A stretch of 64,000 nucleotides of DNA from Pseudobutyrivibrio sp. ACV-2. Its GTDB lineage: Bacteria; Bacillota; Clostridia; Lachnospirales; Lachnospiraceae. This document shows positions 1 through 64,000 of this stretch, piece by piece. Within the stretch, counting starts at the first letter, position 1; the number at the start of each line of letters is the position of its first letter. Below the pieces are notes generated by a model. It searched no databases. It was not told the origin of the DNA and was given only the letters and a program-made list of their open reading frames with translations. The position numbers and the translations under genes are program-made. The stretch covers positions 124,001 through 188,000 of the forward strand of contig NZ_FNQZ01000004.1 in assembly GCF_900107545.1 (NCBI RefSeq). The letters run 5' to 3'.

Positions 1-39
1 GGGGAGATTTTGTTGGAAAGGAAAAATAGGTGAGAAGAA

Positions 40-2442
40 TTGTTTGATGTTGTAAAAAGGGATGGAGAAGTTGCTGAATTTAATTTAGGTAAAATTAACG
101 ATGCTATTGCTAAAGCATTCGAAGCTACTGGCAAAGAATACAATGATGATATTATCGGTTTATTATCATTAAGAGTTTCTGCAGATTTTCAGGCAAAGAT
201 CAAGGAGAGTAAGATTTCTGTTGAGGATATCCAGGACTCTGTAGAAAATGTTTTAGAGCAGACTGGTTATACAGATGTAGCAAAAGCATATATTTTATAT
301 AGAAAACAGCGTGAAAAGATGCGCAACATGAAGTCTACAGTCCTTGATTACAAGAATGTAGTAGACAGCTATGTAAAGGTAGAGGACTGGCGTGTAAAAG
401 AAAATTCTACAGTTACATATTCTGTTGGCGGTCTTATTCTTTCAAACTCTGGAGCAATCACAGCAAATTATTGGTTATCAGAGATTTATGATGAGGAAAT
501 CGCACAGGCACACCGCAATGCGGATATCCACATTCATGATCTTTCTATGCTTACAGGATATTGTGCAGGATGGTCACTTAAGCAGCTTATTCAGGAGGGC
601 TTAGGTGGTATCACAGGAAAAATCACATCTGCACCAGCAAAGCATTTATCTGTTCTTTGCAATCAGATGGTCAATTTCCTTGGAATTATGCAAAATGAAT
701 GGGCAGGTGCTCAGGCATTTTCATCATTTGATACTTATCTTGCACCATTTGTTAAAGCTGACAATTTATCGTACGAAGAGGTTAAAAAGTGCCTCGAAGC
801 TTTCATATACGGGGTAAATACTCCTTCTCGTTGGGGTACACAAGCACCATTTTCAAACATCACATTAGACTGGACAGTACCAAACGATTTGGCTGAGCTT
901 CCAGCTATTGTTGGTGGAAAAGAGCAGGATTTCAAATATAAGGACTGCAAAAAGGAAATGGATATGGTAAATAAGGCATTCCTTGAGATTATGATTGAGG
1001 GTGATGCTAATGGTCGTGGATTCCAGTATCCGATTCCTACATATTCTATTACTCGTGATTTTGATTGGTCTGATACAGAAAACAACAGATTATTATTCGA
1101 AATGACAGCTAAATATGGTACTCCATATTTCAGCAACTATATTAATTCAGATATGGAGCCAAGTGATGTACGTTCTATGTGCTGCCGCCTTCGTCTCGAT
1201 CTTCGTGAGCTTCGCAAGAAGTCAGGTGGTTTCTTCGGTTCGGGCGAGAGCACAGGATCAGTAGGTGTTGTTACAATAAATCTTCCACGTATCGCTTATC
1301 AGGCAAAGGACGAGGCAGATTTCTATGCTCGTCTCGACAGATTAATGGATATCAGTGCTCGCTCACTCAAGATAAAACGTGGCGTTATCACAAAGCTATT
1401 AGACGAAGGCTTATATCCATACACCAAGAGATATCTTGGCACCTTTGATAACCACTTCTCTACCATCGGTCTTATCGGTATGAACGAAGTAGGTCTTAAC
1501 GCTAACTGGCTTCGTGCAGATATGACCAGCAAGAAGACACAGGAATTTGCCAAGGATGTTCTTAATCACATGCGTGAGCGTCTTTCTGATTATCAGGAGA
1601 TGTACGGTGACTTATACAACCTTGAGGCTACTCCAGCAGAGTCTACAACATACCGTTTTGCAAAGCATGATAGAGAGCAGTTCCCACATATCATCACAGC
1701 AGGTAAGGAGGGTGACACACCATTCTACACCAATAGCTCACATATGCCAGTAGAATACACATCAGATATTTTTGATGCTCTCGATGTACAGGATGAGCTT
1801 CAGACTCTTTATACATCAGGTACTGTATTCCATGCATTCATCGGTGAGAAGCTTCCTACATGGGAGTCAGCTGCAAATCTTGTTCGTAAGATAGCTGAAA
1901 ACTATAGATTGCCATACTATACACTTTCTCCTACATACTCAGTATGTAAGGACCACGGCTATATCGCTGGTGAGCACTATACATGCCCACACTGCGGAAA
2001 GCCAGCTGAAGTATATAGCCGTATCACAGGCTACTATCGACCAGTACAGAACTGGAATGAAGGCAAGACACAGGAATTCAAGAATCGTAAGCTTTACGAT
2101 ATAGCAGGCAGTGTTTGCAGACGTGCAGGTGAAAATTATGCCAAGTCTTCCAAAGCTTCTAACACTGATGTCGATTTGCCAAAGGTAAATCTTGAAATAG
2201 TTTCTGAAGAGCCTTTAACTGGTGTTAAGTATCTATTTACTACAAAGACTTGTCCAAATTGCGCTCGTGCAAAGGAAATCCTTGAGGATGAGGATTACAT
2301 CCTCGTTGATGCTGAAGAACAGGTGGATATGACTAAAAAATATGGTGTTATGCAGGCGCCTACACTTGTAGTTATAAATGGTGACGAGGTTAAACGCTAT
2401 GCAAATGCTAGCAACATACAGCGTTACGTTGATGAAAATTAA
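40..2442 (+). CDS. nrdD: Anaerobic (class III) ribonucleoside-triphosphate reductase with C-terminal redoxin domain
   Basis: Glycyl-radical enzyme that reduces ribonucleoside triphosphates to deoxyribonucleotides without oxygen. The 800-residue protein starts with an ATP-cone (about 1-95, opening FDVVKRDGEV). A candidate active-site cysteine pair is Cys381-Cys382 (MCCRLR), zinc-site cysteines include Cys649 and Cys652 (CPHC), and the radical glycine is Gly664 in SRITGYYR. After about residue 715 there is an extra glutaredoxin/thioredoxin-like domain with CPNC at 738-741. The start is TTG: an in-frame stop at 31-33 excludes anything upstream, and AGGTGA lies six bases before it. An activase gene (nrdG) is not downstream, because a terminator follows directly; it may lie upstream of the window or elsewhere. 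Confidence 0.95.
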   Translation: MFDVVKRDGEVAEFNLGKINDAIAKAFEATGKEYNDDIIGLLSLRVSADFQAKIKESKISVEDIQDSVENVLEQTGYTDVAKAYILYRKQREKMRNMKSTVLDYKNVVDSYVKVEDWRVKENSTVTYSVGGLILSNSGAITANYWLSEIYDEEIAQAHRNADIHIHDLSMLTGYCAGWSLKQLIQEGLGGITGKITSAPAKHLSVLCNQMVNFLGIMQNEWAGAQAFSSFDTYLAPFVKADNLSYEEVKKCLEAFIYGVNTPSRWGTQAPFSNITLDWTVPNDLAELPAIVGGKEQDFKYKDCKKEMDMVNKAFLEIMIEGDANGRGFQYPIPTYSITRDFDWSDTENNRLLFEMTAKYGTPYFSNYINSDMEPSDVRSMCCRLRLDLRELRKKSGGFFGSGESTGSVGVVTINLPRIAYQAKDEADFYARLDRLMDISARSLKIKRGVITKLLDEGLYPYTKRYLGTFDNHFSTIGLIGMNEVGLNANWLRADMTSKKTQEFAKDVLNHMRERLSDYQEMYGDLYNLEATPAESTTYRFAKHDREQFPHIITAGKEGDTPFYTNSSHMPVEYTSDIFDALDVQDELQTLYTSGTVFHAFIGEKLPTWESAANLVRKIAENYRLPYYTLSPTYSVCKDHGYIAGEHYTCPHCGKPAEVYSRITGYYRPVQNWNEGKTQEFKNRKLYDIAGSVCRRAGENYAKSSKASNTDVDLPKVNLEIVSEEPLTGVKYLFTTKTCPNCARAKEILEDEDYILVDAEEQVDMTKKYGVMQAPTLVVINGDEVKRYANASNIQRYVDEN

Positions 2443-2465
2443 TATAAGTGTTATTTGATTTAACT

Positions 2466-2498
2466 ATGAGTCCCATAAAAAGTGGGACTCATTTTTTG
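2466..2498 (+). terminator. Intrinsic terminator after nrdD
   Basis: A perfect ATGAGTCCCA/TGGGACTCAT stem (2466-2475 and 2483-2492) with a seven-base loop is followed by a T run. It ends the nrdD transcript 24 bases after its stop codon. Confidence 0.9.
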
Positions 2499-2597
2499 TA
2501 GGTAAATGATATAGCTATCTGTTGAAAACCTCTAATTAACTCAGGGGTTTGATTATAATTATAAAAGCAAGAATCAATAGTTATACTGTATAAGTTT

Positions 2598-2630
2598 ACA
2601 CTTTAACTTACTAAAGTGTTATGCTATTAT
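2598..2630 (+). promoter_or_regulatory. Promoter with overlapping palindromic operator for the ABC importer
   Basis: An 8-bp inverted repeat ACACTTTA/TAAAGTGT (2598-2605 and 2612-2619) with a six-base spacer overlaps a candidate -35 TTTAAC (2602-2607). Seventeen bases later is TATTAT (2625-2630) preceded by TG (2622-2623), an extended -10. The core ACTTTA-N6-TAAAGT recurs before aspartate kinase at 5548-5565 in the same position relative to -35 and -10, which argues for a shared DNA-binding regulator. A repressor is the simplest reading because the site covers the -35. The regulator is not identifiable here. Confidence 0.7.
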
Positions 2631-2712
2631 TATGTTACTATTCTAAGCGGAATTCACAAAATGACTGCTTTTTCAGAGTAGTAACATTTTTGTTTTTTAG
2701 AGGAGGAAGACT

Positions 2713-3765
2713 ATGAAAAAAAGAGTTTTATCCCTTTTTATGGGTTTAGCTATGATTGGGGCATGCTTCGTTGGTTGTGGAAATAATGAGCCAGCAGAGG
2801 ATAGCACACCAGCTTCAGACAATGCTGAAACAAAGGAATTTAAGGTAGGCATTATTCAATATGTTGATGATGCGTCTTTAAATCAGATTGTTGATAATCT
2901 GGAAAAGCAGCTTGATACACTTGGAGAGGAGAAGGGTGTTACCTTCGATTACAAGGACTATTATTACAATGGCCAGGCTGACTCTACCACTATCAATCAG
3001 ATTGTAACTGAGCTTATTAATGATAATGTGGACGTAATTGTTCCTATCGCAACACCTACTGCTATGATTTGCCAGTCTGCAACAGAGGACAATCAGATTC
3101 CAGTCATATTTGCAGCAGTATCTGACCCAGAGGGGGCAGGTCTTGTAGCTAGCAATGATGCGCCAGGTGCAAACGTTACAGGTACATCTGATGCCTTAAA
3201 TACAGAGGCGATTCTTGATTTAATGCTTGAGCAGGACAGAGATATTTCAAAAGTTGGACTTCTCTATGACAAGTCGCAGGATGCATCAACAGCACCTATA
3301 AAGGATGCTAAAGCATACCTAAAGGACAAGGGCATTGAAGTAGTAGAAAAGACTGGAACAAAGAACGATGAAGTTATGCTTGCAGCAGATGCTCTTATTG
3401 CTGAAGAGGTAGATGCAGTATTCACTCCTACAGACAATACAATCATGACAGCAGAGCTTGGTATCTACGAGAAATTTATCGATGCTAAAATCCCACATTA
3501 CTGTGGAGCAGATTCATTTGCACTTAATGGTGCTTACCTTGGCTATGGTGTTAACTATGCCACACTTGGTGTTGAGACAGCAAATATGGTTGCAGAGGTT
3601 TTAGTGGATGGCAAGGATCCTGCTACACTTGCTGTAAAGACACTTGATAATGGTACAGCTACTGTTAATACAGAGACTGCAGCAGCACTTGATTTGGATT
3701 ATGAAAAGCTTCGCGATATGTGTGACGGCTTTGTTGAAATCCAGACATCAAAGGAGTTCGAATAA
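2713..3765 (+). CDS. ABC transporter substrate-binding lipoprotein (TrpX-like, PF04392 type)
   Basis: Extracytoplasmic solute receptor of a three-gene importer. The 350-residue protein has a lipoprotein signal with lipobox FVGC near residue 22, then an acidic linker and a mature domain opening FKVGIIQYVDDASLNQIVDNL, the pattern of the ABC_sub_bind family that includes the streptococcal TrpX proteins. The gene begins 12 bases after an AGAGGAGGAAG ribosome site and is followed 17 bases later by the permease. Tryptophan or another amino acid as ligand is inferred from family membership only; sharing an operator with aspartate kinase also suggests amino-acid control. The fold class is clear, the ligand is not. 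Confidence 0.85.
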   Translation: MKKRVLSLFMGLAMIGACFVGCGNNEPAEDSTPASDNAETKEFKVGIIQYVDDASLNQIVDNLEKQLDTLGEEKGVTFDYKDYYYNGQADSTTINQIVTELINDNVDVIVPIATPTAMICQSATEDNQIPVIFAAVSDPEGAGLVASNDAPGANVTGTSDALNTEAILDLMLEQDRDISKVGLLYDKSQDASTAPIKDAKAYLKDKGIEVVEKTGTKNDEVMLAADALIAEEVDAVFTPTDNTIMTAELGIYEKFIDAKIPHYCGADSFALNGAYLGYGVNYATLGVETANMVAEVLVDGKDPATLAVKTLDNGTATVNTETAAALDLDYEKLRDMCDGFVEIQTSKEFE

Positions 3766-3782
3766 TTTAGGGGTTTAATGTT

Positions 3783-4736
3783 ATGTCGTCTATTTTTACA
3801 GTTTCGATTTTTCAAAGTGCTTTAGAGCTAGGGTGTATATACGCCCTAGTTGCTTTAGCACTTTTTATTTCTTTTACAATTCTAAACATTGCGGATTTGA
3901 CTACTGATGGATGCTTTACACTTGGTTGTGCAGTGGGAGCCATGGTTACATTGGCAGGACATCCATTTTTAGCACTGATTGCTGCAATGGTTTCTGGCGC
4001 TTTGGCTGGCTTTGTCACAGCCTTTCTTCAGACCAAACTTGGGGTGGAATCAATCCTTGCAGGTATTATCGTAAATACGGGATTATACACTATCAATATT
4101 GCAGTCATGGGATTTTCATCTCTTACTAATCTATTTGGCTGTGACACTATTTTTTCACTTGGAAAAGACGGATTCGCATATGCGATATTTGGTGACTGGT
4201 ACAAGGTGATTCTTGTGGCACTTATAGTGGCAGTGATTGCGCTTTTATTATGGTGGTTCCTTGGCACTACCCTTGGAATGTCAATCCGTGCCACTGGTGA
4301 CAATGCAGAGATGGTTAAATCATCTTCAATCAATCCTACCTTTACTATTACAGTAGGACTTTGCATTGCAAACTCTCTTACAGGACTTTCAGGTTCACTT
4401 ATCGCCCAGTATCAGAAGTCAGCTGATATCAATATCGGTACAGGTATGGTTACTATCGCCCTTGCATCTTTAATCATAGGTCAGACCTTGATTGGAAATA
4501 AGGGTACTACTATCCGCAGAATTATTGGCACCATTTTAGGTTCAGTATTATACAGATTTATCGTGGCAATTGCTCTTAGAATGTCAGTACCGGCAGAGGC
4601 ACTTAAGCTTGTATCTGCAATCATCGTAGCAGTTGCTATTGCAACTCCATACGTTAAAAGAAAGACAGCTCTTAAAAAGCGCGAGTTTGCCAACTACAGA
4701 GGGAATCGTAACAGGGAGGTGAAGGAAAATGCTTAA
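3783..4736 (+). CDS. ABC transporter permease (BPD_transp_2, branched-chain/TrpY-like)
   Basis: Integral membrane component of the importer, 317 residues with about eight hydrophobic segments (for example 20-40, 45-70, 132-160, 215-240). The family motif region GTTLGMSIRATGDNAEMVKSS (near residue 162) matches the cytoplasmic loop of LivH/RbsC-type permeases. The start at 3783 is preceded by AGGGG at about ten bases; an ATG at 3778 is out of frame. The last eight bases overlap the ATPase gene, so the two are translationally coupled. The C-terminus is basic and probably cytoplasmic. Confidence 0.88.
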   Translation: MSSIFTVSIFQSALELGCIYALVALALFISFTILNIADLTTDGCFTLGCAVGAMVTLAGHPFLALIAAMVSGALAGFVTAFLQTKLGVESILAGIIVNTGLYTINIAVMGFSSLTNLFGCDTIFSLGKDGFAYAIFGDWYKVILVALIVAVIALLLWWFLGTTLGMSIRATGDNAEMVKSSSINPTFTITVGLCIANSLTGLSGSLIAQYQKSADINIGTGMVTIALASLIIGQTLIGNKGTTIRRIIGTILGSVLYRFIVAIALRMSVPAEALKLVSAIIVAVAIATPYVKRKTALKKREFANYRGNRNREVKENA

Positions 4737-5529
4737 GATAGACAACATTTCAAAGACCTTCAATCCTGGTACTGTCAATGAAAAAGCGGCTCTTACCCAT
4801 CTTTCCTTGGAGTTGAAAGATGGAGATTTTGCCACCATAGTAGGCTCAAACGGAGCAGGCAAATCAACCATGTTTAATGCTATCGCAGGTACCTTCATAG
4901 TTGACGATGGTAATATTTATTTGGATGGAGATGACATTACCTTCAAAAAAGAGCATGTCAGAAGTAAGGTTATTGGTCACCTGTTTCAAGATCCACTTAA
5001 GGGCACAGCTCCAAACATGACCATAGAAGAAAATATGGCTCTTGCTTATCTAAGAGCGAGCCATGCATCAAGCCAGCTGTTTTCCAGAATTAGCAGTAAG
5101 GATAAAGCGCGATTTCGTGAACAATTATCCTTGCTTGGAATGGGGCTTGAGGATAGAATGAAGCAGCCTGTTGGTTTATTGTCAGGTGGACAGCGCCAGG
5201 CACTTACCCTTTTAATGGCTACATTTGTAACACCAAAGCTTTTGCTATTGGATGAACACACAGCTGCTCTTGATCCGGCTACCGCAGAAAAGGTACTAGA
5301 GCTGACAAAAAGCATAGTGGCAGAGCGTGGTATCACCTGTCTTATGGTAACACATAACATGCATCAGGCCCTTGAGGTTGGAAACAGAACCTTAATGATG
5401 AATGCAGGCAGAATCGTTTTTGATACCACAGGTGAGGAAAGAGCAGGTCTTACCGTAAATGACCTCCTTGAAAAGTTCAAGGTAGGTGCTGGAGAAGAAT
5501 TAGATAATGACAGAGTGTTATTATCCTAG
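4729..5529 (+). CDS. ABC transporter ATP-binding protein (TrpZ-like)
   Basis: Energy-coupling ATPase of the preceding permease, 266 residues. Walker A GSNGAGKST is at 39-47, the signature is LSGGQRQAL, and Walker B is LLLLDEHTAAL. The switch histidine lies in MVTHNM. The gene overlaps the permease stop by eight bases after an AGGGAGGTGAAGG ribosome site. No terminator is seen between its stop and the separate aspartate kinase promoter 20 bases downstream, so some read-through into aspartate kinase is possible. Confidence 0.92.
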   Translation: MLKIDNISKTFNPGTVNEKAALTHLSLELKDGDFATIVGSNGAGKSTMFNAIAGTFIVDDGNIYLDGDDITFKKEHVRSKVIGHLFQDPLKGTAPNMTIEENMALAYLRASHASSQLFSRISSKDKARFREQLSLLGMGLEDRMKQPVGLLSGGQRQALTLLMATFVTPKLLLLDEHTAALDPATAEKVLELTKSIVAERGITCLMVTHNMHQALEVGNRTLMMNAGRIVFDTTGEERAGLTVNDLLEKFKVGAGEELDNDRVLLS

Positions 5530-5547
5530 TTTTTAGTAGAATTTATC

Positions 5548-5578
5548 ACTTTACACCACTAAAGTATTATGGTAAAGT
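5548..5578 (+). promoter_or_regulatory. Aspartate kinase promoter with the same operator as the ABC importer
   Basis: ACTTTA-N6-TAAAGT (5548-5553, 5560-5565) overlaps a candidate -35 TTTACA (5550-5555). An extended -10 (TG at 5570-5571, TAAAGT at 5573-5578) follows with a 17-base spacer. Relative to the operator, both -35 (+2) and TG (+22) sit exactly as at 2600-2630. No lysine riboswitch or T-box fits in the short 5' leader. Confidence 0.7.
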
Positions 5579-5612
5579 GTATCGTATTAAATATATAGTT
5601 GAGGACAATGCA

Positions 5613-6935
5613 ATGAAGAAAGTAGTTAAATTTGGAGGCAGCTCTTTAGCAGATGCTGGCCAGTTTAAAAAGGTTGGCGACATCATCAGAGCTGACGAAA
5701 ATCGAGTTTTTGTAGTTCCATCTGCGCCAGGAAAGCGCAATAGTAAAGACACAAAGGTTACTGATATGCTTATTGGCACTTATAATGATGCACTTGCAGG
5801 CAAGGATGTAACAGAAAATCTCAAGGCTATCAAGGCCCGCTACGACGAAATCATTGAAGGGCTTGAACTTAAGGATTTCAGCCTTGATGAGGATTTTGAG
5901 ACAATAGCCGCACAAATTAAAGAAGATTTATCTTTAGACTATCTTGCAAGCCGCGGAGAATATCTTAACGGCAAGATTATGGCTAAATACTTAGGCTATG
6001 ATTTTATCGATGCCAAGGATGTTATTTTCTTCAACGAAGAGGGACATCTCAACTCATACAAAACAGAAAAGACCATGTCAAAGGTACTTGAGGAGCATCC
6101 AAAGGCTGTAATCCCTGGTTTCTATGGATGCGGCAAGGATGGCAAGGTTAAGACCTTCTCACGTGGTGGTTCAGATGTTACAGGTTCTATCGTAGCAGGG
6201 GCAGCAAAGGTAGATGTTTACGAGAACTGGACAGATGTTTCAGGCTTCCTTATCTGCGATCCACGCATAGTTAAGAATCCTGTTGGAATGCAGACTATCA
6301 CTTATCGTGAGCTTAGAGAGCTTTCATACATGGGAGCTTCAGTTCTTCACGAGGATGCTATTTTCCCAGTTCGTTCAGCAGGCATTCCTATCAACATCAA
6401 AAACACAAACAAGCCAGATGATGATGGTACATGGATTGTAGAAAGCACAGGCCAGCGTAACGAATACGTTATCACAGGTATCGCAGGCAAGAAGGGCTTC
6501 TGTACAGTACTTATCACAAAATCCCTTATGAATTCAGAGGTTGGCTTCTGTAGAAAGGCACTTCAGGCCTTCGAGGACAATGGAATCAACATCGAGCACA
6601 TGCCATCAGGTATCGACACCATGACAGTAGTGGTACATGAAGATGAGTTCATTAATAAGGAGCAGGCAGTAGTTTCAGCTATCCACCGTAATTGCTCGCC
6701 AGATTCTATTGAAATCGAGTCTGATTTAGCACTTATCGCAGTAGTAGGTCGCGGTATGAAGAGCACAAGAGGTACGGCAGGTCGTATCTTCTCAGCTTTA
6801 AGCCATGCACATGTCAATGTCCGTATGATTGACCAGGGTTCATCAGAGCTTAATATCATCATCGGAGTTCAGAACGAAGATTTTGAAGCTGCAGTAAAGG
6901 CTATCTATGATATTTTTGTGACAACCAAACTGTAA
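5613..6935 (+). CDS. lysC: Aspartate kinase (monofunctional)
   Basis: Phosphorylates aspartate to aspartyl-4-phosphate, the first step towards lysine, methionine and threonine. The kinase domain begins KFGGSSLADAGQF at residue 6 and includes the FSRGGSDVTGS substrate loop. Two ACT domains follow from about residue 295 (VITGIAGKKGFCTVLI, then LALIAVVGRGMKSTRGTAGR), so feedback control by amino acids is expected. I chose ATG 5613 with GAGG eight bases upstream; a longer frame from GTG 5577 would start inside the promoter. The resulting 440 residues suit the lysine-sensitive AK-III-like class. The symbol is by function; which isozyme it is cannot be told. Confidence 0.93.
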   Translation: MKKVVKFGGSSLADAGQFKKVGDIIRADENRVFVVPSAPGKRNSKDTKVTDMLIGTYNDALAGKDVTENLKAIKARYDEIIEGLELKDFSLDEDFETIAAQIKEDLSLDYLASRGEYLNGKIMAKYLGYDFIDAKDVIFFNEEGHLNSYKTEKTMSKVLEEHPKAVIPGFYGCGKDGKVKTFSRGGSDVTGSIVAGAAKVDVYENWTDVSGFLICDPRIVKNPVGMQTITYRELRELSYMGASVLHEDAIFPVRSAGIPINIKNTNKPDDDGTWIVESTGQRNEYVITGIAGKKGFCTVLITKSLMNSEVGFCRKALQAFEDNGINIEHMPSGIDTMTVVVHEDEFINKEQAVVSAIHRNCSPDSIEIESDLALIAVVGRGMKSTRGTAGRIFSALSHAHVNVRMIDQGSSELNIIIGVQNEDFEAAVKAIYDIFVTTKL

Positions 6936-6940
6936 TATTT

Positions 6941-6970
6941 AGGCCGGATGAGGTGTTCATCTGGCCTTTT
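6941..6970 (+). terminator. Intrinsic terminator after aspartate kinase
   Basis: An 11-bp stem (6941-6951 with 6957-6967, one G-T pair) has a five-base loop and ends in TTTT. Confidence 0.85.
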
Positions 6971-7055
6971 ATATTTTCACCAATGCTTGCCATTGCCCCT
7001 CTAAAAGGGTACAATGTTTAAGATTAGGTGAATTATTTTTATTTACGGAGGAACT

Positions 7056-7514
7056 ATGAACGAAGAGTACTATTTTACTGAGGATATAGACAAAGAATTA
7101 AGACGCCCTCAGATGAATGAGAATGCACGCCCAGAGAATTATGGACTGGCGATAGCATCCATGATTTTGGGTATATTTTCGTTAGTGTTTTTCCTTTTTG
7201 GAATTAATTTTCTGACAGCCATAGCAGGTACGATTCTTGGTATCATTTTTCTTGTTACCAGCATGCAAACCCATAGCTCGAAGGGCAGAGGTATGGCTAT
7301 AACAGGTATTATCACATCTGTATTATCAATTGCGCTTTTTATCGGAAGTATAGCATATATCATGCACAACTCTGATAATATTGTCCGTATGTTTGAATCA
7401 GAGTTTTTGTTTAATCCTGGAATTCAGGACGAATTCAACTTCGAATACAATTTTGACTACGATATTGATGATAATGACTTGGATTTTGATACAGATACTG
7501 ACAATACACTTTAA
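7056..7514 (+). CDS. DUF4190-type small membrane protein
   Basis: A 152-residue protein with two hydrophobic segments (about 28-70 and 80-107) of the DUF4190 pattern: YGLAIASMILGIFSL, then GRGMAITGIITSVLSIAL. The N-terminal 25 residues are charged, and the C-terminal 35 residues are extremely acidic (repeated Asp, Asn, Phe). CGGAGGA precedes the ATG by a few bases. Function is unknown; members are often membrane proteins of unassigned role. It stands alone between two terminated or differently organised genes. Confidence 0.8.
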   Translation: MNEEYYFTEDIDKELRRPQMNENARPENYGLAIASMILGIFSLVFFLFGINFLTAIAGTILGIIFLVTSMQTHSSKGRGMAITGIITSVLSIALFIGSIAYIMHNSDNIVRMFESEFLFNPGIQDEFNFEYNFDYDIDDNDLDFDTDTDNTL

Positions 7515-7576
7515 CAAATTTGGATGAAAGCAGTTGGCCCAACCAGCCAAAGGCTTTGATATATATAAAATATAAG

Positions 7577-7601
7577 GGATATGTGACGAGAAAGCATATC
7601 C
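7577..7601 (+). other. Hairpin in the ileS leader
   Basis: GGATATG (7577-7583) pairs with CATATCC (7595-7601), ending just before the AAAGGAA ribosome site of ileS. It is too short to be a T-box leader and has no T-box consensus. A role in translation is only a possibility. Confidence 0.35.
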
Positions 7602-7624
7602 TCATAGAAAGGAATTAGTTTTAT

Positions 7625-10600
7625 ATGTACAACAAAGTAGACGCAAGTTTAAACTTCGTTGAGCGCGAAAAGCAGGTGCTCAAATTCTGGGAGGAGAATG
7701 ACATCTTCCAGAAGTCAATGGATTCAAGAAAAGAAGGAGAGACATATACATTCTATGATGGACCTCCTACAGCAAATGGTAAGCCTCACATTGGTCATGT
7801 TGAGACACGTGCCATTAAGGATATGATTCCTAGATACCAGACTATGAAAGGCAAATTTGTGCCTCGTAAAGCTGGTTGGGACACACACGGTCTTCCAGTT
7901 GAGCTTGAAGTAGAAAAGCTTCTTGGCCTCAATGGTAAGGAACAGATTGAAGAATACGGTATGGAGCCTTTCATTAAGCAATGTAAGGAATCTGTATGGA
8001 AATACAAAGGTATGTGGGAGGACTTCTCTGGCACAGTTGGTTTCTGGGCAGACATGGACAACCCATACATCACATACGATGACAACTTCATCGAGTCTGA
8101 GTGGTGGGCACTCAAGACTATCTGGGACAAAAAGCTCCTTTACAAGGGCTTTAAGATTGTTCCATATTGCCCTCGTTGTGGTACTCCTCTTTCAGCACAG
8201 GAGGTTGCTCAGGGCTACAAGACAGTTAAGGAACGTTCAGCAATCGCCCGCTTCAAAATCAAGGGTGAGGATGCATATTTCCTTGCTTGGACAACAACAC
8301 CATGGACACTTCCTTCAAACCTTGCACTTTGCGTAAACCCAGATGAGACATACGTACGTGTTAAGGCAGCAGATGGTTATACATACATCCTTGCGGAAGC
8401 TCTTGCTGACAAGGTACTTGGCAAGCTCGCTACAGAAGAGGGCGCTAAGGCTTACGAGGTCCTTGAGACTTACAAGGGTACAGACCTTGAATACAAGGAA
8501 TACGAGCCACTTTTCGAGTGCGCTGGCGTTGCAGCAGAAAAGCAGCACAAAAAGGCTCATTTCGTAGTTTGTGATACATACGTTACTATGTCAGATGGTA
8601 CTGGTATCGTACATATCGCTCCTGCATTTGGTGAGGACGATGCCAAGGTTGGACGTAAATACGACCTTCCATTTGTTCAGTTTGTAAACGGCAAGGGTGA
8701 GCTTACAGAAGAGACTCCATATGCTGGTCAGTTCGTTAAGGATGCAGATCCAAACGTTCTCAAGGATTTGGATGCAAAGGGACAGCTTTTTGAGGCTCCA
8801 AAGTTCGAGCACGAATATCCACATTGCTGGAGATGCGACACTCCACTTATCTACTACGCTAGAGAATCATGGTTCATCAAGATGACAGAGGTTAAGGATG
8901 ACCTGATTAAAAATAACAACACTGTAAATTGGATTCCAGATTCAATAGGTAAGGGACGTTTCGGCGATTGGCTTGAAAATGTTCAGGATTGGGGTATTTC
9001 ACGTAACCGTTATTGGGGTACACCACTCAACATCTGGGAATGTGAAGACTGTGGTAAGCAGATTTCTATCGGAAGCCGCAAGGAATTAGCAGAGCTTTCA
9101 GGCAGACCAGATGCAGAAAAAATCGAGCTTCACCGTCCATATATCGACGAAGTTACCTGCGCATGTCCTGATTGTGGCAAGACAATGCGTCGTGTACCAG
9201 AGGTTATTGACTGCTGGTTTGATTCAGGTGCTATGCCATTTGCTCAGCATCACTATCCATTTGAAAATAAAGAAGTATTTGAGCAGCAGTTCCCTGCTAA
9301 GTTCATTTCAGAGGCTGTTGACCAGACAAGAGGTTGGTTCTACTCACTTATGGCAGAATCTACACTTCTTTTCAACAAGGCTCCTTACGAGAACGTAATC
9401 GTACTTGGTCACGTTCAGGATGAGAATGGACAGAAGATGTCTAAGTCAAAGGGTAACGCAGTAGACCCATTTGACGCACTTGAGAAGATGGGTGCAGATG
9501 CTATCAGATGGTATTTCTACACATCTTCAGCACCATGGATTCCAAAGAGATTTGGTGAGAATGCAGTTATGGAAGGCCAGAGAAAGTTCCTTGGAACACT
9601 TTGGAACACATACGCTTTCTATATTCTTTATGCAAATATTGATGAGTTTGACCCAACAAAGTATTCACTTGACTTTGACAAGCTTGCTGTCATGGATAAA
9701 TGGATTCTTTCACGTCTTAACTCAGCAATAAAGGCTGTTGATGAAAACCTTGGCAGCTATAAGATTCCAGAGGCAGCACGTGCACTTGATGAGTTTGTAG
9801 ATGATTTATCTAACTGGTATGTTCGTCGTTGCCGTGACAGATTCTGGGCAAAGGGAATGGAGCAGGATAAGATTAATGCTTACATGACTCTTTACACTTG
9901 CCTTAAGGATATCGCACTTGCATCAGCACCTATGATTCCTTTCATGACAGAGGAAATCTACCAGAACATGGTTCGTTCTGTAGACAAGACAGCACCAGAG
10001 TCAATCCATCTTTGTGACTTCCCAGTTTGCAATGAAGCATTCATTGACAAGAAGCTTGAGGAAGATATGGATGAGCTCTTAAAGATAGTTGTTCACGGTC
10101 GTGCATGCCGTAACACAGCAAATATTAAGAACCGTCAGCCAATCGGTCAGATGTATATCAAGGCTGAGCACGAGCTTGATGAAATGTATGTAAGTATCAT
10201 TGAAGATGAGCTTAATGTTAAGAAAGCTACATTTACAGATGATGTTTCAGCATTCACATCTTATAGCTTCAAGCCACAGCTTCGTACAGTCGGACCAAAA
10301 TACGGCAAGTTCCTCGGTGGCATTCAGAAGGCACTTGCAGGCTTAGACGGTAACGCAGCTTACGCACAGCTTAAGGCAGACGGGGTATTAAAATTGCCTG
10401 AGGTTGACGCATCTATCGAGCTTGCAGAGGAAGATTTACTTATCTCTATGGCTCAGACAGAAGGCTTCGTAGCAGATGGAGACAACTACGTAACAGTAGT
10501 TCTCGATACAAATCTTACAGAGGAGCTCCTTGAGGAAGGCTTCGTACGTGAAATCGTTTCAAAGATTCAGACAATGCGTAAGGAAGCAGATTTCGAGGTT

Positions 10601-10783
10601 ATGGACCGCATCACAGTAGCATACTCAGGAACAGACAAGGCCAATGCAATCTTTGAAAAGAACAAAGACGTAATTGCCGGCGAAGTTCTTGCAGACGAAA
10701 TCGCTGTAGGTACATCAGGCTCTCACGTAAAAGAATGGAATATCAACGGCGAAACCGTAACGTTAGCAGTATCTAAAAACTAA
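7625..10783 (+). CDS. ileS: Isoleucyl-tRNA synthetase, type 2 (eukaryote-like)
   Basis: Attaches isoleucine to tRNA-Ile. The 1052-residue protein has the class I HIGH motif at 55-58 (PHIGH) and KMSKS at 604-608, with the CP1 editing domain between (TTTPWTLPSN) and two CxxC pairs (CEDCGKQ, CPDCGK). After the anticodon-binding domain there is a DUF5915-type C-terminal extension. Length and motif context (YDGPPTANGKPHIGH; SSAPWIPKRFGE) place it in the IleRS2 branch found in eukaryotes and some bacteria, whose members are generally poorly sensitive to mupirocin (family knowledge, not shown here). It has a single-gene layout, and no T-box precedes it. Confidence 0.95.
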   Translation: MYNKVDASLNFVEREKQVLKFWEENDIFQKSMDSRKEGETYTFYDGPPTANGKPHIGHVETRAIKDMIPRYQTMKGKFVPRKAGWDTHGLPVELEVEKLLGLNGKEQIEEYGMEPFIKQCKESVWKYKGMWEDFSGTVGFWADMDNPYITYDDNFIESEWWALKTIWDKKLLYKGFKIVPYCPRCGTPLSAQEVAQGYKTVKERSAIARFKIKGEDAYFLAWTTTPWTLPSNLALCVNPDETYVRVKAADGYTYILAEALADKVLGKLATEEGAKAYEVLETYKGTDLEYKEYEPLFECAGVAAEKQHKKAHFVVCDTYVTMSDGTGIVHIAPAFGEDDAKVGRKYDLPFVQFVNGKGELTEETPYAGQFVKDADPNVLKDLDAKGQLFEAPKFEHEYPHCWRCDTPLIYYARESWFIKMTEVKDDLIKNNNTVNWIPDSIGKGRFGDWLENVQDWGISRNRYWGTPLNIWECEDCGKQISIGSRKELAELSGRPDAEKIELHRPYIDEVTCACPDCGKTMRRVPEVIDCWFDSGAMPFAQHHYPFENKEVFEQQFPAKFISEAVDQTRGWFYSLMAESTLLFNKAPYENVIVLGHVQDENGQKMSKSKGNAVDPFDALEKMGADAIRWYFYTSSAPWIPKRFGENAVMEGQRKFLGTLWNTYAFYILYANIDEFDPTKYSLDFDKLAVMDKWILSRLNSAIKAVDENLGSYKIPEAARALDEFVDDLSNWYVRRCRDRFWAKGMEQDKINAYMTLYTCLKDIALASAPMIPFMTEEIYQNMVRSVDKTAPESIHLCDFPVCNEAFIDKKLEEDMDELLKIVVHGRACRNTANIKNRQPIGQMYIKAEHELDEMYVSIIEDELNVKKATFTDDVSAFTSYSFKPQLRTVGPKYGKFLGGIQKALAGLDGNAAYAQLKADGVLKLPEVDASIELAEEDLLISMAQTEGFVADGDNYVTVVLDTNLTEELLEEGFVREIVSKIQTMRKEADFEVMDRITVAYSGTDKANAIFEKNKDVIAGEVLADEIAVGTSGSHVKEWNINGETVTLAVSKN

Positions 10784-10801
10784 TCACATGAAGTTTAAAT
10801 A

Positions 10802-10942
10802 GCTCGTTCGGGCCGTTGTAAAGATAGCCTGTAGGCGACAAATACTTACGTCTCTTAAGCGAAGCATTCTAAGCTGAGCGTAGAGATGTAAGTGTTTGTC
10901 GGCGTAACAGGCGAGTCAAAGACTATATGGTATCGAGCGAGC
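10802..10942 (+). repeat. Long-stem intergenic hairpin element, copy 1
   Basis: A 19-bp stem with only G-T irregularities (10836-10854 with 10883-10901) is capped by a 28-base loop. It is flanked by GCCTGT (10827-10832) pairing with ACAGGC (10907-10912), and by an outer GCTCGTTCG/CGAGCGAGC stem (10802-10810, 10934-10942). The edges AGATAGCC-T-GTAG and GCGTAAC-A-GGCGAG match copy 2 at 20936-21036, where the variable T/A pair is swapped to A/T. The element ends nine bases before the glgP ribosome site and so lies in its leader. Confidence 0.75.
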
Positions 10943-10968
10943 CAAAAACTAGGAGGGGTTTTGAGATT

Positions 10969-13422
10969 ATGAAGAGACAAATGCCAAGTACCAAAGAAAT
11001 CGAACGCGAGATTAAAGGTCGTGTTAAGTCTATGTTCCGCAAGGACTTCGATGAAGCCACAGAGGAAGAGATTTATCGCGCCTGCGCTGAGGTTGTAAAT
11101 GATGTGGTAATTGATAATTGGCTTACCACACAAAAGGAATTTACAAAGCAGGATCCAAAGTGTGTTTACTACATGTCCATGGAATTTCTTATTGGACGAA
11201 TGCTAGGTAACAACATGATAAATATGCGAGGTTATACCGAAGTTATGGATGCCCTTGCAGATTTGAATATTGATATAAATGCGATTGAAGATCAGGAGCC
11301 AGATCCAGCGCTTGGAAATGGTGGCCTGGGACGATTAGCAGCCTGCTTCCTTGATTCCTTATCAACACTTAGATACCCAGCTTATGGTTGTGGTATCCGC
11401 TATCATTATGGCATGTTCAAACAAAAGATTAATGATGGCTTCCAGGAAGAGATTCCTGATGATTGGCTTCAGACTAGATATCCTTTTGAACTTCAGCGTA
11501 CAGAGTATGAGTTTGAGGTTAAATTTGGCGGTTGGGTTCGTTATGAAAACCAGCCGGATGGCAGTACAAAATACATTCATGAGGGCTACAATTCTGTAAT
11601 TGCCACTCCATATGATATGCCAATTACTGGTTTTGACAATGGTATGGTTAACACCCTTATGATATGGGATGCAAAGCCAAAGGAAGTATTCAGACTTGCT
11701 TCTTTTGAACGTGGTGACTATGACAAGGCCGTAGAGGATATGAACCTTGCACGAAACCTTACCGAAGTTCTCTATCCTAATGACAACCATGTTCAAGGTA
11801 AAGAGCTTCGTTTGAAGCAGCAGTACTTCTTTGTATCTGCATCACTTCAGCGTGCTTTGGATAAATACTTGCGCTATCACCATGACATTATGCGCCTTCC
11901 AGAGAAGGTTGTATTCCAGATGAATGATACACATCCTACTCTTACAGTTGCAGAGCTTATGCGTCTTCTTATGGATGAGCATGGACTTGGCTGGGATGAT
12001 GCATGGAAGGTTACTACACAGTGCGTAGCCTACACAAACCACACTATCATGGCAGAGGCTTTGGAGAAGTGGCCTGAGGATATTTTCAAGTCATTACTTC
12101 CTCGTGTATACATGATTGTTGAGGAGATTAATCGTCGCTTCTGCGAAGATATCAGAAAAAAGTTCCCAGGCGATGAGCAGAGAGTTCAGCGCATGGCAAT
12201 CCTTGCTGATGGTCAGGTTAAAATGGCTCACATGGCTATTGCTGCCAGTTTCTCAGTAAATGGTGTAGCAGCTCTTCATACAGAAATCCTGAAAAATGTT
12301 TCACTTCATGATTTCTATGAGATGTATCCTGAGAAATTCAACAACAAGACCAATGGCATTACCCAACGTCGTTTCCTGATGCATGGAAATTACAAGCTTT
12401 CCGATTGGGTTATCTCAAAGATTGGCCGTGGTTGGATTACAGATTTGTCTCAGATGCAGAAATTAAACAGATATATCGATGATGACAAGGCACTTAGAGA
12501 ATTCATGGAAATCAAATATGAAAACAAAAAGCGTCTTGCTAAATACATTTGGGAGCATAATCATGTAAATGTTGATCCTACATCTATTTTTGATGTACAG
12601 GTTAAACGTCTCCATGAGTACAAGCGTCAGCTCCTTAACATTTTACATGTAATGGATTTATATAACCAGATAAAGGAAAATCCATACATGGAATTTTATC
12701 CAACTACCTTTATTTTTGGCGCAAAGGCATCGGCTGGATATGAAAATGCAAAGCTTATAATAAAGCTTATCAATAACGTTGCATCCGTTATCAACAATGA
12801 TAAATCAATTGACAACAAGCTGAAGGTTGTATTTATTGAGGATTACAGAGTATCAAATGCCGAGTGGATATTTGCAGCAGCTGATGTTTCAGAGCAGATT
12901 TCCACAGCATCAAAGGAGGCATCTGGTACAGGAAATATGAAGTTCATGCTTAATGGTGCGGTTACTATAGGTACTATGGACGGTGCCAATGTTGAAATGT
13001 ATCAGGAACTTGGTGGAGAAAATATCTTCATCTTTGGTATGAGCTCAGATGAGGTTATAGCTCATGAGCGAAATCGTGACTATAATCCAGTAGATGTTAT
13101 GAACAGTAACCATCGCATCCAAAAGGTTTTAGGACAGCTTGTTAATGGATATTACAGCATTGAGAATCCAGAGTTGTTCCGTCCAATCTACAATTCACTT
13201 TTGAATACACAGTGTACTGACAGAGCAGATATGTATTTTGTTCTTAAGGACTTTGATTCATATAGTGAGGCTCACAAAAAGATTCAGGAGGCATACAAGG
13301 ATCAGAAGAAATGGGCAAAAATGGCATTATCAAATGTGGCTCATGTGGGTAAATTCTCATCTGACAGAACTATCCAGGAATATGTTGATGACATTTGGCA
13401 TTTGGATAAGCTTGAACTTTAG
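10969..13422 (+). CDS. glgP: Glycogen/maltodextrin phosphorylase
   Basis: PLP-dependent GT35 enzyme that releases glucose-1-phosphate from alpha-1,4-glucan. The 817-residue protein carries the family blocks EDQEPDPALGNGGLGRLAACFLD near residue 105 and the PLP loop EASGTGNMKF, with Lys658 as the expected Schiff-base lysine. I chose ATG 10969 after AGGAGGGG; an open frame continues upstream to 10927 but runs through the hairpin element and the ribosome site. The next gene begins 15 bases after its stop, so the two probably share a transcript. Regulation may involve the hairpin in the leader. Confidence 0.95.
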   Translation: MKRQMPSTKEIEREIKGRVKSMFRKDFDEATEEEIYRACAEVVNDVVIDNWLTTQKEFTKQDPKCVYYMSMEFLIGRMLGNNMINMRGYTEVMDALADLNIDINAIEDQEPDPALGNGGLGRLAACFLDSLSTLRYPAYGCGIRYHYGMFKQKINDGFQEEIPDDWLQTRYPFELQRTEYEFEVKFGGWVRYENQPDGSTKYIHEGYNSVIATPYDMPITGFDNGMVNTLMIWDAKPKEVFRLASFERGDYDKAVEDMNLARNLTEVLYPNDNHVQGKELRLKQQYFFVSASLQRALDKYLRYHHDIMRLPEKVVFQMNDTHPTLTVAELMRLLMDEHGLGWDDAWKVTTQCVAYTNHTIMAEALEKWPEDIFKSLLPRVYMIVEEINRRFCEDIRKKFPGDEQRVQRMAILADGQVKMAHMAIAASFSVNGVAALHTEILKNVSLHDFYEMYPEKFNNKTNGITQRRFLMHGNYKLSDWVISKIGRGWITDLSQMQKLNRYIDDDKALREFMEIKYENKKRLAKYIWEHNHVNVDPTSIFDVQVKRLHEYKRQLLNILHVMDLYNQIKENPYMEFYPTTFIFGAKASAGYENAKLIIKLINNVASVINNDKSIDNKLKVVFIEDYRVSNAEWIFAAADVSEQISTASKEASGTGNMKFMLNGAVTIGTMDGANVEMYQELGGENIFIFGMSSDEVIAHERNRDYNPVDVMNSNHRIQKVLGQLVNGYYSIENPELFRPIYNSLLNTQCTDRADMYFVLKDFDSYSEAHKKIQEAYKDQKKWAKMALSNVAHVGKFSSDRTIQEYVDDIWHLDKLEL

Positions 13423-13437
13423 TTTGGAGATATATAA

Positions 13438-14325
13438 ATGAATCAGAAATATGCAGATAGGAGTAAATACATCCCATGGATATTTATTCCTACCTTACTG
13501 GCAATCGTAATTCAGACTGCTATCTCAATCTTTGGCCTTGAACTATACATAGTCAAGGCTTTAGGTGAGGCAAAGGGAGGCAACTACACTGATTTTTATG
13601 TAGGAGTTATAAAGGAATTTACTCAGGGGGATGCCTCTGCGGCCATGATGCTTGGATATGCTGTGATTACAGCAATTTTAGGTGCATGGATATTCCTTAC
13701 TCAATTCAGAAATCATAAGTTTTCATCACTACGGGGTAAATCAAATAATGTTTTATTTACCGTAGTGGGACTTATTATTTTTGTGATTGGTATGCAGTAT
13801 GTTACTCTCTATTTATTGAATTCCCTTGCATCAGCTTTTCCATCATGGCTTGAGGAGTACAATCAACTGATGGAAACCGCAGGTATAGATTCTGAAATGA
13901 CAGTTCTCATGACTTTGTACACCGTTGTTTTGGGACCTATATGTGAGGAGATTTTATTTAGAGGTATCACATTCTCAGCAGCTAAAAAGGTTATGCCAGT
14001 TTATTTTGCGATACTTGTGCAGGCGATTATGTTTGGTGCGTTTCACATGAACAAGCTTCAGGGCGCATATGCTTTAGTTATAGGCCTTGGACTTGGCTAC
14101 ATCATGTACTTATATGACAATCTGTTTATCACTATCATTGCTCACATGATGTACAATCTTTTAGGAACCATCGGCAGCGAATATATGCCAATGCAAGAGA
14201 GCGGATCCTTAATTGTATTTTTCGTAGCAACACTTGCCAGTCTTATTGCAGTATATCTTTCAGTAATTATTATGAGAAAAGCATCTGCAATTGTTAACAA
14301 TGACAGGTTTTTTGACGATATATAA
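13438..14325 (+). CDS. CPBP-family intramembrane metalloprotease
   Basis: A 295-residue multi-pass protein with the three conserved CPBP (Abi/CAAX protease-like) motifs: EExxxR at Glu170-Glu171-Arg175 (EEILFRG), FxxxH ending at His203, and HxxxN at His236-Asn240 (HMMYN). Hydrophobic segments flank each motif. Bacterial homologues are membrane proteases often tied to peptide maturation or bacteriocin immunity. No bacteriocin gene is visible here and it follows glgP by 15 bases, so a housekeeping membrane role is as likely. Substrate unknown. Confidence 0.88.
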   Translation: MNQKYADRSKYIPWIFIPTLLAIVIQTAISIFGLELYIVKALGEAKGGNYTDFYVGVIKEFTQGDASAAMMLGYAVITAILGAWIFLTQFRNHKFSSLRGKSNNVLFTVVGLIIFVIGMQYVTLYLLNSLASAFPSWLEEYNQLMETAGIDSEMTVLMTLYTVVLGPICEEILFRGITFSAAKKVMPVYFAILVQAIMFGAFHMNKLQGAYALVIGLGLGYIMYLYDNLFITIIAHMMYNLLGTIGSEYMPMQESGSLIVFFVATLASLIAVYLSVIIMRKASAIVNNDRFFDDI

Positions 14326-14348
14326 TTACACGGACGATAATCATAGGG

Positions 14349-14382
14349 ACCAGGAAGGCCACATAGGTTTTCCTGGTTTTTT
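14349..14382 (+). terminator. Intrinsic terminator after the CPBP protease
   Basis: The stem ACCAGGAA/TTCCTGGT (14349-14356, 14370-14377) is followed by a T run. The rest of the interval to 14517 is AT-rich and shows nothing else recognisable apart from the AAGGAGG site of the next gene. Confidence 0.85.
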
Positions 14383-14517
14383 ATTATTCACGGATTTGTG
14401 GCATCTATAGTGGAAAACAAAGGTATTTCTAATTAATATATGTGAATAATAATTTCTATGAAGAAGAAAAGGGACTTTCTTCCAGTAGTAGTGTTTGTTT
14501 TTTAAGGAGGAAAGCGA

Positions 14518-15642
14518 ATGGTAATTCAAAACTCTGAGGTTTCTATGACCTCAAAATCTAGTGTCACTAGAGCAGCGAAGATGACTGTCCAGTCAGAGTT
14601 CACACCAACAATTCATCTGGAGGGCATCAAGGTAATCGGGGATGCCGGTAAAACTGAAAAGACTGACGAAACAGAAGGCGAGAAAGGAGCGTCAAAAGCC
14701 ACTATTGGCGAAGAGGGGTTTCTTTCTTCTCTTAATTACGCTCTGGAATCTAATGGAACTGTGCAGGAGGTTGCGCCGGAGAATCCACTTCTAAATGCTC
14801 CAGCTAACAGAAAGGTAAGGCTTCATACCATGGAGTATTTGATAAAGATGCTGCTTTTGGGCAGGATCTTTGAGGAGGACACTGAATTTGGTCGTATGTT
14901 AAAAGAAAACTTTTGCGAGGGTGATAATGGCAGTTATTTAGAAGGAATGGACTATATCGACAATACTCATCCAAATTTCGTTCAAATAACTAAGACCAGT
15001 TATTCCTACCATGAGGAGCAGAACCTGGCTTTTGCATCTCAGGGTACAGCAGTAACAGCAGATGGCAGGAAGTTAAGCTTTAACTATAACTTCGAGATGT
15101 CAAAAACATTCACACAGCAGTATGATTCCGTCATTCAGACTGCTGTCAGGCGCTGTATTGATCCACTGGTGATAAATCTGGATGATTGTCCTACCACTAT
15201 TACCGACCAGACTTTTTATTTTGATTTAGATGGAGATGGCGAGGATGATGAGCTTCACAATTTAGGCGGTGGTTCAGGTTTCTTAGCCTTAGATAAAAAT
15301 GGGGATGGCATCATAAACGATGGCTTGGAGCTGTTCGGGGCAAAATCAGGCAATGGTTTTGCAGAACTTGCAGCTTATGATGAGGATGGAAATGGCTGGA
15401 TAGATGAAAATGACCCTATATTTTCAAAGCTTCGTATTATGACCATTACTGAATTAGGTGAGAAGGAACTATATGGTCTAAAGGAGTCAGATGTAGGGGC
15501 AATTTTCCTGGGACGACTCGATACAGATTTCACTCATAGAAATGGCAATCAGTCTTCTGCTTACACTCGTGAAAGTGGCATATTTTTGCACGAAAGTGAT
15601 GGCAGAGCAGGAGGCGTGCAACACGTTGATTTTGCCACCTAG
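14518..15642 (+). CDS. Leaderless protein with three RTX/EF-hand-like calcium loops
   Basis: A 374-residue protein I cannot name. The N-terminal 110 residues are polar and low in order, with no signal peptide or membrane segment. A middle region (about 115-220) is followed by three Asp-rich loops: DLDGDGEDDE (236-245), DKNGDGIIND (259-268) and DEDGNGWIDEND (288-299). These resemble the calcium-binding module seen in many RTX-like and dockerin-type proteins (pattern GFLALDKNGDG...ELFG...GNGFAELAAYD). It begins after AAGGAGG. Downstream, 42 bases away, is the sugar sensor operon, but no functional link is visible. It may be secreted by a non-Sec route or be intracellular. Confidence 0.7.
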   Translation: MVIQNSEVSMTSKSSVTRAAKMTVQSEFTPTIHLEGIKVIGDAGKTEKTDETEGEKGASKATIGEEGFLSSLNYALESNGTVQEVAPENPLLNAPANRKVRLHTMEYLIKMLLLGRIFEEDTEFGRMLKENFCEGDNGSYLEGMDYIDNTHPNFVQITKTSYSYHEEQNLAFASQGTAVTADGRKLSFNYNFEMSKTFTQQYDSVIQTAVRRCIDPLVINLDDCPTTITDQTFYFDLDGDGEDDELHNLGGGSGFLALDKNGDGIINDGLELFGAKSGNGFAELAAYDEDGNGWIDENDPIFSKLRIMTITELGEKELYGLKESDVGAIFLGRLDTDFTHRNGNQSSAYTRESGIFLHESDGRAGGVQHVDFAT

Positions 15643-15651
15643 TTTTAATAT

Positions 15652-15682
15652 AATTGAACCGAGAAAAAAGGGCGGTTTAATT
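15652..15682 (+). other. Hairpin holding the ribosome binding site of the sensor binding protein
   Basis: AATTGAACCG (15652-15661) pairs with CGGTTTAATT (15673-15682) with one G-T pair. The loop contains AAGGG, the only ribosome-binding candidate for the ATG at 15685. The stem ends two bases before the start codon. Confidence 0.4.
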
Positions 15683-15684
15683 AA

Positions 15685-16731
15685 ATGAAAAAATTGGGGA
15701 ATAAATTTAAATTAAAGAGCAGCAGCGCACTTGTTATTGCAGCAGGGTGTGCTGTTGCTTTTATGTTTTTAACCACCTGTATCAGCTTTTATTTTTATCA
15801 TAAACGAATGGAAGATGCTCATGTTCTACTTGAGGAAGCCAAGTACAATCAATACGATTCCTATGTGGTTATGATTTCTTCCGATGATAGCTCCGACTTT
15901 TGGCAGCGTGTGTACAAATCGGCCTATGAATACGGCAAGGAAAATGGTGTGTATGTGGACCTGCTTTCCGATAATGTGGATATGAAATACAAAAAGTCAG
16001 AGCTGCTTGAAATGGCCATTGAATGTGACTGCGACGGCATATTGCTAGAGGGGGATGACAGCCCTGAAATAGCCAATCTTTTAAGTAAAGCCGCTTCTAA
16101 AAATATTCCTGTTATTACCCTTGAAAATGATGTGCCATCAGAGCTTAGAGTCAGCTTTGTTGGAGTTAATAACTATACTATCGCAAATCTGTATGCAGCC
16201 TCCCTGGAGGAAAATATCGTAAAGCAAAAGCATGCCATGATTATTGGGGACAACACCATAGGTGAAACGGCTATCAATAATTTTCTGAACAATATTCAGG
16301 AGGCCTTGGCTGACAAGGATATTGTAAATGCACCTCTTGATTTTGAAATCAGAACCATCGAAAGTGGAGAAGCCTTTGCCACAGAGGAATACATCCAAAA
16401 TATATTCAAGAAAAACGAATTAAAGCCTATTGTTATCTGTCTTGATGCCGTATCTACAGAGAGTTTTTATCAGGCTATGATCGACTACAATAAGGTAGGC
16501 TCGGTTCTTTTGTTTGGAAACTACGAATCACCAGTTATTTACACTGGAATCAAGCAGGGGGTTATCAAAAGCACAGTTACCATGGATGCAGACAGCATGG
16601 GGCAGACTGCAGCAAAAGCATTTATAGAGTATAGAGATTCAGGCTATGTTTCTGATTACATCAATGTCGAACCACAGATGATTGATGCAAAAAATATAGA
16701 TGAATATCTAAAGGAGGCAGAAGATGACTAA
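15685..16731 (+). CDS. Membrane-anchored sugar-binding sensor protein (Peripla_BP_4)
   Basis: A 348-residue extracytoplasmic binding protein. Residues about 13-36 form a single uncleaved-looking membrane segment with no lipobox, followed by a short coil and a type I periplasmic-binding fold (YVVMISSDDSSDFWQRVYKSA, CDGILLEGDDSPEIANLLSKA, GVIKSTVTMDADSMGQTAAKA). The gene overlaps the downstream YesM-type kinase by eight bases. In related clusters such proteins present sugar to the kinase, so a receptor role rather than transport is inferred. The ligand is unknown; the neighbouring importer suggests a monosaccharide. Confidence 0.82.
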   Translation: MKKLGNKFKLKSSSALVIAAGCAVAFMFLTTCISFYFYHKRMEDAHVLLEEAKYNQYDSYVVMISSDDSSDFWQRVYKSAYEYGKENGVYVDLLSDNVDMKYKKSELLEMAIECDCDGILLEGDDSPEIANLLSKAASKNIPVITLENDVPSELRVSFVGVNNYTIANLYAASLEENIVKQKHAMIIGDNTIGETAINNFLNNIQEALADKDIVNAPLDFEIRTIESGEAFATEEYIQNIFKKNELKPIVICLDAVSTESFYQAMIDYNKVGSVLLFGNYESPVIYTGIKQGVIKSTVTMDADSMGQTAAKAFIEYRDSGYVSDYINVEPQMIDAKNIDEYLKEAEDD

Positions 16732-18196
16732 AAATGTATTTAAGTCAATGCCTCTTAGAAAAAAGATGATTTTGGTATTCTGTTTACCTACCATTTTGCT
16801 TTTCATGGTAAATATGACTCTTTACTTAGGAACAAACCGAATGCTAAATAGCCTGGATGCAGTTTATGCCAGCAACAATTCTTTAAATGATTTATCGGAG
16901 GCTTTAGACAACCTTCAAATTTCCACAAGCGGATATCTGGGCACCAAAACAAGCGATGCCTTGGAACAGTATTATATTGCAGAACAGGATTTTGCAAATT
17001 TATTAGATAAATTTGACGCAAATAAGGACGATAACGAGGGCAGGGTGTTAGAGAGAAACATCCGAATTATGTCCTCAAACTATATAACCCTTACCAGTCA
17101 GGCTGTGGAAAGCAAGCGTGGTGGTAATGTTGAAAAATATAAAAATTATTATGATACAGCCACCAGACTATACAATTATATAGATACAAATATTACCAGC
17201 CTAAACAATCAGCAGTTTGTAAACAATTCCAAGTCATACAGTGCCATGATGGGGACTCTTCAAACTATAGAAGAGCTAAATATATTGACTCTGATTTTAA
17301 TAGGCATGGCAAATCTATCTTTTGTAGTTTTGATAGCATCGACTATCACTGAGCCACTTATCAAGCTGGCGGCTGCAGCAAATAGAGTTTCAAATGGAGA
17401 TTTTGAAGTATCACTTCCACAGGTAAAAAATAACGACGAGATAGGTGTTGTGACCAGAGCCTTCAACAAGATGGTGGCCTCCATCAAGGCATATATCACC
17501 AAGCTTACAGAATCCATGGAGACAGAGCGTAGACTCAAGGAAAATGAGCTTATTATGGCAAATCACGTTAAAGATGCGGAGCTTAAATATCTCCAGTCTC
17601 AAATTAATCCCCATTTTCTGTTTAACACATTAAATGCAGGTGCCCAGCTGGCCATGATGGAGGGGGCAGACCGCACAAGCGAATACATGCACAATGTGGC
17701 AAATTTCTTCAGATACAACATCAAGAAAAACAAGGATGTTGTGACCTTAAAAGAGGAGATTGAGCTTGTAGATATCTATATTTACATTATCAACGTCCGT
17801 TTTGCCGGGGAAATCCAATTCGTAAAGACGGTAGACGAAAGTCTTTTAGATGTTAAAATCCCAAGCATGATACTACAGCCAATTGTTGAAAATAGTATTA
17901 ACTACGGTATCAGAAACATAGACTGGAATAAGAAAATATCTCTTTCCGTTTATGAGTTGGGAGATTATACCTGTGTCAGCATAAAAGACAATGGAATTGG
18001 AATGAGCCAGGAGACCATCACAAAGATTTTAGAAGGCAGCTATGAGGGCAACCCGAAAAAATCTGACTCCAATGGAGTGGGGCTTTCTAATTGCATAGAA
18101 CGTTTGAACATCTTCTATGAAAGAGACGATGTTTTAGATATCATATCAGAAGGAGAAAACCAGGGCACCGAAACCTTGCTATATTTACCGAGATAA
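16724..18196 (+). CDS. YesM-family sensor histidine kinase
   Basis: Membrane kinase that should phosphorylate the following response regulator. The 490-residue protein has membrane segments near 16-36 and 187-208 around an extracellular helical sensor, a HAMP domain (about 208-262), the His_kinase domain with H-box SQINPHFLFNTLN (His297), and a C-terminal HATPase with N-box LQPIVENSINYGI and G-box GVGLSNCIERL. The start overlaps the upstream binding protein, whose AGGAGGCAGAAG end carries the ribosome site. Like other YesM proteins the extracellular part has no obvious ligand pocket, consistent with a partner binding protein sensing the sugar. Confidence 0.92.
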   Translation: MTKNVFKSMPLRKKMILVFCLPTILLFMVNMTLYLGTNRMLNSLDAVYASNNSLNDLSEALDNLQISTSGYLGTKTSDALEQYYIAEQDFANLLDKFDANKDDNEGRVLERNIRIMSSNYITLTSQAVESKRGGNVEKYKNYYDTATRLYNYIDTNITSLNNQQFVNNSKSYSAMMGTLQTIEELNILTLILIGMANLSFVVLIASTITEPLIKLAAAANRVSNGDFEVSLPQVKNNDEIGVVTRAFNKMVASIKAYITKLTESMETERRLKENELIMANHVKDAELKYLQSQINPHFLFNTLNAGAQLAMMEGADRTSEYMHNVANFFRYNIKKNKDVVTLKEEIELVDIYIYIINVRFAGEIQFVKTVDESLLDVKIPSMILQPIVENSINYGIRNIDWNKKISLSVYELGDYTCVSIKDNGIGMSQETITKILEGSYEGNPKKSDSNGVGLSNCIERLNIFYERDDVLDIISEGENQGTETLLYLPR

Positions 18197-18200
18197 ATTT

Positions 18201-18246
18201 GCCTTCCCCCCATGGGAAAGGTGGCCCGAAGGGTCGGATGAGGGCG
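18201..18246 (+). repeat. Two-hairpin intergenic palindrome (GGGAAAGG...GGATGAGG family), copy 1
   Basis: The first arm pair is CCTTCCCC with GGGAAAGG (imperfect), followed by TG, a second stem GGCCC-GAA-GGGTC (18223-18235, one G-T pair), then GGATGAGGG. It lies between the kinase stop and the ribosome site of the regulator gene and shares its template with copies near 37698, 40436 and 44231. Confidence 0.75.
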
Positions 18247-18264
18247 TGTCTAGGAGCTTAAACA

Positions 18265-19857
18265 ATGTACAAAATAATGCTAGCCGATGACGAGGGCATC
18301 GTAATTGACTCCCTCAAATTTATAATTGAAAAACAGTTTGGCAGTCAGTGTGAAATCCGTGCAGCCAAAACAGGCCGTCAGGTTATAGAGCTTGCTGAGG
18401 AATTTCAGCCGGATATAGCTTTTATGGATATTCAGATGCCAGGTATCAATGGCATTGAGGCCATGCGGGAAATACGTCGCACCAACAACCATGTGGTGTT
18501 CATCGTCATGACAGCCTATGACAAATTTGATTATGCCAAGGAAGCCATATCTCTTGGGGTGCTTGATTATCTGAACAAACCTGTGAGCCGAGAGGACATA
18601 CTTCGTATCCTAAACAAGGCCATGGCCAAAATAGACGGAGAACGTAGCAAGCGAAGTGATGATTTAAAGGTTCGTGAAAAGCTTGAGATAGTAGTTCCTA
18701 TCATCGAAAATGGCTTGATTCAGGATTTGCTGTTCAAGGAATATTTCAAGGAGGACATAGACAACTACAAGACCCTTCTTGGTATCGACTGCGACTATGG
18801 CTACATGGCTTGCATGGTGTTTGGACGTGAGCTTGTAGGAAACTATATGACCAGTGCGGTTGCAGCATCTATTCAGGCTCAGAAATCCTACAAGGAAATC
18901 CACACTATTACAGATGACTATATAAAGGGAATCATGGGAAATGTCATGTCCAATAAAATTCCAATCCTGATTCCATGCGAAAATGATACATTATCCTACA
19001 ACGAACGAAACAGAGTAGTGGAAAATGCCAGAGCCCTGTGTAGAAAGCTTGCAGACAGATTTGATATGGATTTTAGAATTGGTTTTGGTTCTGTGAAGCC
19101 ACTAGAGCGCATGGGAGAGTCCTACGAGGAAGCCAATTCCGTACTGATTCAAAACACCAGCCATGTGGCGCATGCCGATGATATGCCAGTGGCCTGCCAG
19201 TACGAGTCCAACTATCCAAGCGATTTGGAGAAGCGTCTTTTTGATGAGATTACTCTTGGAAATATAAATGAAGCGGTTTCTATCTCTCAGAACTTTTTCG
19301 AGTGGATGGAGGACACCTATGGAAACGACATGGACAGTATCCGACTGAAATGTATGGAATTTGTCCTATGGGCAGAGCACCTGGCTTACGAAAAAACAGG
19401 ACGAATGTATGAGTTTAAGAGCCGTGCAAATTATCTGTCAGAGCTTATGAATCTTGCCAATCTGCCTGAAATGAAGGCCTGGTTTGTGGAAAAGATAAAA
19501 TCTGCAACCTTCTGGGTCTCAAACAAACAGGAAGAGCAGTCAATGAGTGCTGTGAACAAGGCTAAACAATACATCGATGAGCATTATATGAAGGAACTCA
19601 CACTTGATGACGTATCGAGAGTGGTAAATATCAGTTCATATTATTTCTCGAAGGTTTTCAAGGAGGAGACCGGGGAGAATTTCATCGATTATCTTACAAG
19701 ACTGCGTATAGATGCAGCCAAAAATCTTCTGAAGACTACAAACAAGTCCATGAAGGAGATTTCAGCAGATGTTGGCTACTCTGATCCAAACTATTTTTCC
19801 AGAAACTTTAAAAAGTACACTGGAAAGACACCGACAGAGTTCCAAAAGGGAGAATAA
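18265..19857 (+). CDS. YesN-family AraC-type response regulator
   Basis: DNA-binding output of the sensor system, 530 residues. The receiver domain carries Asp8-Asp9, the phospho-acceptor Asp55 (FMDIQMPG) and Lys105-region KP. A long middle region follows, then an AraC/XylS double helix-turn-helix at about 430-528 (LTLDDVSRVVNISSYYFSKVF; MKEISADVGYSDPNYFSRNFK). The start follows AGGAG by about nine bases. Expected target: the monosaccharide importer 1.4 kb downstream, whose promoter has a 20-bp-spaced direct repeat. The next gene starts five bases after its stop. Confidence 0.93.
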   Translation: MYKIMLADDEGIVIDSLKFIIEKQFGSQCEIRAAKTGRQVIELAEEFQPDIAFMDIQMPGINGIEAMREIRRTNNHVVFIVMTAYDKFDYAKEAISLGVLDYLNKPVSREDILRILNKAMAKIDGERSKRSDDLKVREKLEIVVPIIENGLIQDLLFKEYFKEDIDNYKTLLGIDCDYGYMACMVFGRELVGNYMTSAVAASIQAQKSYKEIHTITDDYIKGIMGNVMSNKIPILIPCENDTLSYNERNRVVENARALCRKLADRFDMDFRIGFGSVKPLERMGESYEEANSVLIQNTSHVAHADDMPVACQYESNYPSDLEKRLFDEITLGNINEAVSISQNFFEWMEDTYGNDMDSIRLKCMEFVLWAEHLAYEKTGRMYEFKSRANYLSELMNLANLPEMKAWFVEKIKSATFWVSNKQEEQSMSAVNKAKQYIDEHYMKELTLDDVSRVVNISSYYFSKVFKEETGENFIDYLTRLRIDAAKNLLKTTNKSMKEISADVGYSDPNYFSRNFKKYTGKTPTEFQKGE

Positions 19858-19862
19858 AATAT

Positions 19863-20897
19863 ATGTGGGGATTTTTAAAGAAAGCAGTAGCAGTGGGCAC
19901 ATCCATGCTTTTGTTGTGCGGCTGCAGCAGTGGGACTAGTATAGAATCCGTGGTGGGCCAGGAAAAGGATGACGAGCTTGAAATAGGAATGTGCTTTGAT
20001 TCCTTTGTAATCGAAAGATGGGAGAAGGATAGAGACGTCTTTGCCGCCACAGCATCATCACTTGGTGCCACAGTAAATGTGCAAAATGCCAATGGGGACA
20101 TTAACAAACAGATAGAACAAATCAGATATCTTATAGATAAAAAGGTGGATTGTCTGGTTATCATTCCAATTGATTCAGCCGAACTTAAGGAAGTTGTGCT
20201 TGAAGCGAAAAAGGCAGGCATACCAGTTGTGTGCTATGACAGATTAATTTCTAACGTAAATGCGGATTTATATATATCGTTTGATAACGAAATGGTAGGT
20301 CAGATGCTTGGAGATGCAATCGTCTCACAGGGCGCTAAAAACGTTATTATGATTTGCGGCCCCCTTACAGATAACAACGTTCCAATGGTCAACGAAGGCT
20401 TCCTTAAGGTCATGAACGAAAACGGTATTCAGGTTTTAGATACCTATAACTGTGAAGGCTGGAAAGCAGAATATGGCAGCGCCTACGTCTATGACCACAT
20501 GGAACAGATAAGGGAAGCGGACGCTATAATGTGCGGAAACGATGATGTGGCATCATCAGTAATAAAAGCTCTCGCTGTAGGGCAGTTGGCCGGGAAAATT
20601 CCAGTAGTAGGACAGGATGCTGACCTTCCAGCCTGCCAGCACATCGTAGGCGGCACACAGCTGATGACAGTCTACAAACCAGTAGGCAAGCTAGCCGAAG
20701 AAGCAGCCCGCCTCACCGTAGACCTAGCCAAAGGAAACACCCTAACTGTATCCGGCACCATAAACGATGGCTCATACCAAATCCCCTACGTAGCCGTAGA
20801 ACCCGTAGCCGTCACCAAAGAAAACCTAGACGAAGTAATAATAGACGGTGGCTTCCACTCCCGTGAAGACGTATACCTAAATTCCCCCGCCAATTAA
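19863..20897 (+). CDS. Sugar-binding lipoprotein (XylF-like Peripla_BP_4)
   Basis: A 344-residue extracytoplasmic binding protein with lipobox LLCGC near residue 20 and a sugar-binding fold (EIGMCFDSFVIERWEKDR; CLVIIPIDSAELKEV; PVVGQDADLPACQ), closest in pattern to D-xylose-binding proteins. It is the last gene of the sensor operon, five bases after the YesN-type gene, and is separated from the importer by a terminator. It could be a second sensor ligand-presenter or an alternative receptor for the importer. From about 20700 its codon use turns strongly C-rich (many CTA, CCC, ACC, GCC codons), unlike its first 800 bases. Confidence 0.85.
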   Translation: MWGFLKKAVAVGTSMLLLCGCSSGTSIESVVGQEKDDELEIGMCFDSFVIERWEKDRDVFAATASSLGATVNVQNANGDINKQIEQIRYLIDKKVDCLVIIPIDSAELKEVVLEAKKAGIPVVCYDRLISNVNADLYISFDNEMVGQMLGDAIVSQGAKNVIMICGPLTDNNVPMVNEGFLKVMNENGIQVLDTYNCEGWKAEYGSAYVYDHMEQIREADAIMCGNDDVASSVIKALAVGQLAGKIPVVGQDADLPACQHIVGGTQLMTVYKPVGKLAEEAARLTVDLAKGNTLTVSGTINDGSYQIPYVAVEPVAVTKENLDEVIIDGGFHSREDVYLNSPAN

Positions 20898-20935
20898 TCA
20901 TTCGTATAACGAACGCGCAAATAATGACAACCTAA

Positions 20936-21036
20936 AGATAGCCAGTAGCTAACAAAGAACGGTGGCACTGATGGGTGAGTATAGCGAAAGCGATACCCAG
21001 CAGTGCCACCGTTCTTTGTTAGCGTAACTGGCGAGC
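20936..21036 (+). repeat. Long-stem intergenic hairpin element, copy 2
   Basis: A perfect 23-bp stem (20948-20970 with 21001-21023) is capped by a smaller TGGGT/ACCCA stem and an AGC-GAAA-GC tip. It is bounded by GCCAGT (20941-20946) pairing with ACTGGC (21027-21032). The edges AGATAGCC-A-GTAG and GCGTAAC-T-GGCGAG match copy 1 at 10821-10916, while the long stem sequence is unrelated. It lies in the 358-base interval after the binding lipoprotein gene, which otherwise holds a terminator and the importer promoter. Confidence 0.78.
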
Positions 21037-21083
21037 CACAGCCTACATTATCCATCCATAGCATTAAATTGCCTAAACATATC

Positions 21084-21117
21084 TGGACTAGCACAAAAAA
21101 GTGCTAGTCCATTTTTT
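21084..21117 (+). terminator. Intrinsic terminator upstream of the sugar importer
   Basis: The perfect 11-bp stem TGGACTAGCAC/GTGCTAGTCCA (21084-21094, 21101-21111) is followed by six T. It separates the sensor operon from the importer operon. Confidence 0.92.
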
Positions 21118-21134
21118 ATTGGAAGTAAGTTTTA

Positions 21135-21192
21135 GACAATAATGTGCAGAAAGTGACAACCATGTTAAGACACATATTTGTTACATTATATA
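21135..21192 (+). promoter_or_regulatory. Sugar-importer promoter with direct repeat, probable AraC-type activator site
   Basis: GACAATAATGT (21135-21145) and GACAACCATGT (21155-21165) match at 9 of 11 positions and begin exactly 20 bases apart, the helical spacing typical of AraC-family half-sites. The second repeat abuts a weak -35 TTAAGA (21165-21170); TATATA (21187-21192) follows as -10 with a 16-base gap. The upstream YesN-type regulator (18265-19857) is the obvious candidate to bind it. Confidence 0.6.
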
Positions 21193-21255
21193 CAGATACG
21201 GGGAGCGAACGAGTTCCCAAATTTCAAACCTAGATGAAAGGGAGGTTTTTCTAGA

Positions 21256-22389
21256 ATGAAAAGGAAATTATTAAGCGTAGTTTTGACAGGTGCTCTTGCA
21301 GCTTCAATGTTTGTTGGCTGTGGAACAAGCACAGAAACAACAGATACTGGTGCAGGGGATGCAGCTTCTACAACAGAATCATCTGATAGCACAGGAGGCG
21401 GTGCAGCAGGTGGAACAAAGGTTGGTGTAGCAATGCCTACAAAGGACCTTCAGAGATGGAACCAGGATGGTGCCAACATGCAGAAGGAACTTGAGGCAGC
21501 TGGATACACAGTTGATCTTCAGTATGCTTCAAACGACGTTCAGACACAGGTTTCTCAGATTGAGAACATGATTAACTCAGGATGTAACGTTCTCGTAGTT
21601 GCAGCTATCGAAGGTTCTTCACTTGGTGAAGCAATGGATATGGCAAAGGCTCAGGACATTCCTGTTATCGCTTATGACCGTCTTATCATGAACTCAGATG
21701 CAGTTTCTTACTATGCTACATTTGATAACTACAAGGTAGGTCAGGTTCAGGGCCAGTACATTATCGATCAGCTTGATTTAGATAATGCAAAGGATACATT
21801 CACAATGGAAATTACAGCCGGTGACCCAGGCGACAATAACGCTGGCTTCTTCTATGATGGTGCTATGGACCTTCTTAAGCCATACATCGAAAAAGGCACA
21901 ATCGAAGTTAAGTCTGGTCAGGTTGATTTCTCTGACGTAGCTACAGCAGCATGGGCAACAGAGACAGCACAGTCTCGTATGGAGAATATCCTTTCTTCTT
22001 ACTATGCTGATGGCACAGACCTTGACATCTGCCTCTGCTCAAATGACTCTACAGCACTTGGTGTTGAGAACGCACTTGCAGCAAACTATAACGGCAAATA
22101 TCCAATCGTAACTGGTCAGGATTGCGATATCGAGAATACAAAGAACATGATCGCTGGAAAGCAGTCTATGTCAGTATTCAAGGATACACGTACACTTGCT
22201 TCACAGGTTGTTAAGATGGTAGGTCAGATTCTTAGCGGCGAGACAGTTGATGTAAACGATACAGAGACATACGACAATGGTACAGGAATCATTCCTTCAT
22301 ACCTTTGCGAGCCTGTATTCGCTGACAAGGATAACTATGAGAAGCTCCTCATCGAGTCTGGTTACTATACAGAGGATCAGTTAAAGTAA
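21256..22389 (+). CDS. chvE: Multiple-monosaccharide-binding lipoprotein (ChvE-like)
   Basis: High-affinity receptor of the ABC importer. The 377-residue lipoprotein has lipobox FVGC near residue 22, a Thr/Ser/Gly-rich linker to about residue 52, then a binding fold close to ChvE: VGVAMPTKDLQRWNQDG, VVAAIEGSSLGEAMDMA, IPVIAYDRLIMNSD, TGQDCDIENTKNMIAGKQS. ChvE-type receptors take several aldoses (glucose, galactose, arabinose, xylose), so the exact ligand is open. GGGAGG precedes the ATG. It is separated from the ATPase by a hairpin-rich gap, which fits receptor mRNA being more abundant than transporter mRNA. Confidence 0.88.
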   Translation: MKRKLLSVVLTGALAASMFVGCGTSTETTDTGAGDAASTTESSDSTGGGAAGGTKVGVAMPTKDLQRWNQDGANMQKELEAAGYTVDLQYASNDVQTQVSQIENMINSGCNVLVVAAIEGSSLGEAMDMAKAQDIPVIAYDRLIMNSDAVSYYATFDNYKVGQVQGQYIIDQLDLDNAKDTFTMEITAGDPGDNNAGFFYDGAMDLLKPYIEKGTIEVKSGQVDFSDVATAAWATETAQSRMENILSSYYADGTDLDICLCSNDSTALGVENALAANYNGKYPIVTGQDCDIENTKNMIAGKQSMSVFKDTRTLASQVVKMVGQILSGETVDVNDTETYDNGTGIIPSYLCEPVFADKDNYEKLLIESGYYTEDQLK

Positions 22390-22391
22390 AT

Positions 22392-22511
22392 GCAAATGAT
22401 TTCAAAGAAATCGTTTGCCACGAGCAGCCCACTTTGGGCGAAGCCCAATTACAATGGCTGCTCTTCCCGTACAATATAGGGCAATTTGATAGGGCAGGGA
22501 AACCTGCCCTA
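22392..22511 (+). other. Three consecutive hairpins between receptor and ATPase genes
   Basis: GCAAATGATTTC/GAAATCGTTTGC (22392-22403, 22407-22418) is followed by GAGCAGCC/GGCTGCTC enclosing TTGGGC-GAA-GCCCAA (22422-22463). Last is TAGGGCAGG/CCTGCCCTA (22490-22498, 22503-22511). None has a convincing T run, so mRNA stabilisation or partial termination within the operon is more likely than a full stop. Confidence 0.7.
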
Positions 22512-22595
22512 TTTCTAAGAGAAAATAAAGAGAATTATTTGAAGAGAGTAAATCTTTTTTAGTTTATAAGTATTTTTTTAAGGGAGGAAAAACAA

Positions 22596-24122
22596 GTGGG
22601 AAATACAATACTTGAGATGAAAAACATCGTTAAAGAGTTCCCAGGAGTAAAGGCCCTTGATAACGTTAATCTAAAGGTAGAGGAAGGCGAAATTCATGCT
22701 CTTGTTGGTGAGAATGGTGCCGGCAAATCTACTTTGATGAATGTATTAAGTGGAATTTATCCATATGGATCTTACACAGGCGACATCGTATATAAAGGTG
22801 AGGTGTGTCAGTTCCAAAACATTAAGGACTCAGAGGGTAAGGGAATTGTTATTATCCATCAGGAGTTAGCTCTTATACCTTACATGTCAATCGGTGAGAA
22901 CATGTTCCTTGGAAATGAGCAAGGCAAAAAGGCAGCCATTGACTGGGATAAGACATACGCAGAGGCTGATAAATACTTAAAGATGGTTGGTCTTTCAGAA
23001 AGCAGCCGTACACTTATTAAAGATATCGGTGTTGGTAAGCAGCAGCTTGTAGAAATTGCAAAGGCACTTGCAAAGCACGCTAAATTACTTATCCTTGATG
23101 AGCCTACTTCATCTCTTAACGAGACAGATTCAAAGGCACTTCTTGATTTACTTCTTAAGTTCAAAAAAGAGGGGATGACATCTATTATCATCTCCCATAA
23201 GCTTAATGAGGTATCTTATGTAGCAGATAAAATCACAGTTATCCGTGATGGTTCTACAATTGAAACACTTGATAAGAATGTTGATGAAATCACAGAAGAC
23301 AGAATTATCAAGGGCATGGTTGGCCGTGAAATGACAGACCGTTTCCCTAAGCGTCAGGGTGTTAAAATCGGCGACATCGCTATGGAGGTTAAGGATTGGA
23401 CAGTTTACCATCCACAGTTCTCCGAGAGAAAGGTTGTTGATGGAGTCTCCATGAATATCCGTAAAGGCGAAGTAGTTGGTATCGCAGGTCTTATGGGTGC
23501 AGGACGTACAGAGCTTGCAATGTCAATCTTTGGCAAATCCTATGGAACAAATATTTCCGGAACCCTTATTTTAAATGGCGAGGAAGTTCAGCTTAAGACT
23601 ATAAAAGATGCCATCAAGCATAAGCTTGCCTATGTTACTGAGGATAGAAAGGGCAACGGACTTGTCCTTACCAATCCAATCAAAATCAATACAACTCTTG
23701 CAAATCTTTCAGAGCTTTGCTCAAAGCATGTTATTGATCAGGATAAGGAGTATCAGGTAGCAGAGGAGTACAGACAAAAGCTTAAGACAAAATGTCCATC
23801 AGTAGAACAAAATGTAGGTAACCTTTCAGGTGGAAATCAGCAGAAAGTTCTTCTTGCAAAATGGATGTTTGCAAACCCAGATGTTCTTATCCTTGATGAG
23901 CCAACAAGAGGTATCGACGTTGGTGCAAAATATGAAATCTACTGTATCATCAATGACCTTGTTGCAGCAGGCAAATCGGTAATTATGATTTCTTCCGAGC
24001 TTCCAGAGGTACTTGGTATGTCAGACAGAATTTATGTTATGAATGAAGGCAAGATGGTTGGTGAAATGGCTGGAGCAGAGGCTTCACAGGAAAGCATCAT
24101 GTCTTGCATCTTAAAGAATTAG
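22596..24122 (+). CDS. gguA: Monosaccharide ABC transporter ATP-binding protein (GguA/MmsA-like)
   Basis: Duplicated-cassette ATPase of CUT2 type, 508 residues. The first cassette has Walker [10 protein letters not shown] at 38-46, signature [15 protein letters not shown] and Walker [12 protein letters not shown]. The second has the usual degenerate P-loop [10 protein letters not shown] with signature [15 protein letters not shown] and Walker [15 protein letters not shown]. The start is GTG after GGGAGG; the first ATG (22617) would remove part of the first strand. The permease begins 14 bases after its stop. It should power uptake of the sugar bound by the ChvE-like receptor. Confidence 0.92.
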
Positions 24123-24136
24123 AAGGGAGAGGAATC

Positions 24137-25306
24137 ATGGTTTCAAATAATATTGGAAACGTTTTAAAGAAGTACACCATGGTAATCGCCCTGGTGATCA
24201 TTATCGGAATTTTCTACGTTGGAACAGGTGGAACAATTCTTTTATCACAGAATGTAAACAACCTTCTTTCACAGAACGCATACGTATTCGTTCTTGGAAC
24301 AGGTATGTTACTTTGTATCCTGACCGGTGGTAACATCGATCTTTCAGTTGGTTCAGTAGTTTGCTTCGTAGGTGGCATCGGAGCAATGCTCATGAGCAAG
24401 AATGTAAATGTTTGGGTGGCAGTAATTGTAATGCTTCTTGCAGGTGTTGCAGTTGGTGCATGGCAGGCCTTCTGGGTTGCATATGTCAACGTTCCACCAT
24501 TCATTGCAACACTTGCTGGTATGTACGCTTTCCGCGGATTATCTAACGTAGTTCTTAACGGATATGCGGTATCTATTTCAAACACAACATTCCTTAATGT
24601 TTTCGGTGGTGGTGCTGATTGTTATATCCCAGATTTCTTCCACGGAACTGGACTTAACATCACTTGTATGTTAGCAGGTGTTATCGCAGTAGCTGTATAT
24701 GTTCTTTTGTCTGTAAAAAACAGAATCAGTGCAGCAAGAAAAGGCTATGAAACAACAAGCGCAGGTGGTTTCTATGCAAAGCTTGTAGTTATCTCAGCAG
24801 TTATTTTATATCTTGCATATAAGCTTGCAGGTTATAAGGGAATTCCTACATCACTTATCTGGATTGTTGTTATCATTCTTGCATACAACTACGTAACAAC
24901 AAAGACTACAATTGGTCGTTATCTATATGCGGTTGGTGGTAACGAGAAGGCTACACAGCTTTCTGGTATCAACACAAAGAAGGTATACTTCTTCGCATAT
25001 ACGAATATGGGATTTTTAGCAGCCTTCGCTGGTATCCTTACAGTTGCCCGCGCAGCCAGCGCTCAGCCTACGTACGGACAGTTCTATGAGATGGACGCAA
25101 TCGGTGCCTGCTTCATCGGCGGCGCTTCTGCATACGGCGGAACAGGTTCAGTATTCGGAGCAATCATTGGTGCTCTTTTAATGGGTGTCATCAACCAGGG
25201 TATGTTAATCATGGGTGTAGATGCCAACTATCAGAAGGTTGTAAAAGGCCTCGTACTTCTAGCAGCGGTTATCTTTGATGTAATGTCTAAGAGAGAAAAG
25301 AAGTAG
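24137..25306 (+). CDS. gguB: Monosaccharide ABC transporter permease 1 (GguB/MmsB-like)
   Basis: CUT2-type permease, 389 residues with about ten hydrophobic segments and the family blocks LTGGNIDLSVGSVVCF, NVPPFIATLAGMYAFRGLSN and YAVGGNEKATQLSGI. The ATG at 24137 has GGGAGAGG just upstream; the frame is open further to 24104 but that overlaps the ATPase stop. It is followed 17 bases later by a second, clearly paralogous permease, which is unusual because characterised transporters of this type usually have one permease gene. Confidence 0.9.
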   Translation: MVSNNIGNVLKKYTMVIALVIIIGIFYVGTGGTILLSQNVNNLLSQNAYVFVLGTGMLLCILTGGNIDLSVGSVVCFVGGIGAMLMSKNVNVWVAVIVMLLAGVAVGAWQAFWVAYVNVPPFIATLAGMYAFRGLSNVVLNGYAVSISNTTFLNVFGGGADCYIPDFFHGTGLNITCMLAGVIAVAVYVLLSVKNRISAARKGYETTSAGGFYAKLVVISAVILYLAYKLAGYKGIPTSLIWIVVIILAYNYVTTKTTIGRYLYAVGGNEKATQLSGINTKKVYFFAYTNMGFLAAFAGILTVARAASAQPTYGQFYEMDAIGACFIGGASAYGGTGSVFGAIIGALLMGVINQGMLIMGVDANYQKVVKGLVLLAAVIFDVMSKREKK

Positions 25307-25323
25307 GAAGGGAGGAGCGAAAA

Positions 25324-26505
25324 GTGAAAGACAAGATTTTTAAAATATTAAAAGAAAACACAATGCTCATTGTACTGGTCCTAGTTGTTATCTTCTTTAA
25401 CATTACAACACATGGCACAATGCTTATGCCAAGTCAGTTCAATGCTCTTATCACACAGAATGCATATGTATATGTTTTAGCAACTGGTATGCTGATGTGT
25501 ATGTTGACCGGTGGTAACATCGATCTTTCCTGCGGTTCATTCGTTTGCTTCGTTGGTGTACTTGGAGCAAAGGTTATGGTAGATTATGGAGCTTCAACTC
25601 CTGTGGGCATTATCGTAATGCTTCTCATTGGTGTGATTTATGGTTGCGTACTCGGATACGTAATTGCGTATCTCAACATTCCACCATGGATTGCTACCCT
25701 TGCTGGCTTCCTTGCTCTTAGAGGCTGGGGCGTTGCTTTAATGCACGGCGCTTCAAATATCAGCCCACTTCCACCAAGCTTCTGTGGACTTTTCACTGGC
25801 AAGATGAACGATTTATTCGGCGGCCCTAGAATCGGTGGTGTTCAGTACAATATGACAAGTATCGTAATCGGACTTATCGCTTCAATCATTGTTGTGTTCC
25901 TCCTAGTGAGAGAGCGCGCAACAAAACTTAAGAAGGGCTACGTGGCAGACAGTTTAGCAAAGGTTGTTATCAAATCAGTTCTTATCTGCTTTGTAATCAT
26001 GCTCTTTGCATACAAGTTCTCACTTGCAGGTGGTCTTCCTTATGCACTTATCTGGGTTGCAGTAATCGTTCTTATTTACAGCTTTATCACATCAAAGACA
26101 GATATTGGACGTTACTTCTACACAATCGGTGGCAACAAGGAAGCAACAAGACTTTCTGGTATCGACACCAAGAAAATCATGTTCATAGCTTACCTTAACA
26201 TGGCTGTTCTTACTGTTGTATCTGCATTCCTTACAATGTCTCGTTTCCAGGCTGCAAACTCTACAGCTGGAACAAACTACGAAATGGATGCAATCTCAGC
26301 CTGCGTAGTTGGTGGTGTATCAGCTTACGGCGGTTCAGGTACAGTATTTGGAATGATTGTCGGTGCTACACTTATCGGTGTTATCAACCTTGGTATGTCC
26401 CTTATGGGTATCGATGCCAACTGGCAGAAGGTTGTAAAGGGTGTAGTACTTCTTGGAGCAGTAGTATTTGAAATTCTTAACAACAAAAAGAAGGCTGGTA
26501 AATAA
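25324..26505 (+). CDS. Monosaccharide ABC transporter permease 2, paralogue of permease 1
   Basis: A 393-residue CUT2 permease aligning throughout with its neighbour: LTGGNIDLSCGSFVCF, NIPPWIATLAGFLALRGWG, YTIGGNKEATRLSGI and VVGGVSAYGGSGTVFG. The differences are spread along the length, so this is an old duplication rather than a recent copy. A start codon at 25324 (GTG in the frame, with AAGGGAGGAG upstream) fits the spacing. The pair may form a heterodimeric channel or serve different sugars. It is the last gene of the operon. Confidence 0.88.
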   Translation: MKDKIFKILKENTMLIVLVLVVIFFNITTHGTMLMPSQFNALITQNAYVYVLATGMLMCMLTGGNIDLSCGSFVCFVGVLGAKVMVDYGASTPVGIIVMLLIGVIYGCVLGYVIAYLNIPPWIATLAGFLALRGWGVALMHGASNISPLPPSFCGLFTGKMNDLFGGPRIGGVQYNMTSIVIGLIASIIVVFLLVRERATKLKKGYVADSLAKVVIKSVLICFVIMLFAYKFSLAGGLPYALIWVAVIVLIYSFITSKTDIGRYFYTIGGNKEATRLSGIDTKKIMFIAYLNMAVLTVVSAFLTMSRFQAANSTAGTNYEMDAISACVVGGVSAYGGSGTVFGMIVGATLIGVINLGMSLMGIDANWQKVVKGVVLLGAVVFEILNNKKKAGK

Positions 26506-26542
26506 ATTTTAATCATTTATCATCTTCATTTAATTCTCTAAA

Positions 26543-26575
26543 AAAGGCTCAGGTGTCAGTGACACTTGGGCCTTT
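26543..26575. terminator. Bidirectional terminator between convergent operons
   Basis: AAAGGC...GTGTCA (26543-26558) pairs with TGACAC...GCCTTT (26560-26575) with minor mismatches. A and T runs lie on both sides, serving the importer operon (plus) and the export operon (minus). Confidence 0.88.
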
Positions 26576-26579
26576 ATAA

Positions 26580-27866
26580 CTATTCATATCTTAGTGCGTC
26601 AATTGGATTAAGCTTTGCTGCTTTATTGGCTGGATAATATCCAAAGAAAATACCAATGGCCATAGAGAATACAACGGCAACAATTATGGCTGTTACAGAA
26701 ACAGATGCTTCATAGCCCATATATGTGGCGGCGATTGCACCAAGGCCAACTCCCAGCAGAATGCCAATGATACCTCCAATGATACAGATTACTACAGATT
26801 CAGTGATAAACTGTAATCTTACAGATGCATTTGTGGCGCCAAGAGCTTTTCGAGTGCCGATTTCTTTTGTACGCTCAGTGATGGATACAAGCATAATATT
26901 CATGACACCTATACTACCTACAACCAGTGAAATACCTGCAATAATAGCAAGTGCAATTTCTATATTTCCTATCATCGATGTCATGGATTCTATCATTGAA
27001 GACATACTTGTGACTGACACTTCATAGTCCTCATTATTAGAGTAATAAACAGTGTTAAAGTAAGCTTCCACTGTATCAGCAAAAGCTTCTGAATCAGTAT
27101 CAATTGTGGTTACCAAAGTGATACTCTGATATCCATCATTTAATGTATGAAGCTGATTGCGTGCGGTATCAAAAGGAATATACATATCTGTCCTGGTGTC
27201 CTCTGTGGACGAACTTGAATAGGTACTGTCATCATATTCATAAACACCCACAATATAATAAGTATAATATTTGCCATTAATGCTAATTTCTACTGAAGAA
27301 CCAAGGGCGGCATTTGTGTCGCCATCAAACATATTGTTTACAAAATAGTCAGATACGATAGCAACCTTCTGTGCATTATCATAATCCTTGTCGATAAAGG
27401 TTCTACCTGCTAAAAGCTCCAAATCAGTGTAATCCATGTAGTCTTGATTGTAACCAATAATATTTACATTGGCATATAAACTTCCATCTGTGGCAGTTCC
27501 ATTTCCTACGGTGGTTGATAGCAGAGTGTATTTAATATTGTCACCGTATTCATCTAAAAATGAATCCACCATTTCATCTGTGAGATAATCATCTGTATCC
27601 ATGGATCTTTGGCTGCCAGGACCGAAATGTAGGCCGGAGGATGTGGTTTCCTCTGAGGTGCTTTTAGCAGACACTCCAACAGTCAGATTGTTTGCACCCA
27701 TTTCCTGCATGGATGTGTTTACCATGACAGTTATAGAATTTCCTACGGTCATAATAGCTATGACCGATGCGATACCGATGATAATACCTAGCATCGTCAA
27801 TAGTGAACGCATGATGTTGGACTTTAGTCCGGCTAAAGCAAGGAGAATGTTTTCGATAACTAGCAT
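26580..27866 (-). CDS. MacB/YknZ-like ABC transporter permease
   Basis: FtsX-family permease of a type VII ABC exporter or mechanotransmission complex, 428 residues. One membrane helix is near 17-40 (LLTMLGIIIGIASVIAIMTVG), then a large extracytoplasmic domain (about 45-290), then three helices (TERTKEIGTRKALGA loop near 335, end KLNPIDALRYE). The start overlaps the ATPase gene by seven bases. Together with the ATPase and the membrane-fusion protein upstream it forms the classic MacAB/YknXYZ set; in a Gram-positive host it works without TolC. Substrates of such systems include peptides and antibiotics. Confidence 0.9.
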   Translation of the reverse strand: MLVIENILLALAGLKSNIMRSLLTMLGIIIGIASVIAIMTVGNSITVMVNTSMQEMGANNLTVGVSAKSTSEETTSSGLHFGPGSQRSMDTDDYLTDEMVDSFLDEYGDNIKYTLLSTTVGNGTATDGSLYANVNIIGYNQDYMDYTDLELLAGRTFIDKDYDNAQKVAIVSDYFVNNMFDGDTNAALGSSVEISINGKYYTYYIVGVYEYDDSTYSSSSTEDTRTDMYIPFDTARNQLHTLNDGYQSITLVTTIDTDSEAFADTVEAYFNTVYYSNNEDYEVSVTSMSSMIESMTSMIGNIEIALAIIAGISLVVGSIGVMNIMLVSITERTKEIGTRKALGATNASVRLQFITESVVICIIGGIIGILLGVGLGAIAATYMGYEASVSVTAIIVAVVFSMAIGIFFGYYPANKAAKLNPIDALRYE

Positions 27867-28618
27867 GCCTTCTCCTCCTCATTTGTTTTTACAGACATAT
27901 CAGCTTTTATCTGTTCCCATTTGCCGGCACTTTCCCCACGGATATCACCATCTCTTAGAGTAATGATTCTTTCAGTCTCAAGGGACAGCTCTGGTGAATG
28001 AGTGATTAATACGATGGTCTTTCCCTGTTTTTCATGAAGCTCGTGGAAAATGTCCATAATCAGGCGGCCAGTTGCTGAATCCAAAGCACCTGTTGGCTCG
28101 TCTGCAAGAATAATGGCTGGATCATTGGCCATAGCTCGGGCAATTGCCACACGTTGCTTTTGTCCACCTGATAGTTCGTCAGGATTGTGCATCATTCTGT
28201 TTGTCATACCCACCTGCTCTAATAGCATTTTGGCTCGTTCAGTTCTTTCGGTATGACCTACCCCTGCATACATCATGGGAAGCTCCACATTTTTGATGGC
28301 ATTTGTTCTGGCAATCAGATTATAGGTTTGGAAAACAAATCCGATTTTTTTATTTCTTAAAATAGATAGCTCATGATCCTTGGCTTTTTCAATGTCCACC
28401 CCATCAAGGGTGTACTCACCAGTAGTAGGGCGGTCTAAGGCGCCAATAATATTCATCAAGGTTGACTTGCCCGATCCAGATTGACCTACGATGGAAACAA
28501 ATTCTCCTTCACGTACTGTAAAATTTACTCCGTGAAGCACTTCGAATTCATTTGGTGTACCTATGAAAAAGCTTTTATGAATATCTTTCAGCTCAAGCAT
28601 TACGTCTCCTGCTGCCAT
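27860..28618 (-). CDS. MacB/LolD-like ABC transporter ATP-binding protein (YknY-like)
   Basis: ATPase for the FtsX-type permease, 252 residues from the chosen ATG at 28618. Walker [10 protein letters not shown] is at 45-53, with Q-loop VFQTYNL, signature [14 protein letters not shown], Walker [12 protein letters not shown] and switch histidine [14 protein letters not shown] sits eight bases before this ATG; a GTG at 28627 would lie directly on the ribosome site. Only 12 bases separate it from the stop of the membrane-fusion protein gene, so the three are one operon. Confidence 0.92.
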
Positions 28619-28630
28619 GCTGCTCACCTC

Positions 28631-30217
28631 CTACATTCCACCTGGGGTTCCGCCGCCAGGACCACCACCGTTGCCGCCAGGACCGCCACCGCTGTGCCCA
28701 CCTTCACTGCCGCCACCTAAATTGAACAGTGAATTGTTATTTTGCTGCTGTTGCTTATCCTGAGAAGCATCTCCACTAGAGGCTGTAGCCTTGACCTTCA
28801 TGCCTTCAGAAAGCTCATCACTGATAATCTGAACATAATAATCACTTTCAAGTCCTAGTGTGACTGAAATTTTTGTTTCGTTGCCCTCATCATCTACAGC
28901 AGTTACATAGCTGCTTCCATCTTTATCAGTTTCTACGCAATCATAAGCAACAGCAAATGCATCATCCACAGACTCCAACACAACAGAAGCCTTTGCTGTC
29001 ATACCAACGCGAAGTCTTTCGTCAGTACCATCTAATGTAATCTTTACCTCATAGCTGGCAGAGCCAGATGAACTAGAGGTACTAGATGCGCCAGATGAAT
29101 TTGATGAGCTTGAGGTTGTTGTGGAATCTGAAGTAACAGCCACATAGGTTACTGTTCCTGTAAACTCTTCATCATCAGTAGCATCAAATTTCACGACAGC
29201 AGAAAGTCCCTCTTTGATAGATGCAATGTCGTATTCATCAACCGATGCAGTCACTACAAAGGAATCTGTATTTGATATCGTAAATACGGTATTACCTTGA
29301 GTGTAGTTGTTGCCCTCTGAAACATTGATAGCTGTAATATATCCTGAAAATGGAGCCACAACAGTTGTACCTGACTGGCTTTCTGTTACTGAATCGTATT
29401 CCTCTGATTTAGTATAAGTATTTTCATAGTCCTGATTTAGCTGTGCCAATTCATATTTGTATTGAAGCTCAGTGATTTCCTCCTGAATACTTTCGATTTC
29501 CTCCTGTAAATCTTCAATAGAATCCTTTTTTGCTTCATATCCAGAAATAGTAACGCCATTCCCATCATCAAGCTGTTTTGCTGCACTTTGCTGAGATGTC
29601 CATCTATTGGCTACCGCTGAATCACTGCTTCCATAAAGTTGATACTGCTCGTAGGCATCCTTTAGGTTGTTGTAAACCGTTGCCCATGTATCCAGATATT
29701 CCTGTATCTCAGCTATCTCTTTGTTTACTTCTTCAATCTCTTTTTCTTTATCTTCAATTTGGTCCAAATAGTCCTGCAAATCATGTGCGTTTTCAACATC
29801 TGAGATGTTGTATTTAGCATTTAATTTTGCAAGCTTTTCAGCATAATCATCTGCGTCAAATTCAACAATGACGGTACCAGCCTCGACATAGTCACCACCC
29901 GCATAGTTGACAGCTTGTACTTTTGTACCAGATGCAACTGTAGAAGTGACGGACTGGGACTGACCTGCGGCAAGTGTTCCTGTCACGCTTACGGATGACT
30001 GCAAATCCATAACCTGTACATCGGTAGTTATTGTCTTTGCCTCAACCTGACTAACCTCTGATTTATTGAAATACTTATTTCCACAAAAGCCCCCGGCTGC
30101 TATCAGCACAATTAAAATTATGCATAGTAGCTTGCGCCCCTTAAAAAAAGAGCCTATCTTTTTCAATAAAGATTTGCCCTTTTGTTTTTGTGGTTCGTTC
30201 AATATGTCCTTTGACAT
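28631..30217 (-). CDS. Membrane-fusion (HlyD/MacA/YknX-like) subunit with Gly-rich tail
   Basis: Extracytoplasmic adaptor of the exporter, 528 residues. A membrane anchor spans about 28-47, followed by a lipoyl half-motif (SVSVTGTLAAGQSQSVTS), a long coiled-coil hairpin (about 110-265) rich in Glu/Gln, the second lipoyl half (GTTVVAPFSGYITAINV) and beta-barrel domains with a Ser/Thr/Gly linker. The last 32 residues are almost only Gly, Pro, Ser and His, an odd ending for the family. The start at 30217 (MSKDILNEP) has GGAGGGAT before it; the frame is open further upstream but without a ribosome site. Confidence 0.88.
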   Translation of the reverse strand: MSKDILNEPQKQKGKSLLKKIGSFFKGRKLLCIILIVLIAAGGFCGNKYFNKSEVSQVEAKTITTDVQVMDLQSSVSVTGTLAAGQSQSVTSTVASGTKVQAVNYAGGDYVEAGTVIVEFDADDYAEKLAKLNAKYNISDVENAHDLQDYLDQIEDKEKEIEEVNKEIAEIQEYLDTWATVYNNLKDAYEQYQLYGSSDSAVANRWTSQQSAAKQLDDGNGVTISGYEAKKDSIEDLQEEIESIQEEITELQYKYELAQLNQDYENTYTKSEEYDSVTESQSGTTVVAPFSGYITAINVSEGNNYTQGNTVFTISNTDSFVVTASVDEYDIASIKEGLSAVVKFDATDDEEFTGTVTYVAVTSDSTTTSSSSNSSGASSTSSSSGSASYEVKITLDGTDERLRVGMTAKASVVLESVDDAFAVAYDCVETDKDGSSYVTAVDDEGNETKISVTLGLESDYYVQIISDELSEGMKVKATASSGDASQDKQQQQNNNSLFNLGGGSEGGHSGGGPGGNGGGPGGGTPGGM

Positions 30218-30383
30218 TTTTATCCCTCCTGGTCTAACCAAACATTTTCTCGATGGCCAAATAATAGCGGGGAAAAAGTTCAAAGTAAACAGACTTCACT
30301 GGACTTTCAAAAAACTTCAGAAAGGCATCACAATCCTCATAAAAACTTCAGATTCAGGTAATTGTAATTTCCTGAGGAAAATT

Positions 30384-30436
30384 AAAAAATATGACTTCTT
30401 GTGGGCAACTTAAGGAAAAAGCCCACAAGAAGTCAT
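30384..30436 (-). terminator. Terminator of the glycosyltransferase gene (minus strand)
   Basis: A perfect 16-bp inverted repeat ATGACTTCTTGTGGGC/GCCCACAAGAAGTCAT (30391-30406, 30421-30436) is followed, on the minus strand, by a T run (30384-30390). A further copy of its edge, CAAGAAGTCAT, occurs at 30470-30480. The 307-base gap 30218-30524 holds this, the exporter promoter region and nothing else recognisable. Confidence 0.85.
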
Positions 30437-30524
30437 AGATTCTTGTTGATAATTCTATTGTTTGGTCAGCAAGAAGTCATCAATTGCTGGAGTGATGTAT
30501 CGCAGGGAAATGAAATTTGTATTG

Positions 30525-31934
30525 CTAGTTATTTAAAATATATGTATTTAATGGGTCCCAATGAATGTTATAGTTGCCTACATGCTCAGCTTCATCTAGT
30601 ATGCCAGGTAATAGGGTATTAAGAGTTCCATCCTTATCCATTAATATATAGGTATTGTCTGGAGCCTCATTAATTGTGGCTAATACATCCTCGCTATTTT
30701 CCTCATCTACAACGATAAATTTGGCGTCTGTGTAGAAGTAATATAAAGCATCCTTTCCTGGACTGGAATTTGTTATAACATATCTTGCACTATCAATATT
30801 TTCGTCTAAAAAAGCTAATATTTTATTAGTGCCGTTTTGGTAGTATTCTTCTAAATCTAAAAATTCTTTTGTAATAAAAATAGAAAGCATAACTGTTGCT
30901 ACTATGCAGCTCTTTTTTAGCCAATCCACATTAAGATTATTAATTGAAAAAGCTACTGCAAACCAAAAACACATTGCAGTTACCATAATATAACGTGACA
31001 CAAAAATCGGTCTAATCATCAATGATAGGCTTATGCCCAAGAAGATTGTTCCAAACCAAACGCCGAATCCGCATATTGATACAATATTCTTTCTGCCTTT
31101 TATTTCTAATAGAATCCCAATAATTGCTATTACAAACAACATAAAACAGCATGTTCTGACGATTTTGTTGGTAGAATCAAATAGAAATATAAAATTTTTC
31201 ATTATCGTATATGGAGTTATTGGTTCTATCCAATAATCAGCAGATACCATTGATAATTGTCTAATAAATACAAAAATCCAAGGTAAATAAAAAATGGCAA
31301 CTCCTAGACCAGAAATAAAGGTTCTTTTAAATCCTTTTATATCCCTTTTAATGAAAAAGTATATAAATACCTCAATATAAATAATTATTGATGCAGCACA
31401 TGCAAAATAATGACAATATGAAGCCAAAGCGCTAAAAAGGGTTAAGAGAATGTAATATTTTTTCTCGTTTTCAGCTTTATATATTTCTAGTGAACTCAAA
31501 AATCCAAGCGTCACAAAGAGCATCCCCCAGCTATACATACGTATTTCAGTGGAATAACCCATAAGTTGAGGCATGCCTATTGAGAACATATTAAAAAGAA
31601 AAGCTGTCATGAAACCATATTTATTTTTAATAATTGTGAATCCTAGAACTAGTAAAATAATGTGTGGAATTAGAGATACAAACTTAGCCGTCCAGATTGG
31701 ATTTGGAACTATTACACTAAAAGTATCAACCAATGACTTTAAAATAATATAGTATAGAGGAGGATGTACATCACATGATGTACGATTAATTCCTTCTATG
31801 TATGAAAGCTTAATTAGTTGTAGTGAATAGTTCTCATCTCCCCAAATGTCATTGCTGAAAATAGTTGAAAAACTAACCAAAAGTAAAATGATAGGTAGGA
31901 TATAGAACATCATATTTTTGACTGTTTTTACCAT
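30525..31934 (-). CDS. PMT/ArnT-type membrane glycosyltransferase (PMT_2-like)
   Basis: Polytopic protein of 469 residues with about ten hydrophobic stretches. The N-terminal loop has the hallmark acidic pair in NDIWGDENYS (near residue 30) and DVHPPLYYIILKSL (near 56), as in GT-C glycosyltransferases of the dolichyl-phosphate-mannose or undecaprenyl-phosphate-sugar type. The C-terminal 90 residues form a soluble extracytoplasmic tail. It would move a sugar from a polyprenyl-phosphate carrier to a cell-surface acceptor. It stands alone, with its own terminator and more AT-rich codons than its neighbours. Confidence 0.8.
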   Translation of the reverse strand: MVKTVKNMMFYILPIILLLVSFSTIFSNDIWGDENYSLQLIKLSYIEGINRTSCDVHPPLYYIILKSLVDTFSVIVPNPIWTAKFVSLIPHIILLVLGFTIIKNKYGFMTAFLFNMFSIGMPQLMGYSTEIRMYSWGMLFVTLGFLSSLEIYKAENEKKYYILLTLFSALASYCHYFACAASIIIYIEVFIYFFIKRDIKGFKRTFISGLGVAIFYLPWIFVFIRQLSMVSADYWIEPITPYTIMKNFIFLFDSTNKIVRTCCFMLFVIAIIGILLEIKGRKNIVSICGFGVWFGTIFLGISLSLMIRPIFVSRYIMVTAMCFWFAVAFSINNLNVDWLKKSCIVATVMLSIFITKEFLDLEEYYQNGTNKILAFLDENIDSARYVITNSSPGKDALYYFYTDAKFIVVDEENSEDVLATINEAPDNTYILMDKDGTLNTLLPGILDEAEHVGNYNIHWDPLNTYILNN

Positions 31935-32113
31935 TGTTTACCTCTTTTCTAAAATATTTTTAAAGACTTGTCATCAACAACAAGCATAAACTGTTTCATA
32001 ATACTATGTTATTATTATTAAGTCAATTAAATAACTCTGCTTAGACAGAGGCAAATAACTTTGAATATGTAACTACAGTAGATTTCGAAGCTAATACAAA
32101 TCAAGAATAATAC

Positions 32114-32150
32114 AAAAATCCCAAGCACGAAAAAGTGCTTGGGATTTTTT
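32114..32150. terminator. Terminator of the phosphofructokinase gene, usable both ways
   Basis: AAAAATCCCAAGCAC (32114-32128) pairs with GTGCTTGGGATTTTT (32135-32149). Runs of A and T at both ends allow termination in either direction; the minus-strand gene at 32176 is the likely client. The remaining gap to 31934 is AT-rich without visible features. Confidence 0.88.
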
Positions 32151-32175
32151 AGTGGTATTAGATTTGATAATAGTT

Positions 32176-33393
32176 TTAATTGTCTCTTGAAACGTATACA
32201 GGAAGACCATCCTTGTATTCTACATCTGGGAGTCCGATAACAAGTGGCTTTAAGTACATTACCATATCGCTTGTGACTCCGTTGTGCTCGGAATTAATCC
32301 AGCTTTGTGGAACCTCTTTTGCTTCGTTTGCGATGTCGTGGATTTTGGCGTAATCAAGCTTGATTTCGTAAGGAGCATTACTGATGCGTTCCATAGTAAC
32401 CATGGCGCCAGTAACGCCTTCTTCAGCAAAATCTACTGCCTTTTTGCCGATAGCTTCTGATTCATTTATGTCTGTGAGGGAAGACATATGTGCAGCTGCT
32501 CTTTGAAGAACATTTACCTCAATGGAGCGTACCTTTACTCCAAGTTTATCTTTGACAAGATATTCTAAAGTCTTGCCGGCTCCGGAAAGCTGGGCATGGC
32601 CGAAATTATCAAGAGTACCTGTTGAAGCAGAAATGTAGTCGCCATTAGCATCTCTGATACCCTCAGATACAGCAACTACGATGTTTGTTTTCTCTTTGAG
32701 AAGAGTCTCTAAATCTGAAATAAATTTATCTTTATCGAAGGCAACCTCTGGTAAATATATGAGGTCAGGCCCATCACAACATTCATTTTTTGCAAGGGCT
32801 GTGGCGGCTGTGAGCCATCCTGCATCTCTACCCATTACTTCGATAATAGTAACTGATGGATTGTCATATATCTGTGCGTCGAAAATGACTTCCATGGTTG
32901 AGGTTGCAATATATTTAGCTGCAGAGCCAAAGCCAGGAGTGTGATCTGTTACACATAAATCATTATCAACGGTTTTTGGAACACCAACAAATTTGATGTT
33001 GGAACCATTCTTTTCAGCATAAGCGGAAAGCTTGTCAACTGTGTCCATTGAGTCATTTCCACCGATATAGAAGAAAGCTTCAATGTCATATTTTTTAAAC
33101 TGGTCAAATAAGTGATGAAAAATAGGATCGTTCGAGTCTACGCTAGGAAGTTTGAAGCGACATGAGCCAAGATACATGGCAGGAGTGGTTTTTAGACGCT
33201 TTAGAAAACGTGGATCATTTGCTACAATAGAAGTCAGGTCAATGACATTGTCATTCTTGATTCCAAGGATGCCATTGATAGAACCATAAATCTTATCATA
33301 GGATGAACCGAGTGTACCCTCGATTACACCTGCAAGACTGGCGTTGATGGCCACGGTTGGCCCGCCTGATTGAGCCACTAATACATTACCCAT
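32176..33393 (-). CDS. pfp: Phosphofructokinase, probably PPi-dependent
   Basis: Phosphorylates fructose-6-phosphate in glycolysis, or the reverse with pyrophosphate. The 405-residue protein has the PFK fold: AQSGGPTVAINASLAG at 7-22, GGNDS at 111-115, PKTVDND with Lys140, and TDHTPGFGSAAKYIA. Asp114 in place of the ATP-PFK glycine and Lys140 are the residues that mark PPi-using enzymes in this family; GGNDS rather than the common GGDDS is a small variation. The start follows GGGAGGATAACTAA. It is monocistronic and diverges from the small membrane protein gene. Confidence 0.9.
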   Translation of the reverse strand: MGNVLVAQSGGPTVAINASLAGVIEGTLGSSYDKIYGSINGILGIKNDNVIDLTSIVANDPRFLKRLKTTPAMYLGSCRFKLPSVDSNDPIFHHLFDQFKKYDIEAFFYIGGNDSMDTVDKLSAYAEKNGSNIKFVGVPKTVDNDLCVTDHTPGFGSAAKYIATSTMEVIFDAQIYDNPSVTIIEVMGRDAGWLTAATALAKNECCDGPDLIYLPEVAFDKDKFISDLETLLKEKTNIVVAVSEGIRDANGDYISASTGTLDNFGHAQLSGAGKTLEYLVKDKLGVKVRSIEVNVLQRAAAHMSSLTDINESEAIGKKAVDFAEEGVTGAMVTMERISNAPYEIKLDYAKIHDIANEAKEVPQSWINSEHNGVTSDMVMYLKPLVIGLPDVEYKDGLPVYVSRDN

Positions 33394-33483
33394 TTAGTTA
33401 TCCTCCCTATAAAGAATTCTTAACGAAATAAGGCTTGCTTATTTGTTCTACTAGGGATAATTTTAACACAGAGGAGATATTTT

Positions 33484-33888
33484 ATGAAACAATTTTTATA
33501 TGGCATTTTAGACATAATTTCAGGAGCTCATGAGTATTTTTTATCTTTGAATGATGCTTATGAAACAAATTTTACAGACAAAGATTTGCACTTTATTATA
33601 ATTGGTGCAATCGGGATGCTTCTAGTGTTAATTGTGCATCCAATCTTTACAATTCTGGCTAAGACAAACCATGTTCTGACAATTACCTGGATATATGTAT
33701 TCACCCTTATTCTGTTGCTTACATTTGCAATAGAAATCGGGCAGGGCTTTAGCCACAGCGGAACCATGGATTTTGCAGATATAGTATTTGGAATCTGGGG
33801 ATTTATGCTGATGTTTTTAGTGTTTGCCTTAATTAGAGGTATTATTTTAGGTATAGTCCACCTGATTCAGGATAGGTTTGATCGTTAG
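33484..33888 (+). CDS. Small four-helix membrane protein, VanZ-like
   Basis: A 134-residue protein with four predicted membrane segments (about 35-57, 66-84, 99-122 and a short N-terminal one). The stretch FAIEIGQGFSHSGTMDFADIVFGIWG resembles the VanZ-like pattern (Glu/Gln, then Asp-x-x-Asp near the last helix). AGAGGAGA precedes the ATG. Function is unknown. It overlaps the convergent gene 33885-34169 by four bases. A divergent promoter candidate (TTGCTT-15-GATAAT, 33435-33461) lies upstream. Confidence 0.6.
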   Translation: MKQFLYGILDIISGAHEYFLSLNDAYETNFTDKDLHFIIIGAIGMLLVLIVHPIFTILAKTNHVLTITWIYVFTLILLLTFAIEIGQGFSHSGTMDFADIVFGIWGFMLMFLVFALIRGIILGIVHLIQDRFDR

Positions 33889-34169
33889 ATTACATTAAGA
33901 TAAATTCTGTTGTAATCATAGTCCTCTAGAAGGGAAAGCACACGCTTTGCGTGACGATATTGATTTCGATTTATGGAAAAAACACAGACCATATTGGCGC
34001 CGTTGTAGCTGCTTCTTTGTAAGAAAGGCACACGGTGCCATTTTTTAGAAAATGGAACAGATTGTTCAAGTAACAATTCTGTTGTACGATTAGATACGAA
34101 GCGATTTGTAATTTCACACAAAACAACATCCTTACCGATGTTTTTGGATAATGTTGGTTTTCTCTTCAT
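33885..34169 (-). CDS. Hypothetical small basic protein
   Basis: A 94-residue basic protein without signal or membrane segment and with no family I recognise. It is accepted as a gene because GGGAGA sits eight bases before the ATG on the minus strand, codon use is normal, and it fills an otherwise empty interval. The middle (KWHRVPFLQRSSYNGANM) and end (HAKRVLSLLEDYDYNRIYLNV) look like a small alpha/beta fold. Its stop overlaps the end of the convergent membrane protein gene. Confidence 0.55.
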   Translation of the reverse strand: MKRKPTLSKNIGKDVVLCEITNRFVSNRTTELLLEQSVPFSKKWHRVPFLQRSSYNGANMVCVFSINRNQYRHAKRVLSLLEDYDYNRIYLNVI

Positions 34170-34301
34170 AACACATCTCCCATAAATTAATTCTCTATAT
34201 ATAAAATACCAGATATTGTGGTTTGAGGCAATACTTTGACTAAATATCCTAAAAAAGCCCTAGATTTATCTGAATTGTCTGAAGGTTTTATATTTGTTTA
34301 A

Positions 34302-34313
34302 GTGTGGTATAAT
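34302..34313 (+). promoter_or_regulatory. Extended -10 promoter for the GH5 gene
   Basis: TGTGG-TATAAT (34308-34313 for TATAAT) is a perfect -10 with an upstream TG and no strong -35. It lies 86 bases before the GH5 start. Confidence 0.55.
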
Positions 34314-34398
34314 AAGCCTTGACAGTCCGTTACTTAGGGCAATTTTTCAAAGTCTTTTTCTTGATGTTACATATACATTTATAAAACGGAGGATGGTT

Positions 34399-35886
34399 AT
34401 GGTTAGTAAAAAACAGAGGGCGCTTACCGTATTTTTAATTTTTATTCTTGCAGCAGCTATTGTAGGCGGAGTTTTTGCAATCAGCTATTTTAAGGGTGGG
34501 GTCACTTTCCCATGGCAGTTGGCTCAAAGTGAGTCAGTTGCAGAGCAGGCTACAGAGGAACCTCCGGCTTCAGAGCCAAAGCTTGTAATTACGGAAAAAG
34601 AAAAGAAACTTGATGAGGCAAAAAAAAGCGTAGAGGCCAAGGTTGAAGATGAAGAGGCAGTCCAGCTTGAAACCACCGAAGAAGAAACATCTGATGAAGC
34701 TACAGAGGCGGTTTCTCTTACAAATAGTGTAAAGCTTAAATACTACGGAAAACTTTCAGTAGATGGTTCACAGCTTGTAGACGAAAAAGGAAATCCGGCT
34801 TTGCTTATGGGTGTCAGCACACATGGCATTAACTGGTTCCCAGAGTTTGCGTCTAAAGATACAATCAAATCTCTCAGAGATACCTGGGGCATAAATGTTA
34901 TCCGTCTTGCCATGTACACAAGCGATTACAACGGCTACTGTGTGGGCGGTCAGGACAATCAGGACAAGCTTAAGGGCATAATTGATGAGGCAGTTGCCGC
35001 AGCCACTGAAAATGATATGTATGTTATCATTGACTGGCATATTTTAAATGACAATGACCCAAATGAATACAAGTCCGAAGCAATTCAGTTCTTTGGAGAG
35101 ATGGTTCGTAAATACGAATCAAACGACAATGTAATCTATGAGATTTGCAATGAGCCAAATGGAGATACTACCTGGGCAGACATTCGCAAATACGCAAATG
35201 AGGTCATCCCTGTCATCAGAAATGTTGATGAGGATGCAGTGATTTTAGTAGGTACACCTGAGTGGTCAAGTGATTTGGAATCTCCGCTAAACAGACCACT
35301 TAACTTTGACAATATTATGTATACATATCATTTCTATGCAGGCACACATCACTCAGCAGAGCGATCAGAGTTGATGGATGCATTAGAGCAGGAGCTTCCA
35401 GTATTTATTTCAGAATACGGTCTTGTTAATGACGATGGAAATGGTGATGTAGATATAGACGAGGCAGATGAATGGCTTGGCCTTATTAGAGAGTATGGTC
35501 TTTCATCATGCATATGGAATCTTTCAAATAAGGATGAAGGCTCAGCCCTGATAGATGCAGATTGCTCTAAGACAGCAGATTTTTCAATTGATGATGTATC
35601 AGATGAAGGAATGCGCTTTTTGGAAGCAGTTGCAAATTATAAAAACACATCCGTTCAGGAAGGTGTTTCTGTAGAAAAGGAATCTATCAAAACAGATAGA
35701 CAAAATGACACTGACAGTGAGGATGAAATTTCAATAGAGGAAACACAAGATATAGAGGAAGAAATCCTCGAAGAGTCAGAAAAAGAGGATGAGGCAAAGG
35801 CTTCAAAATCTAAAACAAGTAAAAAAGATAAGGAATCAACATCGAATTCCAAGTCAAAAAATAAAAGTAAGAATAGTAATAGATAG
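34399..35886 (+). CDS. Membrane-anchored GH5-family glycoside hydrolase (endoglucanase-like)
   Basis: Extracellular beta-glucanase type enzyme, 495 residues from ATG 34399 (GGAGG six bases upstream; the frame is open to 34294 without a ribosome site). A signal or anchor helix spans about 9-30, then an acidic linker to residue 110. The GH5 barrel follows (LLMGVSTHGINWFPEF, VIRLAMYTSDYNGYC), with acid/base Glu252 in YEICNEPNG and nucleophile Glu339 in PVFISEYG. The subfamily pattern is GH5_2-like cellulase. The last 100 residues are very acidic, then Lys/Ser-rich, with no carbohydrate-binding module. The Xaa-Pro peptidase gene follows after 12 bases. Confidence 0.9.
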   Translation: MVSKKQRALTVFLIFILAAAIVGGVFAISYFKGGVTFPWQLAQSESVAEQATEEPPASEPKLVITEKEKKLDEAKKSVEAKVEDEEAVQLETTEEETSDEATEAVSLTNSVKLKYYGKLSVDGSQLVDEKGNPALLMGVSTHGINWFPEFASKDTIKSLRDTWGINVIRLAMYTSDYNGYCVGGQDNQDKLKGIIDEAVAAATENDMYVIIDWHILNDNDPNEYKSEAIQFFGEMVRKYESNDNVIYEICNEPNGDTTWADIRKYANEVIPVIRNVDEDAVILVGTPEWSSDLESPLNRPLNFDNIMYTYHFYAGTHHSAERSELMDALEQELPVFISEYGLVNDDGNGDVDIDEADEWLGLIREYGLSSCIWNLSNKDEGSALIDADCSKTADFSIDDVSDEGMRFLEAVANYKNTSVQEGVSVEKESIKTDRQNDTDSEDEISIEETQDIEEEILEESEKEDEAKASKSKTSKKDKESTSNSKSKNKSKNSNR

Positions 35887-35898
35887 GAGTTTTTAGTA

Positions 35899-37692
35899 AT
35901 GACAACAAATGAGAAAATCGCGGAATTGCGTAATTTAATGAAAGACAGAGGTATGGATATGTACCTCATTCCTACAGACGATTTTCACTCATCAGAATAT
36001 GTGGGTGAGCACTTTAAGTCCCGCAGCTTTATGACAGGCTTCACAGGCTCTGCCGGAACAGCCGTAATCACACTGGACGAGGCTCATCTTTGGGCAGATG
36101 GACGTTATTTCGTACAGGCTGCCAAGCAGATTGCAGGCTCAGAGGTTATCCTAGAGCGCATTGGAGAGCCAGGCGTTCCAGAGGTAGAGGAATTCATCGA
36201 AAAGAATTTTAAAAAGGGTGGTTGCCTTGGTTTTGATGGTCGTTGCGTTTCAGCAAAAAATGCGGCTAAATATTTCGATATTGCAAGAGAAAATGATGGC
36301 CAGCTTGCTACTACAGAAGACTTAGTTGATCTCATCTGGAAGGATAGACCAGCTCTTCCAAAGGCTGCTACATGGGTACTTGAAGATGAATTCTCAGGTG
36401 AGAGCATGCAGGCTAAAATCTATCGCATCCGCGAAAAGATGAAGAAGAAAAAGGCTGACGCACATCTTGTTTCAAGCCTTTATGATATCGCTTATATCTT
36501 AAATATCCGTGGAAATGATATTGATTGTGTTCCTGTTTTCCTTTCATTTTTACTTATTACAGATGACAGCGTAATCCTCTTTACAGACACAACAAACTGG
36601 CCAGAAGAGGTTATGAGCTATCTCAACGAAAACAGCGTAAAGCTTTACCCATATGACATGATTTATCATTATCTTCAGAGCGCAGATATGGCAGGCAGAA
36701 GCGTACTTCTTGATCAGTCAATCATCAATTACAACATGTTTAAAGCATTAGAGGGTTCGGCTAAAATCATCGATGGCAAGAATCCATCAGAGCTCATGCG
36801 TGCTGTGAAAAATGAGACAGAGATTAAGAATACAAAGCTTGCCCACATCAAGGATGGCGTGGCTTGCACAAAGGCTATCAAATGGGTTAAGGAAAATGTA
36901 GGCAAAGAGCCAATGACAGAAATCACTGTTTCTGATTATTATGAGGCTCGCCGTAGAGAGCAGGAGAACTTCGTTGACCTTTCATTTGGTACTATCTCAG
37001 CTTACGGTCCAAATGCTGCAATGATGCATTACAGTGCAAAGCCAGGTTCAGAGGCTACACTTAAGCCAGAGGGATTTTTACTTGTAGATTCTGGTGCTCA
37101 CTTCCTTGAGGGTACTACAGATATCACTCGTACTATCGCACTTGGCGAGCTTACACAGCAGATGAAGGAGTACTACACAGTAGTTCTTCGTTGCCACTTG
37201 AGACTTATGGCAGCCAATTTCCCTAAGGGAGTTACCGGTGCCAACCTTGACATTCTCTCTCGTGGTCCCGTATGGGATATGGGACTTGATTATCGCTGTG
37301 GTACAGGTCACGGTGTTGGTCACATTCTCAATGTTCACGAAGGTCCAAACCGTTTCCATTGGAGAGTTCTTAAGGGACAAAACTCGGCAGAAATCATGCC
37401 TGGTATGATTACTACAGACGAGCCAGGACTTTATATCGAGGATGGCTTTGGAATCCGTATTGAAAATGAGCTTCTTTGCGTTGCAGGCAAGACTACAGAG
37501 TATGGTGATTTCCGTCATTTTGAGTCACTTACAGTGTGCCCAATCGACCTTGATCCTGTTATCCCAGAGATGATGACTGAGGCAGAAAAGAAGACATTAA
37601 ACGAATACCATGCAATGGTTCGTGAGACCCTTAAGCCATACCTTTCAGATGAAGAAAATGCATGGCTTGCTAAAGAAACTAGAGACATTTAA
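35899..37692 (+). CDS. pepP: Xaa-Pro aminopeptidase, M24B family
   Basis: Cytoplasmic metallopeptidase that removes an N-terminal residue before proline. The 597-residue protein has two creatinase-like N-terminal domains (about 1-300) and the pita-bread catalytic domain with metal ligands in DSGAHFLEGTTDITRT (two Asp), GTGHGVGHILNVHEGP (His), TDEPGLYIEDG (Glu) and RIENELL (Glu). A C-terminal M24 extension follows. Length is that of the three-domain form common in Firmicutes. AGGAG lies nine bases before the ATG. It probably shares a transcript with the GH5 gene. Confidence 0.93.
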   Translation: MTTNEKIAELRNLMKDRGMDMYLIPTDDFHSSEYVGEHFKSRSFMTGFTGSAGTAVITLDEAHLWADGRYFVQAAKQIAGSEVILERIGEPGVPEVEEFIEKNFKKGGCLGFDGRCVSAKNAAKYFDIARENDGQLATTEDLVDLIWKDRPALPKAATWVLEDEFSGESMQAKIYRIREKMKKKKADAHLVSSLYDIAYILNIRGNDIDCVPVFLSFLLITDDSVILFTDTTNWPEEVMSYLNENSVKLYPYDMIYHYLQSADMAGRSVLLDQSIINYNMFKALEGSAKIIDGKNPSELMRAVKNETEIKNTKLAHIKDGVACTKAIKWVKENVGKEPMTEITVSDYYEARRREQENFVDLSFGTISAYGPNAAMMHYSAKPGSEATLKPEGFLLVDSGAHFLEGTTDITRTIALGELTQQMKEYYTVVLRCHLRLMAANFPKGVTGANLDILSRGPVWDMGLDYRCGTGHGVGHILNVHEGPNRFHWRVLKGQNSAEIMPGMITTDEPGLYIEDGFGIRIENELLCVAGKTTEYGDFRHFESLTVCPIDLDPVIPEMMTEAEKKTLNEYHAMVRETLKPYLSDEENAWLAKETRDI

Positions 37693-37697
37693 TTACT

Positions 37698-37721
37698 GCC
37701 AGCACCGCTGACAGATGAGGG
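37698..37721 (+). repeat. Truncated two-hairpin palindrome supplying the polA ribosome site
   Basis: Only the second half of the repeat is present: GCCAGC-ACC-GCTGAC (37698-37712) then AGATGAGGG (37713-37721). The GAGGG end is the only Shine-Dalgarno-like stretch before the polA ATG at 37728. Compare GTCAGC-ACCA-GCTGAC-GGATGAGGG at 40463-40487. Confidence 0.65.
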
Positions 37722-37727
37722 TGATTA

Positions 37728-40433
37728 ATGAGCAAACTATTATTAATGGATGGTCACAGCATCCTAAATAGAGCCTTTTATGGCTTACCAGATTTAACAA
37801 ATAGCGCCGGGGAACATACCGGCGCAATTTTTGGTTTCATAAACATGATGCTGAAATTTATAGATGACGAGCAGCCGGACTATTTTGCAGTGGCATTTGA
37901 TGTCCATGCTCCTACATTCAGACACAAGATGTACGAAGCCTACAAGGGCACCAGAAAGCCTATGCTTCCAGAGCTTAAGGAACAGGTGCCACGCATGCAG
38001 GAAATGCTTAAGGCAATGGGCGTTCCTGTTATCACAATGGAGGGCTGGGAAGCTGATGATATCCTTGGCACACTTTCTAGAATTGGAGAAGAAAAGGGCC
38101 TTGATGTTACCATCGTTTCCGGTGACAGAGATCTGCTTCAGCTAGCCACTAAAAAGGTTAAAATTTCCATCCCTAAGACGAAAAAAACTGGTACTGAAAT
38201 CGAGCAGTATTTTGCAGAGGATGTTCAGGCTCTTTATGGTGTAACACCAAAGCAGTTCATTGATGTAAAAGCGTTGATGGGTGATGCAAGTGACAATATC
38301 CCAGGTGTAGAAGGTATCGGAGAGAAGACAGCTTCAGCCTTGATTGCAAAATACGGTTCCATTGAGGAATGCCACGCTCATGTTGATGAGCTCAAGCCAC
38401 CTAGGGCATCTAAAAATCTTGCTGCCCAGTGGGATATAGCGGTACTTTCAAAGGAGCTTGCCACTATCAATCTCAACGCTCCAGTAGAGCTTGATGAGGA
38501 AAGCACAAAGCTTACAAATCTGTTTACAGAAGAAGCATATTTACTTTGCAAGCAGTATGAGCTTAAAAAGCTTTTACCACGTTTTGAAGCAAAAGAAACT
38601 GCAAAGGTACAAGATACTACTTCAGAGACTTTTAAACGTATATACGAATTAACAGATGTGGAGGATTTCTTTGCTGAAATAGCAAAGTCAGGCAACTCTT
38701 TTGTGGGGGTAAACATCATGGCAGGAGAGGATAGAGTCATAAAAGGTGCTGCTCTTTCTGCAGGTGAGTCTACAATATACGTTGATTGCCAGGGCTTCAT
38801 CACAGCTGAGTATCTGGTTCACAAGCTGATGGAAATCAGTAAGGCAGGGGTTAAGCTTTGCTTTTGGGATTTGAAGAATGCAATGCATTTGATTTTTGAC
38901 ATCCTAAGCGCCGAAGAAAAGGCTCTAGTTTTAGAAAAAGGCGGTAAGACAGAAATATTCCCTACAGCAGTTGATGTGGCTGTTGCGGCATATCTTTTAA
39001 ATCCTACTAAAAATGAATACACTGCCGATGATGTGGCCAATGAAATGCTTGGAATATTAATTCCAGCCCAGGCTGATTTATTCGGAAAAACAAAGCTTAG
39101 TGTTGCTTTGTCAGATGACAGTTTTTCTGATGCTGTTACAACCTACGCTTGCTACAATGCCTACGTTGCTTATGCTTCATTTGAAAAGGTAATCGATGAA
39201 ATCAAAAAAGAGGGCATGCTTGATATCTATGAAAAAATTGAAATGCCTTTAGTTTACACTCTTTTTGATATGGAGCTACAGGGCGTTGCCATGGATGCAG
39301 GGGCGCTTGCAGAATTTGGTGAAAAGCTTTCAGTTCGTATATGCGAATTAGAACAGAGCATCTACACTCAAGCAGGTGAAGAGTTCAACATCAATTCACC
39401 AAAGCAGCTAGGTGTTATTCTTTTTGAAAAGCTTGGAATACAGGGAGGCAAAAAGACAAAGACAGGATATTCTACGGCAGCAGACGTGTTGGAAGAACTT
39501 TCTGCCACAAATCCTATAATATGTGATATATTAGAGTACAGACAGTTAGCAAAGCTTAAGAGTACCTATGTTGAGGGGCTCGCAGGCTGCCTGGATGAAG
39601 ACGGTAGAATCCGCTCTACATTTATGCAGACTGTTACAGCTACAGGAAGAATCAGCTCCACAGAGCCAAATCTTCAAAATATACCTATCAGAATGGAGCT
39701 TGGCCGCGAAATCAGAAAGGTATTCCATCCAAAGGAGGATTGCGTATTTTTAGATGCGGACTATTCTCAGATTGAGCTTAGAGTTTTGGCTCACATGTCA
39801 GGTGATGATAATCTTATAAATGCTTTCAAAGCAGGACAGGATATTCACCGTTCCACAGCATCGCTGGTATTCAACACACCTTTTGATGAGGTTACAGATT
39901 TACAGCGACGCAGTGCCAAGGCTGTAAACTTTGGAATAGTCTATGGTATCAGTGCTTTTGGACTTGCCAAGGATATTGGAGTTGGCAGAAAGGAAGCCCA
40001 AGAGTATATCGATAGCTATTTTGTAGCATATCCAAAGATGCATGAATTCCTTGAGGGCTTAAAAGCTTCAGCCAAGGAGACAGGCTATGCCACTACCATG
40101 TATGGTCGACGTCGCCCAGTGCCAGAGCTTGCCTCATCAAACTTCATGACACGCCAGTTTGGTGAGAGAATAGCTATGAATTCACCAATTCAGGGTACAG
40201 CCGCTGATATCATCAAAATCGCCATGGTAAATGTCCATGACAGACTTTTAAAAGAAGGACTTAAGTCAAAGCTTCTCCTTCAGGTGCATGATGAGCTCCT
40301 AGTTGAAACCTACGAGTCAGAGCGCCCACAGGTAGAAAAACTCATCGCCGAAGAAATGGAGAACGCAGCACAGCTATCTGTTAATCTTGAAATAGATATG
40401 AACGCTGGAAAAACCTGGGACGAGGCTCACTAA
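37728..40433 (+). CDS. polA: DNA polymerase I
   Basis: Fills gaps and removes RNA primers during replication and repair. The 901-residue protein has the 5' nuclease domain (about 1-290; LLLMDGHSILNRAFYG, VSGDRDLLQL), a central domain (about 305-480) lacking the DxE residues of a 3'-5' proofreading exonuclease, as usual in Firmicutes, and the polymerase domain. In the last, motif A is DYSQIELR with Asp678, motif B is RRSAKAVNFGIVYG, and motif C is VHDE with Asp855. Its ribosome site appears to come from a truncated intergenic repeat. A full copy of the same repeat follows its stop codon. Confidence 0.95.
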   Translation: MSKLLLMDGHSILNRAFYGLPDLTNSAGEHTGAIFGFINMMLKFIDDEQPDYFAVAFDVHAPTFRHKMYEAYKGTRKPMLPELKEQVPRMQEMLKAMGVPVITMEGWEADDILGTLSRIGEEKGLDVTIVSGDRDLLQLATKKVKISIPKTKKTGTEIEQYFAEDVQALYGVTPKQFIDVKALMGDASDNIPGVEGIGEKTASALIAKYGSIEECHAHVDELKPPRASKNLAAQWDIAVLSKELATINLNAPVELDEESTKLTNLFTEEAYLLCKQYELKKLLPRFEAKETAKVQDTTSETFKRIYELTDVEDFFAEIAKSGNSFVGVNIMAGEDRVIKGAALSAGESTIYVDCQGFITAEYLVHKLMEISKAGVKLCFWDLKNAMHLIFDILSAEEKALVLEKGGKTEIFPTAVDVAVAAYLLNPTKNEYTADDVANEMLGILIPAQADLFGKTKLSVALSDDSFSDAVTTYACYNAYVAYASFEKVIDEIKKEGMLDIYEKIEMPLVYTLFDMELQGVAMDAGALAEFGEKLSVRICELEQSIYTQAGEEFNINSPKQLGVILFEKLGIQGGKKTKTGYSTAADVLEELSATNPIICDILEYRQLAKLKSTYVEGLAGCLDEDGRIRSTFMQTVTATGRISSTEPNLQNIPIRMELGREIRKVFHPKEDCVFLDADYSQIELRVLAHMSGDDNLINAFKAGQDIHRSTASLVFNTPFDEVTDLQRRSAKAVNFGIVYGISAFGLAKDIGVGRKEAQEYIDSYFVAYPKMHEFLEGLKASAKETGYATTMYGRRRPVPELASSNFMTRQFGERIAMNSPIQGTAADIIKIAMVNVHDRLLKEGLKSKLLLQVHDELLVETYESERPQVEKLIAEEMENAAQLSVNLEIDMNAGKTWDEAH

Positions 40434-40435
40434 TA

Positions 40436-40487
40436 GCCTTCCCCCTCAAGTAGGGGGAAGGTGTCAGCACCAGCTGACGGATGAGGG
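40436..40487 (+). repeat. Two-hairpin intergenic palindrome, copy after polA
   Basis: CCTTCCCCCT (40437-40446) pairs with AGGGGGAAGG (40452-40461); after TG, GTCAGC (40463-40468) pairs with GCTGAC (40473-40478), then GGATGAGGG. Downstream to 40570 the sequence is markedly C-rich, then TATAAT at 40553-40558 may be a -10 for the next gene. Confidence 0.8.
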
Positions 40488-40585
40488 TATGAACTACCGC
40501 CCCCACACAACCTAAACCTCCCCCCACCACCAGCTACTCATATATCCGGGAGTATAATGCATAAACATTTAGGAGGATGAAAAAA

Positions 40586-41398
40586 ATGGATTTTCCAAGA
40601 AAACAAATTAAGGCTAACGCTAGAGCAGCCCTTTCAGCCAACTATTGGCCAGTCGTAGGAATATTATTCTTAGGCTCAATACTGGCATCAGCTGTTACAA
40701 CTGTTGCATATGTTCCTACATATGTTTCCACAGTTACAGCAGCTTTAAATGGCTATTATTCAGAGGCCGCAACAGCAACAAGTGGTGTTTCGTCAGTTGT
40801 TTCAATTTTGGGAATACTTATTTTTATCTTTTTTGAGGTAGGTATTGCATGGTTTGCATACACTGTTTACCGTGGAGAAACACCAGATGTAGGACATCTT
40901 TTTGTAGGTTTTAAGGATGGCAGATTTGGCAGAGTGCTTGGTGGTATGCTTTTAGTTACACTTTATACATTTCTCTGGTCACTTTTATTTATCATTCCAG
41001 GAATCATCAAGTCATATCAGTATGCTATGATGCCATATCTTCTTATCGACAGACCTGATTTATCTATCAAAGAATGCTTTGCCATGTCAAAAGAAATGAC
41101 AGCAGGTCACAAATGGCATTTATTTGTACTTGATTTAAGCTTCATTGGATGGGCACTTCTTGCAGCTCTTACGCTTGGCATTCTTGACATTTTCTATGTG
41201 ACACCTTACCTTACACTTGCACAGGCAGGCGCATATGATTACCTCAAGAGAACACGTATGCCTAAACAGGCTGTAGAGCGACCAGTGTTCCAGTCAGCAA
41301 CATACGACGCAGACTACACAGGTGAGTCTGAAACAAGAAGCAGCGTTGATTCATGGGATAACACAACAACAGATAACAGTGATATTTTTGACGAGTAA
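40586..41398 (+). CDS. DUF975-family integral membrane protein
   Basis: A 270-residue membrane protein matching the DUF975 pattern: N-terminal RKQIKANARAALSANYWPVV, central VLGGMLLVTLYTFLWSLLFIIPGIIKSYQYAMMPYLLID, then CFAMSKEMTAGHKWHLFVLDLSF. There are about five hydrophobic segments and a polar C-terminus after residue 225. ATG 40586 is nine bases after AGGAGG; the ATG at 40577 sits on that site and is not used. Function is unknown in the family. CoaE follows four bases after the stop. Confidence 0.85.
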   Translation: MDFPRKQIKANARAALSANYWPVVGILFLGSILASAVTTVAYVPTYVSTVTAALNGYYSEAATATSGVSSVVSILGILIFIFFEVGIAWFAYTVYRGETPDVGHLFVGFKDGRFGRVLGGMLLVTLYTFLWSLLFIIPGIIKSYQYAMMPYLLIDRPDLSIKECFAMSKEMTAGHKWHLFVLDLSFIGWALLAALTLGILDIFYVTPYLTLAQAGAYDYLKRTRMPKQAVERPVFQSATYDADYTGESETRSSVDSWDNTTTDNSDIFDE

Positions 41399-41401
41399 AA
41401 T

Positions 41402-42025
41402 ATGGAATTTATAGGAATTACAGGGGGCATCGGAGCTGGCAAGAGCACGGTGCTCTCTTTGTTAAAAGAAAATTTTAATTGCAAAGTACTTCTTGCAGAT
41501 GAGGTGGCAGCAGAATTAATGACACCAGGACACACGTGCTTTGCCCAGGTGGTGGCACTGCCATGGCCTTCTTCTATCCTAAATGAAAAAGGAGAAATCG
41601 ATAGACCTCTTATGGCAAAATACATGTTTGCCGACGAGAAACTTCTCAAAGAGGTTAATTCCATAGTTCATCCTGCAGTGGAGAAAGAAGTACTAAATCA
41701 AGTGGAAATCGAAAGAGAGAGCCACAATATAGAGTATTTTTTCTTTGAAGCTGCATTGCTCATAGAATGTGGATATGGTAAACTTGTTGATAAGATGTGG
41801 TATATCTATGCAAGCCCTGAAGTCCGCACTAAAAGGCTTATGAGCTCCCGTGGATACACCAAAGAACGTATCGAAAATACCTTTAAAGTGCAGCGCTCTG
41901 ACGCAAGCTTTAGAGAGCATTGTGATGTGGTAATCGACAATAGTGGCACAAAGGCGGATACTTTGAATCAGCTTAAGATTAACCTTTCACAGGAGAAGGT
42001 GGACGAAGGTCAAGCGAGGGAATAG
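41402..42025 (+). CDS. coaE: Dephospho-CoA kinase
   Basis: Last step of coenzyme A synthesis: phosphorylates the ribose 3'-OH of dephospho-CoA. The 207-residue protein has P-loop GITGGIGAGKST at 5-16, the DEVAAELMTPG substrate segment and lid motif RLMSSRGYTKERIENTFKVQ. Length is normal. It follows the DUF975 gene by three bases and must be translationally linked. The C-terminus ends with a short charged extension. Confidence 0.93.
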   Translation: MEFIGITGGIGAGKSTVLSLLKENFNCKVLLADEVAAELMTPGHTCFAQVVALPWPSSILNEKGEIDRPLMAKYMFADEKLLKEVNSIVHPAVEKEVLNQVEIERESHNIEYFFFEAALLIECGYGKLVDKMWYIYASPEVRTKRLMSSRGYTKERIENTFKVQRSDASFREHCDVVIDNSGTKADTLNQLKINLSQEKVDEGQARE

Positions 42026-42070
42026 TGAGTCGATAGCACATTATTAATTACAACAAAAGGGGAAATATTC

Positions 42071-44164
42071 ATGGAAAAAAAGGACATAGTTTTCGGCTTG
42101 GATATTGGAACGCGTAATGTCATTGGTACAGTGGGTTATTTAGAGGGGAATGAGTTTCATGTCATAGCACAGGCTCTTAGAGAACACGACACAAGAGCTA
42201 TGCTTGATGGACAGATTCACGATATAGGTCGAGTTGGAGCCACATGTAACGCTGTAAAGCAGGAGCTTGAAGAGCTTACAGGGTATACTCTCACTCAGGT
42301 GTGTATAGCTGCCGCTGGTCGTGTGCTTCGCACTGTTACTACTCACGTGGAGATGGAATATCCTGAGGAGTCAATTGTTACAGGTGAAGATTTGCACACT
42401 CTTGACATGCTTGGCATCGAGCAGGCCGGCAAGGAAATCAAGGGAGACGAGGATAAAAAATACAAGTTCTTCTGCGTAGGCTATACTACCATGAAGTACT
42501 ATTTAAATGGAGATGTATTTACCTCCATCGAGGATCACAAGGCTGAAGTCATCGGTGAGGATATCATTGTTACCTTCCTTCCTGAGGATGTTGTAGATGG
42601 TCTTTATGCTGCTGTTGGAAAAGCCGGGCTTACTGTTGCAAACCTTACTTTGGAGCCTATTGCTGCCATCAATGTTGCTATCCCTCTTAATTTCAGAATG
42701 CTTAACATCGCTCTAATCGATGTAGGTGCAGGCACATCCGATATCTGTGTCACAAGAGATGGCAGTATCATCGCCTATGGTATGATTCCTATGGCGGGAG
42801 ATGAGCTTACAGAGGTTTTGGTTCAGGAATATCTGGTAGATTTCGCTACTGCAGAGTATATCAAGCGTTCATCCACTGAAGGTGGCGAAATTACTTACGA
42901 GGATATTATGGGTATCAGCCACACAATCAAATCGGAGGATGTGTATAAGCTGACCGACCCTATTATGAAAAAAATTGCCAGTGAGGTAGCTACAAAAATT
43001 AAACAGCTCAATGGTGATAAAGCAGTCTCCGCAGCCTTTGTTGTAGGTGGTGGCGGTAAAATACACGGCTTTACAGAATCACTTGCAAAGGATTTAGGAA
43101 TTGTCAGCGAGCGTGTTGCTCTCCGTGGTGAGGAAGTCATGAAGAACATCACCTTCGAGCAGAAGGATGTTAAAAAGGATTCTCTCCTTGTTACACCTAT
43201 CGGTATCTGCTTGAATTATTATGAGACAAAGAACAACTTCATCATGATTCACTTCAATGGTGAGATGATGAAGCTTTATGATAATGGACAACTTACAATT
43301 GTCGATGCAGCTATGCAGGCAGGCTTTGCTGCTGAGCAGCTCTTCCCTCGTCGCGGACGTGAGATTAATTTCACAGTCAACGGCGTTGCCCGCATGATTC
43401 GAGGCACTGAAGGAGAGTCTGCCATCGTAAAGATGAACGGCAAAAATGTTGGCATCAACACACCACTTGAGTTCAACTGTGATATCGAACTCATTCCATC
43501 TACAGTTGGTGAAGGTGGAAATGGTACGATAGCAGATTTGGCAGAATTCACCACTGAATATCTGTATTTCACAGTCTGCGGCCATCGCGTAAAATGTCCA
43601 AAATTTGTAGAGGTTAATGGCTCCATGGAGCTACCTACCTATGCTGTCAAAGATGGAGATGTAATTGAGACTCGCCCATTCTACACAGTAGGACAATTAG
43701 CAGAGTTTATGGATGTTACCATAGATGACAGATATGAGATTTTAGTAAACAATCGTCCATCCACAAAGGACTCACTTGTATATGAGAATTTTGTTATTGA
43801 TTGGACCACTACTACACCAGTGGCATATGCCGGAGATTATTTGGTAGAGGATGGGGAAGGGCTTCCAGAGGACTATGAGTCTATTGAGGTTGCCCCAGAG
43901 ACAGTCAGTGATGTTCATACCAAAATGAAACCTGAGATTATGGATATGCCAATCACTATAAACGGTAAAAAGCGCATCCTCTCAGGCAAAAAGGATTACA
44001 TCTTTGTAGATATTTACAACATTATTAATTTTGACCCAGCCGAAAGCAATGGACGTCCACTTGTCACCAAAATCAACGGACAAAAATGCGGCTACTCAGA
44101 TGTTCTCCACCCAGACGACGAAGTCGAGGTTTATTGGGACAAGCAAATAGGGGGGACCCTTTAA
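42071..44164 (+). CDS. Large FtsA-like actin-fold ATPase
   Basis: A 697-residue protein. The first 370 residues are FtsA/PilM-like: phosphate-1 motif FGLDIGTRNVIGTVGYL, CIAAAGRVLRTVTTHVEME, phosphate-2 LIDVGAGTSDICVTRDG, adenosine motif AAFVVGGGGKIHGF. The remaining 320 residues are beta-rich, with repeated VNG/ING-type hairpins (FTVNGVARMIRG, ITINGKKRILSG, TKINGQKCGYSD), and have no amphipathic membrane helix like that of true FtsA. Family members of this size occur in Clostridia and are annotated as cell-division or pilus-assembly proteins; the job is not known. It follows coaE by 45 bases with its own AAGGGGAA site. Confidence 0.75.
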   Translation: MEKKDIVFGLDIGTRNVIGTVGYLEGNEFHVIAQALREHDTRAMLDGQIHDIGRVGATCNAVKQELEELTGYTLTQVCIAAAGRVLRTVTTHVEMEYPEESIVTGEDLHTLDMLGIEQAGKEIKGDEDKKYKFFCVGYTTMKYYLNGDVFTSIEDHKAEVIGEDIIVTFLPEDVVDGLYAAVGKAGLTVANLTLEPIAAINVAIPLNFRMLNIALIDVGAGTSDICVTRDGSIIAYGMIPMAGDELTEVLVQEYLVDFATAEYIKRSSTEGGEITYEDIMGISHTIKSEDVYKLTDPIMKKIASEVATKIKQLNGDKAVSAAFVVGGGGKIHGFTESLAKDLGIVSERVALRGEEVMKNITFEQKDVKKDSLLVTPIGICLNYYETKNNFIMIHFNGEMMKLYDNGQLTIVDAAMQAGFAAEQLFPRRGREINFTVNGVARMIRGTEGESAIVKMNGKNVGINTPLEFNCDIELIPSTVGEGGNGTIADLAEFTTEYLYFTVCGHRVKCPKFVEVNGSMELPTYAVKDGDVIETRPFYTVGQLAEFMDVTIDDRYEILVNNRPSTKDSLVYENFVIDWTTTTPVAYAGDYLVEDGEGLPEDYESIEVAPETVSDVHTKMKPEIMDMPITINGKKRILSGKKDYIFVDIYNIINFDPAESNGRPLVTKINGQKCGYSDVLHPDDEVEVYWDKQIGGTL

Positions 44165-44167
44165 TGA

Positions 44168-44222
44168 AGCCTTCCCCTTTAGGGAAGAGATAATGCTTTA
44201 GCATTATCTGCCACCCGGCGAG
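44168..44222 (+). repeat. Divergent two-hairpin palindrome after the FtsA-like gene
   Basis: It starts GCCTTCCCCTTTAGGGAAG like the other copies, but the second stem is GATAATGC-TTTA-GCATTATC (44189-44208) and the GGATGAGG end is replaced by CCCGGCGAGG. Confidence 0.6.
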
Positions 44223-44230
44223 GAAAGTTA

Positions 44231-44272
44231 GCCTTCCCCTTGAGGGGAAGGTGGCCGAAGGCCGGATGAGGT
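44231..44272 (+). repeat. Two-hairpin intergenic palindrome before the WalJ-like gene
   Basis: CCTTCCCC-TTGA-GGGGAAGG (44232-44251), then TG, GGCC-GAA-GGCC (44253-44263) and GGATGAGG. It is the most regular copy in the window. After it come two direct copies of CCACTACCGGC (44276-44286, 44293-44303) and a C-rich stretch to 44330. Confidence 0.82.
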
Positions 44273-44363
44273 GTCCCACTACCGGCTGAAATCCACTACC
44301 GGCATAAGCCACCTCACCCCCCATACACCCCAAAAGCAATAAATTATTTAGGAAGTAACAAAA

Positions 44364-45164
44364 ATGGATTTTTTTAGTATCACAAGCGGTAGCAGCGGCA
44401 ACTGCATCTGTGCTGGCGATGATAGCACACATGTAATGATTGACGCAGGTATTTCAGGAAAGCGCATAGAGGCGGGGTTGAACACATACGATTACACCAC
44501 CGCCGATATGGCTGGCCTTTTAGTCACTCATGAGCATTCAGATCATGTGGCGGGACTTGGAGTTATCGCCCGCAAATACCATACACCTATTTATGCTACA
44601 GCAGGTACAATCAGAGCAATTCGTTCAATGAAAAGCCTCGGGGCTATTGATGACACACTGTTTCATGTTATCAGGCCTGATGAGGATTTTGTCTTAGGTA
44701 GTCTTACGATTCATCCTTTTCGCATCAGTCATGACGCGGCAGACCCCGTTGCATATCGTATAGAAAATACTAAATCTAAGGTTGCAGTATGTACTGACTT
44801 AGGTTATTATGATGGCTATATTGTGGACAATTTAACAGGCTTGGATGCCATGCTTTTAGAGGCAAACCACGATATTCACATGCTTGAGGTTGGTTCTTAT
44901 CCATACCCATTAAAGCAGCGAATTCTTGGCAATTATGGACATTTGTCCAACGAAACCAGCGGTAAGCTTCTAAGCTCAGTTCTCCACGATAATATAAAGC
45001 ATGTATTTTTGGGACATCTCAGTCACGAAAATAACTATCCGGACTTGGCCTACGAAACTGTGCGTTTAGAGGTCACCATGGATAAAACGACCCCATACGA
45101 CGCTAAAGATTTTAGCATTTCAGTAGCCCTTCGTAGCGAGGTTTCCGAAAGGATTGTAATTTAA
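44364..45164 (+). CDS. WalJ/YycJ-like metallo-beta-lactamase-fold hydrolase
   Basis: Cytoplasmic MBL-fold hydrolase, 266 residues, opening FFSITSGSSGNCICAG like YycJ/WalJ. The metal motif HEHSDH is at 56-61, with further ligands in HDAADPVAYRI, CTDLGYYD and GHLSHENN. In Bacilli this gene belongs to the walRK operon and is linked to DNA repair and cell-wall homeostasis; here it is separate from any walRK. AGGAAG precedes the ATG. The ACT-domain gene follows after 16 bases. Confidence 0.88.
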   Translation: MDFFSITSGSSGNCICAGDDSTHVMIDAGISGKRIEAGLNTYDYTTADMAGLLVTHEHSDHVAGLGVIARKYHTPIYATAGTIRAIRSMKSLGAIDDTLFHVIRPDEDFVLGSLTIHPFRISHDAADPVAYRIENTKSKVAVCTDLGYYDGYIVDNLTGLDAMLLEANHDIHMLEVGSYPYPLKQRILGNYGHLSNETSGKLLSSVLHDNIKHVFLGHLSHENNYPDLAYETVRLEVTMDKTTPYDAKDFSISVALRSEVSERIVI

Positions 45165-45180
45165 TAAAAAGGAGCATAAC

Positions 45181-45456
45181 ATGGAAAACAAAGTTATTAT
45201 TACCGTTGTAGGCAAAGACACTGTTGGCATCATCGCACGTATCTGCACATATCTTGCAGAAAATGGAGTAAATGTTCTAGACATCACCCAGACAATTGTT
45301 CAGGGGTACTTCAACATGATGATGATAGTAGATATTAATGCGAGCACATGCTCCTTTGGAGATCTCCAGAAGAACTTAGAGACTCTTGGTGAGGAAATTG
45401 GAGTTCAGGTAAAGGCTCAAAAAGAAGAAATTTTCGAAAAGATGCATAGACTATAA
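45181..45456 (+). CDS. ACT-domain protein, UPF0237 family
   Basis: A 91-residue single ACT domain (VIITVVGKDTVGIIARICTYLAENGVNVLDI). Such proteins bind small ligands, usually amino acids, and regulate partners. It is nearly always found next to a UPF0210 gene, as here (54 bases downstream), so the two probably act together. AAAAGGAGC precedes the ATG. Confidence 0.9.
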   Translation: MENKVIITVVGKDTVGIIARICTYLAENGVNVLDITQTIVQGYFNMMMIVDINASTCSFGDLQKNLETLGEEIGVQVKAQKEEIFEKMHRL

Positions 45457-45509
45457 ATAGGGGGGCCGCCCCATTGCATAGAGCTAAACAAATATAGGAG
45501 ACAATCTTC

Positions 45510-46874
45510 ATGGTAAATATAAAAGAAGTAATCGAAACAAATAAAATGGTAGAGGAGCAGACACTTGACGTCCGCACTATCACCATTGGTATCAGCCTTT
45601 TAGAGTGTATTGATGCCGATTTAAAGCTTGTTAATGAAAAGGTTTACAATCGTATCACTACTGTTGCAAAGGATTTGGACAAGGTAGCAAAGGAAATCGA
45701 GCGTGACTATGGTATTCCTATTGTCAATCGCCGTATCTCAGTTACGCCAATAGCTCTTGTTGGTGGTGCAGCCTGCAAGTGCCCTGCTGACTTCGTTTCA
45801 CTTGCACATACTCTTGATAAGGCAGCAGAAGCTGTCGGCGCAAATCTCATAGGTGGTTATTCAGCACTTGTTTCTAAAGGCATGACTACAGCAGATGAGA
45901 TGCTTATACGTTCTATTCCACAGGCTCTTTGTGAGACTCAGAGGGTTTGTAGTTCTGTTAATTTAGCTTCCACAAAAACTGGTATTAATATGGATGCAGT
46001 GCGCCTTATGGGTGACATTCTTCTTCAGGTTGCAGACCGTTCAAAGGATCGTGATTCTGTAGATTGCATGAAGCTTGTAGTGTTCTGCAATGCTCCAGAT
46101 GACAACCCATTCATGGCTGGTGCTTTCCACGGTGTTACAGAAGCTGATGCTATTATTAACGTTGGTGTTTCTGGTCCTGGTGTAGTAAAGAAAGCCCTTG
46201 AGCAGGTTAGAGGAGAGAGCTTTGAGGTGCTTTGCGAGACCATCAAAAAGACAGCCTTCAAGGTAACTCGTGTGGGACAGCTTGTAGCTCAGGAAGCTTC
46301 AAAGAGACTTAATATTCCATTTGGTATCATTGACCTTTCACTTGCACCTACTCCAGCTATCGGAGATTCTGTTGCAGATATTTTATGTGAAATTGGTCTT
46401 GAATATGCAGGTGCGCCAGGTACAACAGCAGCCCTTGCTATGCTAAACGACCAGGTTAAAAAGGGTGGCGTTATGGCAAGCTCATACGTAGGTGGTCTTT
46501 CAGGTGCATTCATTCCTGTATCAGAGGATCAGGGAATGATTAACTCTGTAGAGGCTGGCGCAATCACACTAGAAAAGCTTGAAGCAATGACCTGTGTTTG
46601 TTCAGTAGGTCTTGATATGATTGCAATCCCAGGCGACACTCCTGCAACAACCATTTCTGGTATGATTGCAGATGAAATGGCACTTGGTATGGTAAATCAA
46701 AAGACAACAGCTGCCCGCCTTATCCCAGTTATCGGCAAAGGTGTTGGCGATACTGTTGAATTTGGTGGATTATTCGGTTATGCACCTATCATGCCTGTGA
46801 ATAAGTTCTCTTGCGCCGACTTCATCAACCGCCAGGGACGTATTCCAGCACCAATCCATTCATTTAAGAATTAA
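45510..46874 (+). CDS. UPF0210 (DUF711/PFL-like) family protein
   Basis: A 454-residue protein covered by the UPF0210 family ([83 protein letters not shown]). The fold has been likened to pyruvate-formate-lyase but it lacks the glycyl-radical loop, and its biochemical function is unknown. Its constant partner is the small ACT protein upstream. A terminator follows. Confidence 0.9.
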
Positions 46875-46881
46875 GAACATA

Positions 46882-46911
46882 TAGGGGGTCCGTTTATGGG
46901 CCCCCTATTTA
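46882..46911 (+). terminator. Intrinsic terminator after the UPF0210 gene
   Basis: TAGGGGGTCC (46882-46891) pairs with GGGCCCCCTA (46898-46907; one G-T pair), followed by TTT. Confidence 0.8.
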
Positions 46912-46979
46912 CTTGCGTTAAGTAATAAAAGATTATACAATGTTCTTAAAAAGGGGATTATCTATCTAAGGAGGGGTGT

Positions 46980-47612
46980 ATGGCATATTTTCCAATGTTT
47001 GTGGATTTGACAGATGCTAACTGCCTGGTTATAGGTGGTGGCGAGATAGCGCTTAGAAAGGTAAATGTACTCTTGGATTTTGGTGCAAGGGTACATGTTA
47101 TTGCTAAGGAAATCGGTATGGAGCTTGCAGCGCTTTCAGAGGAGACAGACCATCTACTTTTAGAGCAAAGAGAATTTGCACCATTTGATTTGCAGGACAG
47201 AAAGCTTGTAGTTTCAGCCACCAATGACAGTGAGCTGAATAGTCAGGTTTATATGATGTGCAAAGAAGGCAATATTCCTGTAAATGTTGTTGATAAAAAG
47301 GAATTATGTACATTCATTTTCCCATCATACCTAAAGGAGCAAAATCTGGTAGGAGCATTTTCTAGTGGTGGCAACAGCCCAGCCCTTACTCAGTATTTGC
47401 GCAATAGGGAAAAAGAGGTACTTACACCAAAGCTTGGTGAATTAAACGAGATGCTCGGACGTTGGAGAGATCCCATTAAAGAACTTTTTCCTATGGAGAG
47501 TACCAGGAAAAGTGCATTTGAACAGCTTATCGATTATGCTCTTTGCTATGATGGGATTCCTACTGACGAAGAAGTTGAGGAGCTTCTACTCTCAATATCT
47601 ATGACACTATAA
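46980..47612 (+). CDS. Precorrin-2 dehydrogenase (siroheme synthase N-terminal type)
   Basis: Oxidises precorrin-2 to sirohydrochlorin in siroheme or cobalamin synthesis; related bifunctional proteins also insert iron. The 210-residue protein has the Rossmann motif CLVIGGGEIALRKVNVLLDFGA (Gly19-21), the LVVSATNDSELN strand and VNVVDKKELCTFIFPS loop, then a helical dimerisation part. It lacks the methyltransferase domain of full CysG. AGGAGGGG precedes the ATG. An 8-bp tandem repeat runs across its stop codon. Confidence 0.88.
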   Translation: MAYFPMFVDLTDANCLVIGGGEIALRKVNVLLDFGARVHVIAKEIGMELAALSEETDHLLLEQREFAPFDLQDRKLVVSATNDSELNSQVYMMCKEGNIPVNVVDKKELCTFIFPSYLKEQNLVGAFSSGGNSPALTQYLRNREKEVLTPKLGELNEMLGRWRDPIKELFPMESTRKSAFEQLIDYALCYDGIPTDEEVEELLLSISMTL

Positions 47613-47634
47613 CACTATAACACTATAACACTGA
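47604..47634 (+). repeat. Short tandem repeat across the precorrin-2 dehydrogenase stop codon
   Basis: Unit AACACTAT is present about 3.7 times, the first copy ending inside the stop codon at 47610-47612. A gain or loss of units is not a multiple of three, but each unit also carries TAA, so the protein end would stay the same. Confidence 0.8.
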
Positions 47635-47649
47635 ATAATACTTTAGTCC

Positions 47650-47737
47650 GCTGGGTATGCCGAAACTACATTTTCCTTTTTCTCATCGTTTTCACTATAC
47701 TCTCGAAAAAGAAAAATGTAATTCCGACATACCCAGC
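47650..47737. repeat. Large imperfect intergenic hairpin
   Basis: GCTGGGTATG (47650-47659) pairs with CATACCCAGC (47728-47737). Inside, 47667-47682 pairs with 47705-47720 at 15 of 16 positions, and the loop is 22 bases. Its edges do not match the two other hairpin families. The gap 47613-47789 contains only this and the tandem repeat. Confidence 0.75.
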
Positions 47738-47789
47738 TCATTTAGAGTTTGTAAGTAAATCACGAGTACGTTACGAGGAGAACACGATT

Positions 47790-48824
47790 ATGAAGTATCC
47801 TAAATTTATTACGAATAGTGGTACGATTGGGTTGGTGGCGCCTTCTTTTGGGTGTGCGGATGAGCCTTATAAGTCTTGTATGGATGCGGCTATAAAGAGA
47901 TTTCAGGGGATGGGCTACAGGTTTGTGGAAGGTCCTAACTGCCGAAGAAATGATGGTATCGGCATCAGTTCTACACCTGAAAATTGTGGCAAGGAGCTGA
48001 CGGAATACTATTGCAGTGATAATAACGATATGCTTATTGCCTGTGGTGGTGGTGAGCTTATGTGCGAGACCCTTGATTATGTGGATTTTGACGCGGTCAA
48101 AGCTGCAACACCAAAATGGTATATGGGTTATTCTGATAACACCAATTTTACTTTTCTACTAAATACTATCTGTGATACTGCCTCCATTTATGGGCCAAGT
48201 ATAGGTGCTTTTGGGCAGGAAACCTTGCACGAAGCACTTATAGATACTATTGATATTTTTACAGGTAAAAAATCAGAGGTTAGTGGCTACGATATGTTTG
48301 AGGTGGAGTCCTTAAAGGATGAGGAACATCCATTTGTCAGCTACAACCTTACAGAAAAAAAGCAGCTTCGACTATTTATGGGAGAGTCAGAAGTAAATCG
48401 TGTGCCTGAGTTTTCTGGAATTCTCACAGGTGGATGTCTGGATTGTCTGGCCAATCTTGTTGGAACAAAATATGACGAGGTTGATAAATTTAATGACAGA
48501 TATAAAGATCAAGGTGTGGTATGGTTCATTGAAGCATGTGATTTGAGTGTTATGTCTATTCGCAGAGCTTTATGGAATCTGGATAGAGCAGGTTGGTTCA
48601 AATGCGCCAAGGGCTTTATTATCGGTCGTCCTGCCGCAGCATGGAAGCAAGAGATGATGGGACTGGATCAGTATAGCGCTGCTACAGGAATACTAGGAAA
48701 ATACAATGTCCCTATAGTTATGGATGCGGATGTGGGACACCTGGCTCCAGCATTTCCAGTCATTTCTGGCGCATACACAACAGTGACTGCTGATAGCAAC
48801 ATCAAATTAAAATACAAACTATAG
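47790..48824 (+). CDS. S66-family peptidase (LD-carboxypeptidase/MccF-like)
   Basis: Serine peptidase of 344 residues. The N-terminal fold opens GTIGLVAPSFGC, and the nucleophile elbow GYSDNT sits after PKWYM, with the acidic residue in WFIEACD and the histidine in ADVGHLAPAFPV: the Ser-Glu-His layout of LD-carboxypeptidases and microcin C immunity proteins (MccF). Either muropeptide recycling or detoxification of peptidyl-nucleotides is possible. The first 120 bases are markedly G/T-rich in codon choice compared with the rest of the gene. ACGAGGAGAA precedes the ATG. Confidence 0.88.
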   Translation: MKYPKFITNSGTIGLVAPSFGCADEPYKSCMDAAIKRFQGMGYRFVEGPNCRRNDGIGISSTPENCGKELTEYYCSDNNDMLIACGGGELMCETLDYVDFDAVKAATPKWYMGYSDNTNFTFLLNTICDTASIYGPSIGAFGQETLHEALIDTIDIFTGKKSEVSGYDMFEVESLKDEEHPFVSYNLTEKKQLRLFMGESEVNRVPEFSGILTGGCLDCLANLVGTKYDEVDKFNDRYKDQGVVWFIEACDLSVMSIRRALWNLDRAGWFKCAKGFIIGRPAAAWKQEMMGLDQYSAATGILGKYNVPIVMDADVGHLAPAFPVISGAYTTVTADSNIKLKYKL

Positions 48825-48832
48825 CAATAAAC

Positions 48833-48862
48833 AAGCCCTTCGACATTAACATCGAAGGGCTT
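48833..48862. terminator. Bidirectional terminator
   Basis: AAGCCCTTCGA (48833-48843) pairs perfectly with TCGAAGGGCTT (48852-48862). It serves the S66 peptidase gene (plus) and the small hypothetical gene (minus). Confidence 0.88.
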
Positions 48863-48883
48863 TAAATTTCATAAGACATTCCA

Positions 48884-49240
48884 CTATGCAAAGGCATCAA
48901 ATTTACTGCCTATCATTTGATAGATTTGACCGTGTGCACTGGCTGTATATGATGGATTATCTTCCATAAATTTCATGGCAATCTCATTAAATCGACTGTC
49001 CACAGTCTGTCTCCTGCGCTGAATTTCAATTGGATCTAATACCTCAGATACAGTGGATTCAGAGACTGTCACATTAGGATACTTAACAGGAGAAGTACCA
49101 TTTACAGCAGCAGAATTCTTTGTAGTTTCAGATACATAAACATCTGATACCTCTGAATTGCTCTGAACTGCATAGTTCATGGGCTGAACACTTGCAACTG
49201 GAGCATATGTATTTAATCCACTAATAGGTGCAATAGCCAT
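48884..49240 (-). CDS. Hypothetical protein, 118 residues
   Basis: I do not recognise this protein. It has no signal peptide. The N-terminal half is rich in Ser, Val, Thr and Ala, opening AIAPISGLNTYAPV, an opening reminiscent of small proteins near flagellar genes. The C-terminal half is helical and charged (IEIQRRRQTVDSRFNEIAMKFMEDN). GGGAGG sits seven bases before the ATG, supporting translation. No flagellar gene is in the window. The 150-base gap to the LysR gene shows nothing else. Confidence 0.6.
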   Translation of the reverse strand: MAIAPISGLNTYAPVASVQPMNYAVQSNSEVSDVYVSETTKNSAAVNGTSPVKYPNVTVSESTVSEVLDPIEIQRRRQTVDSRFNEIAMKFMEDNPSYTASAHGQIYQMIGSKFDAFA

Positions 49241-49390
49241 ACTCTACCTCCCGAATGTAAGTCCATGATATCATGAATCCATCTTGGAAGGCCAAAAATC
49301 ACAGATAATTCAGAGAGATACAAAATGTGCAAATTGGAGATTAAGACTCTAGTGTTTCTTTCATATTAAATGTTTATTCATCAAATATTA

Positions 49391-50272
49391 TTACAACTTC
49401 AACTTCTTCAAATACCGTAAATAATCCTCAGCATAAGGATTTATGCATTTGGTGTTATCCCAGATAGCGATGTAGTCAGATGTGAAACTAAGTTTATAGG
49501 TGACATGACTTTTGGAGTCTAATAGGGAGCTAAATGCATTGGCGATAGTAAAGCACCTGCCTGAACGAAGGAAAAGCTCTACAGAATCCATGCTGTCTAA
49601 ATACATGATTTCCACAGGCATGTCACCTATAGTAGCTTTTAAATTAGAAAAATATTTCTCTTTTAAGGTATTAGGCAAATTCTTTGGGAGAAAAAGGGTA
49701 GTGTCCTTTATTTTTTGTAAATTTATGTGCCCATTTTCAAAGCCTGGATGAGTGTTTTTTGCCACAAGATAGTAAGGGGTAGGATTTGCGGTAAGTTGAA
49801 GAGAAGAGTAACCTGTTATTTTTTCTGCAAACTCCTTCTGACACACCACAACCTCGCCATTTTCAAGGGCTTTCACGAAATCTGTGGCCTCAATAAAATT
49901 GGTGAAATGATGAAAATTAGGGTGAGATTCCATGTAGCTTGCAGTCGCTTCAACTATAACATCTGGTATTCTTATACCTCGCATAAAGTTGATAATGAGA
50001 GGCTTTTCGGCTGATTTTATATTAATTGAAGCCAGAGTATCCTCATAGATTTTTTTACATTTTATAAGACCATCATAATAGCTCTTACCTGTATCGGTGA
50101 GAGTTATTTTTCTTTTTACAGAGCGGTCGAAAAGCTTGAAGCCAAGCTCTGCCTCCAATGAATTAATATGTCTGGTGACAGCAGGCTGAGAGATGAAAAG
50201 CTCCTCTGCTGTTTTTGTATAGTTAAGAGTCTCTGCCAGAATTAGAAAGCAGGTTATGTCTTGTATAGTCAT
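49391..50272 (-). CDS. LysR-family transcriptional regulator
   Basis: A 293-residue regulator with the N-terminal winged helix (LAETLNYTKTAEELFISQPAVTRHINSLEAELGFKLFDR, residues about 11-49) and a substrate-binding-fold effector domain from about 90. It diverges from the acyl carrier protein/thiolase gene cluster with 126 bases between start codons, the usual arrangement for a LysR protein that controls the neighbouring operon. The effector is unknown. Confidence 0.9.
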   Translation of the reverse strand: MTIQDITCFLILAETLNYTKTAEELFISQPAVTRHINSLEAELGFKLFDRSVKRKITLTDTGKSYYDGLIKCKKIYEDTLASINIKSAEKPLIINFMRGIRIPDVIVEATASYMESHPNFHHFTNFIEATDFVKALENGEVVVCQKEFAEKITGYSSLQLTANPTPYYLVAKNTHPGFENGHINLQKIKDTTLFLPKNLPNTLKEKYFSNLKATIGDMPVEIMYLDSMDSVELFLRSGRCFTIANAFSSLLDSKSHVTYKLSFTSDYIAIWDNTKCINPYAEDYLRYLKKLKL

Positions 50273-50326
50273 TTTTAAAACCTCATAGTTTGATATAACA
50301 AAAACATTATAACAGATTCATTATCG

Positions 50327-50360
50327 GTATTGGAATACAAATATCCACTCCACATATAAT
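50327..50360 (+). promoter_or_regulatory. Promoter and candidate LysR site for the ACP/thiolase cluster
   Basis: The inverted repeat GTATT-GG-AATAC (50327-50338) overlaps the expected -35 position of a promoter whose -10 is TATAAT (50355-50360). The -35 itself is poor, as in many activator-dependent promoters. Assignment to the divergent LysR protein is inferred from position. Confidence 0.45.
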
Positions 50361-50398
50361 AAACATAGTTGATACGAAATCTAAGGAGGATATTTATT

Positions 50399-50638
50399 AT
50401 GTCAAGAGAGGAACTTATAAAGAACTTAATCCAGTATGCAGCACTTGCTTTCAAGGTAGATGCTTCAACACTTACAGAGGATACAAACTTAAATGAACTT
50501 GGTACATCATCTGTTCAACGTGTGGCTATGTCTGCAGCTATCGAAAATGAGTACGATGTTATGATTCCAGTTGCTCGTTTTGGAAACTTTGAAACTATCT
50601 CAAAGCTTGCAGATTTTGTAATGGATGAGGCAGAGTAA
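50399..50638 (+). CDS. Acyl carrier protein (non-canonical)
   Basis: A 79-residue helical carrier protein. The phosphopantetheine site is expected at Ser38 in LGTSSVQRV, where housekeeping ACPs have DSL, so this is a specialised carrier rather than fatty-acid AcpP. ATG 50399 follows AAGGAGG; an upstream extension to 50369 would run over that site. It is the first gene of the cluster with thiolase, DUF35 and MFS genes, and it probably holds the acyl group they work on. Confidence 0.88.
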   Translation: MSREELIKNLIQYAALAFKVDASTLTEDTNLNELGTSSVQRVAMSAAIENEYDVMIPVARFGNFETISKLADFVMDEAE

Positions 50639-50666
50639 TTACAACACTATTAAAGGGGAAATTATA

Positions 50667-51956
50667 ATGGTACACAATGTAAAATTGGGAAAAAACATGA
50701 GAAGTGTTTCCATCGTCGGAATCGGTGCTACACCTTTCATGAACACTATAAAAAATGATACCTATCATGGCATTACAAATGGTGAGCTTTTTGGCCATGC
50801 AGCTTTAGATGCCATGAAAGATGCTCACGTAGAGCCAAGGGATGTACAGTATTTCTTCCATGGTTCGGCCAATCCACATGTTATGTTTCATGCAATCACT
50901 CCAAACCTTCAGGTAGCTGACTGGTTTGGTATGAGAGGAAAGGGGTCAATCTCTCATTCAGAAGGTTGCTGTACAGGTTATATCGCACTTGAGGAAGCAG
51001 TATTTGCAGTTGCTTCAGGTGCATACGACATCGTTCTTACCGGTGCCTGCGACATGGGTACTGGTATGCCAGATGGCAATACACCAGACCACATGCGTGT
51101 AGAGCTTTCAACAGAAGTCCTCTTCCCTGATTTGGATTCTATTTTTGATAGAGCTTACGGTCGCTACTTGGGTGGGGGGCCAGGTATGAACCATGATGAT
51201 TGGATTAACCTCTACGCTCATGAGAATAATCTTACACCAGATCAGATTGACGATGTGTTAAATCACCAGTCATATCACATGAGACGTGCAGGCGCTCTTT
51301 GCCCACGTGCAATCCGTAGAACTACATTTGACGATATGGCAAAAGAGGCTGGATATGATGATGTTTGGGAGTACATGAAGAGCCCACACAATCCAAAAAT
51401 GACCCAGTACTTAAGAACAAGCTCTGATTCCTGCGTTGCCGATGGTGCAGCAGCATGTATCGTAGTTCCTACAGAAATTGCTCATCAGTTTACAGATAAG
51501 CCTATCGAGGTTCTTGCAACAGGTGCATCTGTACTTGATGCTATTGTTCCACACCTTGAGAAAAAGGCCACTGCGGAGGCAGCCCGTCAGGTATTTGAGG
51601 CAACAGGTCTTACAGCTGATGACATGGATCTTGTAATGGTAAATGACTTTATTGGTTCATCTGCATTCCTTGCAGCAGAAGAAATCGGATACCTTCCAAA
51701 GGGTGAGGGCTGGAAATACGTTCTTGAAGGACGTACAGCTTTTGATGGCGACAAGCCAATTAATACAAACGGCGGACGTACATCCTATGGTCACGCTTTC
51801 GGTGCTTCTGGTCTTGCGGATGTATTTGAGGCTGTTACTCAGATGAGAGGTGAAGCAGGTCTTCGCCAGGTTAAGAAGCTTCCAAAGCACGTATTTTTAC
51901 GCGGATTTGGTGGCGCTCAAAATGTACGTGCAACAATTCTTAGGGCAGGATTTTAA
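50667..51956 (+). CDS. SCP2/lipid-transfer-type thiolase
   Basis: A 429-residue thiolase-superfamily protein. The nucleophile region is EGCCTGYIAL with Cys101-Cys102, and the C-terminal histidine motif GHAFGASG has His376. The other conserved histidine motif (usually HDxF) reads NDFI, with Asn326 in the histidine position. Such thiolases commonly work with a DUF35 protein to transfer or condense acyl groups; the DUF35 gene is 11 bases downstream. ATG 50667 follows AGGGGAA; the frame is open further upstream, overlapping the ACP gene. Substrate unknown. Confidence 0.88.
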   Translation: MVHNVKLGKNMRSVSIVGIGATPFMNTIKNDTYHGITNGELFGHAALDAMKDAHVEPRDVQYFFHGSANPHVMFHAITPNLQVADWFGMRGKGSISHSEGCCTGYIALEEAVFAVASGAYDIVLTGACDMGTGMPDGNTPDHMRVELSTEVLFPDLDSIFDRAYGRYLGGGPGMNHDDWINLYAHENNLTPDQIDDVLNHQSYHMRRAGALCPRAIRRTTFDDMAKEAGYDDVWEYMKSPHNPKMTQYLRTSSDSCVADGAAACIVVPTEIAHQFTDKPIEVLATGASVLDAIVPHLEKKATAEAARQVFEATGLTADDMDLVMVNDFIGSSAFLAAEEIGYLPKGEGWKYVLEGRTAFDGDKPINTNGGRTSYGHAFGASGLADVFEAVTQMRGEAGLRQVKKLPKHVFLRGFGGAQNVRATILRAGF

Positions 51957-51967
51957 GGAGGAGCAAA

Positions 51968-52408
51968 ATGGAAAATCAAAATACAATTAAGACAGAAGAC
52001 TTCTGGAATCCTGAACACATTGTTGAGAAATTCTGGAATGGTCTTGCAGAAGGAAAGGTTTTAGCAAGAAAGTGTAAGGAATGTGGTGCTATCGAATTTC
52101 CTCCACATCTTGCATGTAATGAATGTGGATATCATGAGACAGAGTGGGTAGAGCTTAGTGGAAAAGGTACTCTGAAAAGTTTTGTATTCACAGGTATCTT
52201 AAATGCCAGACTGGAGCTTGAGGACAAAGGTCTTAAGTACGTGTGTGGAGAGGTTCAGCTTGAGGAAGGACCTTCAATCAACGCTGTAATCCTTGGAATT
52301 TCTAAAAAGAAGGGTCGCGAAATTGAGCCAAAACTCCCTCTTCCAGTGAAGCCGGTATTCTACGATATGGGTAGATACACTACACTATTTTTTGAACTGG
52401 ATGAATAA
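51968..52408 (+). CDS. DUF35 OB-fold protein with zinc ribbon
   Basis: A 146-residue partner protein. The N-terminal helix leads to a rubredoxin-like zinc ribbon with Cys36, Cys39, Cys50 and Cys53 (CKECG, CNECG), followed by an OB-fold (ELSGKGTLKSFVFTGI). In archaeal HMG-CoA-forming thiolases and in the PhlACB acyltransferase, a DUF35 protein scaffolds the thiolase and shapes the acyl channel (established for those systems). AAGGAGGAG precedes the ATG. The MFS gene follows after five bases. Confidence 0.92.
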   Translation: MENQNTIKTEDFWNPEHIVEKFWNGLAEGKVLARKCKECGAIEFPPHLACNECGYHETEWVELSGKGTLKSFVFTGILNARLELEDKGLKYVCGEVQLEEGPSINAVILGISKKKGREIEPKLPLPVKPVFYDMGRYTTLFFELDE

Positions 52409-52413
52409 GAGAC

Positions 52414-53559
52414 ATGAGTAAAAAAGTAAGATTATATATATCGATAGCGTCAATCTCTTTGATTCAGGGATTGCAGATAGCAATGTCCCCCATGATTGGC
52501 GCCATCGGAACTCACTATTCAAATATTGATGTGAGTTTGGTGCAGATGCTTATTACAATTCCTGCATTTGTATGTGTGATATCATCCATTGTTTCAGGAT
52601 GGCTTGTGTTAAAGGTCAGCAAGAAAAATCTTCTGCTTTTTTCATGTGCCATCGCTGGAATAGCAGGCTTGCTACCGCTTGTTGCAGATGATTTTTACCT
52701 GTTATTTGCGATGCGTGCTATTTATGGAATTCCACTTGGAATCTGTACTGCACTTAATACAGCTGTAGTATCAGAATTCTTTGAGGGTGATGAGAGAGTA
52801 TCAGCTATGGGCTTTCAGGCCGCCAGCGTAGGTGCTGGAATGATGGTGCTTTCAGCTATAACAGGTTGGCTTGGTAAAACATATTTTGCAAATTCATATT
52901 ATGTAAATATAGCAGCTTTTATATCACTGGTAGCCATACTTGTTTGTCTTCCAGACACAGGAAAAGCTGTTGAAACTGAAAATGAAAAGGTAGCCCTTAA
53001 TTCCAAGGTGGTTCCTGTATATATCTTTGCATTCTTGGAGATGTTCTTTTTAATTACGTTCTCTACCAACATTGCAATGCATATCGGTGGAAGCCTTGCC
53101 GGGGACAGTGCAGTTTCAGGAATGCTTACAAGTGTTTTTGCAGGAGCTCAGATTATAGTGGGACTTATCCTTGGAGTAATCACAAAAATTACAAAAAAGA
53201 TGGTGCTACCTACAGCCATGCTGAGCTTTGCCATCGGAGCAGCACTTCTTGTAATGTTCCCTGAAAACTATGGGATGCTTATTGTAGCTGCTTTATTTTG
53301 CGGTTTTTCGCAGGGAATATATATGCCATCAGGATTTGTTGAGGTAAGTAATGCAGTGCCTCCTGTTGCAGTTGCTCTTGCCAGTGCAGGCTTTACAGCA
53401 GCGGCAAACTTTGGTCAGACCGTATCACCATATATCACAAATACTTTGTCAAAGGTATTGTTTGGAGATGCAACCACAACTGGCGTCTATATTATTTCCG
53501 CTATAGGAATGACATCGTCTGCAATCGCTTATGCTTTCGTAAAGAAAAAATTAAATTAA
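52414..53559 (+). CDS. MFS transporter
   Basis: A 381-residue, twelve-helix major facilitator protein without an obvious drug-family motif. The cytoplasmic 2-3 loop reads VSKKNLLLFSCAIAGIAGLL and the central loop is short. The start is five bases after the DUF35 stop, so it belongs to the ACP/thiolase operon and likely exports the product or imports its precursor. Direction of transport is not decidable from sequence. Confidence 0.87.
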   Translation: MSKKVRLYISIASISLIQGLQIAMSPMIGAIGTHYSNIDVSLVQMLITIPAFVCVISSIVSGWLVLKVSKKNLLLFSCAIAGIAGLLPLVADDFYLLFAMRAIYGIPLGICTALNTAVVSEFFEGDERVSAMGFQAASVGAGMMVLSAITGWLGKTYFANSYYVNIAAFISLVAILVCLPDTGKAVETENEKVALNSKVVPVYIFAFLEMFFLITFSTNIAMHIGGSLAGDSAVSGMLTSVFAGAQIIVGLILGVITKITKKMVLPTAMLSFAIGAALLVMFPENYGMLIVAALFCGFSQGIYMPSGFVEVSNAVPPVAVALASAGFTAAANFGQTVSPYITNTLSKVLFGDATTTGVYIISAIGMTSSAIAYAFVKKKLN

Positions 53560-53567
53560 AAATGAAG

Positions 53568-53594
53568 AGGGTTCTCAAAATGAGAGCCCTTTTG
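53568..53594 (+). terminator. Intrinsic terminator of the ACP/thiolase operon
   Basis: AGGGTTCTCA (53568-53577) pairs with TGAGAGCCCT (53581-53590), followed by TTTT. It closes the cluster before the PRD regulator. Confidence 0.85.
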
Positions 53595-53637
53595 ACGTAT
53601 TAGGACATTTGAAGAATTATTTTGTCAGGGAGTTTTT

Positions 53638-55587
53638 ATGGGAAAAATCAATATTCCTTCAAGAGAAAAGAAAATACTGTCCCTATTGAATTCTAAGCAT
53701 GGGATAGTCACGGGAAAGGAGCTTTCAACACTAATAGGTGTCAGTGAGCGTACCATTCGAAGTGATGTAAGTCATATCAACACTGCACTTAGCCAGGCAG
53801 GTGTACAGGTGGTGGCTGTTCATGGCAAGGGCTACACCATCCAGGTGGATGACAGGAATGTTCTGCTTCAGATTTTTTCAGAGGATCAAAACTACATCAC
53901 CAAGGAAGACAGGTTAAATACACTACTTCTAAAGCTACTGCGATATGATGGCTGGTATGATTTGGGAATTTTAGAGGATGAAATGTATATCAGTAATACC
54001 ACTCTTGAGAAGGATATCAAGATTCTTGGAAAAATGATATTTTCACAGCATCCTTATTTGAAAATTGAGCGAAAGGACAATTCTATTCGTCTGGCAGATG
54101 AAGAAAAAAAGAAACGTGATTTATTTGCCAGATTTTATGCAAAAAACTGGGATTACGATTCCAAGGAAGGTATCGTTTTAAAGCATGAAGAGTTCAAAGA
54201 GGATTTGCTTAGAGATATTCAAAAGCAGGTAAAAAATACGCTTTTTGAGTCTGGCACACATCTAGATGACTATGCCTTTATTTATCTTACTTTGGCTATT
54301 GCTGTCATGCTTTTTAGGGTAAAGAACGGACATACTATAGATAATTACGATGATGATGTTCAAATAGACCCAGATATAAAAATAGTTTTAGATACTCTGG
54401 CATCTGCGCAGAATATAGTTTTATCCCAAGGTGAATATTATTATCTGTCTCAAATAAAGCAGCAGCTGGAATTCCTTTGTCTTAAGACTTATTCTAAAAA
54501 CTATGTTTTAAATAATACGGATATACGATGTCACGGAATAGTAAATGATTTGCTTGCTGAGTTGTATCGTATATACGGTATTGATTTCATGGAGGATGAC
54601 AAGCTTTTTGTGGATCTGACTCGTCATGTTCAGGCACTTGTCAGTGGTATTGTGGCACCTCATTTACAGAATCACGTTTTGGGCGATGAGCTAAGAAAGA
54701 AGAATCCATTTTTAGGTGATATAGCCCATTACATGGGTAACTATCTTTCAGAAAAATGCCAAATTGCTCTTGGAAAAGAAGAGGAGGATTATCTGCTGCC
54801 ATTTATCATGCTTTCCGAGGAAGCACGCTACAATAAAAAACGAGGGCAGGGAATACCTACAGCTGTAATCAGCCATTACAACGAAAGCATGACCCACTAT
54901 CTGATGGAAGAATTGCGTCGCTACTATGGTGGAGTACTGGATCTGCATGGACCATATTCGATGCACAGTAAAGAGCAGATTGAAAAGGATAGTATTCAGT
55001 TTGTACTTACTACAGTAAAGATGGATGATTTCAGAAAATATTTTAACACCCCTGTTTTGACAGTATCACCAATTCTTTCGGAAGATGACAGGGCAGGAAT
55101 TGAGTTGTATCTGACCAGCTTGAAAATAAAATATTTATACCAGGAACCAAAGCTTCAGATGGACAAATATTTCCTGCCAGAGCTTTGCTACAGACTGCCT
55201 GATAAGAGTAATCTAAATACTGCTTTTTTCTATATAGAGAAAACATTAAAAGAACAGACAGGAATAACTAGCCTTAAATCTTTTGATTTAGACGAGGATT
55301 ACTACTGTAGCTTGAATAATGGATTTTTATTTTGCTATCAGGTTTGCAATGAGATAAAGCAAACTGTGGTCAGCCTGGTAGATTTGGGAAAGGATTTGTC
55401 TTGCAAACAGCGTAGAAATATAAAGACAGTGATGTACGTGCTGATGCCAGCAAAGGAAATGCACAGCCTTGGTCGATTCTATTACATGGCCATGGCCTTC
55501 GCCCAGTACCAAAAAGAATTGAAATCTCTATTTGACGGGACTTCCATTGAGGATTTGACTTTTAATATTAGCAGAGGATTGGAATAA
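53638..55587 (+). CDS. PRD-containing BglG/MtlR-type transcriptional regulator
   Basis: A 649-residue regulator with an N-terminal HTH_11 (VTGKELSTLIGVSERTIRSDVSHIN, about 25-50), a second helix-turn-helix region (about 110-150), at least one PTS regulation domain (LTRHVQALVSGIVAPHLQNHV near 335), an EIIB-like segment (IQFVLTTVKMDDFRKYF) and a C-terminal EIIA-like region without a clear phospho-histidine. Regulators of this layout normally control PTS sugar genes, but none is nearby. It has its own AGGGAG site and follows the terminator of the ACP cluster. Confidence 0.85.
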   Translation: MGKINIPSREKKILSLLNSKHGIVTGKELSTLIGVSERTIRSDVSHINTALSQAGVQVVAVHGKGYTIQVDDRNVLLQIFSEDQNYITKEDRLNTLLLKLLRYDGWYDLGILEDEMYISNTTLEKDIKILGKMIFSQHPYLKIERKDNSIRLADEEKKKRDLFARFYAKNWDYDSKEGIVLKHEEFKEDLLRDIQKQVKNTLFESGTHLDDYAFIYLTLAIAVMLFRVKNGHTIDNYDDDVQIDPDIKIVLDTLASAQNIVLSQGEYYYLSQIKQQLEFLCLKTYSKNYVLNNTDIRCHGIVNDLLAELYRIYGIDFMEDDKLFVDLTRHVQALVSGIVAPHLQNHVLGDELRKKNPFLGDIAHYMGNYLSEKCQIALGKEEEDYLLPFIMLSEEARYNKKRGQGIPTAVISHYNESMTHYLMEELRRYYGGVLDLHGPYSMHSKEQIEKDSIQFVLTTVKMDDFRKYFNTPVLTVSPILSEDDRAGIELYLTSLKIKYLYQEPKLQMDKYFLPELCYRLPDKSNLNTAFFYIEKTLKEQTGITSLKSFDLDEDYYCSLNNGFLFCYQVCNEIKQTVVSLVDLGKDLSCKQRRNIKTVMYVLMPAKEMHSLGRFYYMAMAFAQYQKELKSLFDGTSIEDLTFNISRGLE

Positions 55588-55596
55588 AATAATTAA

Positions 55597-55631
55597 TGCC
55601 CCCATTAAGGACAACATCTTTAACGGGGGCA
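55597..55631. terminator. Terminator between convergent genes
   Basis: TGCCCCCATTAA (55597-55608) pairs with TTAACGGGGGCA (55620-55631, one mismatch). It serves the PRD regulator and the minus-strand peptidase gene. Confidence 0.8.
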
Positions 55632-55672
55632 AATATATTTTATGAATAGATTTTAAAGCAAAGCCTTTGGGT

Positions 55673-57718
55673 TTACCATACTGCGATTCTGTCAGCAGGT
55701 GCAATATACATTCCGTCAGTGGCTGTGATTCCGTAGGTATTTAGGAATTCGTCATACTGAGCCAGAACAAGGTTTGTACGCAGGTAAGAAAGAGGATGAG
55801 GATCCTGTGACATACGATATAACTCATTTTCTGATGTCATTAATCGACGCCACATTACTGCATAATTGGTGAAGAATTTATTGTAGTCAAAGTTTGGTTC
55901 TTTTGCAGCAAGGCTAAGCATACATTTTACACCAGCCATGTCAGCGATAGCTTCGCCGCTTAACATTACACCATTGCAGTTGCCCATTGTATCGCTTACT
56001 TTGAGATTATCAAAATAAGTAGTTAATTTCGAAACTCTGCCATTGAACGCAGCTTTGTCTTCAGCTGTCCACCAGTCAGCCAGTGCACCAGAGGCATCAA
56101 ACTGTCCGCCTCTTGAATCAAAGGCATGAGAGATTTCATGGCCTATAACCGCACCAATGCCGCCGTAAATTTCTTCTTTTGTCATATTCTCATTGTAGAA
56201 CACTCCACCACAGATACCAGGAATAATATTGATTGAGTTATCTGTGAAGCTGTAGTATGAGTTAACCATATACATGATGCTGTAATCCCAGTAATTACGG
56301 TCTTTTGTTGTTTTATATTTTTTATAATTGTCCTGACACCAATATCTCATGGCTATTAATGAAGCTACAACAAGGTTGCCACCTTCAGATTTTGGTATTA
56401 ACACTAAACCGCTGTGGTCTATGAGTTTATCAGGCTTTACTGCATGTATAACCATAGAATCTAGCTTGTGTATAGCGGCATCTTTTGTTTCCTGAGACAT
56501 CCACTCCTCATTTGCAAGCATTGTTCGGTAGTAGGCGATAGAATCCTTGATGACGCCCTCAATATCTTTTTTCATCTTGTCAGATGTGAAATTGTTAATG
56601 TAAACGTTATCAATAACTGTAGAAAGGTTATTTTCAGCTGTGTCTAAATAGTACTGATCATCAGATTTCATACCAGACACACCAAAGGCGTCATTTTGTA
56701 TTTTTTGTGTTGTCTCATAGGTCTCCCTGTCCAAAATATCACTAAAGTAGACAACAGTATGAACTATAAAATAATTCTTCATGAGAGATAAGTTCTTTTT
56801 GTTGTAAAGCTTGCCTACAGAAGCCAAATATTTTGGGTTTTCGGCTACGACATTGTCTATATCTGTAAAGCCTACACTATTAAGAATACCCTCAATAGGG
56901 TAATTTCCCAGGAGTGCTTTAGCATCAGCTAAAGGGATAACGTTGTTGATTTTTTCATAATAGTCAAGTGCGTTCTGGTCGTCTTGGGTATACATGTTTT
57001 TGGCAAGAAGGGCTTCATAAGCAAAACAGTCCTTTATGATTTTCTTTGTTTCCCTTGACGAGTATCCCATACGCTTTAGCATATAGCTGGCTATATCAGT
57101 GTACATATCCTTATAGATGGAACCTAAATCGGACAGTGTAGTATAGTCGTTTGCATCAGGTAAAAATAATACACCTTCAGAAATGTTTAAAGCATATTTC
57201 GTTGGATCATCAAAGGAAACAGTGCTGTAGTAGCTAACTATTCCGTTTTCAAGTACGTTTGCATCGGGATTTACAAGAAATTTGTTCATCTCATCCAGGG
57301 AAGAAATGTTGCGGATAGAATCAATAAAAGGGATTATTGGTGCATATCCTAAAGCATTTCTTGTATCCCAGTCAGAGAGAAATTCATAATAGGTATGAAA
57401 AAGCTGTTGGTCTAAATCGTCTGAATCAGACTTTTTCATTATTTCAATTAAATTTGCATCATTTTGCTCCTGAAGAATACCAAACTCTCCATAGTTGTCT
57501 TTGCCGGCAGGAATTGCAGTCGATGTAAGCCAATCGTGATTTACTGTAGTGTAGAAATCATCCTTGATATTGTAGGCTTCGGTTACTGATACACTTCCCA
57601 TCTGAGATGGATCCTTCCAGGCATCAGGGGCTGCTAAGGCTGTAACACTGGATTGCAATGCCAGCGCTAAAGCAATAGCAATAGAACAGGTCGCTCTAAA
57701 GTATTTTTTGATTAGCAT
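55673..57718 (-). CDS. pepO: Secreted M13-family metallopeptidase (neprilysin-like)
   Basis: Zinc endopeptidase that trims peptides outside the cell. The 681-residue protein has a signal peptide (about 1-29, ending ALAA), the M13 N-terminal lobe (DDFYTTVNHDWL) and the catalytic lobe with HEISH at 527-531 (His527, Glu528, His531), third ligand in GEAIADMAG, and the substrate-binding block NAFYN-equivalent GGVFYNENM. The final YRMSQDPHPLSYLRTNL block and short tail are typical. It lacks the usual CxxW ending, ending in Trp (RIAVW). AAAGGAGACTAC precedes the ATG. Confidence 0.92.
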   Translation of the reverse strand: MLIKKYFRATCSIAIALALALQSSVTALAAPDAWKDPSQMGSVSVTEAYNIKDDFYTTVNHDWLTSTAIPAGKDNYGEFGILQEQNDANLIEIMKKSDSDDLDQQLFHTYYEFLSDWDTRNALGYAPIIPFIDSIRNISSLDEMNKFLVNPDANVLENGIVSYYSTVSFDDPTKYALNISEGVLFLPDANDYTTLSDLGSIYKDMYTDIASYMLKRMGYSSRETKKIIKDCFAYEALLAKNMYTQDDQNALDYYEKINNVIPLADAKALLGNYPIEGILNSVGFTDIDNVVAENPKYLASVGKLYNKKNLSLMKNYFIVHTVVYFSDILDRETYETTQKIQNDAFGVSGMKSDDQYYLDTAENNLSTVIDNVYINNFTSDKMKKDIEGVIKDSIAYYRTMLANEEWMSQETKDAAIHKLDSMVIHAVKPDKLIDHSGLVLIPKSEGGNLVVASLIAMRYWCQDNYKKYKTTKDRNYWDYSIMYMVNSYYSFTDNSINIIPGICGGVFYNENMTKEEIYGGIGAVIGHEISHAFDSRGGQFDASGALADWWTAEDKAAFNGRVSKLTTYFDNLKVSDTMGNCNGVMLSGEAIADMAGVKCMLSLAAKEPNFDYNKFFTNYAVMWRRLMTSENELYRMSQDPHPLSYLRTNLVLAQYDEFLNTYGITATDGMYIAPADRIAVW

Positions 57719-57848
57719 GTATGTAGTCTCCTTTGTAGTTTATTAATAGACTTTATCAAAAATCTGTGAATTAAATATGAAATAAGTGTGAATGGGTGAA
57801 CAGCTGAAGGGACATACTTTAAAAATTAAGGCTTTAATTTTAATTAAA

Positions 57849-57892
57849 AAACACAAAAGGTGTCCCAAATCTGAGGGGCACCTTTTGTGTTT
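57849..57892 (-). terminator. Terminator overlapping the end of the FGGY kinase gene
   Basis: An 18-bp stem (57849-57866 with 57875-57892, one G-T pair) is followed by T-rich sequence on the minus strand. The stem begins inside the stop codon of the kinase gene. Confidence 0.88.
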
Positions 57893-59450
57893 AGAAACTC
57901 GCTATCGTATTCTGAAGTCTTGCCAAATCACCATCCAAATGCTTATACATTTCGATATAGTAAGGATATAGCTTGTCATAAGCTTCTTCCCACTCAGGGA
58001 TAGGCTCTATGACTTCTTTTATTTTAACCATTTTTTTAACAGCTTCTGAAAGGTCAGGATATATTCCTACAGCGTGACCTGCTAAAAGAATATCTCCGAA
58101 AGGAACATCTCCTGAAATATCATCTAGCACATACACCGGCATGTGAAGCATGGAAGCTTTTATTTTGTTCCAGGTTTTAGACTTAGAGCCACCACCTGTA
58201 ATACGTAGGTTTTCAGCTACACCACCTGCATCTTTGATGGAATCCATTACATGGCGAAGTGCAAATGCAGTGCCTTCAAAAATAGCGCGAATGATGTGAG
58301 CTCTATCTGTTGTGAGATTAAGTCCGATAAACATTCCTCTGGCGTGAGAGTTCCAAAGTGGCGCCCGCTCGCCACCAGCCATATACGGGTAGAAGAACAA
58401 TCCGTCTGAGCCTGGATTCACTTTCATTGCAACTTTATTCATATAATCGTAGATGTTTTTTCCTGCTTCGATGGAGCTTGCTACATCGGCCTCACCCATT
58501 TGCTCCACGTACCACCTGATGGCAGCGCCAGTAGTTCCGATAGGACCATCATAGACGAATGGCATAGTCTCAAGGCCAACAGGTCTGGTGACAACAGGAA
58601 CATCGCAGGCACTAGCATTTGGAGCGCTGGCAAATATAAGTGAGGAAGTGCCTGCACTTTCGCCAGCATCACCAAGCTTTGAAAGGCCGATAGCATACAT
58701 GGATGCCATGGCATCGGAACAACCAGCCACCACAGGAGTGCCTTCTGCAAGACCAGTTTGTGATGCAGCTTCCCTTGTAACATACCCAATTATCTCAGTA
58801 CAGTTTTTGACTGGTGGCATAATATCAGAAAGTGAAACTCCGATAGCGTCACCCACTTCATCTGCCCAGTCAAGGGTGGTTAAATTCATAAGCTGAGTTC
58901 GGGATGCAGTATCTACATCGATAGTAAGCTCCCCCGTGAGCTTATAGTTAAGGTAGCTGTTGGCCTGCATGATGGTGGCAGTTCTTTCAAATTCCTCTGG
59001 CAGATTTCTCTTGAACCAGAGAATTTTTCCAGGAAGAAATGCTACGCTTGGCTGTCCGCCAACGATTTTAACGAAATTATCATATCCAATTTTTTCAGTA
59101 ACCTCATTTGTTTCTGTCACTGAACGGCCATCGGCATAAATGATGGCATTGTGAACAGGTTCACCATTTTCATCAAGTGGTAGAAGAGTAGGACACTGCG
59201 AGCTGATAGAAATTCCTTTGATATTGTTTACCACATCGTCCCCTGCCAATGCAGTCATATATTTAAGGATTGCAATGGTGCTGCTCCACCATTTATCAGG
59301 ATCCTGTTCAATCATGTTTTGTCCTGGAAAAATTTTCCCAAGTCTGCGAGATGCAGTAGCAATTAAATTGCCATCAGTATCCATAATATTGCCCTTGACA
59401 TTAGTAGTTCCAAGGTCAATACCTAAAAGATAATTCTTTTCTGAATTCAT
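57891..59450 (-). CDS. FGGY-family carbohydrate kinase (xylulokinase-like)
   Basis: Phosphorylates a sugar, most likely a ketopentose. The 519-residue protein has the N-terminal ATPase motif LLGIDLGTTNVKGNIMD, the substrate region EQDPDKWW, the catalytic Asp in VVAGCSDAMASMYAIG, and the C-terminal block RITGGGSKSKTWNKIKASMLHMPV. The start is ATG 59450, seven bases after GGGAGG; other in-frame starts at 59456 and 59465 lie on the ribosome site. Xylulokinase is the best guess; other FGGY substrates are possible. It diverges from the flavoenzyme gene. Confidence 0.87.
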   Translation of the reverse strand: MNSEKNYLLGIDLGTTNVKGNIMDTDGNLIATASRRLGKIFPGQNMIEQDPDKWWSSTIAILKYMTALAGDDVVNNIKGISISSQCPTLLPLDENGEPVHNAIIYADGRSVTETNEVTEKIGYDNFVKIVGGQPSVAFLPGKILWFKRNLPEEFERTATIMQANSYLNYKLTGELTIDVDTASRTQLMNLTTLDWADEVGDAIGVSLSDIMPPVKNCTEIIGYVTREAASQTGLAEGTPVVAGCSDAMASMYAIGLSKLGDAGESAGTSSLIFASAPNASACDVPVVTRPVGLETMPFVYDGPIGTTGAAIRWYVEQMGEADVASSIEAGKNIYDYMNKVAMKVNPGSDGLFFYPYMAGGERAPLWNSHARGMFIGLNLTTDRAHIIRAIFEGTAFALRHVMDSIKDAGGVAENLRITGGGSKSKTWNKIKASMLHMPVYVLDDISGDVPFGDILLAGHAVGIYPDLSEAVKKMVKIKEVIEPIPEWEEAYDKLYPYYIEMYKHLDGDLARLQNTIASF

Positions 59451-59607
59451 TCCCATTCCTCCCAATTATTACTTTCTCCTAAGGGTAATTTATCACTGTC
59501 AATCACAACGGTTCAATTTCACGATTTCCGCCAACGAGCGGAAATAATAAAATTGCGTGGGAGTTTTTTCGTGGGTAAAGTGAGTACATAAAATAAATTG
59601 TCAGCGA

Positions 59608-59729
59608 GTGCGGCTTCATAACCTTGGCAAGCGCGAGGAGGGGGGCCCCATACCGAGTGAGGACCCACTGGACCGCAGCGAAAGTATGGGAGGTGACCTC
59701 CGGGAGCATGAAATACTTGGAGGCCGCAC
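59608..59729. other. G+C-rich palindromic element in a divergent intergenic region
   Basis: An outer stem GTGCGGCTTC (59608-59617) pairs with 59720-59729 (one G-T pair). Inside are CCCATAC/GTATGGG (59646-59652, 59683-59689) and the palindrome GGAGGT-G-ACCTCC (59689-59701). The region is far richer in G and C than its surroundings and ends 18 bases before the start of the flavoenzyme gene. It could be a cis-acting RNA structure, a repeat, or an operator cluster. The rest of 59451-59747 shows no gene. Confidence 0.6.
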
Positions 59730-59747
59730 ATCTATAGGGAGGTATAT

Positions 59748-61715
59748 ATGTCAACACGATACCCAGGTAAGGATCTATATCCAAACTTATTTAAGTCTAT
59801 AAGAGTAGGAAATTTAAAACTCAAGAACCGAATCATCGCGGCTCCAACCAGTCCAAGCATGATTACAACAGAGGGTCTGTTTACCCCAGAGATGGCAGCC
59901 TACCTAGAGGAAAAGGCTTTAGGTGGTAGCGCAGTTGTTACCTATGGTGAGGCAATTCCTCATTCTAAAACAGGAAAGAGCCATAACAAGCAGCTTCAGC
60001 TAGATGCCTTTGGTGTGCGTCAGGGACTGACTGAGTCTACTAGAATGATTCACAATGCAGGAGCACTTGCAAATATTCAGCTTTCTCACGGTGGAATGTA
60101 TGGTGGCCTTGCTTCTGTTGGTGGGGATATCGGAAAAACTGAAAAAGCCTATGGTCCAAGTGAAATGGACATGCCAGCAGGTCACGTATATGAAATGCCA
60201 AAGGAGCTTATATATGAAATCATCGAATCCTATGGAAAGGCTGCAAAGCTTTGCAAGGATGTAGGGTATGACATGGTTCAGGTTCATGCAGCCCATGGAT
60301 GGCTTTTCAACCAGTTCCTTTCTCCGATTTTCAATCACAGAACCGATGAGTTTGGTGGCTCTTTAGAAAATCGTGCAAGATTTTTATCACTTACTCTTGA
60401 TGAGGTAAGAAAGAATCTTGGTCCTACAGTTGCAATCGAGCTTCGTATGAATGGTGATGATTTCCAGGAGGGTGGACTTACACTTTCTGATTATGTGGAA
60501 ATTGCAAAGATGGTTGAGGATAAGGTTGATATGTTCAACATCTCTTGTGGAAATCATGAGGATCCTGCAATGTTCTGCCGCACTCATCCAAACTCATTCT
60601 TCCCAAGGGGCGTAAATGTTTATCTTGCAGCTGAAATTAAAAAGCATGTGAATAAACCTGTTGCCTGTGTTGGTTCTTTGAACGACCCAGCTCAAATGGA
60701 GGAAATCATCGCAAGCGGTCAGGCTGACATGGTGGAAATCGCACGCGCTCTTGTGGCAGATCCTTACTTGCCAAAAAAGGCTCTAGAGGGTAGAGCAGAT
60801 GATATCAGCCCATGCTTGAGATGCTATGAATGCTTTGGGGCAACAGGCCAGCTTGAAATGATTAAATGTACTGTAAACCCAACTCAGGGTCAACAGCTTG
60901 AAGAAAAATACGGTGTTCCAGCACCTGAATTTAAAAAGAAAATTCTTGTTGTGGGCGGTGGACCAGCAGGTATGGAGGCCGCTATCACTGCAGCAAATCG
61001 AGGACATGATGTCACTCTTGTAGAGAAGGATTCTCGTCTTGGTGGAAATCTTCATCCAGCAGGAAGTGCATTCTTCAAAGAGGATATCAAAAAGCTTTGT
61101 GGCTGCTTAGAACGCAGAGTTGAAAGAGCCGGTGTAAAAGTGGTCTTAAATACAACAGTAGATGTGGATTATGTAAAGAAATTTGCACCAGATACACTTT
61201 TCGTAGCAATCGGCTCAAACGAGCTTAAGCCACCAATCAAAGGCATTGACGGTGATAACGTAATCATGGCCATCGATGCTGAGCTTCATCCTGAAAAATT
61301 GGGCAAGAAGGTTGCCATTATGGGTGGTGGACTTGTAGGTGCTGAGGCAGCATGCTCATTCAAGGCTGAAGGCCATGAAGTTTCAATCATCGAAATGAAG
61401 CCAGATGTAGCAATGGAGGTTAACTCATTCTATCGTGGTGGTCTTATGCCTCACGTACATGAGAGCGCAACCTGCTACGTAAATACGAAGGTAACAGAAA
61501 TCACAGACAAGGGCGTTATGGTTGAGAACGCAGATGGTAGCTTCCTTGTAGAGGCTGACAGCGTAGTGTGTGCATTTGGTTTTAGACCTAAGACAGCAGA
61601 AGTAGACGCACTTTGTGATTGCGTAGATGAGTACTACGTAATAGGCGACTGCAACAAGGTTGCCATGATTTACCAGGCAATGGATGCAGGATATCACGCA
61701 GCTAGAAGAGTGTAG
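59748..61715 (+). CDS. OYE-type Fe-S flavoenzyme (FadH/BaiCD-like NAD(P)-dependent reductase)
   Basis: Three-domain reductase of 655 residues. The FMN barrel (about 10-345; NLKLKNRIIAAPTSPS, QLSHGGMYGG) is followed by a 4Fe-4S cluster on Cys356, Cys359, Cys362 and Cys374 (CLRCYECF...KC), a FAD motif VVGGGPAGMEAA near 400 and an NAD motif IMGGGLVGAEAA near 520. Relatives include 2,4-dienoyl-CoA reductase, the bile-acid enzymes BaiCD/BaiH and enoate reductases. The real substrate, probably an alpha,beta-unsaturated acid or related compound, is unknown. The ribosome site GGGAGG sits just after the palindromic element. Confidence 0.88.
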   Translation: MSTRYPGKDLYPNLFKSIRVGNLKLKNRIIAAPTSPSMITTEGLFTPEMAAYLEEKALGGSAVVTYGEAIPHSKTGKSHNKQLQLDAFGVRQGLTESTRMIHNAGALANIQLSHGGMYGGLASVGGDIGKTEKAYGPSEMDMPAGHVYEMPKELIYEIIESYGKAAKLCKDVGYDMVQVHAAHGWLFNQFLSPIFNHRTDEFGGSLENRARFLSLTLDEVRKNLGPTVAIELRMNGDDFQEGGLTLSDYVEIAKMVEDKVDMFNISCGNHEDPAMFCRTHPNSFFPRGVNVYLAAEIKKHVNKPVACVGSLNDPAQMEEIIASGQADMVEIARALVADPYLPKKALEGRADDISPCLRCYECFGATGQLEMIKCTVNPTQGQQLEEKYGVPAPEFKKKILVVGGGPAGMEAAITAANRGHDVTLVEKDSRLGGNLHPAGSAFFKEDIKKLCGCLERRVERAGVKVVLNTTVDVDYVKKFAPDTLFVAIGSNELKPPIKGIDGDNVIMAIDAELHPEKLGKKVAIMGGGLVGAEAACSFKAEGHEVSIIEMKPDVAMEVNSFYRGGLMPHVHESATCYVNTKVTEITDKGVMVENADGSFLVEADSVVCAFGFRPKTAEVDALCDCVDEYYVIGDCNKVAMIYQAMDAGYHAARRV

Positions 61716-61751
61716 TCTTTGTAGATAAATTTTTAAATCAAGTCTATGACT

Positions 61752-61801
61752 GCTCAATCCAAGTCTCTTTAATTGAGATATGGATTGGGCGGTCTTTTTT
61801 T
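61752..61801 (+). terminator. Intrinsic terminator after the flavoenzyme gene
   Basis: The 16-base arms 61752-61767 and 61775-61790 pair with two mismatches or wobbles around a seven-base loop and are followed by a long T run. Confidence 0.9.
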
Positions 61802-61915
61802 GTGTGTGACACTATTGTGATGAGTAAACTATTAATATTTGCCATGTAAAAAAACAAGTGCTTGGAAAACGTTGATGAAGTTACATAGGGTAACTGAGAA
61901 AAGGAGTAAAGAATT

Positions 61916-64000
61916 ATGAAGAATAGAATGAATCATGTAAGAGTATTAGCAGGTGGTCTTGCAGCCATTATCACAATGTCTAGTATGTCATCAATTGCAT
62001 TCGCAGCTGAAGCTGAACACCTGGAGCAGCCTGTGGAACAGATTGTGGAGAGCTCAAGTGAAACACCAATTGAAACACCAACCGAAGAGATAATGACAAA
62101 TGCAGTGGATACTGAAAATAGTGACACTATTGAAAAGATAGCAAAGGCTAGGACTGTTGAAAATAGTAATGATGAGGTGGTAGCTGAAGCTGGTTCAGAG
62201 CAGGAAGCTGGTTCAGAGCAGGAAGCTGCAAAGGCTAAGACTGCTGAGACTATAATGATGGAGCTGAATGAGGATGCTTCAGAGCCAGAGGCTGTAATTG
62301 TTGAGAGTGATGAGACTGCTGAGAATATCAATAATGAGGTTGTAACTGAAGATTCAATTGAAGATGTAGTTGAAGAGGCAGTTGAAAAGGTAGCTGAAGA
62401 AACAGTTGAAGAAACTGCAGAAAAAAATGAAGTAGCACCAGAAGTTACTGCAGAGAAGTCCTGGGATGAGCTTGTAAAAAAGCTAGATAATATTTTTCCT
62501 TCAAAAGAAGATTACACATTCACAAATGAAGAAGAAAGTGATGGCGTATTAGTTAAGTATTACAAGGACGCTAGTAACAGAACAATTGCAAGAACTTATT
62601 ACGCTGATGGAAGCTTTTTTGAGAAGGTATATAGCCCAGAAATGCATGTGGAAGCACCTACTGTTTATGGGGCAACAAGTTCAATTGGAACAATCGTACA
62701 GCCAGAGTGGATCTATGAGACTATGTCCTGTGATGCAGATGGAAACTGGAAATCAACTGTGTATGGAATATGCAATCAGGTAGAGTCAGAAACAACCTAT
62801 ACATCTGTAGAATTGGAAAAGAAGCATAAGGATGCAGATAGAGAAAAGAAGCTTTTAGAAGAAGCAAAGAACATAGAGGAAAACGCAACTTTAGACGATA
62901 TCCTTGACTTTTTCAATAAAATGGATACAGAACCAGAGGCAACTAAGGCCTATGGCGAGTCTGGTGCAACTGAAAAGGTTGAAATGGATAAGGTTAATGG
63001 TGAGGTGCCAGAAATCATTAAGTTTGCCTATGATAAGGCTTTAGATAAAGCGTTAAAGACACTCCCAGGTTCATCAATCTACGCAGATAAGGCTAAAGGT
63101 CTTATTATGAAGGCTATGGGATTGGATAGTAAATCAACAGATATAGCCAAGACAATTAAAGACAGAATTGACGAATCTGACGCTAAGACAGGTACTCTGA
63201 TTGCATCTGTAAAGAGACTTGAGCCAGTAGTGGATGCTTTAAATAGTATAGGTCATGATTTCGATGAATTTACAAACAGTACTATGTTGGCAGCTACTTT
63301 GATGAATTCATGGGTAGAAGATACAAAGGTTAGTGCTACGAAGAAGCTCATCGAAATGGCATCAGTAATTGGTACAGGTAGCGATTGGCGTGCTGGTAAT
63401 TCTAGCATCTTTAAGGACATGAACAATGCGGCACTAGCTCTTAGATCTAAGAATGGAGATGGTCCGCAGGCATCTATCGACTGCAAGAATCTTTATGAAT
63501 TGTTCTATGATTATCATAAGGAAACCTCTATGTTTTCCGGAGAGGCAATCGATAAAGCAGCAGCAGACATCCAAAAGAGAGTTCAGAATTTTGCTGAAAA
63601 CTGCAGTCTAGTGCTTGATATTCTTAAATTACAGGATCAGGTTGTAAAGCTTTCAGATGAAGAGGTGGCTTCTTTAGACAAGACTACAAGATCAAAGTAT
63701 GAAAAGATTATGGAGGACAAAGATTACATTCAGTCATACAAGAAGAGTGTTGCCACTATTTTCACAGGCGATAAAAATTCAAACGTTGAGAAGTGTAAAT
63801 ATGGTGTTATTCAGGCAGTTAAGGATTACTCAACAAAAAACAGACTCGTGTTCTTAGAGCAATCTGAAAATGGAATTAGCGAGACAAAGCTTAAGGCGCA
63901 ATTGTATACTCAGAAATCTGAGGTTGCAAAGCAGAGCACTCTCAAGTCACATTCAGCATTAACAGAAAAGCAGATTTGTAAGCTCCAGGAGCATGTAAAT
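61916..64000 (+). CDS. Large secreted acidic protein, 3' end outside the window
   Basis: The frame is open for 695 codons and runs off the window, so the protein is incomplete. It starts MKNRMNHVRVL, with a Sec signal peptide ending SIAFAA (about residue 30), followed by a 150-residue Glu/Val/Thr-rich region (PIETPTEEIM, AGSEQEAGSEQEA, EDVVEEAVEKVAEE). After about residue 190 it becomes an ordered helical domain without a family I recognise. AAAAGGAG precedes the ATG. Acidic spacers of this kind are typical of surface proteins; any wall anchor would be beyond the window. Confidence 0.8.
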   Translation, partial: MKNRMNHVRVLAGGLAAIITMSSMSSIAFAAEAEHLEQPVEQIVESSSETPIETPTEEIMTNAVDTENSDTIEKIAKARTVENSNDEVVAEAGSEQEAGSEQEAAKAKTAETIMMELNEDASEPEAVIVESDETAENINNEVVTEDSIEDVVEEAVEKVAEETVEETAEKNEVAPEVTAEKSWDELVKKLDNIFPSKEDYTFTNEEESDGVLVKYYKDASNRTIARTYYADGSFFEKVYSPEMHVEAPTVYGATSSIGTIVQPEWIYETMSCDADGNWKSTVYGICNQVESETTYTSVELEKKHKDADREKKLLEEAKNIEENATLDDILDFFNKMDTEPEATKAYGESGATEKVEMDKVNGEVPEIIKFAYDKALDKALKTLPGSSIYADKAKGLIMKAMGLDSKSTDIAKTIKDRIDESDAKTGTLIASVKRLEPVVDALNSIGHDFDEFTNSTMLAATLMNSWVEDTKVSATKKLIEMASVIGTGSDWRAGNSSIFKDMNNAALALRSKNGDGPQASIDCKNLYELFYDYHKETSMFSGEAIDKAAADIQKRVQNFAENCSLVLDILKLQDQVVKLSDEEVASLDKTTRSKYEKIMEDKDYIQSYKKSVATIFTGDKNSNVEKCKYGVIQAVKDYSTKNRLVFLEQSENGISETKLKAQLYTQKSEVAKQSTLKSHSALTEKQICKLQEHVN
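62189..62224 (+). repeat. 18-bp in-frame tandem duplication
   Basis: Two perfect copies of an 18-base unit (62189-62206, 62207-62224) encode AGSEQE twice within the acidic spacer of the secreted protein. Confidence 0.9.

Follow-up and report, generated by a model that had tools for sequence, protein, structure and literature searches.

An acyl carrier protein-thiolase-DUF35 operon of Pseudobutyrivibrio and its possible role in catabolic C-C cleavage on a carrier protein

The closest described relatives of the operon analysed here are complexes in which a thiolase-fold protein works with a DUF35 partner. In PhlACB, the C-acylase of DAPG synthesis, the thiolase PhlC and its DUF35 partner are joined by a KAS-III-like subunit, PhlA, and the accessible parts of the published account provide a precedent for CoA-independent acyl transfer (PMC6392133). 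A relative with a solved structure is MucABC from Streptococcus macacae. The thiolase-DUF35 complexes 6esq and 7pxp act on CoA substrates and have no acyl carrier protein (ACP), and the DUF35 aldolases Ltp2-ChsH2 and Sal-Shy (6ok1, 9myr) carry out a retro-aldol reaction on acyl-CoA. The operon described here lies in a window of 64,000 nucleotides (the whole stretch of DNA that was analysed) from Pseudobutyrivibrio sp. ACV-2. It resembles PhlACB in the Cys at the nucleophile position of the thiolase and in the DUF35 partner, but a dedicated ACP stands where PhlACB has its KAS-III-like subunit, and on this point the gene content agrees with an earlier note on this DNA. A KAS-III-like subunit was found neither in the window operon nor in the identified recurrent neighbour families, for which a subset of the neighbour ORFs was scanned; with PhlA missing, a simple copy of PhlACB was rejected as the main reading. 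Furthermore, unlike PhlACB, relatives of the window module carry genes for a phosphotransacylase (PTB), a kinase and a 4'-phosphopantetheinyl transferase (PPTase), and they are probably catabolic. We propose, from sequence and fold comparisons, that the window operon performs C-C cleavage within an anaerobic catabolic pathway, which would run on a carrier protein instead of CoA, and we put the probability of this reading slightly above one half (about 0.55). A literature search gave no description of the module among the matches listed, within the accessible parts of those sources.

The four genes of the operon lie on the forward strand, divergent from a gene for a LysR-family regulator (49391-50272, reverse strand; PF00126, HTH_1, 66.9 bits), with which they together span 49391-53559. 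They encode an ACP of 79 aa (50399-50638; PF00550, PP-binding, 42.4 bits) with the phosphopantetheine Ser in the motif LGTSS, an SCP2/PhlC-type thiolase of 429 aa (50667-51956; Thiolase_C_1, 111.4 bits), a DUF35 zinc-ribbon/OB-fold partner subunit of 146 aa (51968-52408; PF12172, zf-ChsH2, 34.8 bits, above the cut-off, and PF01796, OB_ChsH2_C, 26.6 bits, slightly below the Pfam cut-off of 27.1), and an MFS protein (52414-53559; PF07690, MFS_1, 126.1 bits, with all NCBIfam matches below cut-off), a putative transporter that may work in either direction. Pfam bears out the gene identities given in the earlier note, and the gaps of 28, 11 and 5 bases between successive genes fit its description of one tight operon. 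The separate terminator that it postulated is likely but not certain: a strong hairpin 3' of the MFS gene (about 53565-53593, forward strand; folding energy -18.5 kcal/mol, z = -4.9, 0/200 shuffles equally good) is a probable terminator, but it is absent from the terminator list of a consensus scanner.

Further downstream lies a gene for a PRD-domain regulator (53638-55587, forward strand; PF00874, PF08279), which recurs with window-type modules in a family of 25 members at 25 loci, some of these loci being one place under two identifiers. It is followed by two other recurrent neighbours, a FGGY carbohydrate kinase (57891-59465, reverse strand; PF00370/PF02782), which reaches no NCBIfam cut-off (XylB being best, with 300 of 380), and a flavoprotein of the Old-yellow-enzyme/2-enoate-reductase type (OYE; 59748-61715, forward strand; PF00724, 202 bits), which is under the BaiCD and mycofactocin-OYE cut-offs. 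An OYE-type gene with a score of at least 300 is found on the same strand within 9 kb at 18 of 25 window-type places, or at 20 if the score is not required. The OYE identity was rejected for the neighbour genes in Coriobacteria, where the scores are low and a NuoG-like protein matches far better. Genes for an Fe-ADH, a class II aldolase and a 2-hydroxyacid dehydrogenase follow just beyond the window edge.

The ACP-thiolase-DUF35 set recurs in Lachnospiraceae, Streptococcus, Coriobacteria and Oscillospiraceae, which rules out a strain-specific curiosity. The loci examined represent 80 of 121 thiolase matches, with 41 outside the sample, and contain 81 thiolase places; 18 of these lack 2.5 kb flanks and were dropped, leaving 63 with at least 2.5 kb on both sides for the DUF35 and ACP counts. 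It must be noted that all counts are of places, many of which belong to related species and some of which share a genome. The DUF35 gene adjoins the thiolase gene at 61 of the 63 places and is fused to it at 2, and an ACP gene lies on the same strand within 2 kb at 60, being missing nearby at L097, L113 and L114. The gene order suggested in the earlier note is thus widely conserved for these three genes, but not for the MFS gene, whose position directly 3' of DUF35 is inconstant even inside the genus. A LysR gene adjoins the ACP gene only in the Pseudobutyrivibrio loci of the family map, and the regulators at the loci of other lineages are of the PRD, AraC, PucR and TetR types.

The idea of a minimal pathway ending in export, also put forward in the earlier note, is not supported by the comparison, as the loci of relatives place the set within a larger one with PTB, butyrate kinase, PPTase and ene-reductase-type flavin reductases. 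Among the 50 places with flanks of at least 5.5 kb, PTB and kinase both lie within 6 kb at 22 of the 25 that are not of the window type; at the 25 window-type places, PTB is found within this distance at 10 and the kinase at 6, and neither at 15. In the genome studied here, PTB, kinase and AcpS sit with a paralogous thiolase module on contig C26, from which the window operon would need to borrow them. Within the genus, the paralogous module is present in 6/6 genomes with a window-type thiolase vs 2/23 others. Some loci also contain a C-glycoside deglycosidase, a sugar-type transporter and a Gfo/Idh/MocA oxidoreductase, and others a sugar kinase and a class II aldolase. Judged by its gene families, the larger set, including the glycoside-cleaving genes at some loci, looks catabolic, and it is the reading of C-C cleavage, acyl transfer to holo-ACP and a route by PTB plus kinase via acyl phosphate to ATP that leads us to favour catabolism over minimal synthesis and export. 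A biosynthetic pathway, which we regard as unlikely, would have the kinase and PTB load a short-chain acid of the gut as acyl-ACP, after which the thiolase/DUF35 pair would acylate a carbon nucleophile like PhlACB, the reductases would finish the product and the MFS protein would export it. Every step is reversible, the operon does contain an MFS gene, and both the C-acylase role of PhlACB and the relationship to MucABC are in line with such a direction. However, the neighbours look catabolic, the regulators differ from lineage to lineage, and neither a ketosynthase nor a ligase is found in the identified recurrent neighbour families.

The module PTB belongs to PF01515 (289.9 bits for the protein of locus L037, with a cut-off of 24) and retains the catalytic Ser-Arg of Pta/Ptb in 46/46 distinct sequences. 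It is a divergent extra copy alongside the ordinary Pta, which is also present in 17 of 18 module genomes checked, a hand-picked set. The PTBs of L004 and L064 reach 252.0 and 251.4 bits with TIGR00651, below the curated Pta score of 311.2, and the kinases of the same loci reach 372.2 and 362.0 bits with TIGR02707 (butyrate kinase), above 289.1. The columns corresponding to the CoA phosphates were set by comparison of the R535A chain of 6znr with the wild type, by a Pta alignment and by the accessible parts of PMC7902834. MaeB R535 and R581 were the reference arginines for the CoA 3'-phosphate and pyrophosphate, respectively. Their equivalents in M. thermophila Pta are R87 and R133, whose assignment to CoA binding reportedly originates from Iyer and Ferry (2001). 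Arg is found at the 3'-phosphate position in 29/29 ordinary Pta controls (taken from the genome itself and the 30 best-scoring loci from 39 genomes of the order) vs 0/46 module PTBs, and at the pyrophosphate position in 27/29 vs 0/46. Neither Arg nor Lys occurs at either position in any of the 46, none has a basic residue within three columns of the second position, and in 6 the column beside the first is occupied by Arg or Lys; in addition, Glu replaces the Asp aligned with Asp316. Of 52 PTBs at these loci, 51 fall into one clade of their own in the tree, and by this grouping the arginine change is common to one clade rather than many independent events. Among six PTBs located further from the thiolase, that of L068 is an ordinary Pta and those of L057, L101, L119, L123 and L124 fall into the module clade, with Arg at neither column but, in three of them, in the column that follows the first. 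The reaction type proposed for the module PTB, acyl-ACP to acyl phosphate, is that of PlsX, an acyl-ACP:phosphate acyltransferase that handles long chains in phospholipid synthesis; a weak PF01515 match on contig C38 of this genome (26.2 bits) may, we presume, be PlsX.

These data also bear on the rather improbable reading in which the ACP is merely a structural or loading partner, the thiolase uses CoA, and PTB and kinase work on acyl-CoA as in ordinary fermentation. Several of the nearest solved relatives are indeed CoA enzymes (6esq, 7pxp, SCP2 thiolases), and the segment with the first arginine is missing as well from 21/21 Ptb-like proteins, which we take to use CoA, so that the arginine loss is suggestive rather than proof (of the 22 Ptb-like matches only 2 pass the TIGR02706 cut-off, and L151, which is a Pta by the tree, was left out). 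On the other hand, the second position carries Arg or Lys in 20/21 Ptb-like proteins and 28/29 Pta, but in 0/46 module PTBs. The Ser at the aligned phosphopantetheine position is retained in 92/92 module ACPs (81 distinct, as the same gene may be counted under two locus identifiers), and a PPTase tracks the module within the genus: a short AcpS-type frame occurs at the module in 7/8 module genomes vs 0/21 other genomes, in addition to a PPTase frame of 210-246 codons found in 29/29.

In fold comparisons the thiolase is surrounded by PhlC-type and DUF35-linked thiolases and, at equal Z, by CoA-dependent SCP2 thiolases: 6esq_A (Z 44.5) and 7pxp_C (Z 43.6), both within 24-26% identity, the PhlC-type fold of PhlACB/MucABC (5mg5_C, Z 43.2 over 359 residues at 26% identity; 9vbo_E, Z 42.0), and the Ltp2 and Sal-Shy aldolases (Z 39.2 and 39.4). 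The solved chains nearest to the DUF35 protein include DUF35 subunits of thiolase-like complexes. Cys101 of the thiolase aligns with the nucleophile Cys of 7yvy, 6esq and 7pxp and is Cys in 94/95 module thiolases, and His376 aligns with the His of the thiolase GH[PA] motif and is kept in 97/97 (86 distinct, the same gene again appearing under two identifiers); His65 (94/95), His97 and Cys102 are likewise conserved. His65 precedes Cys101 by 36 residues, the distance between His56 and Cys88 of PhlC being 32, a comparison by spacing; likewise by spacing from His376, the places of PhlC Ser349 and Asp352 read F378 and S381. Classical CoA thiolases have a second catalytic Cys near the C-terminus, in a CxG motif, which is absent from the 14 aligned thiolase rows, where GFGG or GYGG is found. 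The earlier note had also named membership of a known degradative subfamily as a refutation of its idea; no NCBIfam cut-off is reached among the best 25 of 44 matches, which leaves the thiolase unplaced in a curated degradative family. A retro-aldolase of the Ltp2-ChsH2 type that splits a beta-hydroxyacyl-ACP would have the identical two-subunit make-up, fits the presence of Ltp2 and Sal-Shy among the fold neighbours and agrees with the naming of both DUF35 Pfam models after ChsH2, but it is very doubtful given the conserved Cys101 and His376 and the higher Z of several Cys-type thiolases (42-44.5 vs 39), Ltp2-type aldolases not being known to use a catalytic Cys and working with catalytic tyrosines instead.

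In the carrier-protein pathway that we propose, a plant-derived compound would be imported and then reduced or rearranged by the neighbouring enzymes to a 1,3-dicarbonyl. Attack of Cys101 of the thiolase/DUF35 complex on one carbonyl would release the rest in a step of the retro-Claisen or retro-Friedel-Crafts type, and Cys101 would then hand the acyl group over to the phosphopantetheine arm on the operon ACP, with the acyl-enzyme at Cys88 of PhlC as a precedent; the notion in the earlier note of an acyl group moving via a carrier appears right. The genetically linked PPTase would supply holo-ACP, the PTB devoid of CoA-phosphate arginines would convert acyl-ACP and Pi to acyl phosphate, and the enzyme of the butyrate-kinase family would turn the latter into ATP and free acid. 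To our knowledge, fermentations that obtain ATP from a thioester draw it from acyl-CoA. If our proposal is true, the dedicated carrier would give the cell a separate thioester economy that is shielded from its CoA pool, and DUF35-thiolases would gain a function in catabolism, exerted on a carrier protein. The phloroglucinol cluster of Clostridium scatologenes is similar in that the accessible parts of its description report anaerobic C-C cleavage after ring reduction and name acetate and butyrate kinases among the proteins; however, it proceeds through a cyclohydrolase, a BKACE-type lyase and CoA steps, ACP and DUF35 are unmentioned in these parts, and with such different enzymes it was set aside as the identity of our module (PMC10470551).

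As to the substrate, a gene for a C-glycoside deglycosidase (CGDB) lies inside 8 of the 80 named loci and, at a ninth (L053), about 1.4 kb beyond the edge, which suggests plant glycosides or polyphenols as candidates. No such gene is present in the window or in 9 of 26 module genomes, which were hand-picked and include loci where it was already known. It is tempting to consider a fermentation branch in which the ACP is the thiol acceptor of the thiolase/DUF35 pair and ATP is gained via a CoA-blind PTB, and which, with the C-glycoside deglycosidases, would provide a missing later step in the gut breakdown of plant C-glycosides or polyphenols, acting on a hexose enediolone that stems from the sugar or on an acylphloroglucinol-like aglycone; we hold this fuller scheme tentatively, at somewhat less than even odds. 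The thiolysis of a sugar 1,3-diketone in the manner of LsrF may serve as a substrate idea, but was set aside as the named reaction. The conversion of the hexose enediolone to 3-oxo-glucose has been termed not elucidated (PMC10539306). The aglycone alternative is weakened by Catenibacillus, which carries the module and is already credited with a phloretin hydrolase for that cleavage, thiolase being unmentioned in the accessible parts of the report (PMC11170127). The recurrence of the module near plant-glycoside genes in some gut bacteria makes it a candidate for steps in the breakdown of glycosides or polyphenols whose chemistry is known but which lack enzymes. In two Pseudobutyrivibrio genomes, a C-glycoside deglycosidase and the paralogous module lie in one island.

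All five genes that the earlier note had described, the LysR regulator and the divergent operon of ACP, thiolase, DUF35 and MFS genes, exist at the positions claimed for them. The thiolase is a Thiolase_C_1-type protein that reaches no NCBIfam cut-off among the best 25 of its 44 matches (best 165.6 bits, 420 needed), the DUF35 protein contains a ChsH2-type zinc ribbon, and the ACP, a small PP-binding protein, falls well short of ordinary ACP cut-offs (best listed NCBIfam score 30.2 bits vs 66). A strong hairpin (z -4.9) lies 3' of the MFS gene. The M13-family peptidase gene (window 55673-57718, minus strand) between a PRD regulator and an FGGY kinase looks unrelated to the module, i.e. to the thiolase/DUF35/ACP set and the phosphotransacylase (PTB), butyrate kinase (BUK) and 4'-phosphopantetheinyl transferase (PPTase) of its relatives.

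A computational scan of the genome collection revealed 121 stretches encoding relatives, 80 of which were retained, mostly from Lachnospiraceae, and also from Collinsella, Olsenella and other Coriobacteria, Oscillospiraceae, one Anaerolineales bin and Streptococcus (ovis, orisasini, 'caviae', moroccensis). Few genomes of the family have the thiolase (5 of 150 at E <= 1e-60, counting the strain's own genome and one distant relative), and our literature searches found no account of the thiolase/ACP system. Placing family profiles on all frames recovered a steady core. Of 81 thiolase places, 63 have flanks of 2.5 kb or more on either side; among these, DUF35 adjoins the thiolase in 61 and is fused to it in two (loci L126 and L127), and 60 have an ACP on the thiolase's strand no more than 2 kb away; the phosphopantetheine serine is conserved in 92 of 92 ACPs. 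The order is ACP-thiolase-DUF35 in window-type places (thiolase at least 80% identical to that of the window) and mostly thiolase-DUF35-ACP elsewhere, followed by PTB-BUK in Coriobacteria and Streptococcus. Four genomes (L126, L127, L039, L191) have thiolase and DUF35 fused in one frame, which supports a physical complex of the two proteins. A distant thiolase-DUF35 pair (L192, G110:C3:1-14000; 272.6 bits) adjoins genes that by eye resemble a malonyl-transferase and a carboxyltransferase, beyond which lies an AcpS-like gene.

Among 97 thiolase homologues (86 distinct), Cys101, aligned with the thiolase nucleophile, is kept in 94 of the 95 that have a letter there, His376, aligned with the active-site His, is kept in all 97, and His65, His97 and Cys102 are likewise conserved. 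In the alignment, GFGG or GYGG takes the place of the second Cys that thiolases usually have toward the C-terminus. The folds nearest to the AlphaFold model (pLDDT 76.1) are archaeal thiolase/HMG-CoA synthase, SCP2 thiolases, BbsAB, PhlC and MucABC (Z 42 to 44.5), with scores tied or nearly so, and the modeled fold alone does not decide the function. For PhlC, acetylated Cys88 is reported to form, and replacement of Cys88 or His56 to abolish activity (PMC6392133).

The same genome encodes a paralogous thiolase (contig C26; 51% identity), whose locus contains DUF35, ACP, PTB, BUK and an AcpS-type PPTase. Among 29 genomes of the genus, the window-type thiolase occurs in six and the paralogue (51-53% identity) in eight, all six within the eight (hypergeometric p ~6e-5, computed by hand and ignoring relatedness). 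PTB and BUK are present at 8/8 paralogue loci, and in P. xylanivorans MZ8 the two thiolases are ~9 kb apart. We infer that the window operon uses the PTB, BUK and AcpS of the paralogue.

Of the 52 PTBs at these loci, 51 group in a single clade (100/98) and the other is an ordinary Pta. In Bdellovibrio MaeB, R535 is reported to contact the 3'-phosphate of acetyl-CoA, with R535A/E abolishing binding, and R581 to meet the pyrophosphate (PMC7902834). R535 is the Arg of YSLRQRKG (chain 6znr R535A compared with wild type 6zn9), and R581, counted 46 residues on, that of DAVRPIL. By motif, their M. thermophila Pta equivalents are R87 (YELRKHKG) and R133 (DTLRPAV), to which the same two roles are assigned. 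In our alignment the first Arg is present in 29/29 ordinary Pta vs 0/46 module PTBs (38 have Pro), as is the Lys three places further (MaeB K538; 29/29 vs none), and the second in 27/29 Pta (the others have Lys and Gly) and 0/46 module PTBs, which have Leu (35), Ile (8), Met (2) or Thr (1). The catalytic Ser-Arg is retained in all 46, and the Asp316 place is Glu in all 46. Since the segment holding the first Arg is absent from 21/21 Ptb-like proteins, and six of the 46 module PTBs have Arg or Lys in a column adjacent to the first, it is the second site alone that distinguishes the three groups: Lys or Arg stands there in 20/21 Ptb-like proteins, 28/29 Pta and 0/46 module PTBs, and no basic residue was found within three columns of it in the latter. 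An ordinary Pta is also present in 17 of 18 module genomes, and a divergent copy below the cut-off in 18 of 18. Four Coriobacteria (L101, L119, L123, L124) carry a second, divergent PTB-kinase pair near the main module, on the opposite strand (~16,400-19,270, minus); these PTBs have no Arg at either CoA column, and three have Arg one column after the first.

A PPTase frame of 210-246 codons occurs in all 29 genomes of the genus, and a second, short AcpS-type frame (129-153) stands at the module in 7/8 module genomes vs 0/21 others; some loci of other lineages have an Sfp-type PPTase. A PPTase of either kind lies within 9 kb in 6/25 window-type places and 11/25 other places. The residue loss in the PTB, the ordinary Pta kept alongside and the PPTase linkage together suggest that the module would use a carrier instead of CoA. 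Four loci (L119, L123, L124, L125) have an Sfp-type PPTase and a further ACP ~6-7 kb upstream of their thiolase; in L123 these are followed by an S15-peptidase-like protein. Elsewhere in the strain's genome, a probable NRPS/PKS cluster (C37:234082-263748) has several PP-binding domains in open reading frames 1473-2109 codons long and an Sfp-length PPTase close by.

Window-type places often include an Old-yellow-enzyme-type reductase (18/25), class II aldolase, Fe-ADH and 2-hydroxyacid dehydrogenase (13/25 each) and an FGGY kinase (same strand in 4/25, often on the opposite one), and most coriobacterial Olsenella-type loci have a fumarate-reductase-like flavoprotein (VPR) with NuoG-like and NuoF-like subunits. 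Eight of the 80 named loci contain the C-glycoside deglycosidase beta subunit (CGDB, PF19906), and it lies ~1.4 kb beyond the edge of a ninth (L053), against a chance expectation of ~1, a rough figure from 58 copies in 26 genomes (~80 Mb) and 1.24 Mb of loci that ignores relatedness and our choice of genomes. In P. xylanivorans, a one-strand island of ~22.5 kb reads NuoG-like, NuoF-like, VPR, CGDB, CGD-alpha-like, AraC, Gfo/Idh/MocA, AraC, FMN reductase, sugar transporter, FMN reductase, BUK, thiolase, DUF35, ACP, PTB, AcpS; C26 carries a comparable island, with an inserted ABC-transporter block and additional genes between. This block (L193:5442-10563), which splits the island relative to P. 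xylanivorans, by eye comprises an apparent ABC transporter (binding protein, ATPase, two permeases) and a phosphoesterase-like gene. A fixed link is made less likely by the 9/26 module genomes that lack CGDB, which include the ones whose window-type clusters are most complete (L059, L064).

Gene order, spread, thiolase-DUF35 fusion, residue loss in the PTB and the PPTase linkage are established computationally; the catalysis, direction and substrate of the module reactions we infer. The deglycosidase product is reported to be 1,5-anhydro-D-erythro-hex-1-en-3-ulose (PMC8563793), the conversion of which to 3-oxo-glucose is described as not elucidated (PMC10539306). The substrate may be a sugar-derived 1,3-dicarbonyl or of the acylphloroglucinol/reduced-phenol type. 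Sugar-derived dicarbonyls are what the neighborhood in a side group of loci (L035/L097, L186, L188, L096) points to, because two TIM-barrel isomerase-like proteins, a VOC protein and an aldo-keto reductase precede thiolase-DUF35 there; no ACP was found near this pair. Counting against an aglycone, a phloretin hydrolase is already reported for Catenibacillus (PMC11170127). In L097, L186 and L188 of the side group, the next genes encode an IolE-like protein and, judged by eye, a Gfo/Idh-like oxidoreductase.
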